A DNA stretch of 50,225 nt from Actinomyces ruminis (GTDB lineage: Bacteria > Actinomycetota > Actinomycetes > Actinomycetales > Actinomycetaceae). The stretch is taken from assembly GCF_002154335.2 (NCBI RefSeq), contig NZ_MTPX02000007.1, positions 1-50,225 on the forward strand, written 5' to 3'. Below, piece after piece: positions 1-50,225 of the stretch (position 1 is its first letter; the number at the start of each line of letters is the position of its first letter). The translations under genes and the position numbers were made by a program. The notes below the pieces were generated by a model. The model saw only the letters and a program-made list of their open reading frames with translations. It was not told the origin of the DNA and made no database searches.

Positions 1-364
1 CGCGGCGGCGGGCACGGCCCCGGGCGCGGTCGCCTGCCTGCGGCGCGGGCGACTCGATGTCTGCCTGCGCGGCGGGTGTCTGCGATGCCGGCGCGGTGAC
101 GGCGGCATCGGCGCTAGTCTCCGACGCGGGGGGAAGGTTAGGGGTGCGAGCGCGACGCCGGGTGGGAGCGGCGGGCTCGGTCGACTCGGTCGGCTGCGCC
201 GCCGGGGCGGCGGTGTTGCCGGACTGGTGTTCGCGAATAGCGGCGATGAGTTCGCTCTTCCGCATACGTGAGGTGCCCTTTAGCCCCATGGATGAGGCGA
301 GCTGCTGAAGCTCGGCCAGCCGCATGGTGGACAGCGAAGGGCGGGCGCTAGAGATCTCGGTCAC
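1..364 (-). CDS. rho: Transcription termination factor Rho, N-terminal part (partial)
   Basis: The gene runs off the left edge, so only about 121 N-terminal residues are present. A GTG start at 364 follows an AAAGGA ribosome-binding site (minus strand). Residues about 10-50 (reading SLSTMRLAELQQLASSMG and onwards) match the SAP-like Rho_N fold that precedes the RNA-binding domain. After it comes an Ala/Pro/Thr/Arg-rich segment, which is the usual start of the long variable insertion in actinobacterial Rho. The helicase core lies outside the window. Rho is the hexameric RNA helicase that terminates transcription. It follows hom-thrB on the same strand but about 236 bp separate them, so it probably has its own promoter. 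The call rests on the Rho_N domain plus the hom-thrB-rho order common in actinobacteria. Confidence 0.85.
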   Translation of the reverse strand, partial: MTEISSARPSLSTMRLAELQQLASSMGLKGTSRMRKSELIAAIREHQSGNTAAPAAQPTESTEPAAPTRRRARTPNLPPASETSADAAVTAPASQTPAAQADIESPAPQAGDRARGRARRR

Positions 365-600
365 GAGTGTCCTTTAACGGTGTGAGCATCCGCCGGTAAG
401 GCAGATGTATCTGGGACTGCCCCGGAATGTCACGGGATGAAGTCGTGCACCAACGAGGTCCATGGCAGGGCCTGCGGCCTCAGCCTGGTGCGCATACGGC
501 GTGCCGCTTCGTTTCGGCTCACCGTCGAGGGAAACAGTAGCAGACCTGCCGCGCGATTCGATTCGCATTTCGCCGAGCAGGGGTGTGAATCCTCTCCCCT
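365..600 (-). promoter_or_regulatory. Intergenic leader/promoter region between thrB and rho
   Basis: No convincing gene lies here. The 64-codon frame at 374-568 has no ribosome-binding site and no recognisable family. On the minus strand a CTACTGT hexamer-like element near 535 could be the rho -10 region, which would leave a leader of about 160 nt. Long rho leaders are often used for autoregulation; that is inference. Confidence 0.3.
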
Positions 601-1512
601 TTAGGACAGCGACGAGACCAGTTGCGCGCCGTCCAGGTCAATCCCGGGGCGCAGCACCGTCCACCCGTGCCGCTCCAGGGTGAAGCGCGTCTGTTGCGAC
701 AAGGCCGCCAGCACGAGCACCGTGGGGCCGGCGCCGGATATGACCGCCGGGTAGCCCTGTTCGCGCAGCGAATCCATGACGGCCATGGAGGCGGGCAGGA
801 CACCGCGCCGGTACTCCTGGTGGAGCCGGTCCTCGGTTCCGGCCATCAGCAGATCCGGCCGGCCCGCGAGGGCCAGCATGAGAATGGCGGCGCGGGAGGT
901 ATTGAACAGGGCGTCGGCACGCGGCACCACATCGGGCAGGACCTTGCGGGCCTCTTCGGTGCTCAGTCGGGTTGTCGACGGCGGTACGAGCAGGCTCACC
1001 GCCAAACTCGCGTCCACGGGCATGGGCGCAGCGCGCGGGGTGCCGTCCGCCTCGATCCAGGCGACGGTGGCACCCCCGAATACGGCCGGTGCGACGTTAT
1101 CCGGGTGTCCCTCGAAGCCGGTGGCGATCCGGAAGATCTCCCCATCCGGCAATGCATCCGGGTCCGAGAGCAGTCCGCGGGCGAGCATGAGGCCGGCGAC
1201 GGCGGCACTCGCCGAAGAGCCCATGCCGCCGCCGTGGGGGATGCGGTTGACGCAGTGCATCTCGAATCCGGCCTGGGGGGCGCCGGCGGCCTCTAGGCCG
1301 GCGCGCAGCGCCCGCACCACCAGGTTGGAGTCGTCGGTGGGGACGATGCCCTCCCCCACGCCCTCCACGGTGACGTTGGTGGCGCCTACGATCGGGCGGA
1401 CCTCGACCTCGTCGTAGTAGGTGAAGGCCATGCCGAAGGAGTCGAAGCCGGGGCCCATGTTCGCGGTGGTTGCGGGCACGCGCACCGCCGCGTGCTCGTT
1501 GGCCAGTCTCAT
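601..1512 (-). CDS. thrB: Homoserine kinase
   Basis: A 303-residue GHMP-family kinase that phosphorylates homoserine with ATP, the step before threonine synthase. The N-terminal RVPATTANMGPGFDSFGMA is the typical ThrB opening. The GHMP phosphate-binding loop is PHGGGMGSSAS at residues 92-102, and a late GAGPTVLVL motif matches GHMP motif 3. The ATG at 1512 was chosen because the protein then starts MRLANEHAAVRVPA, as family members do; the longer open frame would only add out-of-family residues overlapping hom. Only 7 bp separate it from the hom stop, so the two are one operon. Confidence 0.95.
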   Translation of the reverse strand: MRLANEHAAVRVPATTANMGPGFDSFGMAFTYYDEVEVRPIVGATNVTVEGVGEGIVPTDDSNLVVRALRAGLEAAGAPQAGFEMHCVNRIPHGGGMGSSASAAVAGLMLARGLLSDPDALPDGEIFRIATGFEGHPDNVAPAVFGGATVAWIEADGTPRAAPMPVDASLAVSLLVPPSTTRLSTEEARKVLPDVVPRADALFNTSRAAILMLALAGRPDLLMAGTEDRLHQEYRRGVLPASMAVMDSLREQGYPAVISGAGPTVLVLAALSQQTRFTLERHGWTVLRPGIDLDGAQLVSSLS

Positions 1513-1519
1513 TTCGGCG

Positions 1520-2881
1520 TCACAGTCCTTCGACGCGGCGGGTGGAGACGACCTCGGCGACGCGTTCCTGGGCGCGCAGCCCGTCCACGGCGGCCTCGAG
1601 CCGAGATACGGGGGCGGCGTGGGTGACGATGGTGACCAGCGCCAGTTCGTCACCGACGTCCACATAGCTGGCCTGGCGCACCGAGTTAATGGAGACGTCG
1701 TGATCGCCGAAGACCTGGGCGACGGCGGCCAGTGATCCGGGAGCGTCGGCCACCCGCAGCTGGATCTGGTAGCGGGTCAGCGCCTGCTCGGGGGGCAGGA
1801 TCGGCAGGTCGGCGTAGTTGGACTCGCGGGGCGCCTGCCCGCCATTGACGCGGTGGGCGGCGGCGGCGACGACGTCGGAGAGTACGGCGGAGGCGGTGGG
1901 GGTGCCGCCGGCGCCCTGGCCGTAGAACATGAGCCGCCCGGCGGCCTCGGCCTCCACCAGTACGGCGTTGAAGCCGCCATGGACGCTGGCCAGCGGGTGG
2001 TCTGCGGGCACCAGGGCGGGGTGCACGCGCACCGAGATACCGCTGGCCTGCTCGTCCTCGCGGCGCTGGGCGATGGCCAGCAGCTTGAGCTCGCAGCCGG
2101 AGGCGTGGGCCTCGCGGATGTCATCGGCGGTGATGGAGCGGATGCCCTCGACCTCGACGTCGTTCATTCCGACGCGGGTGTGGAAGGCGAGGGAGGCAAT
2201 AATGGCGGCCTTGGCGGCGGCGTCGAGCCCATCGACGTCGGCGGTGGGGTCGGCCTCGGCGTAACCGAGCTCCTGGGCGGCGGCCAGGGCCTCCTCAAAG
2301 GACAGGCCCTTGGTGCTCATCTCGTCCAGGATGTAGTTGGTGGTGCCGTTGACGATGCCGAGCACGCTGGTGACGCGGTCCCCGGCCATGGACTCGCGCA
2401 GGGCGTATACCACGGGGATGGCGCCGGCGACGGCGGCCTCGTAGTAGAAGTCGGTGTTCGCCTCGGCGGCGGCCGCGTACAGCTCGGGTCCGTGGGCGGC
2501 GATGAGGGCCTTGTTGCCGGTGATCACACTGGCGCCGGAGGCGAAGGCGGCCAGGATGAGGGTGCGGGCCGGCTCGATGCCGCCGATGAGTTCGATGACG
2601 ATGTCGTTGGAGGTGGCGACGGCCTGGGCGTCGTCGGTGAGCAGGTCGCGCGGGACGGCCTCGTCGCGGGGTGCGTCCACATCCCGTACGGCGACGCCGG
2701 TGATCTCCAGTCGGGCGCCGGAGCGGGCGGCGAAGTCGTCGGCCTGCTCGAGCAGCAACCGGATCACCTGGGTGCCGACGGTGCCGGACCCGAGGACGCC
2801 GACGCGCAGTGTGGGGCGCTGCTGCCTCGCCGCGACCGGAGCGGTCGGCTGCGACGTTTCCTGGGCTACCTGCTGTTTCAC
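1520..2881 (-). CDS. hom: Homoserine dehydrogenase
   Basis: A 453-residue enzyme that reduces aspartate semialdehyde to homoserine, the branch point to threonine and methionine. The Rossmann motif GVLGSGTVG is at residues 28-36. The catalytic domain includes the GIVNGTTNYIL stretch and YAEADPTADVDGLDAAAK. A C-terminal ACT domain (about residues 370-450) is the usual allosteric module. The open frame extends to 3046, but the GTG at 2881 is preceded by AAGGTGG at good spacing. The longer version would also translate an intergenic repeat (3003-3036). It is co-transcribed with thrB. Confidence 0.95.
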   Translation of the reverse strand: MKQQVAQETSQPTAPVAARQQRPTLRVGVLGSGTVGTQVIRLLLEQADDFAARSGARLEITGVAVRDVDAPRDEAVPRDLLTDDAQAVATSNDIVIELIGGIEPARTLILAAFASGASVITGNKALIAAHGPELYAAAAEANTDFYYEAAVAGAIPVVYALRESMAGDRVTSVLGIVNGTTNYILDEMSTKGLSFEEALAAAQELGYAEADPTADVDGLDAAAKAAIIASLAFHTRVGMNDVEVEGIRSITADDIREAHASGCELKLLAIAQRREDEQASGISVRVHPALVPADHPLASVHGGFNAVLVEAEAAGRLMFYGQGAGGTPTASAVLSDVVAAAAHRVNGGQAPRESNYADLPILPPEQALTRYQIQLRVADAPGSLAAVAQVFGDHDVSINSVRQASYVDVGDELALVTIVTHAAPVSRLEAAVDGLRAQERVAEVVSTRRVEGL

Positions 2882-3002
2882 GGGAACCACCTTGCGAATG
2901 TGTGCGGGCTCGCCGGGCGGACGAGCATGACTCGGCACAGCATAGGCGGCGAGTGGAAGTGGCCGCCCCCTCCTCTCACCCATGTGCATCACCAACGCGT
3001 CG

Positions 3003-3036
3003 AGGTCGGTAGACGTTACGTGCCGAGATCGGTCGG
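3003..3036 (-). repeat. Intergenic 23-nt-period motif, copy A
   Basis: Read on the minus strand this is ACCGATCTCGGCACGTAAC followed by a second ACCGACCTCG exactly 23 nt after the first. Copy B at 7421-7458 has the same layout and the same orientation relative to its downstream gene. It lies upstream of hom. Confidence 0.6.
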
Positions 3037-3042
3037 GGAACA

Positions 3043-3309
3043 TCAACGCAGGCCGCGTACCACCCGGGCGCTGAGGACGGACCAGGCCAGGAGAGCCGAC
3101 AGGCTCAGCGCGAGCCCCGTGGCGGTATACAGGGAGGGAGTTACGGCGACCACGAGTAGCAGTCCGACCAGTATGCAGGTGGCCAGCGCCCAGACGACGA
3201 CCAGACCGTCATGCCGCGGGTGGCTTGCGCTACGGCCGTAGCCCGACACGTCGTCGTATCGTCCCCACGCCGGGGGTGGGGTCTCCAGGGAAGAGCGCGT
3301 CATGTCCAT
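3043..3309 (-). CDS. Small two-pass membrane protein, unknown function
   Basis: An 88-residue protein with a polar N-terminus rich in Ser, Pro and Tyr (1-35). Two hydrophobic helices follow, at about 36-56 (VVVWALATCILVGLLLVVAV) and 61-81, and then a short basic tail. The ATG at 3309 has no strong ribosome-binding site. It stops about 160 bp upstream of the hom start on the same strand, with repeat copy A in between. I do not recognise the family. The hydrophobic pattern and high G+C at third positions support a real gene. Confidence 0.55.
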   Translation of the reverse strand: MDMTRSSLETPPPAWGRYDDVSGYGRSASHPRHDGLVVVWALATCILVGLLLVVAVTPSLYTATGLALSLSALLAWSVLSARVVRGLR

Positions 3310-3479
3310 ATACAGACCGTAAGGAAGATCTCACCGGCGCAGTACGTCCCCGGGGCTGAATCGCGGCACCCCCTCCTCCTCCCCAAGGAGTAGGGATCTT
3401 CCCCTAATGGATCACCGCGCATCGCACGCCACCGAGCAGAGTCTTGTAGAGCGTGTAGAACATTCGGGACAATCCAGTC

Positions 3480-3835
3480 ATGAATGCGCAACCCGTAGGC
3501 AGTCCGCATGGAGCCCCTGCGCAGTCCTCCGACTCCGGTCCTGGCGTCACCGCAGGCGCCCGCACTGTCAGCCTCCGCGAGCTCAATCAGCGCTCCGGGC
3601 GGATCGTGGCCGACGTCGTCTCCTCCGGTCGCCCCGTCACCGTCACCGACCGTGGCCGCCCAGTCGTCCGCCTGGTGCCAATCGACCCCGAGGAGACTCC
3701 CTACGAACGTCTGCTGTGCGAAGGTCTCATCGAGAGGCCGAACACGGACGAACCGGTCCGCTGCCCAGTATCGATGTTCCAAATGGCGCCCAGTTGTACG
3801 CCGACTTCATGACTGAGCGAGAGGAAGACCGGTGA
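3480..3835 (+). CDS. Phd/YefM-family antitoxin (tail frame-shifted as sequenced)
   Basis: Residues about 29-67 (VSLRELNQRSGRIVADVVSS, then RPVTVTDRGRPVVRLVP) are the Phd/YefM DNA-binding and dimerisation fold. As sequenced, the frame from the ATG at 3480 stops at 3812 after 110 residues. In the -1 frame the tail instead reads LPSIDVPNGAQLYADFMTER and ends EEDR at 3835, overlapping the toxin start as GTGA. That is the expected organisation for an antitoxin. Adding one C to the CC at about 3758-3759 joins the two parts into 118 residues. The antitoxin would bind and neutralise the downstream PIN toxin and repress the operon. The start has no clear ribosome-binding site. Confidence 0.75.
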
Positions 3836-4233
3836 TCTATCTTGACGCCTCCGCCATGCTCTTGGCGCTCCTGGCCCAACCCGGTCATGAGGCCGTCTCC
3901 GCTCACCTCGCCGCTACGGATGACAAGCTGCTCTCCTCGGTGTTACTCGAACTCGAGGTGTTTAGGGCATTGCGCCGGGAAAAGCGTGCTCCGGCCGTTG
4001 CTGACGCAGCGCTGCGGATGATTGGACTGTGCGCAATCAATGACGCCGTAATCGGCCGAGCCAAGGAACTGACCGGCGAGCTCAAGTCACTGGATGCGAT
4101 TCACCTGGCTACCGCCACCATCCTGGATGACCCGCGTGACCCGGTGACAGTCCTCACCCATAACGCACGTCTGGCCGCCGCCGCCCGCGCGCAGGGGCTG
4201 CGCGCACTCGACCCGGCAGATCCGTCGGCCTAG
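3832..4233 (+). CDS. vapC: VapC-family PIN-domain toxin
   Basis: A 133-residue PIN-domain ribonuclease. The acidic residues seen are Asp5 (MIYLDASA), Glu40 or Glu42 (LLELEVFRAL) and Asp88 (SLDAIHLATA). The fourth family position, usually Asp in a T-x-D-x-R-L context, is Asn111 here (LTHNARLAAAA), which could alter metal binding. VapC toxins usually cleave tRNA or rRNA until bound by the antitoxin. The GTG start at 3832 overlaps the restored antitoxin stop, indicating translational coupling. A toxin role is inferred from family and neighbour. Confidence 0.85.
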   Translation: MIYLDASAMLLALLAQPGHEAVSAHLAATDDKLLSSVLLELEVFRALRREKRAPAVADAALRMIGLCAINDAVIGRAKELTGELKSLDAIHLATATILDDPRDPVTVLTHNARLAAAARAQGLRALDPADPSA

Positions 4234-5690
4234 TCCCCCTCCAGGGCCAACAGGTCCGCGATGGTCTCCGGGCGCAGCACCCACCCCTGCCGGCCCGCCT
4301 CTACCCAGGCGACGCCGGGCCGGGTGAACAGGTTGTAGTTGCTCGCCATGGAGCGCCCGTAGGCGCCGGTGGCCGGCACCGCCAGCACGTCGCCGACGGC
4401 GAGGTCGGCGGGCAGGTCCACGTCGCGCACCACCACGTCGCCGCTCTCGCAGTGCTTGCCGACCACGCGCGCGCGCACCAGCCCGGCCTCCGGGTCGGGG
4501 CGACGGTTGGCCACCAGCGCGGTGTAGGCCGCGTCGTACAGGGCGGGGCGGATGTTGTCGCTCATGCCGCCGTCTACGCTCACGTAAAGGCGGGCGGCAC
4601 CCTCCCCCAGCTCCACGCGCTTGAGCCCGGTCACGGTGTACAGGGTGACCATGGACGGGCCGGCGATGGACCGGCCGGGCTCCACCGACACGTGCGGGAC
4701 GGCGTCGCCCAGCTCGGCGCACAGGGAGCGGACCGCCTCCGCCAGGGCGCGGGCGACCTCGGCAGGCGACGGGGCGACGGGGTCGGCGCCGGTGTAGGCG
4801 ATGCCGTAACCGCCGCCCAGGTCCACCTCCTGGCACAGCACGCCGGTCGCCTCGGCGATCTGGTGGCGCAGCCTCAGCACGACGCCGACGGCCTCCCGGA
4901 ATCCGGCCAGGTCGAAGATCTGGGAGCCGATGTGGGAGTGCAGCCCGTGCAGGGTCAGCTCAGGGGCGGTCACGACGGCGCGGGCCGCGTCGAGGGCGGC
5001 GCCGGTGGCCACGGAGATGCCGAACTTCTGGTCCTCGTGGGCGGTGGAGATGAACTCGTGCCCGCCGGCGTGGATGCCGGTGGTCAGCCGCAGCATGACC
5101 GACCCGGTCTCATCGGGTGCGTAGTGACCGGACTCGCGCAGCTCGCGCACGGCTGCGGCGGCCAGGTCGATCTCCTCGGCCGAGTCCAGGACCAGGTGGC
5201 CGACCCGGTGAGCCAGCGCGGTGCGGATCTCGGCGCAGGTCTTGCCGTTGCCGTGCAGGCCCAGCCGGGTGGCGTGGGCGGTAGCGGCCTCGCCGTCGAC
5301 CTCGGCCAGCGCGGCCACGCCCACGGCCAGCTCTCCGGCGGAGGCGGTGTCGATGCCCAGCCCCTCGGACAGTACGGTGCGGGCCACCCGGGTGGTCAGG
5401 AAGGCCTTGCCGGCGTAGTAGGCTTCACCACCGTTCATGCCGTAGCCCGGCCAGAACTCCTCGGCCATGGCGGCGGCCCAGGTGGCGGCGCGGCCGCGCA
5501 GGTCGGCCTCATCCAGGACGAACACGGGGGTGGGAGCGTCGGCGAGGATCTCCCCCACGCTGCGCCCGCCGATCTGCAAGGCGCCGTCGGCGCCGCGCCC
5601 GGTGGTCGAGGGCCACAGGTCGGGACGAACCTCGGGTTCGGGGGCGGCCAGGGTGCCGAGGGGAGCCTCGCTCGCGGGTACGGCGCTCAT
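4230..5690 (-). CDS. lysA: Diaminopimelate decarboxylase
   Basis: A 486-residue PLP enzyme catalysing the last step of lysine synthesis. The PLP lysine is Lys95 in YYAGKAF. Other family motifs are HIGSQIFD, the glycine loop GGGYGIAY, EPGRSI, and the active-site CESGD. The ATG at 5690 overlaps the argS stop as TGATG, so the two are translationally coupled. The argS-lysA pair is common in actinobacteria. Its C-terminus overlaps the convergent vapC end by a few bases. Confidence 0.96.
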   Translation of the reverse strand: MSAVPASEAPLGTLAAPEPEVRPDLWPSTTGRGADGALQIGGRSVGEILADAPTPVFVLDEADLRGRAATWAAAMAEEFWPGYGMNGGEAYYAGKAFLTTRVARTVLSEGLGIDTASAGELAVGVAALAEVDGEAATAHATRLGLHGNGKTCAEIRTALAHRVGHLVLDSAEEIDLAAAAVRELRESGHYAPDETGSVMLRLTTGIHAGGHEFISTAHEDQKFGISVATGAALDAARAVVTAPELTLHGLHSHIGSQIFDLAGFREAVGVVLRLRHQIAEATGVLCQEVDLGGGYGIAYTGADPVAPSPAEVARALAEAVRSLCAELGDAVPHVSVEPGRSIAGPSMVTLYTVTGLKRVELGEGAARLYVSVDGGMSDNIRPALYDAAYTALVANRRPDPEAGLVRARVVGKHCESGDVVVRDVDLPADLAVGDVLAVPATGAYGRSMASNYNLFTRPGVAWVEAGRQGWVLRPETIADLLALEGD

Positions 5691-7366
5691 CACATGCGCT
5701 CCGGAGCGCTCACGCCCAGCAGGCCCAGCCCGTTGGCGATGACCTGCCCGACGGCGTCGTTGACCCACAGACGGGCGACGTGACCGGCGTCGACCGGATC
5801 GGTGCCGCGTGGGGTGACGCGGGTGGCGCCGTACCAGGTGTGGTAGGCGGCGGCCAGCGTCTCCAGGTAGCGGGCCACGCGATGCTGCTCGCGCAGGGCG
5901 GCGGCCTGGGCGACGATGGCCGGGTACTGGGCGAGTACGCCCAGCAGCTGGGAGTCGTGGGGAGTGTCCAGCTGGGCAGGGTCGAAACCGGCCTCGCGGC
6001 TCACGCCCCGCTCGATGGCATTGCGGGCCACGGAGCGGATACGGGCGTGGGCGTACTGGACGTAGTAGACGGGGTTGTCGTTGGAGGTGGAGGCCAGCAG
6101 GTTCAGGTCGATGTCGATCATGGAGTCCATGGAGGAGCGGGCCAGGGCGTAGCGGGCCGCGTCCACGCCGACGGCGTCGACCAGGTCCTCCAGGGTGACC
6201 ACGGTGCCGGCGCGTTTGGACATGCGCACCGGCTGCCCGTCGCGCACCAGGTTGACCAGCTGGCCGATGATGATCTGCATGTTGACGCCGGGCTCGTCGC
6301 CGTAGGCGGCGCACATGGCCATCATGCGGCCAATGTAGCCGTGGTGGTCGGCACCGAGCAGGTAGATGGCGCAGTCGGCGCCGCGGGCACGCTTGTCCAG
6401 GTAGTAGGCGACGTCGGCGGCGAAGTAGGCGGGGTCGCCGTCGGACTTGATCAGGACGCGGTCCTTGTCGTCGCCGAAGTCGGTGGTGCGCAGCCAGGTG
6501 GCGCCGTCGGCCTCGAAGATGACGCCGCGCTCGCGCAGGCGGCCGATGGCGCGCTCGACGGCGCCGGAGGTGTGCAGGGAGTCCTCGTGGAAGAAGACGT
6601 CGAAGTCGGTGCGGAAGTCGTGCAGCTCGGCCTTGACGGCGGCGAACATGAGGTCGACGCCGCGGGCGCGGAAGACCTCGGTGGCCTCGACGTCGGGCAG
6701 GCCGGCGGGGTCGGGGCGGCCGGCGGCGGTCTCGTCCGCAGTCACGCGGGCGGCGATCTCCCCGATGTAGGAGCCACCGTAGCCGTCCTCGGGTGTCTCC
6801 TGGCCGCGGGCGGAGGCGAGCAGGGAGCGGGCGAAGCGGTCGATCTGGGTGCCGTGGTCGTTGAAGTAGTACTCACGGGTGACCTCGGCGCCGCAGGCGG
6901 CCATGATGCGGGCCAGGGAGTCGCCGACGGCGGCCCAGCGGGCCCCGCCCAGGTGTACCGGGCCGGTGGGGTTGGCGGAGACGTACTCGAGGTTGATGTG
7001 CTGGCCGGCCAGGGAGTCGTTGGTGCCGTAGGCGGTACCTGCATTGAGGATGGTGCGGGCGAGCTCGCCGGCGCTGGCGGCGTCCAGGCGGATGTTGAGG
7101 AAGCCAGGGCCGGCGACCTCGGCGGAGGCGACGCCGTCCAGGGCGCCCACGCGCTCGGCCAGCAGCTCGGCCAGGGCGCGCGGGTTGGTGCCGGCCTTCT
7201 TGGCCAGCTGCATGGCGACGTTGGTGGCCCAGTCGCCGTGCTCGCGGGAGCGGGGGCGCTCGACCTTGGGCAGCGGCACCTCCTCCACCGGCAGGGCGAG
7301 GCTGCCGTCACTGGCGGCGGCGAGGAGGACGTTGCGGATCGCTTCGGCGAGCTCTTCTGGGGTCAC
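5690..7366 (-). CDS. argS: Arginyl-tRNA synthetase
   Basis: A 558-residue class I synthetase that charges tRNA-Arg. The N-terminal Arg_S additional domain begins [14 protein letters not shown]. The HIGH-type motif is HLGG (138-141, within [14 protein letters not shown]) and the KMSKS-type motif is RMSKRAG. A DALR anticodon-binding domain ends in SAPERM, the usual C-terminus. The GTG at 7366 gives the family-typical N-terminus. The frame continues upstream to 7408, but those extra residues are atypical. No clear ribosome-binding site is seen. First gene of the argS-lysA operon; repeat copy B lies just upstream. Confidence 0.95.
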
Positions 7367-7420
7367 GCGCGCCAGCGTACCGGCACCGCCCCGACCCGCC
7401 GAAACCATCCCGAATCCCGC

Positions 7421-7458
7421 ACCGAGATCGGTAGCAGTTACGTGCCGAGGTCGGTCGA
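7421..7458 (-). repeat. Intergenic 23-nt-period motif, copy B
   Basis: On the minus strand ACCGACCTCGGCACGTAAC is followed 23 nt later by ACCGATCTCGGT. It shares its core CTCGGCACGTAAC exactly with copy A at 3003-3036. It lies between the divergent argS and mntH genes, in the same orientation relative to argS as copy A has to hom. Confidence 0.6.
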
Positions 7459-7508
7459 TACGGCTCTGTCACGCCGCCTGAGCGCAAATACCCTCACAAG
7501 GGAGTAGA

Positions 7509-7526
7509 GTTTCGGGTAGCCGAAAC
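7509..7526 (+). promoter_or_regulatory. DtxR/MntR-type operator candidate upstream of mntH
   Basis: GTTTCGG-GTAG-CCGAAAC is a perfect 7-bp inverted repeat with a 4-nt centre. Its core TTCGGGTAGCCGAA matches 11 of 14 positions of the DtxR/IdeR-type core TTAGGTTAGCCTAA. It sits 19 bp upstream of the mntH GTG and partly overlaps a possible -10 (TAGAGT, 7505-7510). This fits metal-dependent repression. Confidence 0.55.
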
Positions 7527-7544
7527 CATGTGAGGAGGCCGACC

Positions 7545-8941
7545 GTGCCCGATCCCGTCGACTCCGCCGCTGGCGCGGACGCCGCCGTCGAGGCCATCGT
7601 GCGCAAGCACACGCCGCGGCCGAGCCCTCCCCGGCACCGGCTGCTGGCGCTGCTCGGTCCGGCATTCGTGGCCGCGGTCGCCTACGTGGATCCCGGTAAC
7701 GTCGCGGCGAACATCACCGCCGGCGCCCGCTACGGCTACACGCTGGTATGGGTACTGGTACTGGCCAACGCCATGGCGGTGCTCATCCAGTATCAGAGCG
7801 CCAAGCTCGGCATCGTCACCGGCCGCTCACTGCCGCAGTTGCTTGGGGACCGGCTCGGACGCGGCACCCGCCTGGCCTACTGGGCACAGGCCGAACTGGT
7901 CGCCGCCGCCACCGACCTGGCCGAGGTGATCGGCGGTGCCGTCGCCCTGCACCTGCTGTTCAACATCCCGCTGCTGACCGGCGGCGTGATCATCGGCGCC
8001 GTCTCCATGCTGCTGCTGGCCCTCCAGGAGCGCCGCAGCCAACGCACCTTCGAGGGGGCCGTGGTCGCGCTCCTGGTGGTGGTGACGATCGGCTTCGTTT
8101 GCGGGCTGTTCATCTCCCCGCCGGACTGGGGCGAGACCTTCGCCGGTCTCATCCCCCGGCTGCAGGGCTCGGGCAGCCTGCTGGTGGCCGCCTCCATGCT
8201 CGGCGCCACCGTCATGCCGCACGCCATCTACCTGCACTCCTCCCTGGTGCGCGACCACCACGAGGAGATCGGCGAGGGGCACGCCGCCCGTCAGGCCGCT
8301 GGCACCACGCCGATTCCCGACGCGACGCACCAGCCGCCGCCAGCCCCGGCCCCACCGACGATGCTGCTCTCTCCGGGCAAGAGCGCACCGGTCGACTTAT
8401 TCGCGCCACCCGCGTGGATGTGATCTGGGCGCTGGCGCTGGCGGGCGCCGTCAACATTGCCCTGCTGCTGCTGGCCGCCTCGGCGCTGTCCGGCGTCGGC
8501 GGCACCGACACGATCGAGGGGGCGCACGCCGCCATCACCGCCTCGTTGGGGCCGGCCGTCGGGGCTGTGTTCGCGGTCGGGCTACTGGCCTCCGGATTGG
8601 CCTCGACCTCGGTGGGGGCCTACGCCGGCAGCGAGATCATGGCGGGGCTCCTGCACGTGCGGGTGCCCCTGCTGGCACGCCGCGCCGTCACCCTCGTGCC
8701 GGCGCTGATCATCATTGCCGTCGGGGCGGAGCCGACCTGGGCACTGGTGCTCAGCCAGGTGGTGCTCTCCTTCGGGATCCCGCTGGCGATCGTGCCGCTC
8801 ATGCGGGCCACGGGCTCGAAGCAGATCATGGGCCGGTGGCGCGACGGCGTGGTACTGCGCTGGACGTCCCACGCGGCGGCGGCGCTCATTATCGCGCTCA
8901 ACCTCGCGCTGGTGGTGCTGACACTGACCGGCAACGGGTGA
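7545..8941 (+). CDS. mntH: NRAMP-family divalent metal transporter (frameshifted as sequenced)
   Basis: Proton-coupled Mn(II)/Fe(II) importer. The first part carries the signature VDPGNVAANITAG in the first helix and the MPHAIYLHS motif of helix 6, both conserved in NRAMP proteins. The frame breaks between about 8310 and 8370; the second frame continues RATRVDVIWALALAGAVN and ends LTLTGNG at 8941. One extra base restores a protein of about 465 residues, a normal NRAMP length. The GTG at 7545 was chosen because GAGGAGG stands 6 nt before it. The DtxR-like palindrome at 7509-7526 suggests metal control. The frameshift may be a sequencing error (see finding). Confidence 0.88.
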
Positions 8942-9035
8942 GGCGCAGCAAACCCGACGGCGCCGTCGGCTCGTCGAACGCCACAGCCTCTCGGTTTCCA
9001 TCCGGCGCCCGAACGCTGGTACAGTCGCGCCTCGG

Positions 9036-9111
9036 GCCCCGGTAGCTCAGTGGATAGAGCGTCTGCCTCCGGAGCAGAAGGCCGCAGGTTCGAATCCTGT
9101 CCGGGGCACCA
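9036..9111 (+). tRNA. tRNA-Arg (anticodon CCG)
   Basis: The acceptor stem GCCCCGG pairs perfectly with CCGGGGC (9101-9107), followed by discriminator A and encoded CCA (9109-9111). The D-arm contains GCTCAGTGGATAGAGC, the anticodon loop is CTCCGGA (CCG in the middle), and the T-arm contains GGTTCGAATCC. CCG reads the CGG arginine codon. Confidence 0.97.
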
Positions 9112-9116
9112 GCCCC

Positions 9117-9152
9117 GAAGCCCCCGCCCGACCCCGAGTCGGCGGGGGCTTC
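9117..9152 (+). terminator. Hairpin terminator after tRNA-Arg
   Basis: GAAGCCCCCGCC pairs perfectly with GGCGGGGGCTTC across a 12-nt loop, 5 nt after the tRNA CCA. There is no long T run, as is common in high-G+C actinobacteria. Confidence 0.75.
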
Positions 9153-9447
9153 GTCGATCCTGAGGGCCGCATTTGCACAATGCCCCGATAGACCAGGGCG
9201 CCATTGTCAGCAGGGCACGGTAGCACGTCGGACGTTATCGGCGTGATTGTGTGTGCGGTCGGGGTTAGTTCCTCCTAGTGCGGACGACCAGCAGCACGCC
9301 CACGCCCACCCGACCGAGCCGACGTCGCCGGTGGTGACAGGGCGTTCAGTCACCGGACCGCCCGGTGCCGAGACCCTCCCCGACCCCACCCTCCGCCCGG
9401 CCAAGCGCACCTCCAGCCCAGCCACTCATGGCACCGCGCCACCCCGA

Positions 9448-9603
9448 GTTTGGACCGCCCAAGTCGGTTTGGACCCCTTACCTCGGTTTGGACCCCTTAC
9501 CTCGGTTTGGACCGCCCCAGTTGCACACAACGGCGGTCCAAACAGGGGACAGCGGTCCAAACAGGGGACAGCGGTCCAAACAGGGATTCGGGGTCCAAAC
9601 CGA
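9448..9603. repeat. Symmetric array of 4 GTTTGGACC + 4 GGTCCAAAC units (copy 1)
   Basis: Four left units containing GTTTGGACC (middle ones at a 19-nt period, with CCTTACCTCG spacers) are followed by a short core (GCACACAACGGC) and four right units containing the reverse complement GGTCCAAAC (19-nt period, AGGGGACAGC spacers). A related array with the same core lies at 18897-18992. It occupies most of the gene-poor stretch 9153-9917. Open frames here are by-products of the repeats. Confidence 0.85.
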
Positions 9604-9720
9604 AAAGGTCGCCGGCAGGCATCCCCCCAACACGCCGGTCTGAAGCACCACGATCGCGCCGATGCCCCGACAACCCCGCAACACACCCGAACCGCACACG
9701 CATTCGCGCCGACAACCCCC

Positions 9721-9864
9721 ATGTCCAAGCCGAAAGGCCGACATGTCAAAGTCCGCAAGGACAAGGGAATGGCCCGGCAGCTGAGCGAAGTGTTCAAAGC
9801 TCTCGCTCATCTAGCCCGGGCCATTGGTGTCCTTGTGGATGCCCTCGGCAGGTGGCTCAACTGA
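9721..9864 (+). CDS. Possible 47-residue basic protein, doubtful
   Basis: An ATG at 9721 opens a short frame beginning MSKPKGRHVKVRKDKGMARQ. It has a lysine/arginine-rich first half and an amphipathic second half (LSEVFKALAHLARAIGVLVD) and stops at 9864. No ribosome-binding site is visible upstream and I recognise no family. The charge pattern is the only argument for it. It may be chance in a repeat-rich intergenic region. Confidence 0.25.
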   Translation: MSKPKGRHVKVRKDKGMARQLSEVFKALAHLARAIGVLVDALGRWLN

Positions 9865-9879
9865 ACCGCCTGCCTCGGG

Positions 9880-9907
9880 GAGCCATCCGGTTGCCGCCGG
9901 GTGGCTC
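9880..9907 (-). terminator. Hairpin downstream of the esterase gene
   Basis: GAGCCATCCGG and CCGGGTGGCTC pair at 10 of 11 positions around a 6-nt loop, 10 nt beyond the esterase stop at 9918. Probable factor-assisted or intrinsic terminator without a T tail. Confidence 0.45.
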
Positions 9908-9917
9908 GCCCGCCCGC

Positions 9918-11612
9918 CTACGCGGCGGCCTGGCAAGCAGAGGCCGCGAGCTCCCGGTCGGTGTCGAAGATGACGCGGTCCTCGGCCACGATCAGTTGCC
10001 CGGAGCGGTTGTCGCCGAAACGGCGTCCGATACTCCGCCCCGTCCACGGCTCCCAACCGGGCTCACCGGTCTCGATGAAACGCACCCAGGCGGAGTGCAT
10101 GGCGTCCGCGAGCGCCTGTGGCGGCGCCGCGCCGAGCGTGTGCTCGCAGTAGGGCTCGCTCAGGCAGTCAAAGGCGAAGGGGATCTCCATGCAGTGCGTG
10201 GCCAGCTCCATCGGTCCACAGCAGTAGCTGAACTCATAGGCGTAGCTGCCGGCCGGACCGTCAACGGCATCCGCCGCCTCGGCGCACTCCGCACGCGCCA
10301 GGAACCACCCCGCTAGCGGGATGTGGAAGACGCCGTCCGAGATGAAGTTGCCGATCACCATATGCGGGGCGCCAGCGTGCTCGGGGTGCGCGGCGATGAG
10401 CCGATCGGCCAGCTGCTCGCTCATGCCGCCGGCGATCAGCACCTTGCGCGGGTCGCGCCCGGACATCGCCTCTGTGTAGGCCATGCCCGAGAAGGCGAAG
10501 TCGTGCGTGGTGGAGCCGGCGAGGATCGGGACCTGCGCCCCGTCACCCCGGCGCAGGGACTGACGGATCGGGGCAGTGATGATCTCGTCGTCGACGGTCG
10601 GGCTGAACGGGATACCGGTATCGGGCTCACCGATACCCGCCAGCACCCCGGCCACGGCCGCGACCGGGTCCGGTCCGGCCGCGGTGGCGCCGCCGTCGTC
10701 GGCATGCTCGTCAACCGCGTTCAGGGCGTTCTGCGCGGTGAAGATCTCGTCATAGCTGCAAGACCGGTAACCGGCCAGGTTCGCCTCCACCCCGAGTGCG
10801 GCGGCCATGCGCGCGGCGTTGTCGGCGTTGCGCGCGGCCGACAGGTCCGGGACCGCACCGGACTCGGAGATGACGCCGCGGAACAGGCCCCGGGCGCGGG
10901 GCACCGACAGCAGCACCATGGAGTTGCCGCCGCCGGCGCTCTGCCCGCCGATCGTCACCCTGGCGGGGTCGCCGCCGAAGCGGGCAATGTTGTCGCGCAC
11001 CCATTCCAGCGCCATGACCTGGTCCAGGACCGCTCGGTTGTAGGGGGCGTCGGAATCGGGAATGTATCCGTAGCCGTCGAATCCGAGCCGATAGGCGATC
11101 GACACGGTGACCACGCCGTCGCGGTTGAAGGCGGCGCCGTCGTACCAGGGCGAGTTGTGGGAGCCGGAGGTCCAGCCGCCGCCGTGGATCCACACCAGCA
11201 CCGGCAGGTGCGCCCCCTCGTCGCCAGGAACGGGCGTGAACACGTTGAGAGTCAGGAAGTCGTCCCCGGGCACACTCGGCTCGGGGATGGCCGGGTCGGC
11301 GAAGATGGAGCCGCGCTGCGGCGTCGCAGCCGGGACGACGGCGGCGCGCTCCTCGCCCCAGGGTTTCCGCCGTACCGGCGCCATGAAGCGCCGCTCCTCC
11401 ACCGGCGCCTCGGCGTAAGGGATGCCGTAGAAGGCGGCCGAGCGCTCATAGCGGGCGGCGGGACCGACGCGATCCGGAGCGGAGACGATCTCGCGCCACA
11501 CCCCGCGCACCGGCCCGGCGGTGGTGTTCACTCGCGGGCCGGGCGCACCGGTGGGAACTGCGATCGGGGTGGCGGCGACGTGTCGGACGGGCTGGGGGCG
11601 GCTGTCAGTCAT
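9918..11612 (-). CDS. Type-B carboxylesterase (para-nitrobenzyl esterase-like)
   Basis: A 564-residue alpha/beta-hydrolase of the carboxylesterase/cholinesterase family. The oxyanion-hole loop is HGGG at 143-146. The nucleophile is Ser225 in GGQSAGGG, and the DFLTLNVFTP stretch is the family's conserved core. There is no signal peptide, so it is probably cytoplasmic. The ATG at 11612 gives the only plausible start. The natural substrate cannot be told from sequence. It is upstream of a terminator-like hairpin and transcribed in the same direction as the glycerophosphodiesterase 33 bp before it. Confidence 0.88.
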   Translation of the reverse strand: MTDSRPQPVRHVAATPIAVPTGAPGPRVNTTAGPVRGVWREIVSAPDRVGPAARYERSAAFYGIPYAEAPVEERRFMAPVRRKPWGEERAAVVPAATPQRGSIFADPAIPEPSVPGDDFLTLNVFTPVPGDEGAHLPVLVWIHGGGWTSGSHNSPWYDGAAFNRDGVVTVSIAYRLGFDGYGYIPDSDAPYNRAVLDQVMALEWVRDNIARFGGDPARVTIGGQSAGGGNSMVLLSVPRARGLFRGVISESGAVPDLSAARNADNAARMAAALGVEANLAGYRSCSYDEIFTAQNALNAVDEHADDGGATAAGPDPVAAVAGVLAGIGEPDTGIPFSPTVDDEIITAPIRQSLRRGDGAQVPILAGSTTHDFAFSGMAYTEAMSGRDPRKVLIAGGMSEQLADRLIAAHPEHAGAPHMVIGNFISDGVFHIPLAGWFLARAECAEAADAVDGPAGSYAYEFSYCCGPMELATHCMEIPFAFDCLSEPYCEHTLGAAPPQALADAMHSAWVRFIETGEPGWEPWTGRSIGRRFGDNRSGQLIVAEDRVIFDTDRELAASACQAAA

Positions 11613-11645
11613 GGCGCTATTGTCGTCCCAGCCACACCCGCCTTC

Positions 11646-12387
11646 TCAACCGAGCACGTCCAGCGCCAGGGCGGGAAGGTCGGTGATGATGGCGTCGACG
11701 CCGCTATCCACCAGTGCGCGCATCTGCTCGGGATCATCCACGGTCCACACGTGCACCTCCATCCCGAAGGCGTGCGCCTGGGAGATGAGGCGAGGGGTGA
11801 CCACGGGCATGCGGTGGAAGCGGACCGGCACCTGCACGGCGTCGACTCGTCCCCTGCTTCCTGCCCGTCGGCCGGGCCGTACCGGCAGGGCAGCCTGACT
11901 GCGCGCCACGAGCCGGGCGACGTCACCCACCCCCAGGGAGGTAACGGCCCGCGGCTCCTGCCGCCGCAGCTTGGCCAGACGACGCGCCGAGAAGGAGGCG
12001 AAACGGACCCGTCCCAGGCGTCGGCATCACGTACCACCCGCAACGCGGGCTGGACGACGGCGGAGTCCTTCAGGTCTATGTTGAAGCGAATCCGCGGGTG
12101 GGTGGTCAGAGCCTGGTCAAGGCGCACATACGGGCGCCCGTCGCCGGCGTCCACCTCGGCCAATTCCTCCCAGTCAACTCGGCGATGCGCCGTGGGTCAC
12201 CGGCGGTGCGCACCAGGTCGGCGTCATGGGAGAGGACGACGACGCCGTCGGCGGTGGCCCGCAGGTCGGTCTCCATCCAGGTCAGGCCGAGCGCGGCCAC
12301 GTGCTCGACGGCGCTCCAGGTGTTCTCGGCAACCTCACCGCCCCCGCCCCGGTGGGCGAGGACGGCGCAGCGGCGGGTCGGACTCAT
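11646..12387 (-). CDS. Glycerophosphodiester phosphodiesterase (two frame breaks as sequenced)
   Basis: Three frames together spell one GDPD-family TIM barrel of about 247 residues. The N-terminus has the catalytic AHRGGGGEVAENTWSA and WMETDLRATADGVVVLSHD. The middle part reads RIRFNIDLKD, and the C-terminus reads GMEVHVWTVDDPEQMRALVD and DAIITDLPALAL. One added base near 12171 and one near 12011 restore a continuous reading (LTWEELAEVDAG, then DAWDRVRFASFSARR). The enzyme hydrolyses glycerophosphodiesters to glycerol-3-phosphate and an alcohol. It lacks a signal peptide. Either a sequencing error at two sites or a pseudogene; the conserved residues favour the former. Confidence 0.8.
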
Positions 12388-12427
12388 GAGTCGGATTCTT
12401 GCAGGCGGTTGTCTCTCGCCCGGACAT

Positions 12428-13375
12428 TCAGGAGCAGTCGGTGGTCAGTTCGACAGCGCCGTGCTCCTCGAGCCATTCCGCCGGGTCCACGGTAGAGGAG
12501 TCCTCGGTGTTGTTGGCGGTGCGCACCTCGAAGTGCAGGTGCGGGCCGGTGGAGTAACCGGTGGAGCCGACGCCGGCGATGAGTTGGCCGGCCTCCACCT
12601 GGTCGCCCTCGGATACGTAGATTCCGTCCGCATACATGTGCAGATAGCTGGTGTACCAGGTCTGGCCGTCGATCTGATGCTCGATGATGATGGTGCCGGT
12701 GCCGGATGACATGCCGGCGGCGACGACGGTGCCGGCGGCGGCTGCGTAAATGGGCGTGCCGGCGGCGGCCGCCCAGTCCTGGCCGGCGTGGAGCTTCATG
12801 TAGCCCAGGGTTGGGTGCAGCCGGTAGCCGTATGGCGAGGAGACCGTGTAGGTGCCCGAGATCATGGGGTAGAAGACCTCGGGGGTGGAGTTGAAGGCCG
12901 CGGTGTCCCCGGAAGCGCCCGTAGTCTGGGCGGCACAGGTGGCTGAGGCGTTCTCATAGGCCTCACGGATGCGCGCCAGAGTCGCCGCGTCAGGCACGTT
13001 GGACAGTTCCGGGTCGGAGGCGGTGTCGACGTCGGCATCCGAGCCGAGTACGGCGGCCGCGACCGAAGATGATGGATCAGTGCTGCTGCCCGCACTCGTA
13101 GGTGCGGCGCTGCCGAGATCCAGTGCCGCAAGCGCCTGCGGGGCAGTCAGCAGGTTGGAGCGCAGCGGGGCGACGACGGTGACCAGGGCGAGGACCACGA
13201 GCACGCCGGTGCGCCCGACCGTGCCGAGGTGGCTGCGGTGTCGCGGCGGGGAGACAAGTCCTGCCGGTGCGGATGCATCCGGCGGCGGGGCGGGGCGCGG
13301 CGCGGGTGGGGGCCGCCGCGGGAGTCGACCGCTCGACGACCGCCTGCCGGCGTTCGGCGGCGCGTTCCGCTTCAC
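12428..13375 (-). CDS. M23-family (LytM) peptidase, membrane-anchored
   Basis: The C-terminal LytM domain has the zinc ligands His196 and Asp200 (HAGQD) and the His279-Leu-His281 pair (GPHLHFEV), preceded by SSPYGYRLHPTLGYMKLH. A single hydrophobic segment near residues 54-66 (TGVLVVLALVTVV) suggests a signal anchor, with an Ala/Ser-rich linker after it. Such enzymes cut peptidoglycan cross-bridges outside the cell. The given start is a GTG without a good ribosome-binding site. An overlapping frame from 13394 begins MTRRQRREAERAAERR, which looks like a more natural N-terminus, so a frame error near 13270-13330 is possible. Confidence 0.85.
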   Translation of the reverse strand: MKRNAPPNAGRRSSSGRLPRRPPPAPRPAPPPDASAPAGLVSPPRHRSHLGTVGRTGVLVVLALVTVVAPLRSNLLTAPQALAALDLGSAAPTSAGSSTDPSSSVAAAVLGSDADVDTASDPELSNVPDAATLARIREAYENASATCAAQTTGASGDTAAFNSTPEVFYPMISGTYTVSSPYGYRLHPTLGYMKLHAGQDWAAAAGTPIYAAAAGTVVAAGMSSGTGTIIIEHQIDGQTWYTSYLHMYADGIYVSEGDQVEAGQLIAGVGSTGYSTGPHLHFEVRTANNTEDSSTVDPAEWLEEHGAVELTTDCS

Positions 13376-13515
13376 GACGCTGGCGCCGTGTCATGGGCTG
13401 TTCAGCACGCAGTGCCTCCGAAGGTAGTGCTCACGGCCGCCCCGCGGGCCGCGCACCGCACTTTAGCTAAACGTGATGCTCCCGTGCCAGGACGGTGGTC
13501 ACACCGTAGGCACGC

Positions 13516-14606
13516 TCACGCCTGCCCATGTTCCCGGCGCTGGCGCTCGTCGCGCTGCATGACATCGTGCACCTCACCGACGAGTTCCTCCAGGATGTCT
13601 TCCAAGAAGACCACTCCCAGGGTACTACCGGCCTCGTCCTGTACTCGGCCCAGGTGCGCGCCGGAGCGCTGCATGGCGGCCAGCACGTCCTCAACCTCGT
13701 CGCCGGCGTGTACCGGCACCAGGGCCCGCACCCGCCACTGCGGCACCGGCTCGGTGCGGCTGTCGTCCTCTGCGTACAGCACATCCTTCAGGTGCAGGTA
13801 GCCGACCACGCCCGCGTCCGCCGCATCGGCATCGAGCTGAGTGCCGCGCAGCACCAGAAAGCGGGAGTAGCCGGTGGTGGCCACCGCGTGCTCGACGTCG
13901 TCCGGGGTGAATCCGGCGGGCAGGGTGACCAGGGCATCCACAGGCACCATCACGCTGCCGGCGGTCTCCTCGGAGAACTCCAGGGCACCGGACAGCAGGC
14001 CGGTATCGTCGTCGAGAACACCCTCGGCGGTGGAACGCTCCACGATGGAGGCGACCTCGGCGGCGGTGAAGGCGGCCGAGACCTCGTCGCGCGTCTGGAT
14101 GCCGAACAGATGCAGCACCCCGTTGGCGAAGCGTTCAGGACGGTGATGATGGGGCCCAGCAGCCGGGACAGCCGCACCAGGGCCGGCACCACCCAGCGGG
14201 CCGCGGTCTCGGGCGCGGAGATGGACACGTTCTTGGGCACCATTTCCCCGGCCACCACATGGGCGTATACGACCAGTACCAGGGCCAGTACCACGGCGAT
14301 CGCGTGCGCCCCAGCGCTTCCCGCCCCGAAGCGCTCGAGCAACGGGGTGAGTAGATGAGCAATAGCCGGCTCGGCCACGACGCCCAGCCCGGTGGAACAA
14401 ACGGTTACGCCCAGCTGGGCGGTGGCGAGCATGCGGGAGACGTGCTGGAGTGCCCACAAAGCGGTGGCTGCGCGCCGGTCACCGGTCTCGGCGAGCGGTT
14501 CGAGGCGGGCACGGCGCGAGGAGGTGACCGCAAACTCGGCGGCGACGAAGAACGCGTTGCCGGCCAGCAGCACCACGGTCAGGATCAAGGCGAGAGAGGT
14601 GCTCAT
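13516..14606 (-). CDS. CorC/HlyC-type membrane protein with CBS domains (frameshifted)
   Basis: The second of two adjacent CNNM/CorC proteins. From the ATG at 14606 it reads MSTSLALILTVVLLAGNAFF, the DUF21 membrane domain with VAGEMVPKN. It then breaks near 14132. The other frame continues RFANGVLHLFGIQTRDEVSA, two CBS modules, and GVVFLEDILEELVGEVHD near the end at 13516. One added base (AACG to AACGG on the coding strand) gives a 363-residue protein. The family is linked to magnesium/cobalt efflux or resistance. Its start overlaps the stop of the upstream paralogue (TGATG), so they form one operon. Confidence 0.85.
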
Positions 14607-15961
14607 CACTGCGGCTCCTCTCCCCCGGTGCCGACTTCCGTGCCCCCGACGGGGGTATCCGGGGTGACGAGCGGGTGAATGCGCAGACGGGTTATGCGGC
14701 GTCCCGCCATGGCCTCCACGGTGAGCACCGCCTGCGGGGTGGTCACGGCATCGCCGACATCGGGGATGCGGCCGAGCTCGGTCATGAGCAGGCCGGCCAG
14801 GGTCTCGTAGGGGCCGTCGTCGGGCACCTGCACGCCCGCCCGGTCGGCAAGTTCGTCGGGGCGCAGCCAGCCGGGAACCAGCCAATCACCGGTGGCGTCG
14901 GCATGGGCGCCGGAGCGGCGCCGATCGTGCTCGTCGGCCACATCGCCGACGATCTCCTCAACCGCGTCCTCCAGGGTAACCACGCCAGCGGTGCCCCCGT
15001 ACTCATCTACCACCAGCGCCATCTGACTGCCGGTGTCGCGCAGTTCTACCAGCAGGGCGGCCAGCGGCATGGTTTCCGGCACCCGGTGGGCGGGAGTCAT
15101 CAGGGAGGAGGAGGCCACCGGCACCTCCGCGCGTTTGGCGTAGGGAACGGCGATCGCGCGGCGCAGGTGCACGATGCCGAGCACGTCGTCGGCGTCGTCG
15201 CCAATAACGGGGAAGCGGGAGTGGCCGGTGGCGCGGGCCAGGTCCACGACGTCGGCGGCCGTGTCCTGCTCGGTCAGGGTGTGCAGGCGGCCACGGTCGG
15301 TCATGACGTCGACGGCGGTCAGCCGCCCCACCCCGATGGAGCGGGTCAGCAGCGCCGCGGTGGACACGTCCAGCACCCCCTCCTCGGCGCTGTGCCGCAC
15401 CAGGGCGGCCAGCTCGGAGGCGGAGCGAGTGCCGCTGATCTCCTCGGCCGGCTCGATCCCCATTCGGTGCAGCACCCGGTTGGCGGTGCCGTTGAGCACC
15501 GCGATCACGGGTTTGAGCGCCGCAGTGAAGCCCATCAGAAAGGGGGTGACGGCACGGGCGGCCCGCATGGGGTCGGACAGGGTGGCGTTTTTGGGGATGA
15601 GCTCGCCGACCACCATGGAGAAGGCGTTGACGAGGATCAGGGCGGCGGCCGCGGCCACACCGGTGGCAACCGCCTGCGCCAGCCAGGTGGACAGCAGACC
15701 GGTTAGCAGCGTGGACAGCGCGGCCTGCATGGTGTAGCCGAGCAGGATGGTGGTCAGGGTGATGCCCACCTGGGCGCCGGAAAGCAGCGTGGACAGGCGG
15801 CCCAGAGCTCGACCGACCCGGGCGGCGCCCCGGTCGCCGGCGGCGGCGCGCGTCTCCACGGTGGAGGGATCCAGGGCCACCAGAGAGAACTCTCCGGCTA
15901 CGAACAGTGCGGTGCCGGCCGTCAGCAGCACGCCGACGGCGATCATCAGCCACTCCCTCAC
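14606..15961 (-). CDS. CorC/HlyC-type membrane protein with CBS and CorC-HlyC domains
   Basis: A 451-residue protein. Residues 1-190 form a DUF21 transmembrane domain (start REWLMIAVGVLLTAGTALF, with VVGELIPKN). Two CBS modules follow, with the conserved ALVVDEYGGTAGVVTLEDAVEEIVGD region, and then a C-terminal CorC_HlyC domain that usually binds nucleotides or regulates transport. GTG at 15961 was selected because GGGAGG stands 6 nt upstream; the frame remains open to 16123 without support. It is intact, and the paralogue at 13516-14606 follows with overlapping codons. Predicted role: divalent cation (Mg/Co) transport or its control. Confidence 0.9.
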   Translation of the reverse strand: MREWLMIAVGVLLTAGTALFVAGEFSLVALDPSTVETRAAAGDRGAARVGRALGRLSTLLSGAQVGITLTTILLGYTMQAALSTLLTGLLSTWLAQAVATGVAAAAALILVNAFSMVVGELIPKNATLSDPMRAARAVTPFLMGFTAALKPVIAVLNGTANRVLHRMGIEPAEEISGTRSASELAALVRHSAEEGVLDVSTAALLTRSIGVGRLTAVDVMTDRGRLHTLTEQDTAADVVDLARATGHSRFPVIGDDADDVLGIVHLRRAIAVPYAKRAEVPVASSSLMTPAHRVPETMPLAALLVELRDTGSQMALVVDEYGGTAGVVTLEDAVEEIVGDVADEHDRRRSGAHADATGDWLVPGWLRPDELADRAGVQVPDDGPYETLAGLLMTELGRIPDVGDAVTTPQAVLTVEAMAGRRITRLRIHPLVTPDTPVGGTEVGTGGEEPQ

Positions 15962-16186
15962 GGGCGGCCTCCCGTGGGCCGCCGGGCCGAATCGGGGTGG
16001 GGGTGGTCGGAATCTGAACCGGTGCGTGCGGGGCGCTTGCGCGTCCGGCGAGCGTGTCGTCGCATAGTGCTGGCACGTTATCACCTTCGCGTACCGCCGC
16101 GGCGCCCGCGCGGCGCAATGCACACCAGTCGGACGATGGCAGGATGGGCTTAGCAGTTACCTACCAGTGAGGAGCAAACCGGGACC

Positions 16187-16776
16187 ATGGACAACACGAG
16201 CCTGTGCTTCATCGGCGACGAACTGGTATCCGGTTACGGGGACGCCCGCGCCCTGGGGTGGACCGGCCGAGTAATGGCACGCACGCTCGCGAGCTCGGCA
16301 TCATGTGGAACACGCTGGCGGTTCCGGGCGAGACCACGGCGCGACTGGCCGAGCGCTGGCAGGGCGAGGTGGCCCGCCGCACCACGGCCACGGGCGTCAA
16401 CCGGCTGGTCATCGGTCTGGGCGTGGCGGACGTGCTCGCCGGAGTCTCTCACGCCCGCTCCCGCCTGGCCATCGCGAACGTCCTGGATGCCGCCACCAGC
16501 GAGCACCGCTCCTGCTTCGTGGTCGGTCCACCACCGCTGCCGAATGCCGACCCCGACGGCACCGCCGCCCTGTCGCGCGCGGTCGGTGAGGTATGCCAGC
16601 GGCGGGGCATCCCGTATGTGGAGACCTTCGAGCCGCTGCGCAATCACGACCAGTGGCTGACCGACGTCATCTCCGGCGGCGGCGGACACCCGGCCCAGGC
16701 CGGCTACGGGCTACTGGCCTGGCTGGTGCTCCACCGCGGCTGGTACGAGTGGCTGGGCGTGCCGGCGCCGCGATAA
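16187..16776 (+). CDS. SGNH/GDSL-type hydrolase (frameshifted as sequenced)
   Basis: The ATG at 16187 gives MDNTSLCFIGDELVSGYGDA, where GDELVSG is the block I GDSL-like motif (Glu in place of Ser as written). The frame breaks near 16276. The next frame carries LVIGLGVADVLAG (block III-like) and GGGGHPAQAGYGLLA, the Asp/His block with His but Gly before it. Adding one G at 16276-16277 makes a 196-residue protein. Predicted esterase or lipase of the SGNH class. The replacement of the canonical Ser by Glu in GDEL leaves activity uncertain; homologues labelled GDSL-like in actinobacteria have similar openings. Confidence 0.7.
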
Positions 16777-16780
16777 GCAC

Positions 16781-16815
16781 GATCGGCCGGTCACCGCAGC
16801 GGTGACCGGCCGATC
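16781..16815. terminator. Bidirectional terminator between SGNH hydrolase and bL37
   Basis: A perfect 15-bp stem (GATCGGCCGGTCACC paired with GGTGACCGGCCGATC) with a 5-nt loop lies between the convergent genes ending at 16776 and 16844. Confidence 0.85.
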
Positions 16816-16843
16816 TTCATTGCTTGGGCGTGCGCCTACAGAC

Positions 16844-16918
16844 TCAGGCGTTGGGACGCTTGCCGTGGTTGGCGCTGTTCTTGGCGCGTGCACGACGCTT
16901 CCGACCGCGCTTGCTCAT
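16844..16918 (-). CDS. Ribosomal protein bL37 (AURKAIP1/COX24-like mini-protein)
   Basis: A 24-residue, strongly basic protein starting MSKRGRKRRARAKNSANHG and ending KRPNA. The RGRKRR start and NHGKRPNA end are the hallmark of the actinobacterial large-subunit protein bL37. A GAGGAGG ribosome-binding site stands 5 nt before the ATG at 16918. It is very often missed because of its size. It sits downstream of rsrA-sigR on the same strand with its own good translation signal. Confidence 0.92.
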   Translation of the reverse strand: MSKRGRKRRARAKNSANHGKRPNA

Positions 16919-17074
16919 TCCTGCCTCCTCATGTCTGGTGTTTTCTAATCCGCCCCGAGGGGCACGGAACGCCGGGTATCTTCGCACATCGCAGCCGCTC
17001 GCTGCCAGCCGGCAAGCCCGCAGCGGCGGTGAATGCGAACACAGACCGCGTGAACGACGGCGCCGCCGGGAGGC

Positions 17075-17401
17075 TCAGCCGCGCTCAACGCGCTCGGTGC
17101 GCACCACCGTGACCCGGGTGGTGGAGACAACCGACGTCGTCGCGGAGCTGATGCGCGCCGCGGACAGATACCCCAGGACGCGGGCGCGCAACGCGGGCGG
17201 AGCCTGCTCGGCGCAGCGGGAGCGGACCAAATCGCGCAGGTGCTGCTCGGCGTCGGCCTGGCGGGAGCAGTGCTCGCAGGAGGCGACATGCTCGGCCAGG
17301 CGTACCTGCAGGTCCTGGTCAACCTCATGGTCGAGGAAGCGCTCCAAGTGGGTACGGGCCTCGGCGCATGAGCAGGGCTCGATCGGGTTCTTCTCCCCCA
17401 T
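17075..17401 (-). CDS. rsrA: Zinc-binding anti-sigma factor RsrA
   Basis: A 108-residue redox-sensing anti-sigma factor. The ZAS motif is His38-x3-Cys42-x2-Cys45 (HVASCEHC), with Cys10/Cys12 near the N-terminus. This matches RsrA of Streptomyces (Cys11, His37, Cys41, Cys44) with an offset of one. Under thiol oxidation these proteins form a disulfide, lose zinc and release SigR. The ATG at 17401 overlaps the sigR stop (TAATG), indicating coupled translation. Its C-terminal third is variable (VTVVRTERVERG). Confidence 0.92.
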   Translation of the reverse strand: MGEKNPIEPCSCAEARTHLERFLDHEVDQDLQVRLAEHVASCEHCSRQADAEQHLRDLVRSRCAEQAPPALRARVLGYLSAARISSATTSVVSTTRVTVVRTERVERG

Positions 17402-18078
17402 TAGTTCTTCTCCTCCGCGCTGATATAGCCCAGCTGGCGGGCATGGTCTGCAAGTAGCTCACGTAGTTGCCGGCGCCCGCGGTGCAGGCGGGACATGACC
17501 GTGCCGATGGGAGTGCCCATGATCTCGGCGATCTCCTTGTAGGAGAAGCCCTCGACGTCGGCCAGGTAGACGGCCAGACGACGTTCCTCACTGAGCTCTC
17601 CCAGAGCCGCCTTGATCTCATCGTCCGGCAACTCGTCCAACGCCAGGTTCTCGGCGCTGGGCAGCCCGACCGAATCGTGGGAGGCGGCCCGGTGCAGCTG
17701 CCAGTCCTCGACCATGTCGGCGTCGGATTGCTGCGGCTCGCGCTGCTTCTTGCGGTAAGTGTTGATGAAGGTGTTGGTCAGGATGCGGTAGAGCCAGGCC
17801 TTCAAGTTTGTGCCGGGCCGGTACTGATGAAAGGCGCCGAAGGCGCGGGCGTAGGTGTCCTGCACCAGGTCCTCGGCGTCGGCCGGGTTGCGGGTCATGC
17901 GCAAAGCGGCGCCATAGAGCTGGTCCAGATAAGGAAGCGCGTCGGCCTCGAAGCGGGCCGCGCGGGCCTTGGCGGACTCATCGGCCGGGGCACGGTCGAG
18001 CTCGTCGGGGGCTGCCTCGGCGGGGGACTGTGCCACGCCAAGTCGGTCCGTGGGGCGGTGATCGTCGGTGTCCGTCAT
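17401..18078 (-). CDS. sigR: ECF sigma factor SigR (thiol-oxidative stress)
   Basis: From the ATG at 18078 it encodes 225 residues. Region 2 contains [20 protein letters not shown] and [16 protein letters not shown]. Region 4 contains [19 protein letters not shown] and [16 protein letters not shown]. Both are diagnostic of the SigR/SigH clade, as is the adjacent rsrA. The frame stays open 52 codons further upstream to an ATG at 18234, just downstream of a SigR-type promoter. This mirrors the N-terminally extended, unstable SigR isoform known in Streptomyces. SigR should direct genes for thioredoxin and other thiol homeostasis functions. Confidence 0.93.
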
Positions 18079-18244
18079 CGACCACGAGCCTATCCCGGTC
18101 GCACCAGTAGTGCGCCGCGACTGGGTGGCCCGTGGCAGCGAATTCATCGCGGACACCGGGCCCGGGGCGACGCCAATGCCGGACGTGACCGTGGGGGAAG
18201 CGCCCGGGGTGGGACGAGTGTCGGAAGCAATCATCGCCGTCCTA

Positions 18245-18270
18245 AACGACTTCGTGGGCCCGCACATTCC
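18245..18270 (-). promoter_or_regulatory. SigR-type autoregulatory promoter upstream of sigR
   Basis: On the minus strand GGAAT (18270-18266) is separated by exactly 18 nt from GTT (18247-18245), matching the SigR/SigH consensus GGAAT-N18-19-GTT. Transcription would begin near 18238, only a few bases before the upstream in-frame ATG at 18234. Confidence 0.7.
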
Positions 18271-18325
18271 CGGATATTGTCGCCTGCCACTGGCATCGGG
18301 CTCCGTGGTGCGCGAAGATGGGGGC

Positions 18326-18835
18326 ATGGACCTTCTGCGCACCGTTGCCCGCCCGGCGCTTGCCGCTCCCTTCGTTGTCGATGGCATTGATGCCCTTGCC
18401 CGACCCAAGCGACACGCGGAGAAATTCGAGAAGGTGCAGCCGGTACTGGAGAAGGCCGGACTGCCGCCGGTACTGCACTCGGACGCCGAGTTGCTCACCC
18501 GTTTTAGCGGCGCCGTGAGCGTGTTGGCCGGGTTGGGGCTGGCCACGGGACGGGCGCCGCGCACCTGCGCAGCCGTACTGGCGGCGCTCAACGTTCCACT
18601 GACGCTGGTGAACAACCCGGTGTGGGCCGTCAAGGGCCAGGACGCGCGCAAGCAAGCCCTGTCGGGACTGATGCGCTCCGCCGCAATCGGGGCCGGACTG
18701 GCCCTGTCCGCGGTGGACCGCGAGGGGCGCCCGTCACTGGCGTGGCAGCGCGAGAACCGACGCCGCGTCGAGACTGCGATTGCCGCCGCCGAGGCGCAGG
18801 TACGCGCCCAGTACGAGCCGGCACCGTCGGCCTGA
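18326..18835 (+). CDS. DoxX-family membrane protein
   Basis: A 169-residue protein whose hydrophobic segments ([57 protein letters not shown]) and layout fit the DoxX family of four-helix membrane proteins. The ATG at 18326 was preferred because the frame upstream runs through the sigR promoter and lacks hydrophobic character. It is divergent from sigR. DoxX proteins are often connected to thiol or oxidative stress, so the sigR neighbourhood is suggestive, but no SigR-like box is seen in its own direction. Confidence 0.75.
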
Positions 18836-18896
18836 ATCCCCCACGCAGCGGAGTCGCGCAGGCCGGACCGCCCACGGCGCCGGGCGCGGCCTGGCG

Positions 18897-18992
18897 GTTT
18901 GGACCGCTTACGTCGGTTCGGACCGCCCACGCGGCACACAACGGCGGTCCAAACGGACTTACGCGGCCCAAACAGGGGATGGCGGTCCAAAC
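18897..18992. repeat. Symmetric GTTTGGACC/GGTCCAAAC array (copy 2)
   Basis: A shorter relative of the array at 9448-9603. Left units are GTTTGGACC and the variant GTTCGGACC, followed by the shared core GCACACAACGGC. Three right units follow (GGTCCAAAC, GGCCCAAAC, GGTCCAAAC). A further GGACCGCCCACG echo lies at about 18864. It fills most of the 327-bp gap between the DoxX gene and icd; nothing else is visible there apart from the icd ribosome-binding site. Confidence 0.85.
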
Positions 18993-19162
18993 GTGCGCGA
19001 TCGGGGCCAGCCGGCCCGCGAAACCGCCCAGCACCCGGCTGCGACACAAATCGCGGCGGCGCCGCGCTACCCTCAAGGTCGGGAGCCCCACCCGGCCGCT
19101 GCCGGAGACACGGGCCAAAACCCAGCCGACCTTACCTTGAAGAACACGAAGGAACACGACCG

Positions 19163-21408
19163 GTGACCGACCAGAACGCCAACAGCGCCCCCGCCGCGAC
19201 TCCCGACATCATCTACACGCTGACCGACGAGGCGCCCATGCTGGCGACCCGCTCCCTGCTGCCGATCATCGAGGGATTCACCCGCGCCGCCGACGTAAGC
19301 GTGGGCACCGCGGACATCTCCCTGGCGGGCCGCATCCTGGCGGCCTTCGGCCTGGCGGACGACGACCTGGCCCGCCTCGGCGCCCTTACCCAGGAGCCGA
19401 CCGCCACCATCATCAAGCTCCCCAACGTCTCCGCCTCCCTGCCGCAGCTCAAGGCCGCCATCGCCGAACTGTGCGCCAAGGGCTACGACCTGCCCGAATA
19501 CCCCGACGAGCCGACCACCGACGCCGAGCGGCAGGTACGCGAGGCGTACGACGCCGTCAAGGGCAGCGCCGTGAACCCCGTGCTGCGCGAGGGCAACTCC
19601 GACCGGCGCGCCCCACAGGCCGTCAAGGCCTACGCCCGCAACCACCCGCACTCCATGGGCGCGTGGAGCCCGGACTCCAAGACCCGCGTGGCCACCATGG
19701 ACGCCGACGACTTCCGCCACAACGAGCGCTCTGTGGTGATTCCCGAGGCCGGCACGGTGCAGATCCGGCTGGTTCCCGCAGACGGCGGCGCGCCCGTGGT
19801 GCTGCGTGAGGCACTGCCGGTGACTGCCGGAGAGGTAGTGGACGCCACCTTCATGTCGGCCCGGGCGCTGGATGAGTTCCTGGTGAAGGCCAACGCCGCC
19901 GCCAAGGCCGACGACGTGCTGCTGTCGGTGCACCTGAAGGCCACCATGATGAAGGTCTCCGACCCGCTCATCTTCGGGCACGCGGTACGGGCCTTCTTCC
20001 CCATGACCTTCAACGCCTACGGCGCTGCCCTCGCGGCGGCCGGCCTGCGCGCAGAGGATGGGCTGGCCTCGATCCTGGCGGGCCTGGATGCCCTGCCCGA
20101 GGGTGACCGGATTCGGGCCAGCATCAATGAGGAGCTGGAGCTCGGGCCGCGGCTGAACATGGTGGACTCCACCCGCGGCATCACCAACCTGCACGTGCCC
20201 TCCGACGTGATCATCGACGCCTCCATGCCCGCCATGATCCGGGCCGGCGGCAAGCTGTGGGACGCCGACGGCTCCATGGACGACACCCTGGCCGTCATCC
20301 CCGACTCCTCCTATGCGGGCGTGTACCAGGCCGTCATCGACGACTGCAAGGCCAACGGCGCCCTGGACCCGCGCACCATGGGCTCGGTGCCGAACGTGGG
20401 GCTGATGGCCCGCAAGGCCGAGGAGTACGGCAGCCACGACAAGACCTTCCTGATTCCCGCCGACGGCACCGTCGAGGTGGTCGTCACCGCCGGCACGGGC
20501 AACCCGGTGGGCACGGTGCTGCTGTCCCACGACGTCGAGGCCGGGGACATCTGGCGCGCCTGCCAGGCTCAGGACGCGGCCATTCGCGACTGGGTGCACC
20601 TGGCCGTGGTGCGGGCCCGCGCCACCGGGGCACCGGCCGTCTTCTGGCTGGACCCCGAGCGCGCCCACGACCGCGCCATCGCCTCCCTGGTGGAGCGCTA
20701 CCTGGCCGAGGAGGACACCGCCGGCCTGGACATCCGCATCCTGGACCCGGTGGCGGCCACGCGGCTGTCCCTGGAGCGCGCGCGCCGCGGCGAGGACACG
20801 ATTTCGGTGACCGGGAATGTGCTGCGCGACTACAACACCGACCTGTTCCCCATCCTGGAGGTGGGCACGAGCGCCAAGATGCTGTCGGTGGTGCCGCTGA
20901 TGAACGGCGGCGGCCTGTATGAGACGGGCGCCGGCGGCTCCGCCCCCAAGCACGTGCGCCAGCTGCTTCAGGAGGACTACCTGCGCTGGGACTCCCTGGG
21001 CGAGTTCCTGGCGCTGGCGGAGGCGCTGCGGCACGTGGCGCAGGTGAGCGGGAACGCACGCGCCACGGTGCTGGCCGACGCCTGGACCAGGCCACCACCA
21101 CCCTGCTGCAGGAGGAGCGCTCCCCCGCCCGCCGCCTGGGCGGCATCGACAACCGCGGCTCTCACGCCTGGCTGGCCCTGTACTGGGCGCGCGAGCTGGC
21201 GGCGCAGACGGCAGACGCCGACCTGGCCGCCCGCTTCGCACCCGTGGCCGAGCAGTTGGGCGCGGTCAACGACACCGTGCAGGCCGAGTTGGTGGCCGTG
21301 CAGGGGCACCCGGTCGAACTGGGCGGCTACTACCTGCCCGACCCGGCCCTGGCCGACGCCGTCATGCGCCCGAGCGCGGCGCTGAACGCCATCATCGACG
21401 CGCTGTGA
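19163..21408 (+). CDS. icd: Monomeric NADP-dependent isocitrate dehydrogenase (frameshift near the 3' end)
   Basis: Monomeric-type isocitrate dehydrogenase (about 748 residues when repaired), the TCA enzyme making 2-oxoglutarate and NADPH. Family landmarks include [59 protein letters not shown] and [18 protein letters not shown]. The GTG at 19163 follows GAAGGA. The frame breaks at about 21082, where GACGCCTGGACC should read GACGCCCTGGACC; the remaining part ([20 protein letters not shown] and onwards) ends at 21408. A one-base loss in a C run in an essential-type gene points to sequencing error. Confidence 0.93.
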
Positions 21409-22930
21409 GCATGGGCACCGCGTCGGCCTGGCCCGCACCGGCCGCCACCGGCCCGCTGGACACCGTCGTGGACCTGCCGGGGTCGAAGTCGCTGACTGCC
21501 CGGGCCCTGGTCGCGGCGGCAGTGGCGGAGGGCCCGACGACGCTGCGCGGGGCCCTGCGCTCGCACGACACCGCGCTCATGCGCGCCGCCCTGACGACGC
21601 TCGGGGCGCGCTTCGAGGAGCTTCCCGACGAGTCCGGCAGCTGCGCCGACGCCGCGCTGCGGGTCACGCCCGCGCCGCGCCCGTTCCCGACCCGCGCCGA
21701 CGGCAACGCCGTGGCCCGGATCGACTGCGGCCTGGCCGGCACGGTCATGCGCTTCATCCCGCCGCTGGCCGCGCTGGCCGATGCGCCGGTTCTCTTCGAC
21801 GGCGACGCCGCCGCCCGCCGTCGCCCGCTGGCCCCACTCCTGGAGGCGCTGGCCGCCCTCGGCGCGAGGTTAAGTACCTGGGTGAGCCCGGCTTCCTGCC
21901 GGTGCGGGTCGGTCCCGGCGACGGCGCCCTGCTGCGTCCGGCCGACCCGGCCCGCCCCGAGGCTCCGCACCAAGTGGCCGTTGACGCCTCCGGTTCCTCC
22001 CAGTTCCTGTCCGCGCTGCTGCTGGCCGGGTGCCTGCTTCCGGGCGGCCTGGCCATCACTCCCACCGGGCCGGTGCCGTCCCTGCCGCATGTGGCGATGA
22101 CCGTGGAGTTCCTGCGCGGGCGCGGCGTCACCGTGGACGAGCCGGACGCGGACACCCCGGTGGGCGCGCGCACCTGGACGGTCCACCCGGGCGCTCCGCA
22201 GGGCGGCACGCTGGTCATCGAGCCGGACCTGTCCAACGCCGGCCCCTTCCTCGCGGCGGCACTGGTGGCGGGCGGGCGCATCGGGGTGCGCCACTGGCCG
22301 GCGCACACCACCCAGGCCGGGGACGCCTGGCGGTGGCTGCTGCCGTGCCTGGGCGGCGCCGTCGAGGAGACTCGTGAGGCGGACGGCTCGCTGACGCTCA
22401 CCGCCGTCGGCACCGGTAAGCTGCACGGGATCGACGCGGACCTGTCCGCCGTCGGGGAGCTGACCCCCACGGTGGCGGCGCTGGCCGCCCTGGCCTCGGC
22501 GCAGGGCCACGCCTCGCGCCTGCGCGGCATCGGCCACCTGCGCGGACACGAGACCGACCGCCTGGCCGCGCTGGAGGCCGAGATCAACCGGGTCGGTGGG
22601 AGGGCCCACCAGACCGATGACGGTTTGGAGATCGCCGCCCTGCCCGCCGGGGCGCGTCTGCGCCCGGCCCGGCTGCGCGCCTACGCCGATCACCGGATGG
22701 CGACCTTCGCCGCCGTCGTCGGCCTGGGCGTGAAGGGCGTCGAGGTGGATGACATCGCCTGCACCACCAAGACGCTCCCCGACTTCCCCGCCCTGTGGGC
22801 CCGCATGCTGGGCCTGCCCTCCTCCGCCTCCCCCACTTCCGGAGACCGGCACTTGTCGCCCACCGAGACCGGCACGAGTGACATACCTAAACCGGTAGCC
22901 ATGCCGGACGCTGCCGAGGAGGCACGCTGA
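21405..22930 (+). CDS. aroA: 3-phosphoshikimate 1-carboxyvinyltransferase (EPSP synthase; frameshifted)
   Basis: Shikimate-pathway enzyme. Family motifs are [17 protein letters not shown] near the N-terminus, [31 protein letters not shown], and [15 protein letters not shown] with the C-terminal [18 protein letters not shown]. One missing base at about 21869 (GCGAGGTTAAG for GCGAGGGTTAAG) splits it; repaired length is about 508 residues. The start is GTG at 21405 or ATG at 21411, both overlapping or abutting the icd stop. The last 35 or so residues after [10 protein letters not shown] are outside the family's normal end and are encoded partly by an intergenic-type repeat (22841-22881). Confidence 0.92.
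22841..22881 (+). repeat. 23-nt-period motif, copy C, inside the aroA 3' end
   Basis: GAGACCGGCAC occurs twice exactly 23 nt apart (22842 and 22865), with related flanks. The layout resembles copies A and B (CGGCAC within a 23-nt direct repeat). It is translated as the extra C-terminal tail of AroA. Confidence 0.45.
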
Positions 22931-24033
22931 TGGCCCGCCGCGACATCGGCACCGACGATCCGCGCGTGCGGGTGCGCCCCGGCAAGCGGTCGCGCCCGCG
23001 CACCAAGCAGCGCCCGGTTCATGCCGACGCCGTGCCCGGGATGGTCACCCGCATCGACCGCGGCCACTACCGGATCCGCCTGGAGGACCCCGCTCTCACC
23101 GCCGACGGCACCGGGGACATCACCGCGATGAAGGCCCGCGAGCTGGGACGCGGGAAGGTCGTCGTCGGGGACCGGGTCGCCGTCGTCGGGGACACCTCCG
23201 GCCGCAAGGACACCCTCGCCCGCATAGTGCGCGTGGAGGAGCGGCGCACCCTGCTGCGCCGCAGCGCCGAGGACGGGGACGCGGCCGGCACGGAGAAGCC
23301 GGTGGTGGCCAACGCCGACCTGCTGGTGATCGTCACCGCCCTGGCGGACCCGCAGCCGCGCCCGCGCATGATCGACCGCTACCTGGTGGCCGCCTACGAC
23401 GCCGGCATGGAACCGCTGCTGATCCTGACCAAGTCGGACCTGGCCGACGCCGCCCCGCTGCTGGCCCTCTACGAGCCGCTGGGGGTGCGGTCGGTGGCGA
23501 CGCGGCTGGACCCGTCCAGCCGGGCGGAGGCCACCCGCGCCGGCGGCGACGGCGTGGAGGCGGTGCGCGAGCTGATCGGCGGCCGCACCTCGGTGTTCGT
23601 CGGTCACTCGGGGGTGGGCAAGTCGACGCTCATCAACGCGCTCGTGCCCGGGGCGGACCGGGTCACCGGCGAGGTCAATGTGGTCACCGGCCGCGGCCGC
23701 CACACCTCCACCAACCTGCAGGCGCTTGAGCTGCCGGGCGGCGGCTGGGTGATCGACACCCCCGGGGTGCGCTCCTTCGGGGTGGCGCACGTGTCCAGCG
23801 CCGATGTGCTGCGCGGCTTCCCCGACCTGGCCGAGGTCGCCGAGGACTGTCCACGCGGCTGCACCCATGAAACAGGCGTCATCGAATGCGCCCTGGACGA
23901 GTGGGCCGCTGCTGGCGACTTGGAGCCGACCGAGCGGGAGCGGCGGCGCGCCCGTGTCGACTCCTTCCGACGGCTGCTCGCCCCCGCCCTGGAGGCGGAG
24001 GATCCGACGAGTCCGCCGGCGCACCGCCGATGA
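22930..24033 (+). CDS. rsgA: Ribosome small-subunit-dependent GTPase RsgA
   Basis: A 367-residue circularly permuted GTPase acting in late 30S assembly. An N-terminal OB-type domain is followed by G4 (LTKSDLAD), then G1 (VGHSGVGKST) and G3 (DTPGVRSFG), the order unique to this family. A C-terminal zinc knuckle uses Cys and His (ECPRG-like DCPRGCTH, IECAL). The ATG at 22930 overlaps the aroA stop as TGATG. The aroA-rsgA pairing is typical of actinobacteria. Confidence 0.95.
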   Translation: MARRDIGTDDPRVRVRPGKRSRPRTKQRPVHADAVPGMVTRIDRGHYRIRLEDPALTADGTGDITAMKARELGRGKVVVGDRVAVVGDTSGRKDTLARIVRVEERRTLLRRSAEDGDAAGTEKPVVANADLLVIVTALADPQPRPRMIDRYLVAAYDAGMEPLLILTKSDLADAAPLLALYEPLGVRSVATRLDPSSRAEATRAGGDGVEAVRELIGGRTSVFVGHSGVGKSTLINALVPGADRVTGEVNVVTGRGRHTSTNLQALELPGGGWVIDTPGVRSFGVAHVSSADVLRGFPDLAEVAEDCPRGCTHETGVIECALDEWAAAGDLEPTERERRRARVDSFRRLLAPALEAEDPTSPPAHRR

Positions 24034-24088
24034 GACCGTACCGCCCCCGCAGCGAGCCGGGGCCGGCACGGATACGTTCGGGCGGGAC

Positions 24089-25208
24089 CTACGGCTGAGC
24101 GGCCGCAGCTTTTTCCCGCTGCGCCTCGGCTTCCGGGCGCGACCGCACTCGCGGCAGGAACCAGACGTACCCGGCCAGCAGCGCCAACGTAAGGGAGGCG
24201 ATGCCCAGAGCCCAAGCCGGTGCTGTCGCCGCACGCAGCCCCAGCGCCGCCCAGCTGCCGACCACCGCGCCGAGCGCACCCGCGGCCTGGCACCGGACCA
24301 TGTCCTCGACAAAGTCACGTCCGCTGAGCTGCACCTGCCGCTCCCCTATCAGTGCGCTGCCCAGGCCCCACAGGCAGGCCTCCGCGATGACCAGGCCGGC
24401 GGCGCCCGCGAGAAGGCTCCCCGCGGGCAGGAGCACGGCGGCGAACAGCAGGGCGAATACACCTGCAAGCGCGCAGCCGGCCACAGTGACGGTCCCCCAG
24501 CCACGTTGCGCCCCGCACGCGCGAGCTGGGGTCCCACGGTCGCCCCTATTCCGGTGGCGACGAGCACCCACACGTAGGCCCCGTGCCCGTAGCGCGTGCC
24601 GATGAACACGACCACGTAGGTGCCGGCCAGGCTGACGGCGATAGAGCGCAGCAAGATGCTGAGCGGGGACACCAGTGGCCGGGTGATAAAGCCACGCAGC
24701 AGCACCAGCGTCGAAAAGCGCAGGCCGCCCTCCTCCTCGGCGTCCTCACTGCCGCCGCCGGCGGTGGCCTCCTCCTCGTAGGCGACGCCGCGCAGGCGCA
24801 GAGCCACCGCGGCTATCGACAGGACCAAGTTGATTGCGAGCACCGCCGCAGGCGACAAGGTAGCACCAGCGCGACCAGCAGCAGCGCAACGTCGTATACC
24901 TCGCACGCGGTCAGCACCCGGCCCGGCCGCCACCGCGCGACCGCCTTAACCATCAGTGGCGCAAGCAGGTCCTCAATGTTGGTCAGGGTGGAGTAGAAGG
25001 CGATCCAGACCGCCGGCAGGGTTGCGGCGACCACCAGTGCGGGTGCGGATCCGGTCACCACCGCCGAGCCCGTGGCCGACAGCACCCACCCGAAGAGCAT
25101 GGCCTGCCGCGAGCGCCGGACCAGGCGACGCCGCGCAGCTGCCGGTAGCAGGCGATCGCCACCGGGTGCTTCAGCAGTTGGCCGCCGCAAAAACATGCCC
25201 TGAACCAT
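24089..25208 (-). CDS. MFS-type transporter (two frame breaks as sequenced)
   Basis: Three consecutive frames encode one hydrophobic protein of about 373 residues. The first begins MVQGMFLRRP and has helices LFGWVLSATGSAVVTGSAPA and LVVAATLPAVWIAFYSTLTN, then KAVARWRPGRVL, an MFS-like cytoplasmic loop. After a break near 24862 comes PAAVLAINLVLSIAAVALRL, an acidic loop and SPLSILLRSIAVSLAGTYVV. After a break near 24501 it ends with about five more helices and a charged tail. Adding one base at each site gives one reading frame. Substrate unknown. The ATG at 25208 has no clear ribosome-binding site. Confidence 0.6.
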
Positions 25209-25521
25209 ATCCGAGTCGACCGTGGCAGATACCCCGTGCCTTGTCGAGGGTCCGGGGCCGGGCCACCGCCGCAGTAAGCCGGGGCCGCGCGAGCGAGGCC
25301 GAAGTTCCGGCAATGGCGGGCCAGACGTGGATGACGGTTCCCGTGCTTCCGCTCAGCATGCCGGCTGTCTCCATGAGGCTGCAGATAATGGCTCTCCGCC
25401 CGGGCCCGGCGGCGACGAAGGCCCGCGCAGCGAGCACCGTTGGCAGCATGGAGGCAGTGGCGAACCGTCCCTGTGCGACACACCGATCCAGTTCGGCCAG
25501 GGACATCTCCGCCAGCTGCAC
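25171..25521 (-). CDS. Hypothetical protein, 116 residues
   Basis: Begins MQLAEMSLAELDRCVAQGRF and overlaps the MFS start by about 38 bp on the same strand. Third codon positions are mostly G or C, as in real genes here, but no domain or membrane helix is recognisable and no ribosome-binding site is clear. It could be a small gene coupled to the transporter, a decayed gene, or a chance frame. Confidence 0.3.
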   Translation of the reverse strand: MQLAEMSLAELDRCVAQGRFATASMLPTVLAARAFVAAGPGRRAIICSLMETAGMLSGSTGTVIHVWPAIAGTSASLARPRLTAAVARPRTLDKARGICHGRLGYGSGHVFAAANC

Positions 25522-25592
25522 CTGATGTGCACGGGGCCAGCCGGACTGGTCGGGCGTGTGGTGGGTTGAGGTGTCTACTACGCCGGTGGGGC

Positions 25593-25665
25593 GTTAACAA
25601 CGCTACTTAACGTTCTGCTGTATATCTCGGAGCCCTTCAGCAGACCGTTAACAGGCGTTGTTAAC
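25593..25665. promoter_or_regulatory. 28-bp imperfect inverted repeat with GTTAAC half-sites
   Basis: Left arm 25593-25620 and right arm 25638-25665 are reverse complements at 24 of 28 positions, with a 17-nt loop. Each arm contains a GTTAACAACGC block (perfectly paired) and a TTAACG-TCTGCTG block. The element is more A+T-rich than its surroundings and lies in the divergent gap between the hypothetical/MFS genes and the GNAT gene. Confidence 0.7.
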
Positions 25666-25727
25666 CCCGAAGTGGCGTTGCAGAAGGCCCCCACACCCGC
25701 AAGCACAAAGAGCCCGTCTAATCTCTG

Positions 25728-25752
25728 GGTGATACTCGTGCCGGTCTCAGCG
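25728..25752 (-). repeat. 23-nt-period motif, degenerate copy D
   Basis: On the minus strand GAGACCGGCACGAGT equals the second unit of copy C (22865-22879) over 15 bp; a degenerate GAGATTAG follows 23 nt on. It lies 15-39 bp upstream of the GNAT start. Confidence 0.4.
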
Positions 25753-25766
25753 AGAGGAAAGCAGCC

Positions 25767-26444
25767 ATGGCCCGCGTGTCAACCAGCACCACCACCCCGG
25801 TGATCCGCCCCGGTAAGACAGCGGACCTGGATGCTGTGGCCGAACTACTCACCGCGGTGTTCGCCACCGACCCGCTCATGCGCACCATTGCCGCGGCAGC
25901 TCCTGACCCGCGGGCGGCCCTGGACCATCTGCATCGCTGTGAGCTGGGCGGCCGCTATCTCTCCCCCGATCCCGCCCGCCGCGCCGGCGCGCACGTGGAC
26001 CTGGTGACCGACGACGACGCCTGTCTCGGCGAGCGCGTGCTCGGCGTCGCGCTGTGGGACGCCCCTTCCCTCGGCGAGGAAGCAACCAGCGCCTTCGGTC
26101 CCGACTTGTCCACCGGTCTCGATCCGAGCCTGCTCGGCGACGCCTGGGACCTGGTGCGACTCGACATCGCCCAGTGCGCGGCCGCCCAGCCGCCCCATCC
26201 ATACTGGTACCTGTACATGCTCGCCGTCGTTCCCGAGGCCCGCGGCAATGGCACCGGCACCGCACTACTGCGCCACGGTCTTAAACGCGTGGACGCCGAC
26301 GGCATGACCGCGCATCTGGAATCGACCACGCCTGGCTCGCGACGGCTGTACCAGCGCCTGGGATTCGGCTTGACGGCAACGCTTGCTGCTCCACCGCTGC
26401 CGGTCTACTGGGCCATGACCCGCCCCGCATGTCCGCAGCGGTGA
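25767..26444 (+). CDS. GNAT-family N-acetyltransferase
   Basis: A 225-residue protein. The acetyl-CoA-binding motif A is WYLYMLAVVPEARGNGTGTA at about residues 145-165 (RGNGTG). A late LYQRLGFGLTA is typical motif B. The ATG at 25767 follows AGAGGAAAG. The substrate is unknown. It is followed in the same direction, 80 bp later, by the cysteine-rich regulator. Confidence 0.85.
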   Translation: MARVSTSTTTPVIRPGKTADLDAVAELLTAVFATDPLMRTIAAAAPDPRAALDHLHRCELGGRYLSPDPARRAGAHVDLVTDDDACLGERVLGVALWDAPSLGEEATSAFGPDLSTGLDPSLLGDAWDLVRLDIAQCAAAQPPHPYWYLYMLAVVPEARGNGTGTALLRHGLKRVDADGMTAHLESTTPGSRRLYQRLGFGLTATLAAPPLPVYWAMTRPACPQR

Positions 26445-26530
26445 GGGACGGCCGAGGACGAGGAAACACATACTGTGTTCAGCCGATCGTTTTCGCGACT
26501 TCAGACTTTGACAGACGTTAGCCTGTGCAT

Positions 26531-27280
26531 ATGTCCGTCCCAGCGGTGCCTCTTCCCCGCCCCGCATGGACGGACCTGTCTGCGCGGGCCGAACTGTCCC
26601 AGGCACGCCGTCGCGTGCTTGAGGAGGTAGAGCACACGCCCCATCCGCTGACGGCGGCCCAGGTGGCCCGGACGCTGAACCTGCACCACAACACGGTGCG
26701 CGAGCACCTGGACGCCCTGGCCGAGGCGGGCCTAGTCACCGTGTCCACCAGCTCCACGGGGCGCCGTGGTCGCCCCGCCCTGCGCTATGCGCCGGCCGGA
26801 CCCGACCCGGCGCAGGTGGTCGGCTCCTATCTGACCCTGCTCGACGCCATTGTCGAGCAACTCGGCGACGGCGAACAGGCCCGGCTCCGGGCGCTGGCGA
26901 TCGGCCGTCGCTGGGCGCAACTGACGCCCGCCGATCCTTTGGACCCTCCGGCACAGGAAATCCTCTCGGCGGCGCAGCTGACGGCGCTGCTGCCGCATCT
27001 GTCCCGCATGGGTTTCGCCCCCGATTTCGACGGCGAGCAGGTGATTCTCAAGGCTTGCCCCTTGATGACTTCATCGCGCCCGCCCCACCCGCTGGTATGC
27101 CTCATGCATGAGGGATTCCTCAACGAGCGCTACGCCGGGGCGTCGCCGGATGTCTCAACGGCCGACGGCGCAGCGGCCGTCCCCGTGAAATCGATCCAGT
27201 TCTCAGTGGCTCCGCTGTGCGCCGATGGCTGCCATGTCACGGCGGAAACAGCCACGACGAGGTCTGCTCACGACCGCTGA
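26531..27280 (+). CDS. Winged-helix regulator with a C-terminal cysteine cluster (SufR-like)
   Basis: A 249-residue protein. A winged helix-turn-helix occupies about residues 38-85 (ARTLNLHHNTVREHLDALAE then the wing GRRGRPALRY). The C-terminal domain has Cys176, Cys190, His193, Cys230 and Cys234 (CPLM, VCLMHEG, LCADGCH). The layout resembles Fe-S-cluster regulators of the SufR group. ATG 26531 was preferred to the GTG two codons earlier; a TTAGCCT element just upstream could be the -10 of a near-leaderless transcript. An AACACA-TAC-TGTGTT palindrome at 26465-26479 is a candidate operator. It stops 9 bp from the convergent siderophore permease gene, so iron status is a reasonable guess for its signal. 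Confidence 0.75.
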   Translation: MSVPAVPLPRPAWTDLSARAELSQARRRVLEEVEHTPHPLTAAQVARTLNLHHNTVREHLDALAEAGLVTVSTSSTGRRGRPALRYAPAGPDPAQVVGSYLTLLDAIVEQLGDGEQARLRALAIGRRWAQLTPADPLDPPAQEILSAAQLTALLPHLSRMGFAPDFDGEQVILKACPLMTSSRPPHPLVCLMHEGFLNERYAGASPDVSTADGAAAVPVKSIQFSVAPLCADGCHVTAETATTRSAHDR

Positions 27281-27289
27281 CGGCGGTGG

Positions 27290-28445
27290 TCAAAGCCGCC
27301 CAGGTGCGTCTGGTGCCCGCAGCCCCAGCAGCCACATGAGGTACAGCCCGCCGCAGGCCGCGGCCAGCAGCCCGACCGGGATCTGGAAAGGTGCCAGCAG
27401 CCGCTGTGCCAGCAGGTCGGCGACCACCAGCAGGGCGGCGCCCATGGCGGCGGACACCCCGAGCGTCAGCCCCGCCGTCCGCGCCAGTCGCCGCGCCAGC
27501 TGGGGTGCGGCCAGCGCCAGGAAGCCGATGGGGCCGGACACGGCCACGCATACGGCCGCGAGCACCACCCCGTAGCCGACCATGGCGGCCCGCAGCCGCC
27601 CCACGCCGAGCCCGAGGGAGGTGGCGGCGTCGTCGCCCAGCTCGAGGACGGCGGCCGGGCGGCCGAGCCAGATGGCCATGGGGATCAGCACGGCGGCGGC
27701 CACCGCCAGGGGACGCACCTGCGCCCAGGTGATGGCGTTCAGGGAGCCGTACTGCCAGGCGCGGGCCACCTCGGCCTGCTGGATGGTGGCGCGCGAGAGC
27801 AGGTAGTCGTTGACCGCGGACAGCGTCTGGGACAGGGCGACGCCCGCGAGCACCAGATTCTCGCCGGCGCCCCCGCGGCGCATGGCCACCACGACCACGA
27901 CGGCGGCGGTCACGAAGCCGCCCACGGTGGTGCCCAGGGCGATGGTGGCGGTGGAGGAGGCCGCGGACACGAGGATGACCAGCAGGCCGCCCGTGGTGGC
28001 GCCGGTGGTGAAGCCGACGATGTCGGGGCTGCCCAGCGGGTTGCGCGACAGGCTCTGGAAGAGGGCGCCGGAGACGGCCAGCATGGCGCCGATCAGGACG
28101 GCGGCGACCACGCGGGGCAGCCGCTGCCCCAGCACGATGAAGCGGTCGACCCGGTCGCCCTCCCCGGCCAGCACCCGCAGCGTCCGCGACGGACAGCTCG
28201 TAGGCGCCGGTCAGCAATGTGTAGACGCCCACGGCCGCCGCGATCGCCACAAGTGCTGCCGCCACGGCCAGGGCCCGACGGCGCGCCAGCAGGCTGCGAC
28301 CGCCGCCCGGGTGCAGCAGCAGGTTCCCGGCGGGCGGGCCGACGGCGGACCGGGGATTGGAGCAGTCGGAGCCGACGCCGTCGGGCGCTGCCGCCGTCTC
28401 CTCCGGAGTCCCGCGAGCGGCGCTGCGACACCAGTTCTGCCTCAT
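27290..28445 (-). CDS. FecCD-type iron-siderophore ABC permease 2 (frame break as sequenced)
   Basis: The second permease of the transporter. From the ATG at 28445 a long polar N-terminus leads to helix RALAVAAALVAIAAAVGVYT and then ...GAYELSVAD. After a frame break near 28178 the sequence continues LPRVVAAVLIGAMLAVSGAL and FQSLSRNPLGSPDIVGFTTG, the FecCD signature, and ends at 27290. Here the break needs one base removed or two added, unlike the other breaks in the window. The start overlaps the stop of the first permease (ATGA). It pairs with that protein to form the membrane channel. Confidence 0.88.
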
Positions 28446-29458
28446 CGACGTCCCTCCCCACGCCGCAGCACCATGCCCAGTAGCACGGGGCCGCCGTTGA
28501 AGGCGGTGACCACGCCCGCCTCCAGCTCGTCGGGACGGATCAGGACGCGTCCCACGATGTCCGCGGTCAGTAGCAGGATCGGCCCGGCCACCAGGGAGGC
28601 GGTCAGGAGCCGCCGCTGGTCGGCGCCCAGCACCAGCCGCAGCACGTGGGGCACCACCAGCCCCACGAAGGAGATGGGGCCGACCGCCGCCGTCGCCGCC
28701 CCGCACAACAGGGTGATGGCGAGCAGGGCGAGCGCCCGGGCCCGCCCCAGCCGGGCACCCAGCGCGGTGGCCTGCTCCTCCCCCAGGGCCAGGACGTTGA
28801 GGGTGTGCCCGGAGGCGAGGGCGAGGGCGAGCCCGGCTGCGAGGAACGGGGCGACCCAGGCCAGCAGGGCGGCGTCGCGTCCCTCGAGGGCGCCCACCAC
28901 CCAGAAGCGGTAGGAGTCGAAGGCGCTGGTGTCGTACATGGTTATGGTGCCGGTGATGGCGTTCAGGCTGGCGCCCAGGGCGATGCCGGCCAGCACCAGC
29001 CGGGTCGGGCCCGCCTCGGCGGATCGGCGGGCCATGAGCTGGACCAGGGCGGCCGCGAGCGCCGCGCCGGCGAAGGCGAACCAGAGGTGGCCGGACACGG
29101 CGGTGATGCCGCCCAGCCAGACGGACAGCACCACCGCCAGGGAGGCGCCGGCATTCACGCCCAGAATGCCGGGATCGGCCAGCGGGTTGCGGGTGAGCGC
29201 CTGCATGACCACCCCGGCCACGGCCAGGGCTGCGCCGGTGACGACGGCCAGCGCGGTGCGGGGCAGGCGCAGCCGCCAGACAATGAGGGAGGCGACCGTG
29301 TCGTCGTGGGCGCGCAGCCCGTCCCAGGCCTCGGCGAGGCCGAGCGGCCGGGAGCCGACGGCGAGGCTGAGCAGGCATAGGGCGGCCAGTAGGCCGAGGC
29401 CGCCCAGCAGCGCCCAGGCGTTCGGGGCGAGGGGACGGACGCCACTTGCACGATGCAC
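28442..29458 (-). CDS. FecCD-type iron-siderophore ABC permease 1
   Basis: A 338-residue protein with about nine or ten helices. The FecCD signature reads LRLPRTALAVVTGAALAVAG and then MQALTRNPLADPGILGVNAG. The coupling region GPISFVGLVVPHVLR is also present. The GTG at 29458 lies only 6 bp from the iron box, and a TATCCT -10 on this strand implies an almost leaderless transcript. It is divergent from the binding-protein and ATPase genes. Confidence 0.93.
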   Translation of the reverse strand: MHRASGVRPLAPNAWALLGGLGLLAALCLLSLAVGSRPLGLAEAWDGLRAHDDTVASLIVWRLRLPRTALAVVTGAALAVAGVVMQALTRNPLADPGILGVNAGASLAVVLSVWLGGITAVSGHLWFAFAGAALAAALVQLMARRSAEAGPTRLVLAGIALGASLNAITGTITMYDTSAFDSYRFWVVGALEGRDAALLAWVAPFLAAGLALALASGHTLNVLALGEEQATALGARLGRARALALLAITLLCGAATAAVGPISFVGLVVPHVLRLVLGADQRRLLTASLVAGPILLLTADIVGRVLIRPDELEAGVVTAFNGGPVLLGMVLRRGEGRR

Positions 29459-29464
29459 AGTTCC

Positions 29465-29480
29465 TTAGGATAGCCTCACC
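29465..29480. promoter_or_regulatory. DtxR/IdeR-type iron box shared by divergent promoters
   Basis: TTAGGATAGCCTCACC matches 14 of 16 positions of the iron-box sequence TTAGGTTAGCCTAACC. It overlaps a -10-like TAGGAT (29466-29471) for the plus-strand gene and TATCCT (29472-29467) for the minus-strand gene. One repressor site would shut both arms in iron-replete cells. Confidence 0.85.
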
Positions 29481-29482
29481 GC

Positions 29483-30544
29483 ATGAGTTCTCTGTTCTCG
29501 CGCCGCACCGCCCTGGGCGTGCTCGGCGCCGCCGTCGCTGTCCCCGTCCTCGCCGCCTGCTCCGGCTCCACGACCTCTACCTCCACCGGCTCCGCATCCG
29601 CAGACGCCTCCGCCGCCGCGGATGCGGCCAGTGCCGCCGCTGGCAATGCCACCGTCCCTACCACGATCCCCGACGGCATGGGCTCCGGTCAGGGAGACGA
29701 CGTCTTCCCCCGCACCGTCACCCACTTCCTGGGCGACACCACCATCGAGGCGTCCCCGCAGCGGGTCGTGATCATCTCCACCGGCCAGCTGGACGCCGCC
29801 CTGACGCTGGGTGTCGTGCCGGTCGGTGCCACCTCCGGCGACGGCGCCGGCACCGTCCCCGACTACCTGCCCACCGCCTTCCCCGACGCCGCCGACGCCC
29901 TGGCCGAGATCACCGACGTCGGCTCGCGCACCGAGCCGAGCGTGGAGGCCATCGCCGCCCTCTCCCCCGACCTGATCCTGATGAACATCGCCGGTAAGGA
30001 CGCCGAGTCCCTTTACACCTCCCTGAGCGAGATCGCCCCCACGGTGGCCACACAGGGCACCGGACAGTACTGGAAGCAGGACTTCCTGCTGCTGGCCGAC
30101 GCCCTGGGCAAGCCGGAGGAGGCCCAGGCCTGGCTGGACACCTTCCACACCGACGCCGCCTCCGCCGGCCAGGGCATCACTGCGGACACCACCATCTCGC
30201 TGCTGCGCAAGAACGGGGACCGCACCCGCATCTTCGGGGCCGTCTCCTTCGCCGGCTCGGTGCTGGCGGACATGGGCGTGGCCCGCCCGGACACCCAGAC
30301 CTTCACCGACGACACCTCTCAGGACATCTCCGAGGAGCAGCTCGACCAGGCCGACGCCGACTGGATCCTGTACGGCGTGCAGGGCGGGGACGAGACCGAG
30401 CTGACGAGCATGTCGCTGTGGTCGACGCTGGCGGCGGTGCAGGCCGGTCAGGCCGTGCAGGTTGAGGACGACCCCTTCTACCTCAACGCCGGCCCGACGG
30501 CGGCGCGCGTCGTCCTGGATACGGTCAGCCGGACGGTGAAGTGA
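29483..30544 (+). CDS. Iron-siderophore ABC transporter substrate-binding lipoprotein
   Basis: A 353-residue protein. The N-terminus MSSLFSRRTALGVLG has an Arg pair and a hydrophobic stretch leading to lipobox VLAAC with Cys26, so it is a membrane-anchored lipoprotein. After a Ser/Thr/Ala linker, residues from about 80 form a FhuD/FepB-type fold (PQRVVIISTGQLDAALTLGV, then SVEAIAALSPDLILMN). The ATG at 29483 follows the iron box directly with no ribosome-binding site, which fits leaderless translation. The ATPase gene follows on the same strand 30 bp downstream. Confidence 0.92.
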   Translation: MSSLFSRRTALGVLGAAVAVPVLAACSGSTTSTSTGSASADASAAADAASAAAGNATVPTTIPDGMGSGQGDDVFPRTVTHFLGDTTIEASPQRVVIISTGQLDAALTLGVVPVGATSGDGAGTVPDYLPTAFPDAADALAEITDVGSRTEPSVEAIAALSPDLILMNIAGKDAESLYTSLSEIAPTVATQGTGQYWKQDFLLLADALGKPEEAQAWLDTFHTDAASAGQGITADTTISLLRKNGDRTRIFGAVSFAGSVLADMGVARPDTQTFTDDTSQDISEEQLDQADADWILYGVQGGDETELTSMSLWSTLAAVQAGQAVQVEDDPFYLNAGPTAARVVLDTVSRTVK

Positions 30545-30574
30545 GCGCGGGCCACGAGCAGTAGCGCGTTTACC

Positions 30575-31453
30575 GTGGCCGTCACGGTCAAGACCGCCAT
30601 GGGCGGCAGCACCCCGACCGGGACCGCCCCGGGCCGCAGCGAGTTGCGGGCCCGGGGCGTGTCCCTGTCCTACCACCCTGAGCACCCGGTCATATCCGAC
30701 CTGAGCGTGCGCGTGCCCCCGGGCGAGGTGACCATGATTGTGGGGCCGAACGCCTGTGGGAAGTCCACGCTGCTGCGGGCCCTCAGCCGGGTGCTCGCCC
30801 CCGACTCCGGGCAGGTGCTGCTCGACGGCGAGGACATTGCGAACCTGCGGCCGAAGTCCTTCGCCCGCAGGGTGGGGATGCTGGCCCAGTCGTCGATCGC
30901 GCCGGCGGGCATCACCGTGCACGAGCTGGTGGCACGGGGCCGCTACCCCCACCAGTCGCTGCTGCACCAGTGGTCGGTGCACGACGATGCGGCGGTCACG
31001 GAGGCGATGGAGCGCACGCAGGTGACCGACCTGGCCCGCAGGCGGGTGGCCTCCCTGTCCGGCGGGCAGCGGCAGCGGGTGTGGATCGCCATGGCGCTGG
31101 CCCAGCGCACCGACGTGCTGCTGCTGGACGAGCCCACCACCTACCTGGACCTGGCCCACCAGGTGGAGGTGCTGGAGCTGTGCCGGGAGCTGAACGCCGA
31201 GCTCGGCACCACGATCGTGGCGGTGCTGCACGACCTGAATCAGGCGTGCCGCTACGCCGACCGCATCATCGCCATGCGCTCGGGCCGCATTATGGCCAAC
31301 GGCGCCCCGCGGGAGGTGATCACCCCGGGGCTGGTGCAGGAGGTGTTCGGCCTGGAAGTGCACGTGGCCCCGGACCCGCTCACCGGCACGCCGCTGGTGC
31401 TGCCGCTGCCGCGCGGGTGCGACCCCGACAGGGGCGAGCCTGCCGCAGGCTGA
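30575..31453 (+). CDS. Iron-siderophore ABC transporter ATP-binding protein
   Basis: A 292-residue FepC-type ATPase. Walker A is GPNACGKST (57-65), followed by the Q-loop MLAQSSIAPAG. The signature is LSGGQRQR, Walker B is VLLLDEPTTYLD, and the switch His is in AVLHDLNQA. The GTG at 30575 is used; ATG 30599 is also possible, and neither has a good ribosome-binding site. Together with the lipoprotein and the two divergent permeases it makes a complete importer. Confidence 0.92.
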   Translation: MAVTVKTAMGGSTPTGTAPGRSELRARGVSLSYHPEHPVISDLSVRVPPGEVTMIVGPNACGKSTLLRALSRVLAPDSGQVLLDGEDIANLRPKSFARRVGMLAQSSIAPAGITVHELVARGRYPHQSLLHQWSVHDDAAVTEAMERTQVTDLARRRVASLSGGQRQRVWIAMALAQRTDVLLLDEPTTYLDLAHQVEVLELCRELNAELGTTIVAVLHDLNQACRYADRIIAMRSGRIMANGAPREVITPGLVQEVFGLEVHVAPDPLTGTPLVLPLPRGCDPDRGEPAAG

Positions 31454-31588
31454 CGCCAAGAACCACCCGGCATGTTGCCAGGCCCTGGCAATACCTGGCG
31501 GACCGGAGCCCGGCGGCCTTAGTCTGGACGGTGACGAACAACCGGCGTGGGCTGTTCGCCCCGCATCATCCCGAATCTAGGAGTATTC

Positions 31589-32634
31589 GTGACTGCCACT
31601 GCCCTGCCCGAGACCATGCGCGCCGTCGTCATGCGCGGCCCCGGCGACGTCGTCGTCGAGGACGTGGAGGTGCCCCGCGTCGTCAAGCCGACCGACGTCG
31701 TCATCAAGCTGGCCGCCGCCTGCATCTGCGGCTCCGACCTGTGGCCCTACCGCGGCCTGGAGCCGGTGGAGAACCGGCCCATGGGGCACGAGTACGTGGG
31801 CACCATCGTGGAGGCGGGCGAGGAGGTCAAGACCCTCAAGGTCGGCGACTTCGTGATCGGCTCCTTCATGCTCTCGGACGGCACCTGCGAGATCTGCCAG
31901 GCCGGGTACCCGTCCCGCTGCGCCAACGCCGGCCACTACACCGGCTCCCAGGCGCAGTACATGCGCGTGGAACTGGCCGACGGCTCGCTCGTGGCCGTGC
32001 CCGGCGGAATGCCGGACGACCCCGACCGCATCGCCGACTACCTGGCCGCCTCCGACGTGCTGGGTACCGGCTGGTTCGCCGCGGTGGCCGCCGAGGCCGG
32101 CCCGGGCAAGACCATCGCCGTGGTCGGCGACGGCGCGGTGGGCCTGTCCGCCGTGCTGGCCGCCAAGACGCTCGGCGCCGAGAGGGTCATCGCCTTCTCC
32201 CGGCACGAGGACCGTGCCGCCCTGGCCCGCGAGTACGGCGCCGACGTCGTCATCGCCGAGCGCGGCGAGGAGGGCGCCGCCAAGGTCAAGGAGCTGACCG
32301 GCGGCTACGGCGCCCACGGCGTGGTCGAGGCGGTCGGCAACCAGGTCTCCATGGACCAGGCCATCGCCTCCTGCCGCCCCGGCGGCTATGTCGGCTTCGT
32401 GGGCGTGAGCCACGACCAGCAGATTGACGGCTTCAACCTGTTCTTCTCCCAGGTGCACCTGCACGGCGGCCCCGCCCCGGTGCGCCGCTTCCTGCCCGAC
32501 CTGATCAAGCGCATCCAGGCCGACGAGATCCACCCCGGCAGGTCTTCACCTCCCGCATTCCGCTCGACGCCGCCGCCGAGGGCTACAGGGCCATGGACGA
32601 GCGCCGCGAGATCAAGGTCCTGCTCGAGGTCTGA
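31589..32634 (+). CDS. Zinc-dependent alcohol dehydrogenase family protein (frame break near the 3' end)
   Basis: An MDR-family oxidoreductase of about 348 residues. The catalytic zinc region is CICGSDLWPYRG and GHEYVG; the structural zinc lobe has three cysteines (GTCEICQAGYPSRC). The NAD(P) motif is VVGDGAVGLSAV. As sequenced the frame shifts at 32541; adding one G (GGCAGGTC to GGCAGGGTC) restores VFTSRIPLDAAAEGYRAMDE and the end IKVLLEV at 32634. The GTG at 31589 follows TAGGAG at 6 nt. Substrate unknown. It is not obviously linked to the iron genes. Confidence 0.88.
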
Positions 32635-32670
32635 GCCGCTCCCGCAGTACGGCGCGCGCGCCCGTCTCTT

Positions 32671-32847
32671 TCCACCATCGGTGACGACGTGTGGATCGGG
32701 GCGGGCGCCGTCGTCTGCCCGGGGGTGAGCATCGGGGTCGGCGCGATCGTCGCCGCCGGGGCGGTGGTAGCCCGGGACGTGCCCGCGGGCGTTGTGGTGG
32801 GCGGTGTGCCCGCCCGGGTGCTGCGCGAGGTGAAGACGTCGGACTAG
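32671..32847 (+). pseudogene. Remnant of a hexapeptide-repeat O-acetyltransferase (C-terminal part only)
   Basis: The frame reads [20 protein letters not shown], then more hexapeptide repeats and [18 protein letters not shown], which is the end of a maltose/galactoside acetyltransferase-type left-handed beta-helix. No start codon or N-terminal half exists upstream, because the frame follows directly after the dehydrogenase gene. It is a truncated leftover marking a rearrangement next to the accessory region. Confidence 0.8.
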
Positions 32848-32989
32848 CGGCGACCAGACCTCCCGCCGCTCCCTGCATCCCGCTCATCCGAGAACAAGTC
32901 CTTGCAGACGCGGAGACTCCTCATGCAGCGGCCTGACCGTACGCAGCCACTCGATCAGGTGAAACACCACCACGGCCCCTGTCTACGAG

Positions 32990-33190
32990 TCACTTGATAC
33001 AGAACCCCACAGGCGGCAGTTTCTTGTTATTCAAGCACTGTAAGAGACTAGAGGGTGCCACTACATAGGAAACAGCGCCACTTTCACCCATAAGCCGTTC
33101 ACCATTCGAGACCGACACAGGCGAGGACATCGAACATACAATGAGTGCCACACTGACAAACATGGCAAAAACGCTTGAACGCACGGACAT
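32990..33190 (-). CDS. Small secreted two-cysteine protein, unknown function
   Basis: A 66-residue protein preceded by GGAAGGG 5 nt before the ATG at 33190. Residues 1-23 (MSVRSSVFAMFVSVALIVCS) form a signal peptide. The remaining 40 or so residues end QCLNNKKLPPVGFCIK, with two cysteines 12 residues apart that could form a disulfide loop. Codon use is lower in G+C than the rest of the window. It lies downstream of the histidine kinase on the same strand and at the edge of the bacteriocin region. Possible roles are a signal peptide for the kinase, an accessory bacteriocin or an immunity factor. None is shown by sequence. Confidence 0.6.
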   Translation of the reverse strand: MSVRSSVFAMFVSVALIVCSMSSPVSVSNGERLMGESGAVSYVVAPSSLLQCLNNKKLPPVGFCIK

Positions 33191-33362
33191 GCTTACCCTT
33201 CCCTCTGCACGAGATGACGAAACCATCATTCCTGCCATGCGCCGAAAACGCTATACCACGTAAGTCGACACTAGTCAGCGACTTTAGTAGCACACCTCAA
33301 TCGAAATTCACGCCCAAAGTAGTAGACACCTCACCGAACGATCGCCAATTACTCCAATAGCC
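33191..33362 (-). other. A+T-richer gap between histidine kinase and small secreted protein
   Basis: No gene is seen. The stretch is clearly lower in G+C than the chromosome around it and probably holds the promoter of the 66-residue secreted protein. Confidence 0.4.
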
Positions 33363-34600
33363 CTATTTTGAAACCTGCTGCGCGGTGTGCAGAGGTACTG
33401 TGAAGACCACTGTCCAGCGCCCCCCACCCCGGTTCGTAATAAACTCACCACCAAGGGCCTCCACTCGGAGGCGCGCCCCTTCTAAACCGACCCCAGACGA
33501 AAGCGCCTTGTCCTTCGAGCGGTTTGCATCAACAGAATTCGTCACCATACACTCGAGCACATCGCCATTAACCTCGGCCACTACCCGCGCGCAACCATTG
33601 ACAGAAGTGTATTTCGCCGCATTGCTTACAAGCTCTCCAATCACGCGAACCACCTGCTGTCGCGTACCCGGAGTGAAGACTCCATCCTCGTCAAACAGAT
33701 CGACTCCCTCCGCCTCCAAGGAAGCTTGGCGCCCCGCCAATACACGTCTAGTATCGTCGAGCACTTGGATGACGGGACGCGGCGGCACAACAGACAAGAG
33801 CGCCAAAGCAGCATCATTATCAGTCGCATTCATGCTCCGCAGACTGCGCCGCAACTGGGCCGCGGCTGTACGCACAGGTTCGATCACTCCGTTCAACTCA
33901 CGAGCCAGATCACTATCGTCCGGACGAGCGATTTTCAAACGCTCTGCAGCCATCACCGCATACGCTAGATCATTAGCAACCGTGTCGTGAAGCTCAGACA
34001 TAAGAAGCGTCGTTGTCGCGCGAGCAGTTTACGCCGCTGCCGCGACACATCAATGGCTCGTTTGCGCTGATGACGCAACAACTCTCCAAATATGACACAC
34101 GGAACACCGATTATCGCTATCCAGACTAAAGATGCACCGAATACTTCCTGCCTGGTGTCATAGTAGACAATAACCGCTACAGCAGCAGCTATATAGCCAT
34201 ACACCAATTGCCGCGACAACCCGCGCGCAAGAAGCATAGCCGCAGCACCCCAGACAGCCATCGATGGGATTACCCCGGTAGTTTGCGGAACCGCCGAAGC
34301 GACCCACATCACTACAAAACTCGCCCCGGCGCCCAGACCAAATATGACCGAAGTGAGAGGCAATGCCAATAACGCTACAACCGTCAATACAATAGCCGTT
34401 GTCTCGAGAGGCGTACCTAGATAAGGCGATAGAACTATCAGAAACACGGCCACACCGAGGTGCAGCAGGTGCGTTCGGGCCGTTGGACGCCACAGATCCG
34501 GGTCATCTTGATCAGGAAGCGGAGATGAGCGCGACAGCAATGAGAGGGACGAACGTAGCGAAGAGAACAGGGACGAACGTAGCGAAGAGAACACAGACAC
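33363..34600 (-). CDS. Membrane sensor histidine kinase of the bacteriocin region (frameshifted)
   Basis: NarL/HisKA_3-type kinase of about 412 residues when one base is added near 34010. The first frame has a Ser/Arg-rich start, then five or six helices (HLGVAVFLIVLSPYLGTPLE, TTAIVLTVVALLALPLTSVI, and more), ending in KRAIDVSRQRRKLLARQR. The second frame begins MSELHDTVANDLAYAVMAAE, with the phospho-acceptor His in ELHDTVAND. It continues into a HATPase domain (VIGELVSNAAKYTS, GVGLEGARLRVEALGGEF). The GTG at 34600 follows GGGAG at 8 nt. It is divergent from its response regulator. G+C is lower than the window mean, suggesting acquisition. Confidence 0.85.
34545..34592. repeat. 24-bp tandem duplication in the kinase N-terminus
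   Basis: AGGGACGAACGTAGCGAAGA plus GAAC occurs twice back to back (34545-34568 and 34569-34592). It is in frame and encodes a doubled FSSLRSSL block near the kinase N-terminus. Confidence 0.9.
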
Positions 34601-34645
34601 GGCAACAGCTCCCGACGGGAACGGGTTCGGGCTTAAGCTTAGGGC

Positions 34646-35320
34646 ATGCCTAGCCCTGATGCACTTCCGACGGAGGGAGCCGGCGACGCCCCCATCCGGG
34701 TGGTCGTGGTGGACAACGACGTGTACGTCCTGCACGCACTACGCAACTACCTGGAGAGCGCGCCCCAGATCGAGTTGCTGCACGTCTTCGAGTCCGCCAC
34801 GGATGCGCTTCGGTTCCTGCGCGGCAGGCGCGTAGACGTTGTGCTCACCGATGTACGGATGCCCGGCATGGACGGCCTCGAGCTGCTGTCGCGCATCAAG
34901 CAGGAGTCTCCAGAGATAGCCGTGGTGGTCCTAACCGGCTTCGACGATGACACTGCCATGTTGACTGCACTTACGCAGCACGCCAACGGCTTCCTGTACA
35001 AGACCGCGGAGCCGGACGACGTCGTCCGCGCCATCGTCGCCGCGCACCAGGGCGGCACCGCCATCTCCCCGGACGCTGCCTCCAGACTGGTCGCCGAGCA
35101 TCTGCGCCCGGTGCGGCAAGGGCATGCTCCCGACGGCGTTACTCCTGCTGAGCAGAACGTCTTGGACCTACTGTGCGAGGGCATGTCCAACGCAGAGATC
35201 GCGGAGAAGCTGTTCATCGCCGAGAGCACCGTCAAACGCCACGTGTCAAGTCTGATGCACAAGTACGGCGTGGACTCACGCCTCAGGCTCGTAATCGAAG
35301 CCACCAAGGCTCAACAGTAG
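34646..35320 (+). CDS. NarL/LuxR-family response regulator
   Basis: A 224-residue regulator. The receiver domain has acidic residues in VVVDNDVY, the phospho-acceptor Asp69 in LTDVRMPG and the conserved Lys in FLYKTAEP. The C-terminal LuxR helix-turn-helix reads LLCEGMSNAEIAEKLFIAES and TVKRHVSSLMHKY. It is divergent from its kinase (45 bp apart) and convergent with the subtilisin gene (12 bp gap). Likely target: the bacteriocin promoter region, where a CTTCCCC/GGGGAAG palindrome lies. Confidence 0.93.
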   Translation: MPSPDALPTEGAGDAPIRVVVVDNDVYVLHALRNYLESAPQIELLHVFESATDALRFLRGRRVDVVLTDVRMPGMDGLELLSRIKQESPEIAVVVLTGFDDDTAMLTALTQHANGFLYKTAEPDDVVRAIVAAHQGGTAISPDAASRLVAEHLRPVRQGHAPDGVTPAEQNVLDLLCEGMSNAEIAEKLFIAESTVKRHVSSLMHKYGVDSRLRLVIEATKAQQ

Positions 35321-35332
35321 CCTGGAGCTCGG

Positions 35333-36648
35333 TCACCACCTCGCGAATCTGCCCAGTCGAAGGGTCCCGGAGCCGTACCAGGTGTTGCCTCCGGCTGCCC
35401 GGTCCTGGCACAGCAGTTCGCTGTCCTGCGCGGGACAGCCGATCGGTGAGGCCAGGGCCAGCAGCTTGTTTCCCGCTCGGGAGGCGGGCGTACCGCGTGC
35501 GATCAGTATGGCCGCGGCCGCAGCCACTTGTGGAGCGGCATATGAGGTGCCGCACACGTACCAGTAATAGCGGCACGTGTCGGTGCGCTGGTCGCATTCG
35601 GCGATGACCTCCGGGGACGTGGAACTGCCGTCTTCGGCGAGAACGCCGGCATCGCGGAGCAGCCCCTGGGGAACAGTGGTCAGGATGGCCGTATCCTGCC
35701 CATGCGGCACCCCGTCTTCGTCGTACCAGAGCGGCTCGCCGCCGGGAGCGACGATATCCACGGCCTGGCCGATGTTGGCGTAGCTGGCACGCTCGCCCGT
35801 AGCGTTGGCCGCGCCCACAGTAATGACGGCATCGGACTGGGCAGGCATGGTGACGCAGCTGTCGTTGACCTCGCGTGGTCCCTGCCCGGAATAGCCGGAA
35901 CTGAACCAGTCAGCGGTGCCGTGGTCCAGATCGAAGCCCTCGTTGCCGGCTGCCGCGATGAGGATGGTCCCGTGAGCCGCCGCATAGTCGAGCGCGGACT
36001 CGATCTCCTCCAGATCGGCGGCCTGTTGGGCGCGTTCCTCGGCGGTGTCGCCCGGGGCGTCTGTGCAGTATCGGAACCACGGGTCGGTGGTGAAGGCCAT
36101 GACCAGTATGTCCAGTTCGGTGTCAGCCCCGTAGCGGATCGCTTGGGATACGGCCTCGGTGGAGAAACTGCCGGTGGCGTCGCCCGCCTTCAGACTGACC
36201 AGGTCAACTCCGGGTGCTGCCCCACCGATGCCGCGGCCGTCCCGTGCCGCCGCGATGATGCCGGCGACGCCGGTACCGTGCCCGAGCGGATCCACTCCGG
36301 GATCGGCACAGTCGGGGTCCATGCTGCAAGCCTGGTCCGGCAGGAAGGAGCGGCTGTCCTCGGTGTTGTAGGCGGCGGCCAGTTCCGGGTGGGTGGCGTC
36401 GACGCCTGTGTCAATGATCCCCACCGATACTCCGGCGCGTCCCAGGGCCGGGTGCCGCGTTCGTTCCAGTTCAGGTACCACTGCTGGGATGCCAGCGGCT
36501 CCGCACGCCGGTATTCGGTCCGCGGCGTGGCCGAGGCGAGCGGCATAATTTCCAGCGCCAACACGAGCGAGATCACGGCGGACATGAGGCTGCCGCCCGA
36601 CCGGCGCCTCGGGAGCGACAGCGGCAGCGGTGAATTGGCCGTCACCAT
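35333..36648 (-). CDS. Secreted S8 (subtilisin-like) serine peptidase (frameshifted)
   Basis: The catalytic triad is visible: Asp in GIIDTGVD, His in GHGTGVAG and Ser in GTSYAAP, with the oxyanion Asn in IAAAGNEG. The natural N-terminus lies in the neighbouring frame from the ATG at 36648. It is a signal peptide (PRRRSGGSLMSAVISLVLAL, then EIMPLASA) followed by QQWYLNWNERGTR, the N-terminal strand of mature subtilases. One added base between 36440 and 36460 joins the parts to about 438 residues. The start overlaps the end of the 126-residue gene, so it is in the operon. It is a candidate leader protease or processing enzyme for the exported bacteriocin. Confidence 0.88.
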
Positions 36649-37022
36649 CGGGCGACCTTTTCATACAGCTGTCGCACGGGCGCGGTGGTCAGTGCGACCT
36701 CGCCATTGTGCTCGATCCACGACAGGAATCCGGCCTCGCCACTGTAGGGTGCACGTTCCCTACCGATCACCAGGTCAATGATGTGGCCCTGGCGTCTGGC
36801 GGCGAGGACGACGGCGGCGTCGCGTTCCACGTCCCCGACGAGTTCGCGTCCTTCCTTCTGCAGCAGATCGCGTAGGCGCAGCAGTGTCGCTTCAACCTGT
36901 TCCAGGGATTCATGGGAGGACTCACCGGTGCGGGGTATCCAGTCCTGCATGCCTGCTTCCTCCCGGGAGGAGCGGACGGTGCGGACGGCGGCCTTGAGCT
37001 CGGATCGCATGCTGCGGTTCAT
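36642..37022 (-). CDS. Hypothetical protein of the bacteriocin operon (126 residues)
   Basis: A soluble, charged protein, MNRSMRSELKAAVRTVRSSR onward, with a likely helical middle (SLEQVEATLLRLRDLLQKEG) and a C-terminal half predicted as alpha/beta (VGDVERDAAVVLAARRQGHI). I recognise no family. GAAGGA lies about 11 nt before the ATG. It starts 5 bp after the S9 peptidase stop and overlaps the S8 peptidase start by 7 bp, so it is firmly embedded in the operon. Possible roles include immunity or a peptidase partner; this is a guess. Confidence 0.7.
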   Translation of the reverse strand: MNRSMRSELKAAVRTVRSSREEAGMQDWIPRTGESSHESLEQVEATLLRLRDLLQKEGRELVGDVERDAAVVLAARRQGHIIDLVIGRERAPYSGEAGFLSWIEHNGEVALTTAPVRQLYEKVARW

Positions 37023-37027
37023 AATGT

Positions 37028-39126
37028 TTACTGTCCTTCAGAGTCAGAGGTTGTTCGGTGTTGTAGGTACGCGGTTTGGCTGAAGCTCTGGGAGCTGACG
37101 CCTGACTCACCAGCCCGTTCGGACATCCATTCGGCTTCGAGCCTGCACTGCTCCAGGATCGACTGCCTGGCAGCGAAGACGTGCCCCTCTCCGCCGAAGA
37201 CGGCGAGGGTGGCGTCGGCGCCATACAGCGTCAGGTTCTCGTAAAGGATCTGGGACTGGCGGGGGGTGGTAGCGGAGTTCTCATCGTCGCCGCCGCAGGT
37301 GATCAGGAACGGTATGCCCCGGTGTGCGTGCGCTCGTGAGACCACGCTCATCAGGCGGTACAGATCGGGGGCGGAGGCGACGGTGCGCCGGTCGTGCTCG
37401 AATCCGCCGGGAGTGGCGTAGCGGTCGTAGGCACCACTGCGCAGGATCGCTCCGGCAGGAGACACCAGGTCACGGAGCACGGCCACGGCGGCCAGCGCAG
37501 CCCCGAAGCTATGGCCTCCGAGGAACGGTGTGCCGGTATTGCCGGGGAGCGTCTCGGCGATCACGTTCAGGGCCGCCTGCCAGGCCTGGTTAGCACATTC
37601 ACGATTCCGTCTGTGTCCGTGCGGGCCAGGGCCTCGTAGTCGATACCGATGCGGATCACCGGGCGCGAGCCGGCGTGGCACCACTGGGCGGAGCCGATCG
37701 GCAGCGAGCCGATGTCGATGCACGTGAGATGCGGGGCCAGTCCGGGGACGGTCCAGGATGAGTCGAACCAGACCAACGGTGCGACGCCCTGCGCCGAATC
37801 ACTGGCAATCGCCTCAACCTCATGTCCCAGCGTGCTGCGAGTAACGACCGATGCGGAAGTGCCTGCCACAGGGTCGTCAACGGGAGGCACCCATAGCGCC
37901 CGGCCAGGCCGGGATATGGATTCGCGCCTTCCGTATGCCGTTGGCGCTTCGTCGGCAGGAACAGGTGGTATGTCGTAGTGGTCGGCAAGGCCTCCGGCTT
38001 GGTCGGATGTGATCGCAATCTGCCGGTAGCCGCGAGTACGTCCGGTCATCACCCGCACCCGGCCGCGGTCGTCACCCGGGAGGAGTCGTTCCACTTCGGT
38101 TCCGTCACTCCACCAGCCTCCGGGCCAGCGCACGGTGTCCGGCCTCCGACGCTCGACCCAGGCGCCGTTGAGACCGGGCACGCCGGTGTAGTGATCCACC
38201 GCCTCCCCCAGCGTGGCGACGACCGCGCCGTCCGCCACCATGTAGGAGGTGGTCCGGCCCGGCAGGCGCTCGGTGAAGACCACGGCCCTGCCGCCCCCGG
38301 TGTCACGGTGGGCCACCGAGCTGCGGGGTAGGTCTCCTATAGGCGAGGACTCGCAGATGTCTCCTTGCGAGGTCGCCGATACGACGTAGTGGTTGACGTG
38401 GTCTTCTCTCAGAAATGCCGCCAGCTCGGTCGCCGTGGCGGCGATACCGAGGATGAGCGAGTCCTCCGCCTCGAGCAGGACTGCTGCTCCGGCCGGCAGC
38501 CCGGTGAGTGGGACGTCATCCATCATGACGGTGCATGCCCCGGCGCAGAACAGCTCCTCAACGACCGCATCCGGCCACGCCCCCTCCCCCGTGCTGTGCC
38601 GGGGAATCGTCCGGCAAACCGGGTACTCCCGGCGGAGCCAGATCACGTGCTTGCCGAGCTGCCACAGGCGGGTCCGCCCGGCATTGTTCGGACGCAGGCC
38701 GAGCAGTGAGCGAGTGGAGAGGCCCCAGCCGACAGGATCCGCCTCCATATGCTCGCGCGCGCTGGCCTGTACTCGCCCGTCACCTTGACGGTGGCAGTAG
38801 ACCCAGCCGTGTTCGCCGTGCCGGCGGGGCAGGCCCTGCGCGGTGTCTGCGAGCAGTGTGCTCTTCCCGTCCGGTTCGACGACGCCCAGGTATCCCTCGG
38901 GCACGGGGGTGGGGATGAGATCGCCACTGATGAGGTCGTAGGCGATGCCCCGGTGGCGCAGCAGGTCCGTGCGCGGGCGCGCCACAGCCGGGTGCGTGGG
39001 CTGCTCCAGCCGGACCTGTGCACCCGTCCGGGCGTCGGTGAGCGTGTGGACCTCCACACGTCCCAGCCCCTTACCAATCGCTTCGGGATGCTCCCCCGGG
39101 CCATGCCCGGCCGCTTGCCCCGTCAT
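37028..39126 (-). CDS. Prolyl-oligopeptidase-like (S9) alpha/beta hydrolase (frameshifted)
   Basis: One protein of about 699 residues in two frames. The first 510 residues have a degenerate beta-propeller character (VWFDSSWTVPGLAPHLTCID near its end). The second frame supplies the hydrolase core: nucleophile Ser in GGHSFGAALA, an Asp-containing TCGGDDENSA and catalytic His in GGEGHVFAARQ. Adding one G near 37594 (AATGTGCTAAC to AATGTGGCTAAC) joins them. There is no signal peptide, so it is cytoplasmic. The ATG at 39126 overlaps the exporter stop (ATGA). It may trim the leader or act on immunity; its substrate is unknown. Confidence 0.75.
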
Positions 39127-40883
39127 GAGGGGACTCCGGCGCCCACTGCTCCCACTGTAGCGGTGGTCATCGGTGTGAGTCGGCCGGCTTCCATGCGGTA
39201 CCTGCGGTCGGTAACCGGTGTGAGGCGCGCATCGTGAGTGGTGACGACGATGCAGTGGTCCCGGCGCAGGTCGAGCAGGGTGACGATGAAGCGGTCAGTG
39301 GCCTCGTCGTCGAGCGCAGCCGTGGGCTCATCAAACAGCAGCACGTAGGGGTCCAGCGCAAGCATCCGGGCGATGGCCAGGCGCGCGCGCTCACCGCCAC
39401 TGATGCGCATGCCGTGCTCGCCGAGCATAGTGTCCATGCCCGAGCGGTCTCCCAGGCGGTCCAAGTCCAGGCCGACGCGTGCGCAGAGCTGCCGCACGTG
39501 CTCCTCGCTGATGTCAGGTCGCACCGCGCGGAAGTTCTCCAGCAGCGTCCCGCTGCGGAAGAAGGGCTCCTGCGGACACAGCTGCACCATGCCGTTCCAG
39601 GCCTCGGTCCCGGTTTCGGCCGGGGAGTAGCCGCCCACGGTGATGCTGCCGTGCGTGGGGCGGTTGGCTCCGGCAATAAGGGTCAACAGCGTGGTCTTGC
39701 CGCTGCCTGACGGTCCGACCACGGCGACGACCTCCCCGGGGCTGGCAGTCAGGTCGACGGCGTCGAGCAGCACGGTGCTGCCGGTGTCGGTCGGGACCGA
39801 GTAGTCGACCTCGCGGACAGCCAGACTCTCACTGCCGTGCGGCGTGATGGCGGTGTCTGCACTGGTCGGTTCGTACCAGTGCTCGTCCGCCTCCAGGAAC
39901 TCGTTCACGCGTGAAAGCGCCGCCCAGGAGGTGGCCAGACCGGTACGCATCCCCGAGGCACCCTGCAGCGGCGCGTACAGCTGGGGGACGAGGACGGAGA
40001 GCGCAGCGAGTTCACCAACGGTCATCTCACCACGAATGACCGAGCGACCCCCGATGACGAGCACCACCACGGTCCCCACCGTGCCGATCAAGTCCAGCGC
40101 CGTTGAGAAGAGACCATCGATCGTGATCATGCGCGTGTAAGAGGTGCGCACCCCCGCCGCTGTCTGCTCGGCACGACGGTGATCACCCCGGATACTGGCC
40201 GCGGTGCGGGCGAAGAGATGCCCGGATACTCCCATGCGGTCGGCGACGGTGTTGCTGAAGGCGGACATCGCCTCAAGCATGTGATCGGTCGCGGCACTCA
40301 GCGTGCGTGAGACCTTCTCGGTGGGCACCATGAGCACCAGCGCCAGCACCAGGACGGTCAAGGTGATGGTGTAGGAGCGCGACCACATTACCCCCAGCAG
40401 CACGCCCAACCGCGTCACCAGCCCGGTCAACTGCGGGAGAATGCCGGAGACGAATGACTGGGCCTGCGCGGTGTCATTGGTGATGCGCGAAAGCGCGTCT
40501 CCATTCGGCGCAGCCGCAACGGCCGAGGACGGCAGCCGGGTGAGCTTGTCCAGCATGAGCACCCGCAGGTGCTCCTGGAAGCGTTGCCCGGTGACGACGG
40601 TTATTCGTTGTGCGGCAAAGCCGACGACCGCGTTCGCCAGTGCGGCGGCCGCGGCGAGCAGCCCGGGGATGATGACCACCGTGACGGAGACGCCCGGGCC
40701 GGCGGCGTCAATGATGCGCTGCAACATGAGTGGCGAGACCACGGCCAGTCCGGCCTGGACGGCCAGCAGTAGGGAGATGCCGATGATGGCGGGCAGGATG
40801 GCCCGTGTGACCCTGCCGCAGGCGGAGGCCCAGAAGTGCCGCACGGAGCTCACGGCTGGGCGACGAGGTGACGTTCCCGCCAT
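39123..40883 (-). CDS. ABC exporter (permease fused to ATPase)
   Basis: A 586-residue half-transporter. Residues about 20-300 form the six-helix exporter domain (ILPAIIGISLLLAVQAGLAV, SRSYTITLTVLVLALVL, ALDLIGTVGTVVVLVIGG). The ATPase has Walker A VVGPSGSGKTT, signature RISGGERARLAIAR, Walker B YVLLFDEPTAALD and switch VVTTHD. The ATG at 40883 was chosen for the GGGAGGTG before it, and it overlaps the end of the upstream gene. No peptidase C39 domain is present, so leader removal must be done by another protein. Best candidate for exporting the defensin-like peptide. Confidence 0.92.
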   Translation of the reverse strand: MAGTSPRRPAVSSVRHFWASACGRVTRAILPAIIGISLLLAVQAGLAVVSPLMLQRIIDAAGPGVSVTVVIIPGLLAAAAALANAVVGFAAQRITVVTGQRFQEHLRVLMLDKLTRLPSSAVAAAPNGDALSRITNDTAQAQSFVSGILPQLTGLVTRLGVLLGVMWSRSYTITLTVLVLALVLMVPTEKVSRTLSAATDHMLEAMSAFSNTVADRMGVSGHLFARTAASIRGDHRRAEQTAAGVRTSYTRMITIDGLFSTALDLIGTVGTVVVLVIGGRSVIRGEMTVGELAALSVLVPQLYAPLQGASGMRTGLATSWAALSRVNEFLEADEHWYEPTSADTAITPHGSESLAVREVDYSVPTDTGSTVLLDAVDLTASPGEVVAVVGPSGSGKTTLLTLIAGANRPTHGSITVGGYSPAETGTEAWNGMVQLCPQEPFFRSGTLLENFRAVRPDISEEHVRQLCARVGLDLDRLGDRSGMDTMLGEHGMRISGGERARLAIARMLALDPYVLLFDEPTAALDDEATDRFIVTLLDLRRDHCIVVTTHDARLTPVTDRRYRMEAGRLTPMTTATVGAVGAGVPS

Positions 40884-41641
40884 GATTGCAGCACCTCCCG
40901 GCACTCCTGTAGTCCTGATTCCACGTGTGCGTCGCTTGGGTCCGCAGTGGACATGGAGACGACGGCCGGGAACGCGGATACGTCTACGCCGACCTCACGC
41001 AGGCGAGTGGCGGGTTCGGAGTCGCGATCGACCCAGCGGATCGTGCCGCCCGCCTCGATGTCATTGACCTCGTGCTTCTCCATGATCTTGAGCGCGGAGC
41101 AGGCGGTGCAGGTCGGGGAGAGCACCACTAGGAGGCGGTCGTGCTCCGCGCTGGGCACCTGTGCCTGCTTGCTGCGATTGTTCCACAGGGCGATAGCCAG
41201 CGTCATGACCAGTGCTGAGGCCGCCGCGACGGCCAGGCGCGCCAGCAGAGGTGAGGCGGCTCCGTCGCCGAGCACGGCGGCCGCGGTCAGCGCCACGGCA
41301 GCGAGCGCGCAGCCCCAGATATGCAGCCTGCCGACCTTCATTCCGGCCACGCCGAAGCAGCCGCATTCCTGCCCGCGCAGGGTGGTGGCGCCGATGACGA
41401 AGGCGGCGTACACGCCGGCGAGTATGAGGCAGGCCAGGCGCGCACTCGGTAGGGCGAGCGCGGCCGCCGCGGCCAGGATCTCCACGGCGATGACGAACCC
41501 GCTGGACAGGTGGAGGTTGAGGAAGTTGGCGCCTTCGGGCCAGGCCAGGCGCATGCGCGCAGTGGCCCAGAGCTTGGCGCCGGCGGTGCCGAGCAGGACC
41601 CCTGCCGCTCCCCCGATCAGGACGGTGATCAGTACATCCAT
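40850..41641 (-). CDS. MauE/DoxX-type membrane protein fused to a thioredoxin-like domain
   Basis: A 263-residue protein with a good ribosome-binding site (AAGGAG) before the ATG at 41641. Four helices (about 3-25, 50-66, 70-88, 105-125) carry the MauE hallmark CGCFG at 93-97. A further helix lies near 135-155. The C-terminal part is thioredoxin-like with CxxC at Cys178-Thr-Ala-Cys181 (LSPTCTACSALK). MauE proteins support disulfide formation in periplasmic partners. Because the neighbouring bacteriocin needs three disulfides, a role in oxidising it, or its export pathway, is a strong inference. Start and stop overlap neighbouring operon genes. Confidence 0.85.
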   Translation of the reverse strand: MDVLITVLIGGAAGVLLGTAGAKLWATARMRLAWPEGANFLNLHLSSGFVIAVEILAAAAALALPSARLACLILAGVYAAFVIGATTLRGQECGCFGVAGMKVGRLHIWGCALAAVALTAAAVLGDGAASPLLARLAVAAASALVMTLAIALWNNRSKQAQVPSAEHDRLLVVLSPTCTACSALKIMEKHEVNDIEAGGTIRWVDRDSEPATRLREVGVDVSAFPAVVSMSTADPSDAHVESGLQECREVLQSWRERHLVAQP

Positions 41642-41663
41642 GATTGTGTCTCCTTGTTCTTCC

Positions 41664-41921
41664 TCATTGCTTCGAGTCGCTGGGCTCGGTTTCGGATGTC
41701 CGGTTGCTGTCCGTCTCAATCAGAACCCCGGAAGTGACCGCCTCCTGGAGAACCGGCGAGTCTATGGGCACGAGGTCTCCGAGCAGGGCCTGCTCGACCA
41801 GTTCGCCGGTGCCCTCATCGAGCTCATATACGGAAAGTCGGCGCAGGTCGGCAATGGCCCAGCCACCGTTCTCAAGGTGTGTGAGGCTCATTCCTTCAGC
41901 GAGCCGCCAGCGTCCAGCCAT
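41664..41921 (-). CDS. Small PqqD-like protein (possible peptide-recognition element)
   Basis: An 85-residue protein. After MAGRWRLAEGMSLTHLENGG it reads WAIADLRRLSVYELDEGTGE and LVEQALLGD, then SPVLQEAVTSGVLIET. The spacing of a Gly-rich turn, a tyrosine-x-leucine strand, a helix and a final LxxxGxL motif is like PqqD/RRE domains that bind leader peptides. ATG 41921 is preceded by GAGAGGTGG at 7 nt. It overlaps the 386-residue gene by 34 bp. The PqqD assignment is a pattern judgement and needs a profile search. Confidence 0.55.
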   Translation of the reverse strand: MAGRWRLAEGMSLTHLENGGWAIADLRRLSVYELDEGTGELVEQALLGDLVPIDSPVLQEAVTSGVLIETDSNRTSETEPSDSKQ

Positions 41922-43048
41922 GACGTCAACCACCTCTCTGTCTCTACGGTGTTCTTCACATCTGGGGCGTACTGCTGCCTGAGGAAGGGGTCCTGGCCGA
42001 TCTGCGCCAGCCCTTCGGTGTCGATGAGTCCGCGGGCGGCCAGGGCGCCGTCGGCGAGCTCCTCCTGCCAGGTACCCCAGGCGCTTGCCGCCTCGCGCAC
42101 CGCCTCAAGCCGCGCGGCCGCGCCGTCGTCGATCGGGTCTCTTCCGTAACGTCGGCAGATGACGGCGTCATGGGTGCGCACGCCGGGCCGTACGCTCGCC
42201 GAGCGCTCCTTGTAGGGAACAGCGGCGAAGGCGGCGATGACCCGCGGATCGTGGGCGGGGCGGTAGGTACTGGCCCCGGAGGTTGCAGGCTTGCCCGCCG
42301 CGGTCCACAGGAGTTGGCACACTCGCGGGGGCAGCCCTTTTATGGCCTCCTGCCAGGAGGCGAGCGACACGATGCGGGCCACATCGATCATGTTGATGGC
42401 GTCAACCGTGAGCCACTGCGGGGCGACCTCGATCTCCGAGACGACATCCTCAGACGTGGATTGGTGTTCCTCCTGATCGGGCTTCGAGTTCCGGCGACCG
42501 CTGCGCAGCAGCCGGTCGAGAAAACCGCCGCGTGACTGCTGCCGTTCTTGCTCGGCCTCCACGGCGCCAATGAGGTCACGTATACCACGCAGGTCGATGT
42601 CCTGTGCTTCCACTTGTACGGGAGGCTCGGATGAGGACGTGGCCGCGGAAGTGACCAGCTCGCTGACGTAGCGAGTTACGAGGTCATCGACTACGTGTGA
42701 TGACCGGATGTCCCCATTCACACCGTGCTGGTGCAGCGCCTTCGCTAGCACCCGCTCGGCCTCGCCGATAAAACGGGGCTCAAGGTCATACTGCGATTGC
42801 TCGTACGGAGTGATCGCGTCTCCTTCAAGGCGGGTTCCGGGGGTGCGGCGGAGCACCCCGGTGAAGAGTGACTGACCGAAGGACGGGCGCACGCCGGCGA
42901 TGCCGGCGATCACGAACATGAGGCTGGCGGAGGCGTGGTCTGCGGCCAACGCCTCCTCTGTCACGGAATCCCAGGAGCCGGCGTCGTTGCGCAGCAGTTC
43001 CGCAGCCTCTGCCCAGGGGGAGGCCGAAGATGTAAGGTTAGTGCTCAT
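41888..43048 (-). CDS. Unknown 386-residue protein directly after the bacteriocin gene
   Basis: Starts MSTNLTSSASPWAEAAELLR at 43048 after AAGG. It has no signal peptide or evident membrane helix. It seems to have two parts: an N-terminal half of helices (VIAGIAGVRPSFGQSLFTGV) and a C-terminal half (SWQEAIKGLPPRVCQLLWTA, DAVICRRYGRDPIDDGAAAR), separated by a basic then acidic linker around RSGRRNSKPDQEEHQ. I do not recognise it. As the first gene after the precursor, it could be a dedicated maturation, chaperone or immunity protein. Confidence 0.75.
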   Translation of the reverse strand: MSTNLTSSASPWAEAAELLRNDAGSWDSVTEEALAADHASASLMFVIAGIAGVRPSFGQSLFTGVLRRTPGTRLEGDAITPYEQSQYDLEPRFIGEAERVLAKALHQHGVNGDIRSSHVVDDLVTRYVSELVTSAATSSSEPPVQVEAQDIDLRGIRDLIGAVEAEQERQQSRGGFLDRLLRSGRRNSKPDQEEHQSTSEDVVSEIEVAPQWLTVDAINMIDVARIVSLASWQEAIKGLPPRVCQLLWTAAGKPATSGASTYRPAHDPRVIAAFAAVPYKERSASVRPGVRTHDAVICRRYGRDPIDDGAAARLEAVREAASAWGTWQEELADGALAARGLIDTEGLAQIGQDPFLRQQYAPDVKNTVETERWLTSWLDAGGSLKE

Positions 43049-43082
43049 TGGTGTGGACCTTGAGGTTGTCAGAGGTTCGGGC

Positions 43083-43128
43083 CTCGGGCCCATTCCAAGC
43101 CGTGGCACCGGCATGGAATGGGCCCGAG
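43083..43128 (-). terminator. Strong hairpin directly after the bacteriocin gene (attenuator)
   Basis: CTCGGGCCCATTCCA pairs perfectly over 15 bp with TGGAATGGGCCCGAG, with a 16-nt loop that can itself pair (GCCG/CGGC). It begins 17 nt after the precursor stop and precedes the 386-residue gene. A partial terminator or processing site here would make precursor mRNA more abundant than the downstream mRNA. Confidence 0.8.
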
Positions 43129-43144
43129 CAACACTCGCTACCGA

Positions 43145-43351
43145 TCAGTAGCAGGTGCAGCGGAGTCGCGCCGTCCAGAAGTCGCAGTACCCGCCCCGGT
43201 AGTTGACACTCTTGCAGTGCCGGTTGCACTTGTACTCATTGGGACAGCCGAAACCCTCGGCTCCCTCAAGGGGCGCCTGGGTCTCGGACCGGAGCGCCTG
43301 CTCGAAGCTAGCGGCGGCGAGGCTGCTGCTGCGGCGAATGAACTTCCTCAT
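43145..43351 (-). CDS. Defensin-like (CS-alpha-beta) bacteriocin precursor, actifensin-type
   Basis: A 68-residue precursor. Residues 1-32 (MRKFIRRSSSLAAASFEQAL, then to PLEGAE) form a leader, basic then acidic. Residues 33-68 would be the mature peptide, starting GFGCPNEYKC and ending RLRCTCY. Its six cysteines at mature positions 4, 10, 14, 24, 33 and 35 give the CS-alpha-beta layout: C-x5-C-x3-C, then GYC (G-x-C), then C-x-C. The GFGC start, HCKSV and YRGGYC segments and final CTCY match actifensin of Actinomyces ruminicola and resemble fungal plectasin. GAGAGGA lies 8 nt before the ATG. Fungal and bacterial members bind lipid II; that target is inferred here. The inter-cysteine loops differ from actifensin. 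Confidence 0.95.
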   Translation of the reverse strand: MRKFIRRSSSLAAASFEQALRSETQAPLEGAEGFGCPNEYKCNRHCKSVNYRGGYCDFWTARLRCTCY

Positions 43352-43424
43352 GGTGTGTTCCTCTCGAATGTTCCCGGGCGTGATCGCGCCTGGGAGTCGT
43401 TGACGCACGGAGGTTTCCGCACGC

Positions 43425-43443
43425 CTTCCCCGATTTGGGGAAG
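43425..43443. promoter_or_regulatory. Palindrome upstream of the bacteriocin gene (operator candidate)
   Basis: CTTCCCC-GATTT-GGGGAAG is a perfect 7-bp inverted repeat with a 5-nt centre, 74 bp upstream of the precursor ATG. A -10-like TATAAA lies at 43496-43491 (minus strand). If that is the promoter, the palindrome is in the leader; otherwise it may be the activator site for the response regulator at 34646. Confidence 0.5.
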
Positions 43444-43502
43444 TCTGTGTGTTCTGTAATGAAGGAACGGATGTGGTGATGGCGAGCTTGTTTATAGCGG
43501 CT

Positions 43503-45992
43503 TCATTCCTGAGCAATCGCGGTCACGGGGACTATGGACGCGGCACGGCTGCTGGGGCGCAGGGCGGCGAGCACACCGACCACCGCCGCTGCGAGCAGGA
43601 TCGCCACCAGCCATAGCCAGGGCACCCGCAGTACGAGTTCCGAGCCGCTGTCGGCTCCCATTACTGCGGCTACACTGGCCAGCCCAAGGACCGCACCGAG
43701 AACGACTCCGATCACACCGCCCAGCAGCGAGGTCAGGACCGACTCGGTGATGAAGAGCCCTCCTACCTGACGCCGTTGTACGCCCATAGCACGCAGTACC
43801 CCGATCTCCCGGACTCGTTCCAGCACGCACACATCCGTGGTGTTGGCCATTCCGGAAAGAGCGATCAACAGTGTGAAGGCCAGTACTACGGAGATAACCG
43901 CCATAATCCAGTTGAGGTACTCCGTGAATGTGGTGCGGCCTGCTGCCGTGGTCGTAATGGAGTAACCCTCCCCTTGCAGGAGTTGACGCACCTCCGAACC
44001 TACCGCAGTGTCACTACCATCACCGATGACGCGCACCCACAGAGATGAACCCACGGGATTGTCTCTGACCAGATTCTTTGCGACCGCAGCCGTAATAACC
44101 GGCCCGAAGCCGCCTTCCTCCACGTGTACGGTCAGTTCGGCACTGCCCGCAGGTCCTGTGAGCGTCACAGGCGTTCCCTCGGGCAGGTCATAGATTTCTC
44201 CGACAATCAACGTATTGTCGTCAAGACCCTCCAGTCCGTTGTGGGAGCGTACGACCGGAGCGACCTCAGCCACATCCACTGCGGACACAGTGATCGTATT
44301 GTCCGCCGTCATATCCGAAGAAATACTCACATCGAACGTCGGCACCAGGACCGTCCGATCAACGTCGTCCACGTTCTCTACCCGGGCGGTCAGCGTGGAC
44401 GTATCAGCATCGGCGGGAATACCGCTGACCTGGATGTCTATGGGACTGCCGCTATTAATGTATCCATCCATTGAAGCGCGCGCACTGGTGATGCCGGTGA
44501 TCAGGGTGGAGGCGACGGCCACGGAAACCAGCAGTGAGGCGGTGGTTGCCGCCGCGCGCCCCGGATTGCGGGCCAGATTGCGGGTGGCGAGTTGCAACAC
44601 CGGCCGACGCGCACCGCCTGCGAGTCGCTCCGCGGCGCGGGAGGCACCGATAACTAGCAGCGGCAGTCCTACTAACACACCCAGTACCAGAAGCACTGCG
44701 CCAGCCGCCGTGTACTCGATAACTCGCGCCTGAATGCTCAATCCGGTTATAACCAAACCGATTACGACTACCACCAGCCCCATGATGGCGCTGATCACGC
44801 GCCGACGGCTTAGCGAGCGCTCATTGGCCACCTGCCCGGTCAGGGCCACCAGGGGCGAGACGCGGGTGGCGCGACGGGCCGGACGCAGCACCGCCACCAG
44901 TGTCACCGCGGTTCCGAGGAGTACACCCAATAGGAGTGAACGCCAGGACACCGTGAAATACTCCCGTTCCAGACCTTCGATCAGGCCTGCACGTGATACC
45001 AACGCTGCCAATCCCACGCCGAGTCCGGCGCCCAGAACCGAGCCCACCAACCCGGTGATAAGCCCGGTGCGCAGCACCGCTCCGAGCACCTGGCGGCGGG
45101 TCGCACCGATGCAGCGCAGCAGACCGGTCTGGCGCGCCTGCCGGGCCACCATCGTACTGAACGTCGTCGCGATCACGATTCCCGCAACCACGGCGCACAC
45201 CGGCCCCAGTAGCTGGAACAGTGTCATCGTCACCGAATTCACCGAACTTTGTCCGGAAGTCCGCATGACCACAATATCGGAGGCGTCGTAAACACCCGCA
45301 CCCGGTTGAGAGGCCTGCACAACCTGCTGGACCGAATTCATGAGCGTAGCGGTATTTGCACCCGCAGAGCCCGTCACATATAGAACAACAGGAGTCTCCG
45401 GAACACCGAGCACCGCACGTTCTTCCGCTGTCGCAAAGACATAAGCCGCGTCTGTCCCCTGCCGAGTGATCTCGGCACCAGGCTGGATTATGCCCACAAC
45501 CGTCGCAGTTGAACTCGCTTCGGCGTCAGAATCCGGTTGGAAGGAAACGGTGCTCCCAACTTCAAGATCCTGGGTCTGCGCAGCAGCCGGGGAGAGGGCT
45601 ACCTCTCCTTCCTTCTCCGGCAGGTGCCCCGCCGTCAAACGTGTGCCACCGCGTATCTCCGGCACCTCCAGCACGAACGAATGCGAGTCGTACGCAGAAC
45701 CGGCTGGATGCACAATCCACGTCGAGCCCTCGATATAGGGACGCACACTGGCCACGCCGTCGGCGGCAGCGACGTCCCGGACCGCCTGCTCGGGCAGGGT
45801 TCCGCCCGTGGCGTCATCGTGACTGTCGGCGATGACGACCACATCGGCGTCGCCGACCGAGGCGCGAGCTGCCGCCGTCATCTGCGCGGTCGAGGAATCG
45901 GAGATGATGAGGCTTACAACGATGAGCGCCGCGCTCATGGCGACCGCCACCAGGGCGGCCACGGTGCGGCGCAGGTCAAGCATGGCGGGCAT
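43503..45992 (-). CDS. MacB/FtsX-type ABC permease, probable bacteriocin immunity
   Basis: An 829-residue permease. An N-terminal helix (LVAVAMSAALIVVSLIISDS) leads to a large extracellular domain (about 30-260). Two FtsX domains follow (around LLRCIGATRRQVLGAVLRTG and VLERVREIGVLRAMGVQRRQ), each with three or four helices, and a second extracellular domain lies between them. The ATG at 45992 overlaps the ATPase stop (TGATG). It precedes the bacteriocin gene by 151 bp on the same strand. ATPase/FtsX pairs frequently protect producers from cell-wall-targeting peptides, so immunity is the best guess. It is strongly similar to the permease at 48848-50225. Confidence 0.88.
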   Translation of the reverse strand: MPAMLDLRRTVAALVAVAMSAALIVVSLIISDSSTAQMTAAARASVGDADVVVIADSHDDATGGTLPEQAVRDVAAADGVASVRPYIEGSTWIVHPAGSAYDSHSFVLEVPEIRGGTRLTAGHLPEKEGEVALSPAAAQTQDLEVGSTVSFQPDSDAEASSTATVVGIIQPGAEITRQGTDAAYVFATAEERAVLGVPETPVVLYVTGSAGANTATLMNSVQQVVQASQPGAGVYDASDIVVMRTSGQSSVNSVTMTLFQLLGPVCAVVAGIVIATTFSTMVARQARQTGLLRCIGATRRQVLGAVLRTGLITGLVGSVLGAGLGVGLAALVSRAGLIEGLEREYFTVSWRSLLLGVLLGTAVTLVAVLRPARRATRVSPLVALTGQVANERSLSRRRVISAIMGLVVVVIGLVITGLSIQARVIEYTAAGAVLLVLGVLVGLPLLVIGASRAAERLAGGARRPVLQLATRNLARNPGRAAATTASLLVSVAVASTLITGITSARASMDGYINSGSPIDIQVSGIPADADTSTLTARVENVDDVDRTVLVPTFDVSISSDMTADNTITVSAVDVAEVAPVVRSHNGLEGLDDNTLIVGEIYDLPEGTPVTLTGPAGSAELTVHVEEGGFGPVITAAVAKNLVRDNPVGSSLWVRVIGDGSDTAVGSEVRQLLQGEGYSITTTAAGRTTFTEYLNWIMAVISVVLAFTLLIALSGMANTTDVCVLERVREIGVLRAMGVQRRQVGGLFITESVLTSLLGGVIGVVLGAVLGLASVAAVMGADSGSELVLRVPWLWLVAILLAAAVVGVLAALRPSSRAASIVPVTAIAQE

Positions 45993-46779
45993 CAGCGCAC
46001 CCCCTGCACGGCGGCCGCCGGGGCGGCGTGCTGGCCGGTGGGCCGGGAGAGCACGTCGTCGCCGACGATCCGCCCGTCCCGCAGCCGAACGATCCGGTTG
46101 GTGGCCCCGGCCGCGTTCTGATCATGGGTGACCATGACCACCGTCTGCCCCAGGGCCTCGCACATGCGGGCCAGCGTCTCCAGCAGGGATGCGGCCGACG
46201 CGGTGTCCAGGGCCCCGGTGGGCTCGTCGGCGAAGATCACCTCCGGCCGTCCCACGAGGCGCGGGCCACCGCCACACGCTGCTGCTGGCCGCCGGACAGC
46301 TCGCTGGGCCGGTGCTCCAGCCGGTCCCCGATCCCCAGGGAGTCGATGACGGCGTCGTACCAGTCCCGCTCCGGCTTGCGGTGGGCCAGCCGCAGCGGCA
46401 GCAGGATGTTCTCCTCCGCGGTCAGCTGCGGCAGCAGGTTGAAGGCCTGGAAGACGAAGCCGAGCTGGTCGCGGCGCACCGCCGTCAGCTGGCGGTCATT
46501 CATCCGAGCCAGGTCCTTCCCGGCGATGAACACGCTGCCGGAGTTCGGGGTGTCCAATCCGGCCAGGCAGTGCAGCAGCGTGGACTTACCCGATCCGGAG
46601 GGCCCCATGACGGCCACGAACTGGCCGCGGCTGACGGCCAGGGAGACGTGGTCCAGGGCGGTGACCTGCGCGCCGCCGGTGCCGTAGATCTTGGTGAGCA
46701 TGCGGGCCTCGACCACTTTCGGGGCGGCGGGGTCGGCGCCGGACAGGCCCAGGTAGGTGGATTCGGTGGGGGCGGACAT
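45992..46779 (-). CDS. MacB-type ABC transporter ATP-binding protein (frameshifted)
   Basis: About 262 residues when repaired. From the ATG at 46779 (GGAGGAAC upstream) it reads Walker A VMGPSGSGKST, Q-loop FVFQAFNLLP and signature ELSGGQQQRVAVARA. The frame then breaks near 46258; the next frame starts GRPEVIFADEPTGALD (Walker B) and has VVMVTHD. Adding one C (GCGCCTCGTG to GCGCCCTCGTG) gives a continuous family sequence. It powers the FtsX permease encoded next. Confidence 0.9.
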
Positions 46780-47027
46780 CGGGGTTCCTCCGTAACGGCT
46801 TGCTTTGGCTGACGGGATCAACGCTAGAAGCCGGAGAATCCGTTGGAAATACGCTGAAAGTCGGAACTACCGGCCGGCCGCGGACAAAAGTCTCAGCGCC
46901 GTCTACTACCTTCGCACCACCCCGCCCTCAACCTCCAGGACGAGACCGCAGTCACACCGCTCGGGGTAGTCCCTGACGCTCCCGCTCCCCGTTCCGCCCG
47001 GTACGAGCCGCGGTCCACATCGGAACC
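46780..47027 (-). other. Gap between AbiEii gene and ATPase gene
   Basis: 248 bp with no convincing gene; frames here lack translation signals. It presumably holds the promoter for the ATPase/FtsX operon. Confidence 0.4.
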
Positions 47028-47954
47028 TCAGTCTCGCCATTGGGCGGAGGTATGGTCCCAGCGTCCCTGACGACGTGAACCGTTGAGGACCTCATCCAGA
47101 CACGCAGCGGCCACCTTGAGCGAGGCGTCGAGCGAATAAAGCGCTGCCGGAAACTCGGCGAACTCGCGCGCCTGAATGGAGTAGGCACGCTCCCACCCCG
47201 GGGAAGGCGAGACGAGCGCGGTTGGCCTCGGGATTCGCCGGCGACTGGACTCGTGATCCACCACTTCGCTCAGTCTCGCGGCGTCGAAGTCGAGGTTGAC
47301 AATGATGCGAACGATGTCTGCCAAATCGCGGTAGCGCGTGGAAGCCGTGCGTGTCTCTCCGTGCAGTTCGTATATCGCACAGATCTTGTCCGCAAGATGG
47401 TTCTCAACAGGCACTGTGGGCACAGGCGGTAGATCCGCGATCGTCTCATGCTGGATGATCGGTGCTGGGGTAAGCCGGTCAACAGGACCGTTGATGTGGC
47501 GCCGGGTGGTTATGTCTATGCTGAAACGGCTGAACTCGGAGGCCCCGAGCAGGACCCGGACGTCGGCCTTTGCCGTCAGAGCGCCGTAGTCGTAGGCGTC
47601 GGGCGCGCTGTGCGGCGACACGTTGAGGAGTTCAAAACGGAACGGATCAGAATCAATGGGGCGGCTCAGGGCCGACTTGAGTTCTTCTCTCAGCTCTTTT
47701 ACGTCAGTCCAGCCATGTGCGCGGGCAAGGTCGACGTCGCGGGTGAAGCGGCCACCCCGAGTGCGTATGAGCAGCGCGTTACCGCCCAAAAGCAGCCACG
47801 CATCCGTCTCATCGGCGAACAGGCGCTTAGTCAGCAGCGCGAAGACGTACTGCTGACGAATATCGTCGGCAGTGACTCCGCGGCGTCTGGCTTCAAGCCT
47901 GATGCGCGAGTTCAACGACTGCCGCAGACGCGAAGCGGCGAGCCGGTCAATCAT
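47028..47954 (-). CDS. abiEii: AbiEii-family toxin (nucleotidyltransferase)
   Basis: A 308-residue protein of the AbiEii/AbiGii family. The nucleotidyltransferase core is LLLGGNALLIRTRGGRFTRD followed by VDL (GG...R.T.DVDL). The later VENHLADKICAIYELHGETR with STRYRDLADIV is the conserved C-terminal Lys/Asp motif of the family. AbiEii toxins are NTP transferases that reversibly stop growth and can abort phage infection. The ATG at 47954 directly abuts the antitoxin stop (TAG|ATG). Function inferred from family and pairing. Confidence 0.92.
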   Translation of the reverse strand: MIDRLAASRLRQSLNSRIRLEARRRGVTADDIRQQYVFALLTKRLFADETDAWLLLGGNALLIRTRGGRFTRDVDLARAHGWTDVKELREELKSALSRPIDSDPFRFELLNVSPHSAPDAYDYGALTAKADVRVLLGASEFSRFSIDITTRRHINGPVDRLTPAPIIQHETIADLPPVPTVPVENHLADKICAIYELHGETRTASTRYRDLADIVRIIVNLDFDAARLSEVVDHESSRRRIPRPTALVSPSPGWERAYSIQAREFAEFPAALYSLDASLKVAAACLDEVLNGSRRQGRWDHTSAQWRD

Positions 47955-48707
47955 CTACGCCCCCATCCCGTGAACAGCCGCAGTCAGACGCCGAGTCGTT
48001 GCCTCATCCAGCCCCATCTGCGGGATCAGCGTTGCAGGCGCGTACCGGATAGTTTGGAGGGCTGCAGACGGCGGGCCGGCGATCGTCAGGAGTGCGGCGA
48101 CGAGATCGGCTCCGGTTTTGTGCCCGTACGCGGATGTGTAGGGCTCAAGCGCTACGGCGATCTCCTCGAGGTCGGCCTGCGAAGTGCCGGCAGCGTCTCT
48201 CACGGTTGCCGCAAGATGCTCCACGTCGGTGTGATCAGCGGCCAGGTCGGCAATGGTTCGCGGGACGGTGGTGACCGAAATGCCGTCGACGACGGTTACA
48301 TCGCTGTCAGTGAGTGGGGCCTGTCGGTAGCGGATATCAGGCTGGCGAGTCTGTTTCCTGGTTGGAGCCGTCAAGGAATGACGACTCGGAATAAGTTCGC
48401 CGATACCGTGCAGCGCCGCTGCGGACGTGTGAGAAACGGCGGGGCTGTCCGGGTCATCGACGCGCTCGTCTGCGAACCGCCCCGGGTCCGTACTTAGCCA
48501 TGCGCCGCGAACATCCTGGTGCAGATCACTTTCAGAGCCGGGCAGTGCGTACACGCCGTGGCGAATACGGACCAGCCCGTCGGAGGCAGTCAGGCGGGTG
48601 AGTGTGGTTCGGTCGATGCCGAGCCGTGAGGCCTGAGCCGTGGTGATCAGGCCTCGCTGCGAACCAGTGGCGGAAGATAACGTGCGGAGTGCGTCTGCGG
48701 TTCTCAT
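47955..48707 (-). CDS. abiEi: AbiEi-family antitoxin
   Basis: A 250-residue antitoxin. The N-terminal winged helix reads LITTAQASRLGIDRTTLTRL then GLVRIRHGVYALPG, followed by the AbiEi core (AVSHTSAAALHGIGELIPSR and ISVTTVPRTIADLAADH). The ATG at 48707 was chosen over 48737 because AAGAGG stands 5 nt before it and because the upstream ATG lies in the centre of a long palindrome. AbiEi neutralises AbiEii without direct contact (type IV) and represses its own promoter. Confidence 0.92.
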   Translation of the reverse strand: MRTADALRTLSSATGSQRGLITTAQASRLGIDRTTLTRLTASDGLVRIRHGVYALPGSESDLHQDVRGAWLSTDPGRFADERVDDPDSPAVSHTSAAALHGIGELIPSRHSLTAPTRKQTRQPDIRYRQAPLTDSDVTVVDGISVTTVPRTIADLAADHTDVEHLAATVRDAAGTSQADLEEIAVALEPYTSAYGHKTGADLVAALLTIAGPPSAALQTIRYAPATLIPQMGLDEATTRRLTAAVHGMGA

Positions 48708-48714
48708 ACGACCT

Positions 48715-48757
48715 CTTGCTGCATTTGCTACATCCATAATGTAGCAAACGCAGCAGG
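48715..48757. promoter_or_regulatory. AbiEi autoregulatory operator candidate
   Basis: Two 19-nt arms (48715-48733 and 48739-48757) are reverse complements at 17 of 19 positions around a 5-nt centre, with core TTTGCTACAT/ATGTAGCAAA. It lies 7 bp upstream of the chosen abiEi start. AbiEi proteins are known to bind inverted repeats at their own promoter. Confidence 0.75.
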
Positions 48758-48847
48758 AGGGTGCATGCCAGCACAGTAGCTAAGCGAAGTGCTCCTGTCT
48801 CCGACTTGCCTCGCTCGGAGCGGCCGCCCCGAACCCCGGGCCGCTCC

Positions 48848-50225
48848 CTACTCCTGGGCCAGCGCGCTCACAGGGCGACGGCAGCGGCGCGGCCGGCGGG
48901 GCGCAGCGCCGCCAGCACACCGATGGCCGCGGCGGCCAGCAGAATCCCGGCGAGTCCCAGCCAGGGCACCTGCAGCACTAGGCTGTCCGCGGCGTCGAGC
49001 CCGAACACGGCAACCACGGCCGCCATGCCGAACACCGTCCCCATGACCGCCCCGAGCAACCCGCCCAGCAGGGAGGTGAGCACCGCTCGGTGATGAACAG
49101 GCGCCGCACCTGGCCGCGCTGCACCCCGGTGGCGCGCAGCACCCCGATCTCCCGGAAGCGCTCCAGCACACTCACATCGGTGGTGTTGGCCAGCCCGGAC
49201 AGGGTGATCAGCAGGGTGAAGGCCAACACCGCCACAATGATGGTGACAATGCGGCTCACCTGGTTGTTGAAGCTCGCGCGCTCGGTGGCGGAGGTGCTGA
49301 CCACCAGGTCGGGCCGCTGAAGCACGTCGCGCACCGAGTCGACCACGCTCGTGTCGGTGCCGTCCCCGGCGGTACGCACCCACAGAGACAGTGCCGTCGG
49401 TTCCTGTCCTGTCAGCTCCTCGGCGACTGCCGGGGTCACTACCGGCCCAAGACCAGCCTCGGCCACGTGCACGGTCAACTCCGCGCTTCCACGAGAGCCG
49501 GTGAGGGTGACGGCCGCGCCCTCGGCCAGACCGTAGTCGTTGGCCAGGACGAGGGTATCGTCGTCCAGCCCCTCCAGGCCCTTGTCGGAGCGCAGAACCG
49601 GGGCGACCTCGGCCGGGTCCACCGCGGACACGGTGATCTCGTCGATCTCGTAGTCGCTTGGGGTGATGCCCACGTCCAGCACAGGGACCACCACCGCCTG
49701 TTCCACACCGTCGGCGGTCTTTGCGCGGGCGGCCAGCGCCGCGGCGTCGTCGGCGGCGGCGATCCCGTCCACGCGGATGTCGACCGGCGCGCTGGCGCCC
49801 ATGATGGCGTTCATGGAGGCGTTGGTGGTGGCAATACCGGACAGGAGGGTGGCGCCGACCGTGACCGTGACCAGCAGGGAGGCGGTCGTGGCGGCGGCTC
49901 GCCCCGGATTTCGCGCCAGGTTGCGGGCGGCCAGGTGCAGCACGGGCCGGCGGGCACCACCACCGAGCCATTCCACCAGCCGGGCCCCGCCGACGACGAG
50001 CAGCGGCAGCCCCGCCAGAACGCCCAGCACCATCAGCACCGCACCCACGGCCGTGTAGATGACTACCTGCGCCCACATGCCCAGCCAGGTGATGCCCAGG
50101 CCGATCAGGGCAACTACCACCCCGGCAGCGGCGGTCCGCATCCGGCGACGGCTGAGCGAGCGCTCATCGGCCACCTGCCCCGTCAGGCCACCAGGGGCGA
50201 GACCCGGGTGGCCTGACGGGCGGGG
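48848..50225 (-). CDS. Second MacB/FtsX-type ABC permease (partial, frameshifted)
   Basis: C-terminal part of a permease running off the right edge. It is closely similar to the permease at 43503-45992: both have LARNPGRAAATTASLLV, GLEGLDD-TL, ANTTDV-VLER-REIGVLR and LVL-VPWL. As sequenced there are three frame breaks, near 50186, 49086 and 48874. Each is repaired by one added C or G (for example GTGGCCTGACGG to GTGGCCCTGACGG, restoring SPLVALTGQVADERS), ending ALAQE at 48848. It is a tandem-type paralogue separated from the first by the AbiE pair. Substrate unknown. Confidence 0.85.

Follow-up and report, generated by a model that had tools for sequence, protein, structure and literature searches.

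A closely related described system is that of actifensin, the defensin-like peptide of Actinomyces ruminicola. The accessible part of PMC6989792 mentions one homologue in a Corynebacterium and lists the genes afnG to afnI as unknown; in its text there is no mention of a hairpin, a stem–loop, an inverted repeat, an operator or any term beginning with palindrom-. Actifensin binds lipid I and lipid II and the fungal peptide plectasin has been reported to bind lipid II, nine plectasin residues being tied to this binding (PMC12284004, the latter in section 8, as far as the accessible part goes). Actinomycesin has been reported to inhibit cell-wall synthesis (PMC8819291, accessible part).

We analyzed a stretch of 50,225 nucleotides from Actinomyces ruminis (referred to as the window), for which the original prediction had proposed a six-cysteine precursor of 68 residues, composed of a 32-residue leader and a 36-residue core, at positions 43145 to 43351 without giving the strand. 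The gene is located on the minus strand. There an open reading frame of 68 codons starts with an ATG at 43351, the stop codon ends at 43145 and the purine-rich sequence GAGAGGAA is found immediately 5′ of the start codon; the translation of the plus strand of the same region is nonsense. The leader reads MRKFIRRSSSLAAASFEQALRSETQAPLEGAE (32 residues with GAE at 30–32) and the core reads GFGCPNEYKCNRHCKSVNYRGGYCDFWTARLRCTCY (36 residues, six cysteines). The start of the core with GFGC, its end with CTCY and the two loops PNEYK and DFWTARLR are present in the minus-strand translation just as predicted. With a spacing of C-x5-C-x3-C-x9-C-x8-C-x-C the core has the cysteine order of the CS-alpha-beta peptides including G-x-C and C-x-C. 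The actinodefensin model of NCBIfam, NF038042, matches the precursor with 114 bits (cut-off 65, E 3.3e-33) over the profile positions 1–69 of 69, and the Pfam family Defensin_2 (Arthropod defensin) matches with 31.7 bits (cut-off 20.4). Since both matches are above the cut-off the reading frame is not a chance one. The proposed actifensin-type identity is backed by the family model as well as by the gene neighbourhood, and judged by its sequence the gene adds a member to the already described family of actifensins (actinodefensins). The precursor is predicted to be cut between GAE and GFGC, and from the homology to solved defensins we predict a CS-alpha-beta fold for the core, which would be held by three disulfides; its calculated average mass is 4266.8 Da in the oxidised versus 4272.8 Da in the reduced form, the 6 Da corresponding to the three disulfides. 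The features of the locus are compiled in Table 1.

Table 1. Features of the actinodefensin locus, given as positions in the window.
Feature	Position	Strand	Evidence or remark
afnA, actinodefensin precursor, 68 aa	43145..43351	-	NF038042 and Defensin_2 above cut-off
Hairpin, 15-bp perfect outer stem	43083..43128	-	begins 16 nt after precursor stop
Palindrome CTTCCCC-N5-GGGGAAG, candidate operator	43425..43443		starts 92 nt before precursor start codon
act_def_assoc_A (matched here to one of afnG-I)	41888..43048	-	NF038043 643 bits, cut-off 250
act_def_assoc_B, start 41933 or 41891	41664..41933	-	NF038044 72.9 bits, cut-off 45
MauE-like membrane protein with thioredoxin-like tail (CGCFG, CTAC)	40850..41641	-	MauE below Pfam cut-off
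ABC exporter (afnF), membrane and ATPase domains, no C39 peptidase domain	39123..40904	-	Pfam
S9 alpha/beta hydrolase (afnE), two ORFs, 37567-39126 and 37028-37723	37028..39126	-	Peptidase_S9 in second ORF
126-aa protein (afnD)	36642..37022	-	conserved in 9/9 relative loci; no Pfam match
S8 subtilase (afnC), N-terminal part in another frame	35333..36664	-	Peptidase_S8 140.8 bits
LuxR-type response regulator (afnB)	34646..35320	+	Response_reg and GerE
Histidine kinase, two ORFs, 33965-34735 and 33363-34001	33363..34735	-	HisKA_3, HATPase_c in second ORF
FtsX-type ABC permease (afnJ position), candidate self-protection	43503..45992	-	NCBIfam permease-family matches below cut-off
ABC ATPase (afnK position), frame change near 46255	45992..46821	-	ABC_tran in 46237-46821
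Second FtsX-type permease, possibly afnL, runs off contig end	48868..50225	-	ORFs; FtsX

The gene order from protein A to the regulator is kept in all nine relative loci (L054–L062), in one of which (L062) the precursor is found on a different contig, and the first FtsX-type permease is 86% identical in L059. Of 213 genomes of the family, the same 10 give matches above the cut-off for the precursor, for protein A and for protein B. The precursor scores above the cut-off in 10 of 49 genomes of the genus and in one of 396 genomes in a sparse draw from the phylum, this one being the genome of the window itself. A scan of named genomes with protein A gave one locus, that of A. succiniciruminis AM4, and a search of plasmid records gave five weak matches with E values of 0.5 to 9. 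Upstream of the peptide gene, an AbiEi/AbiEii pair (47028–48737; PADLOC 282.7 and 282.3 bits) separates the second FtsX-type permease from the ABC ATPase. The idea that protein B could be a leader-binding domain of the PqqD type is unsupported, as neither a Pfam nor a PDB relative was found; its model is weak (mean pLDDT 60.9) and gave no fold match. For protein A a profile search returned no PDB relative, and the model is too weak for use (mean pLDDT 56.4).

The region just downstream of the peptide gene is able to form a hairpin with a folding energy of -49 kcal/mol (z -4.7), which is single-copy in its own genome, has no T-run behind it in the window and does not belong to any Rfam family at the gathering score. 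At the same position all nine loci, the window included, give z values of -3.6 to -6.7. In nine of the 10 loci the last precursor is followed by perfect arms of at least 9 bp, which occur in 56 of 1998 random 80-nt windows; this inverted-repeat count supersedes a stricter one requiring a stem contiguous to the loop, by which 5 of 10 loci had at least 9 bp. Such arms are also present after 8 of 12 non-last precursors, for which 110 nt were read, and therefore the hairpin is not a marker of the border to the machinery genes alone. Taking the window's own fold as the structure we aligned nine of the ten loci (L004 of genome G016, on a short contig, was omitted). In this alignment, the rows of which are related and the L054 and L055 hairpins nearly the same, 86.4% of the cells pair and 13 of the 19 pairs change on both sides. 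None of 500 shuffles reached the number of paired cells or of two-sided changes and three of 500 reached the number of pair types, while slid versions of the structure pair 31–49% of the cells. Such a hairpin could allow more of the peptide than of the machinery to be produced.

On the other side of the gene lies the palindrome listed in Table 1. Searched with a spacer of four to six nucleotides it is present as a single copy in its own genome. Eight of the 10 producer genomes have it with its start 91–101 nt ahead of a precursor; it is absent in the producers G017 and G050. Counted by genes, the upstream stretches of 25 precursors were read and 10 of them contain it, the number 25 being reached after removing places seen in several loci and with masked-leader precursors left out. 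The exact palindrome occurs in 14 of 2000 random windows, true sites included. Across the 49 genomes of the genus a scan yielded 15 sites in 11 genomes versus six sites in five genomes for the pattern read backwards. Ten of these 15 sites lie before precursors and three elsewhere; the one in G022 has the same flank and is followed by a contig edge, and the one in G007, a genome with no intact precursor, precedes a relic whose leader runs into the apparent last residues of the exporter. Producers carry the palindrome in 8 of 10 cases as against 3 of 39 for the non-producers (Fisher P 1.4e-5, with relatedness ignored as in all the counts given here). LuxR-type regulators commonly bind inverted heptamers. 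The LuxR-type regulator of the cluster is the natural candidate to bind the palindrome, and the two-component system may switch the peptide on through it.

Alternatively the palindrome could be a terminator or a hairpin in the 5′ leader RNA instead of a protein-binding operator. Any palindrome could fold as RNA and this one scores terminator-like on the plus strand; however, one terminator-like site is near to what is expected by chance for the stretch (mean 0.4). The arms are moreover identical across all genomes carrying the palindrome, in contrast to the downstream hairpin, whose stem persists through paired changes. As the search demanded identical arms, independent evidence comes here only from the constant position and the count. 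On balance we consider an RNA element at this place rather unlikely and prefer the reading as an operator.

In the assembled sequence the S9 gene, the N-terminus of the S8 gene, the kinase gene and the ATPase gene change frame, and because of these four genes the locus in its assembled form does not qualify as intact. It could be a decaying copy from which the peptide is no longer made, the more so as the relative G007 retains just a precursor relic and part of the cluster. We regard this as improbable since the reading frames of the precursor, A, B, the MauE-like protein and the exporter are uninterrupted and since other genes of the window, housekeeping genes among them, are damaged as well, which points to assembly errors: mntH (7530–8941) and aroA (18899–21385) each change frame once and are thus broken in two, and icd (21405–22930) lacks the end of the profile. 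The frame changes are therefore probably errors of sequencing or assembly. The S9 gene and the kinase gene are each a single frame in the relative L059. In the relic locus of G007 (L071, 5082–7345) the palindrome and the start of the leader remain together with the S9, D and S8 genes; a search of the 10 kb did not find the core, A, B or the MauE-like gene.

Several proteins of the cluster are candidates for the maturation of the peptide. In all 10 loci the MauE-like protein carries the motif CGCFG in its membrane part and a C-x-x-C in its thioredoxin-like tail. For the tail there is a weak PDB match to thioredoxin reductase and the Pfam matches are weak, too, and for this reason we infer rather than assign its role: the protein is likely a disulfide enzyme and would form the disulfides of the core. 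The ABC exporter, in which a Pfam domain search detected no C39 peptidase, would carry the peptide out. Its leader would be taken off by the S8 and S9 proteases of the cluster, which appear to be the likeliest leader proteases. Of the fixed patterns searched in the S8 protein, GHGT and GTS[YF]A are kept in every one of the 10 loci and DTG[VI] in eight; for the S9 hydrolase all 10 loci have GHSFG, eight have GE[GN]H and two have GGDD. The pathway suggested for actifensin in the accessible part of PMC6989792, in which a C39 peptidase of the ABC transporter cuts the leader at GA and an exopeptidase then trims the product, agrees with the GA at positions -3/-2, shared with actifensin, but is highly improbable and unsupported for this locus because the cluster exporter is without a C39 domain and a whole-genome search found C39 in only 2 of 10 producers, the own genome (82.57% complete) being one of the eight with none. 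The FtsX-type transporter may protect the producer.

As for the target, eight of the nine plectasin residues implicated in the binding of lipid II could be mapped by hand on the cysteines, with K23 being unmapped; six of them are identical in the core described here and two are conservative exchanges. The peptide likely targets Gram-positive bacteria, which the folded form would kill by binding to lipid II. It would thus add another natural variant to the lipid II-targeting defensin family, with molluscan peptides as the closest solved relatives.

What is seen directly here is the sequence, its match to the family, and the operon with its conservation. We have high confidence in the explanation as a whole, namely a peptide of the actifensin family with the proposed maturation, target, protection and control. 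More tentative, although quite conceivable, is the generalization that actinodefensin loci bring along their own control and maturation, consisting of a palindromic operator about 95 nt upstream on which the two-component system of the cluster acts, a covarying hairpin that uncouples the output of the peptide from that of the machinery, a fused MauE–thioredoxin enzyme and S8/S9 proteases instead of C39. In our view the variant itself is of less use than the testable proposals on the induction, folding and cleavage of such peptides.

A homologue search in 5.8 billion proteins clustered at 90% returned 16 relatives. Two of them, P0005 and P0017, are without the full six-cysteine pattern and were excluded from the 37 distinct precursors that we compared, two rows of which run on from a relic further upstream into a precursor. 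The closest relative is an actinodefensin of Actinomyces timonensis (P0002), which is 90% identical over the precursor and has the same cysteine spacing, the same PNEYK loop and a core with 33 of 36 residues identical, that is with three substitutions. P0010, which holds the actifensin core, is 69% identical to the precursor and the two A. succiniciruminis precursors are 62–67% identical. The original prediction of a probably distinct peptide with distinct loops is consequently right with respect to actifensin itself (23 of 40 columns of the core alignment identical, 58%) but overstated in view of the A. timonensis core and its PNEYK loop. The last loop was likewise rejected as an unusual trait: its eight residues fall outside the 4–5 residues of the motif given in the accessible part of PMC6989792, but loops of eight are present in 10 of the 37 precursors, the others having seven (22 precursors), five (four) or six residues (one).

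For the proteins A and B the order of the relatives is a different one. Among named species those of A. succiniciruminis are the nearest (88% and 80% identity), followed by A. ruminicola (83% and 75%), whereas those of A. timonensis, the species with the nearest peptide, are farther away (77% and 67%). Because the precursor and the proteins A and B have different nearest species, the comparison suggests that the peptide gene is exchanged or turns over fast inside a steadier operon.

When the solved structures are ranked by sequence the oyster defensin 2b68 and the mussel defensin MGD-1 (1fjn) come first with 45.5 and 44.2 bits, actinomycesin is fourth (27.6 bits) and plectasin ranks below the two molluscan peptides. 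Within the aligned part, MGD-1 is identical in 26 of 37 core columns (70%) and the oyster defensin in 24 of 37 (65%), but both are animal peptides with extra cysteines in this part and have neither leader nor operon in common with the locus described here. As regards a transfer from animals, a core of 36 residues is too short for a tree. Actinomycesin (2ru0), with 20 of 37 core columns identical (54%), shares the CS-alpha-beta cysteine order, and so does plectasin (1zfu), whose first loop comprises 10 residues. With actifensin of A. ruminicola, as far as described in the accessible part of PMC6989792, the peptide shares the 32-residue leader ending in GAE, the GFGC start, the CTCY end, the six cysteines and the operon order, which matches the published one apart from the AbiE pair; the two peptides differ in their loops, the first having five residues here and nine in actifensin and the last eight here and five in actifensin.
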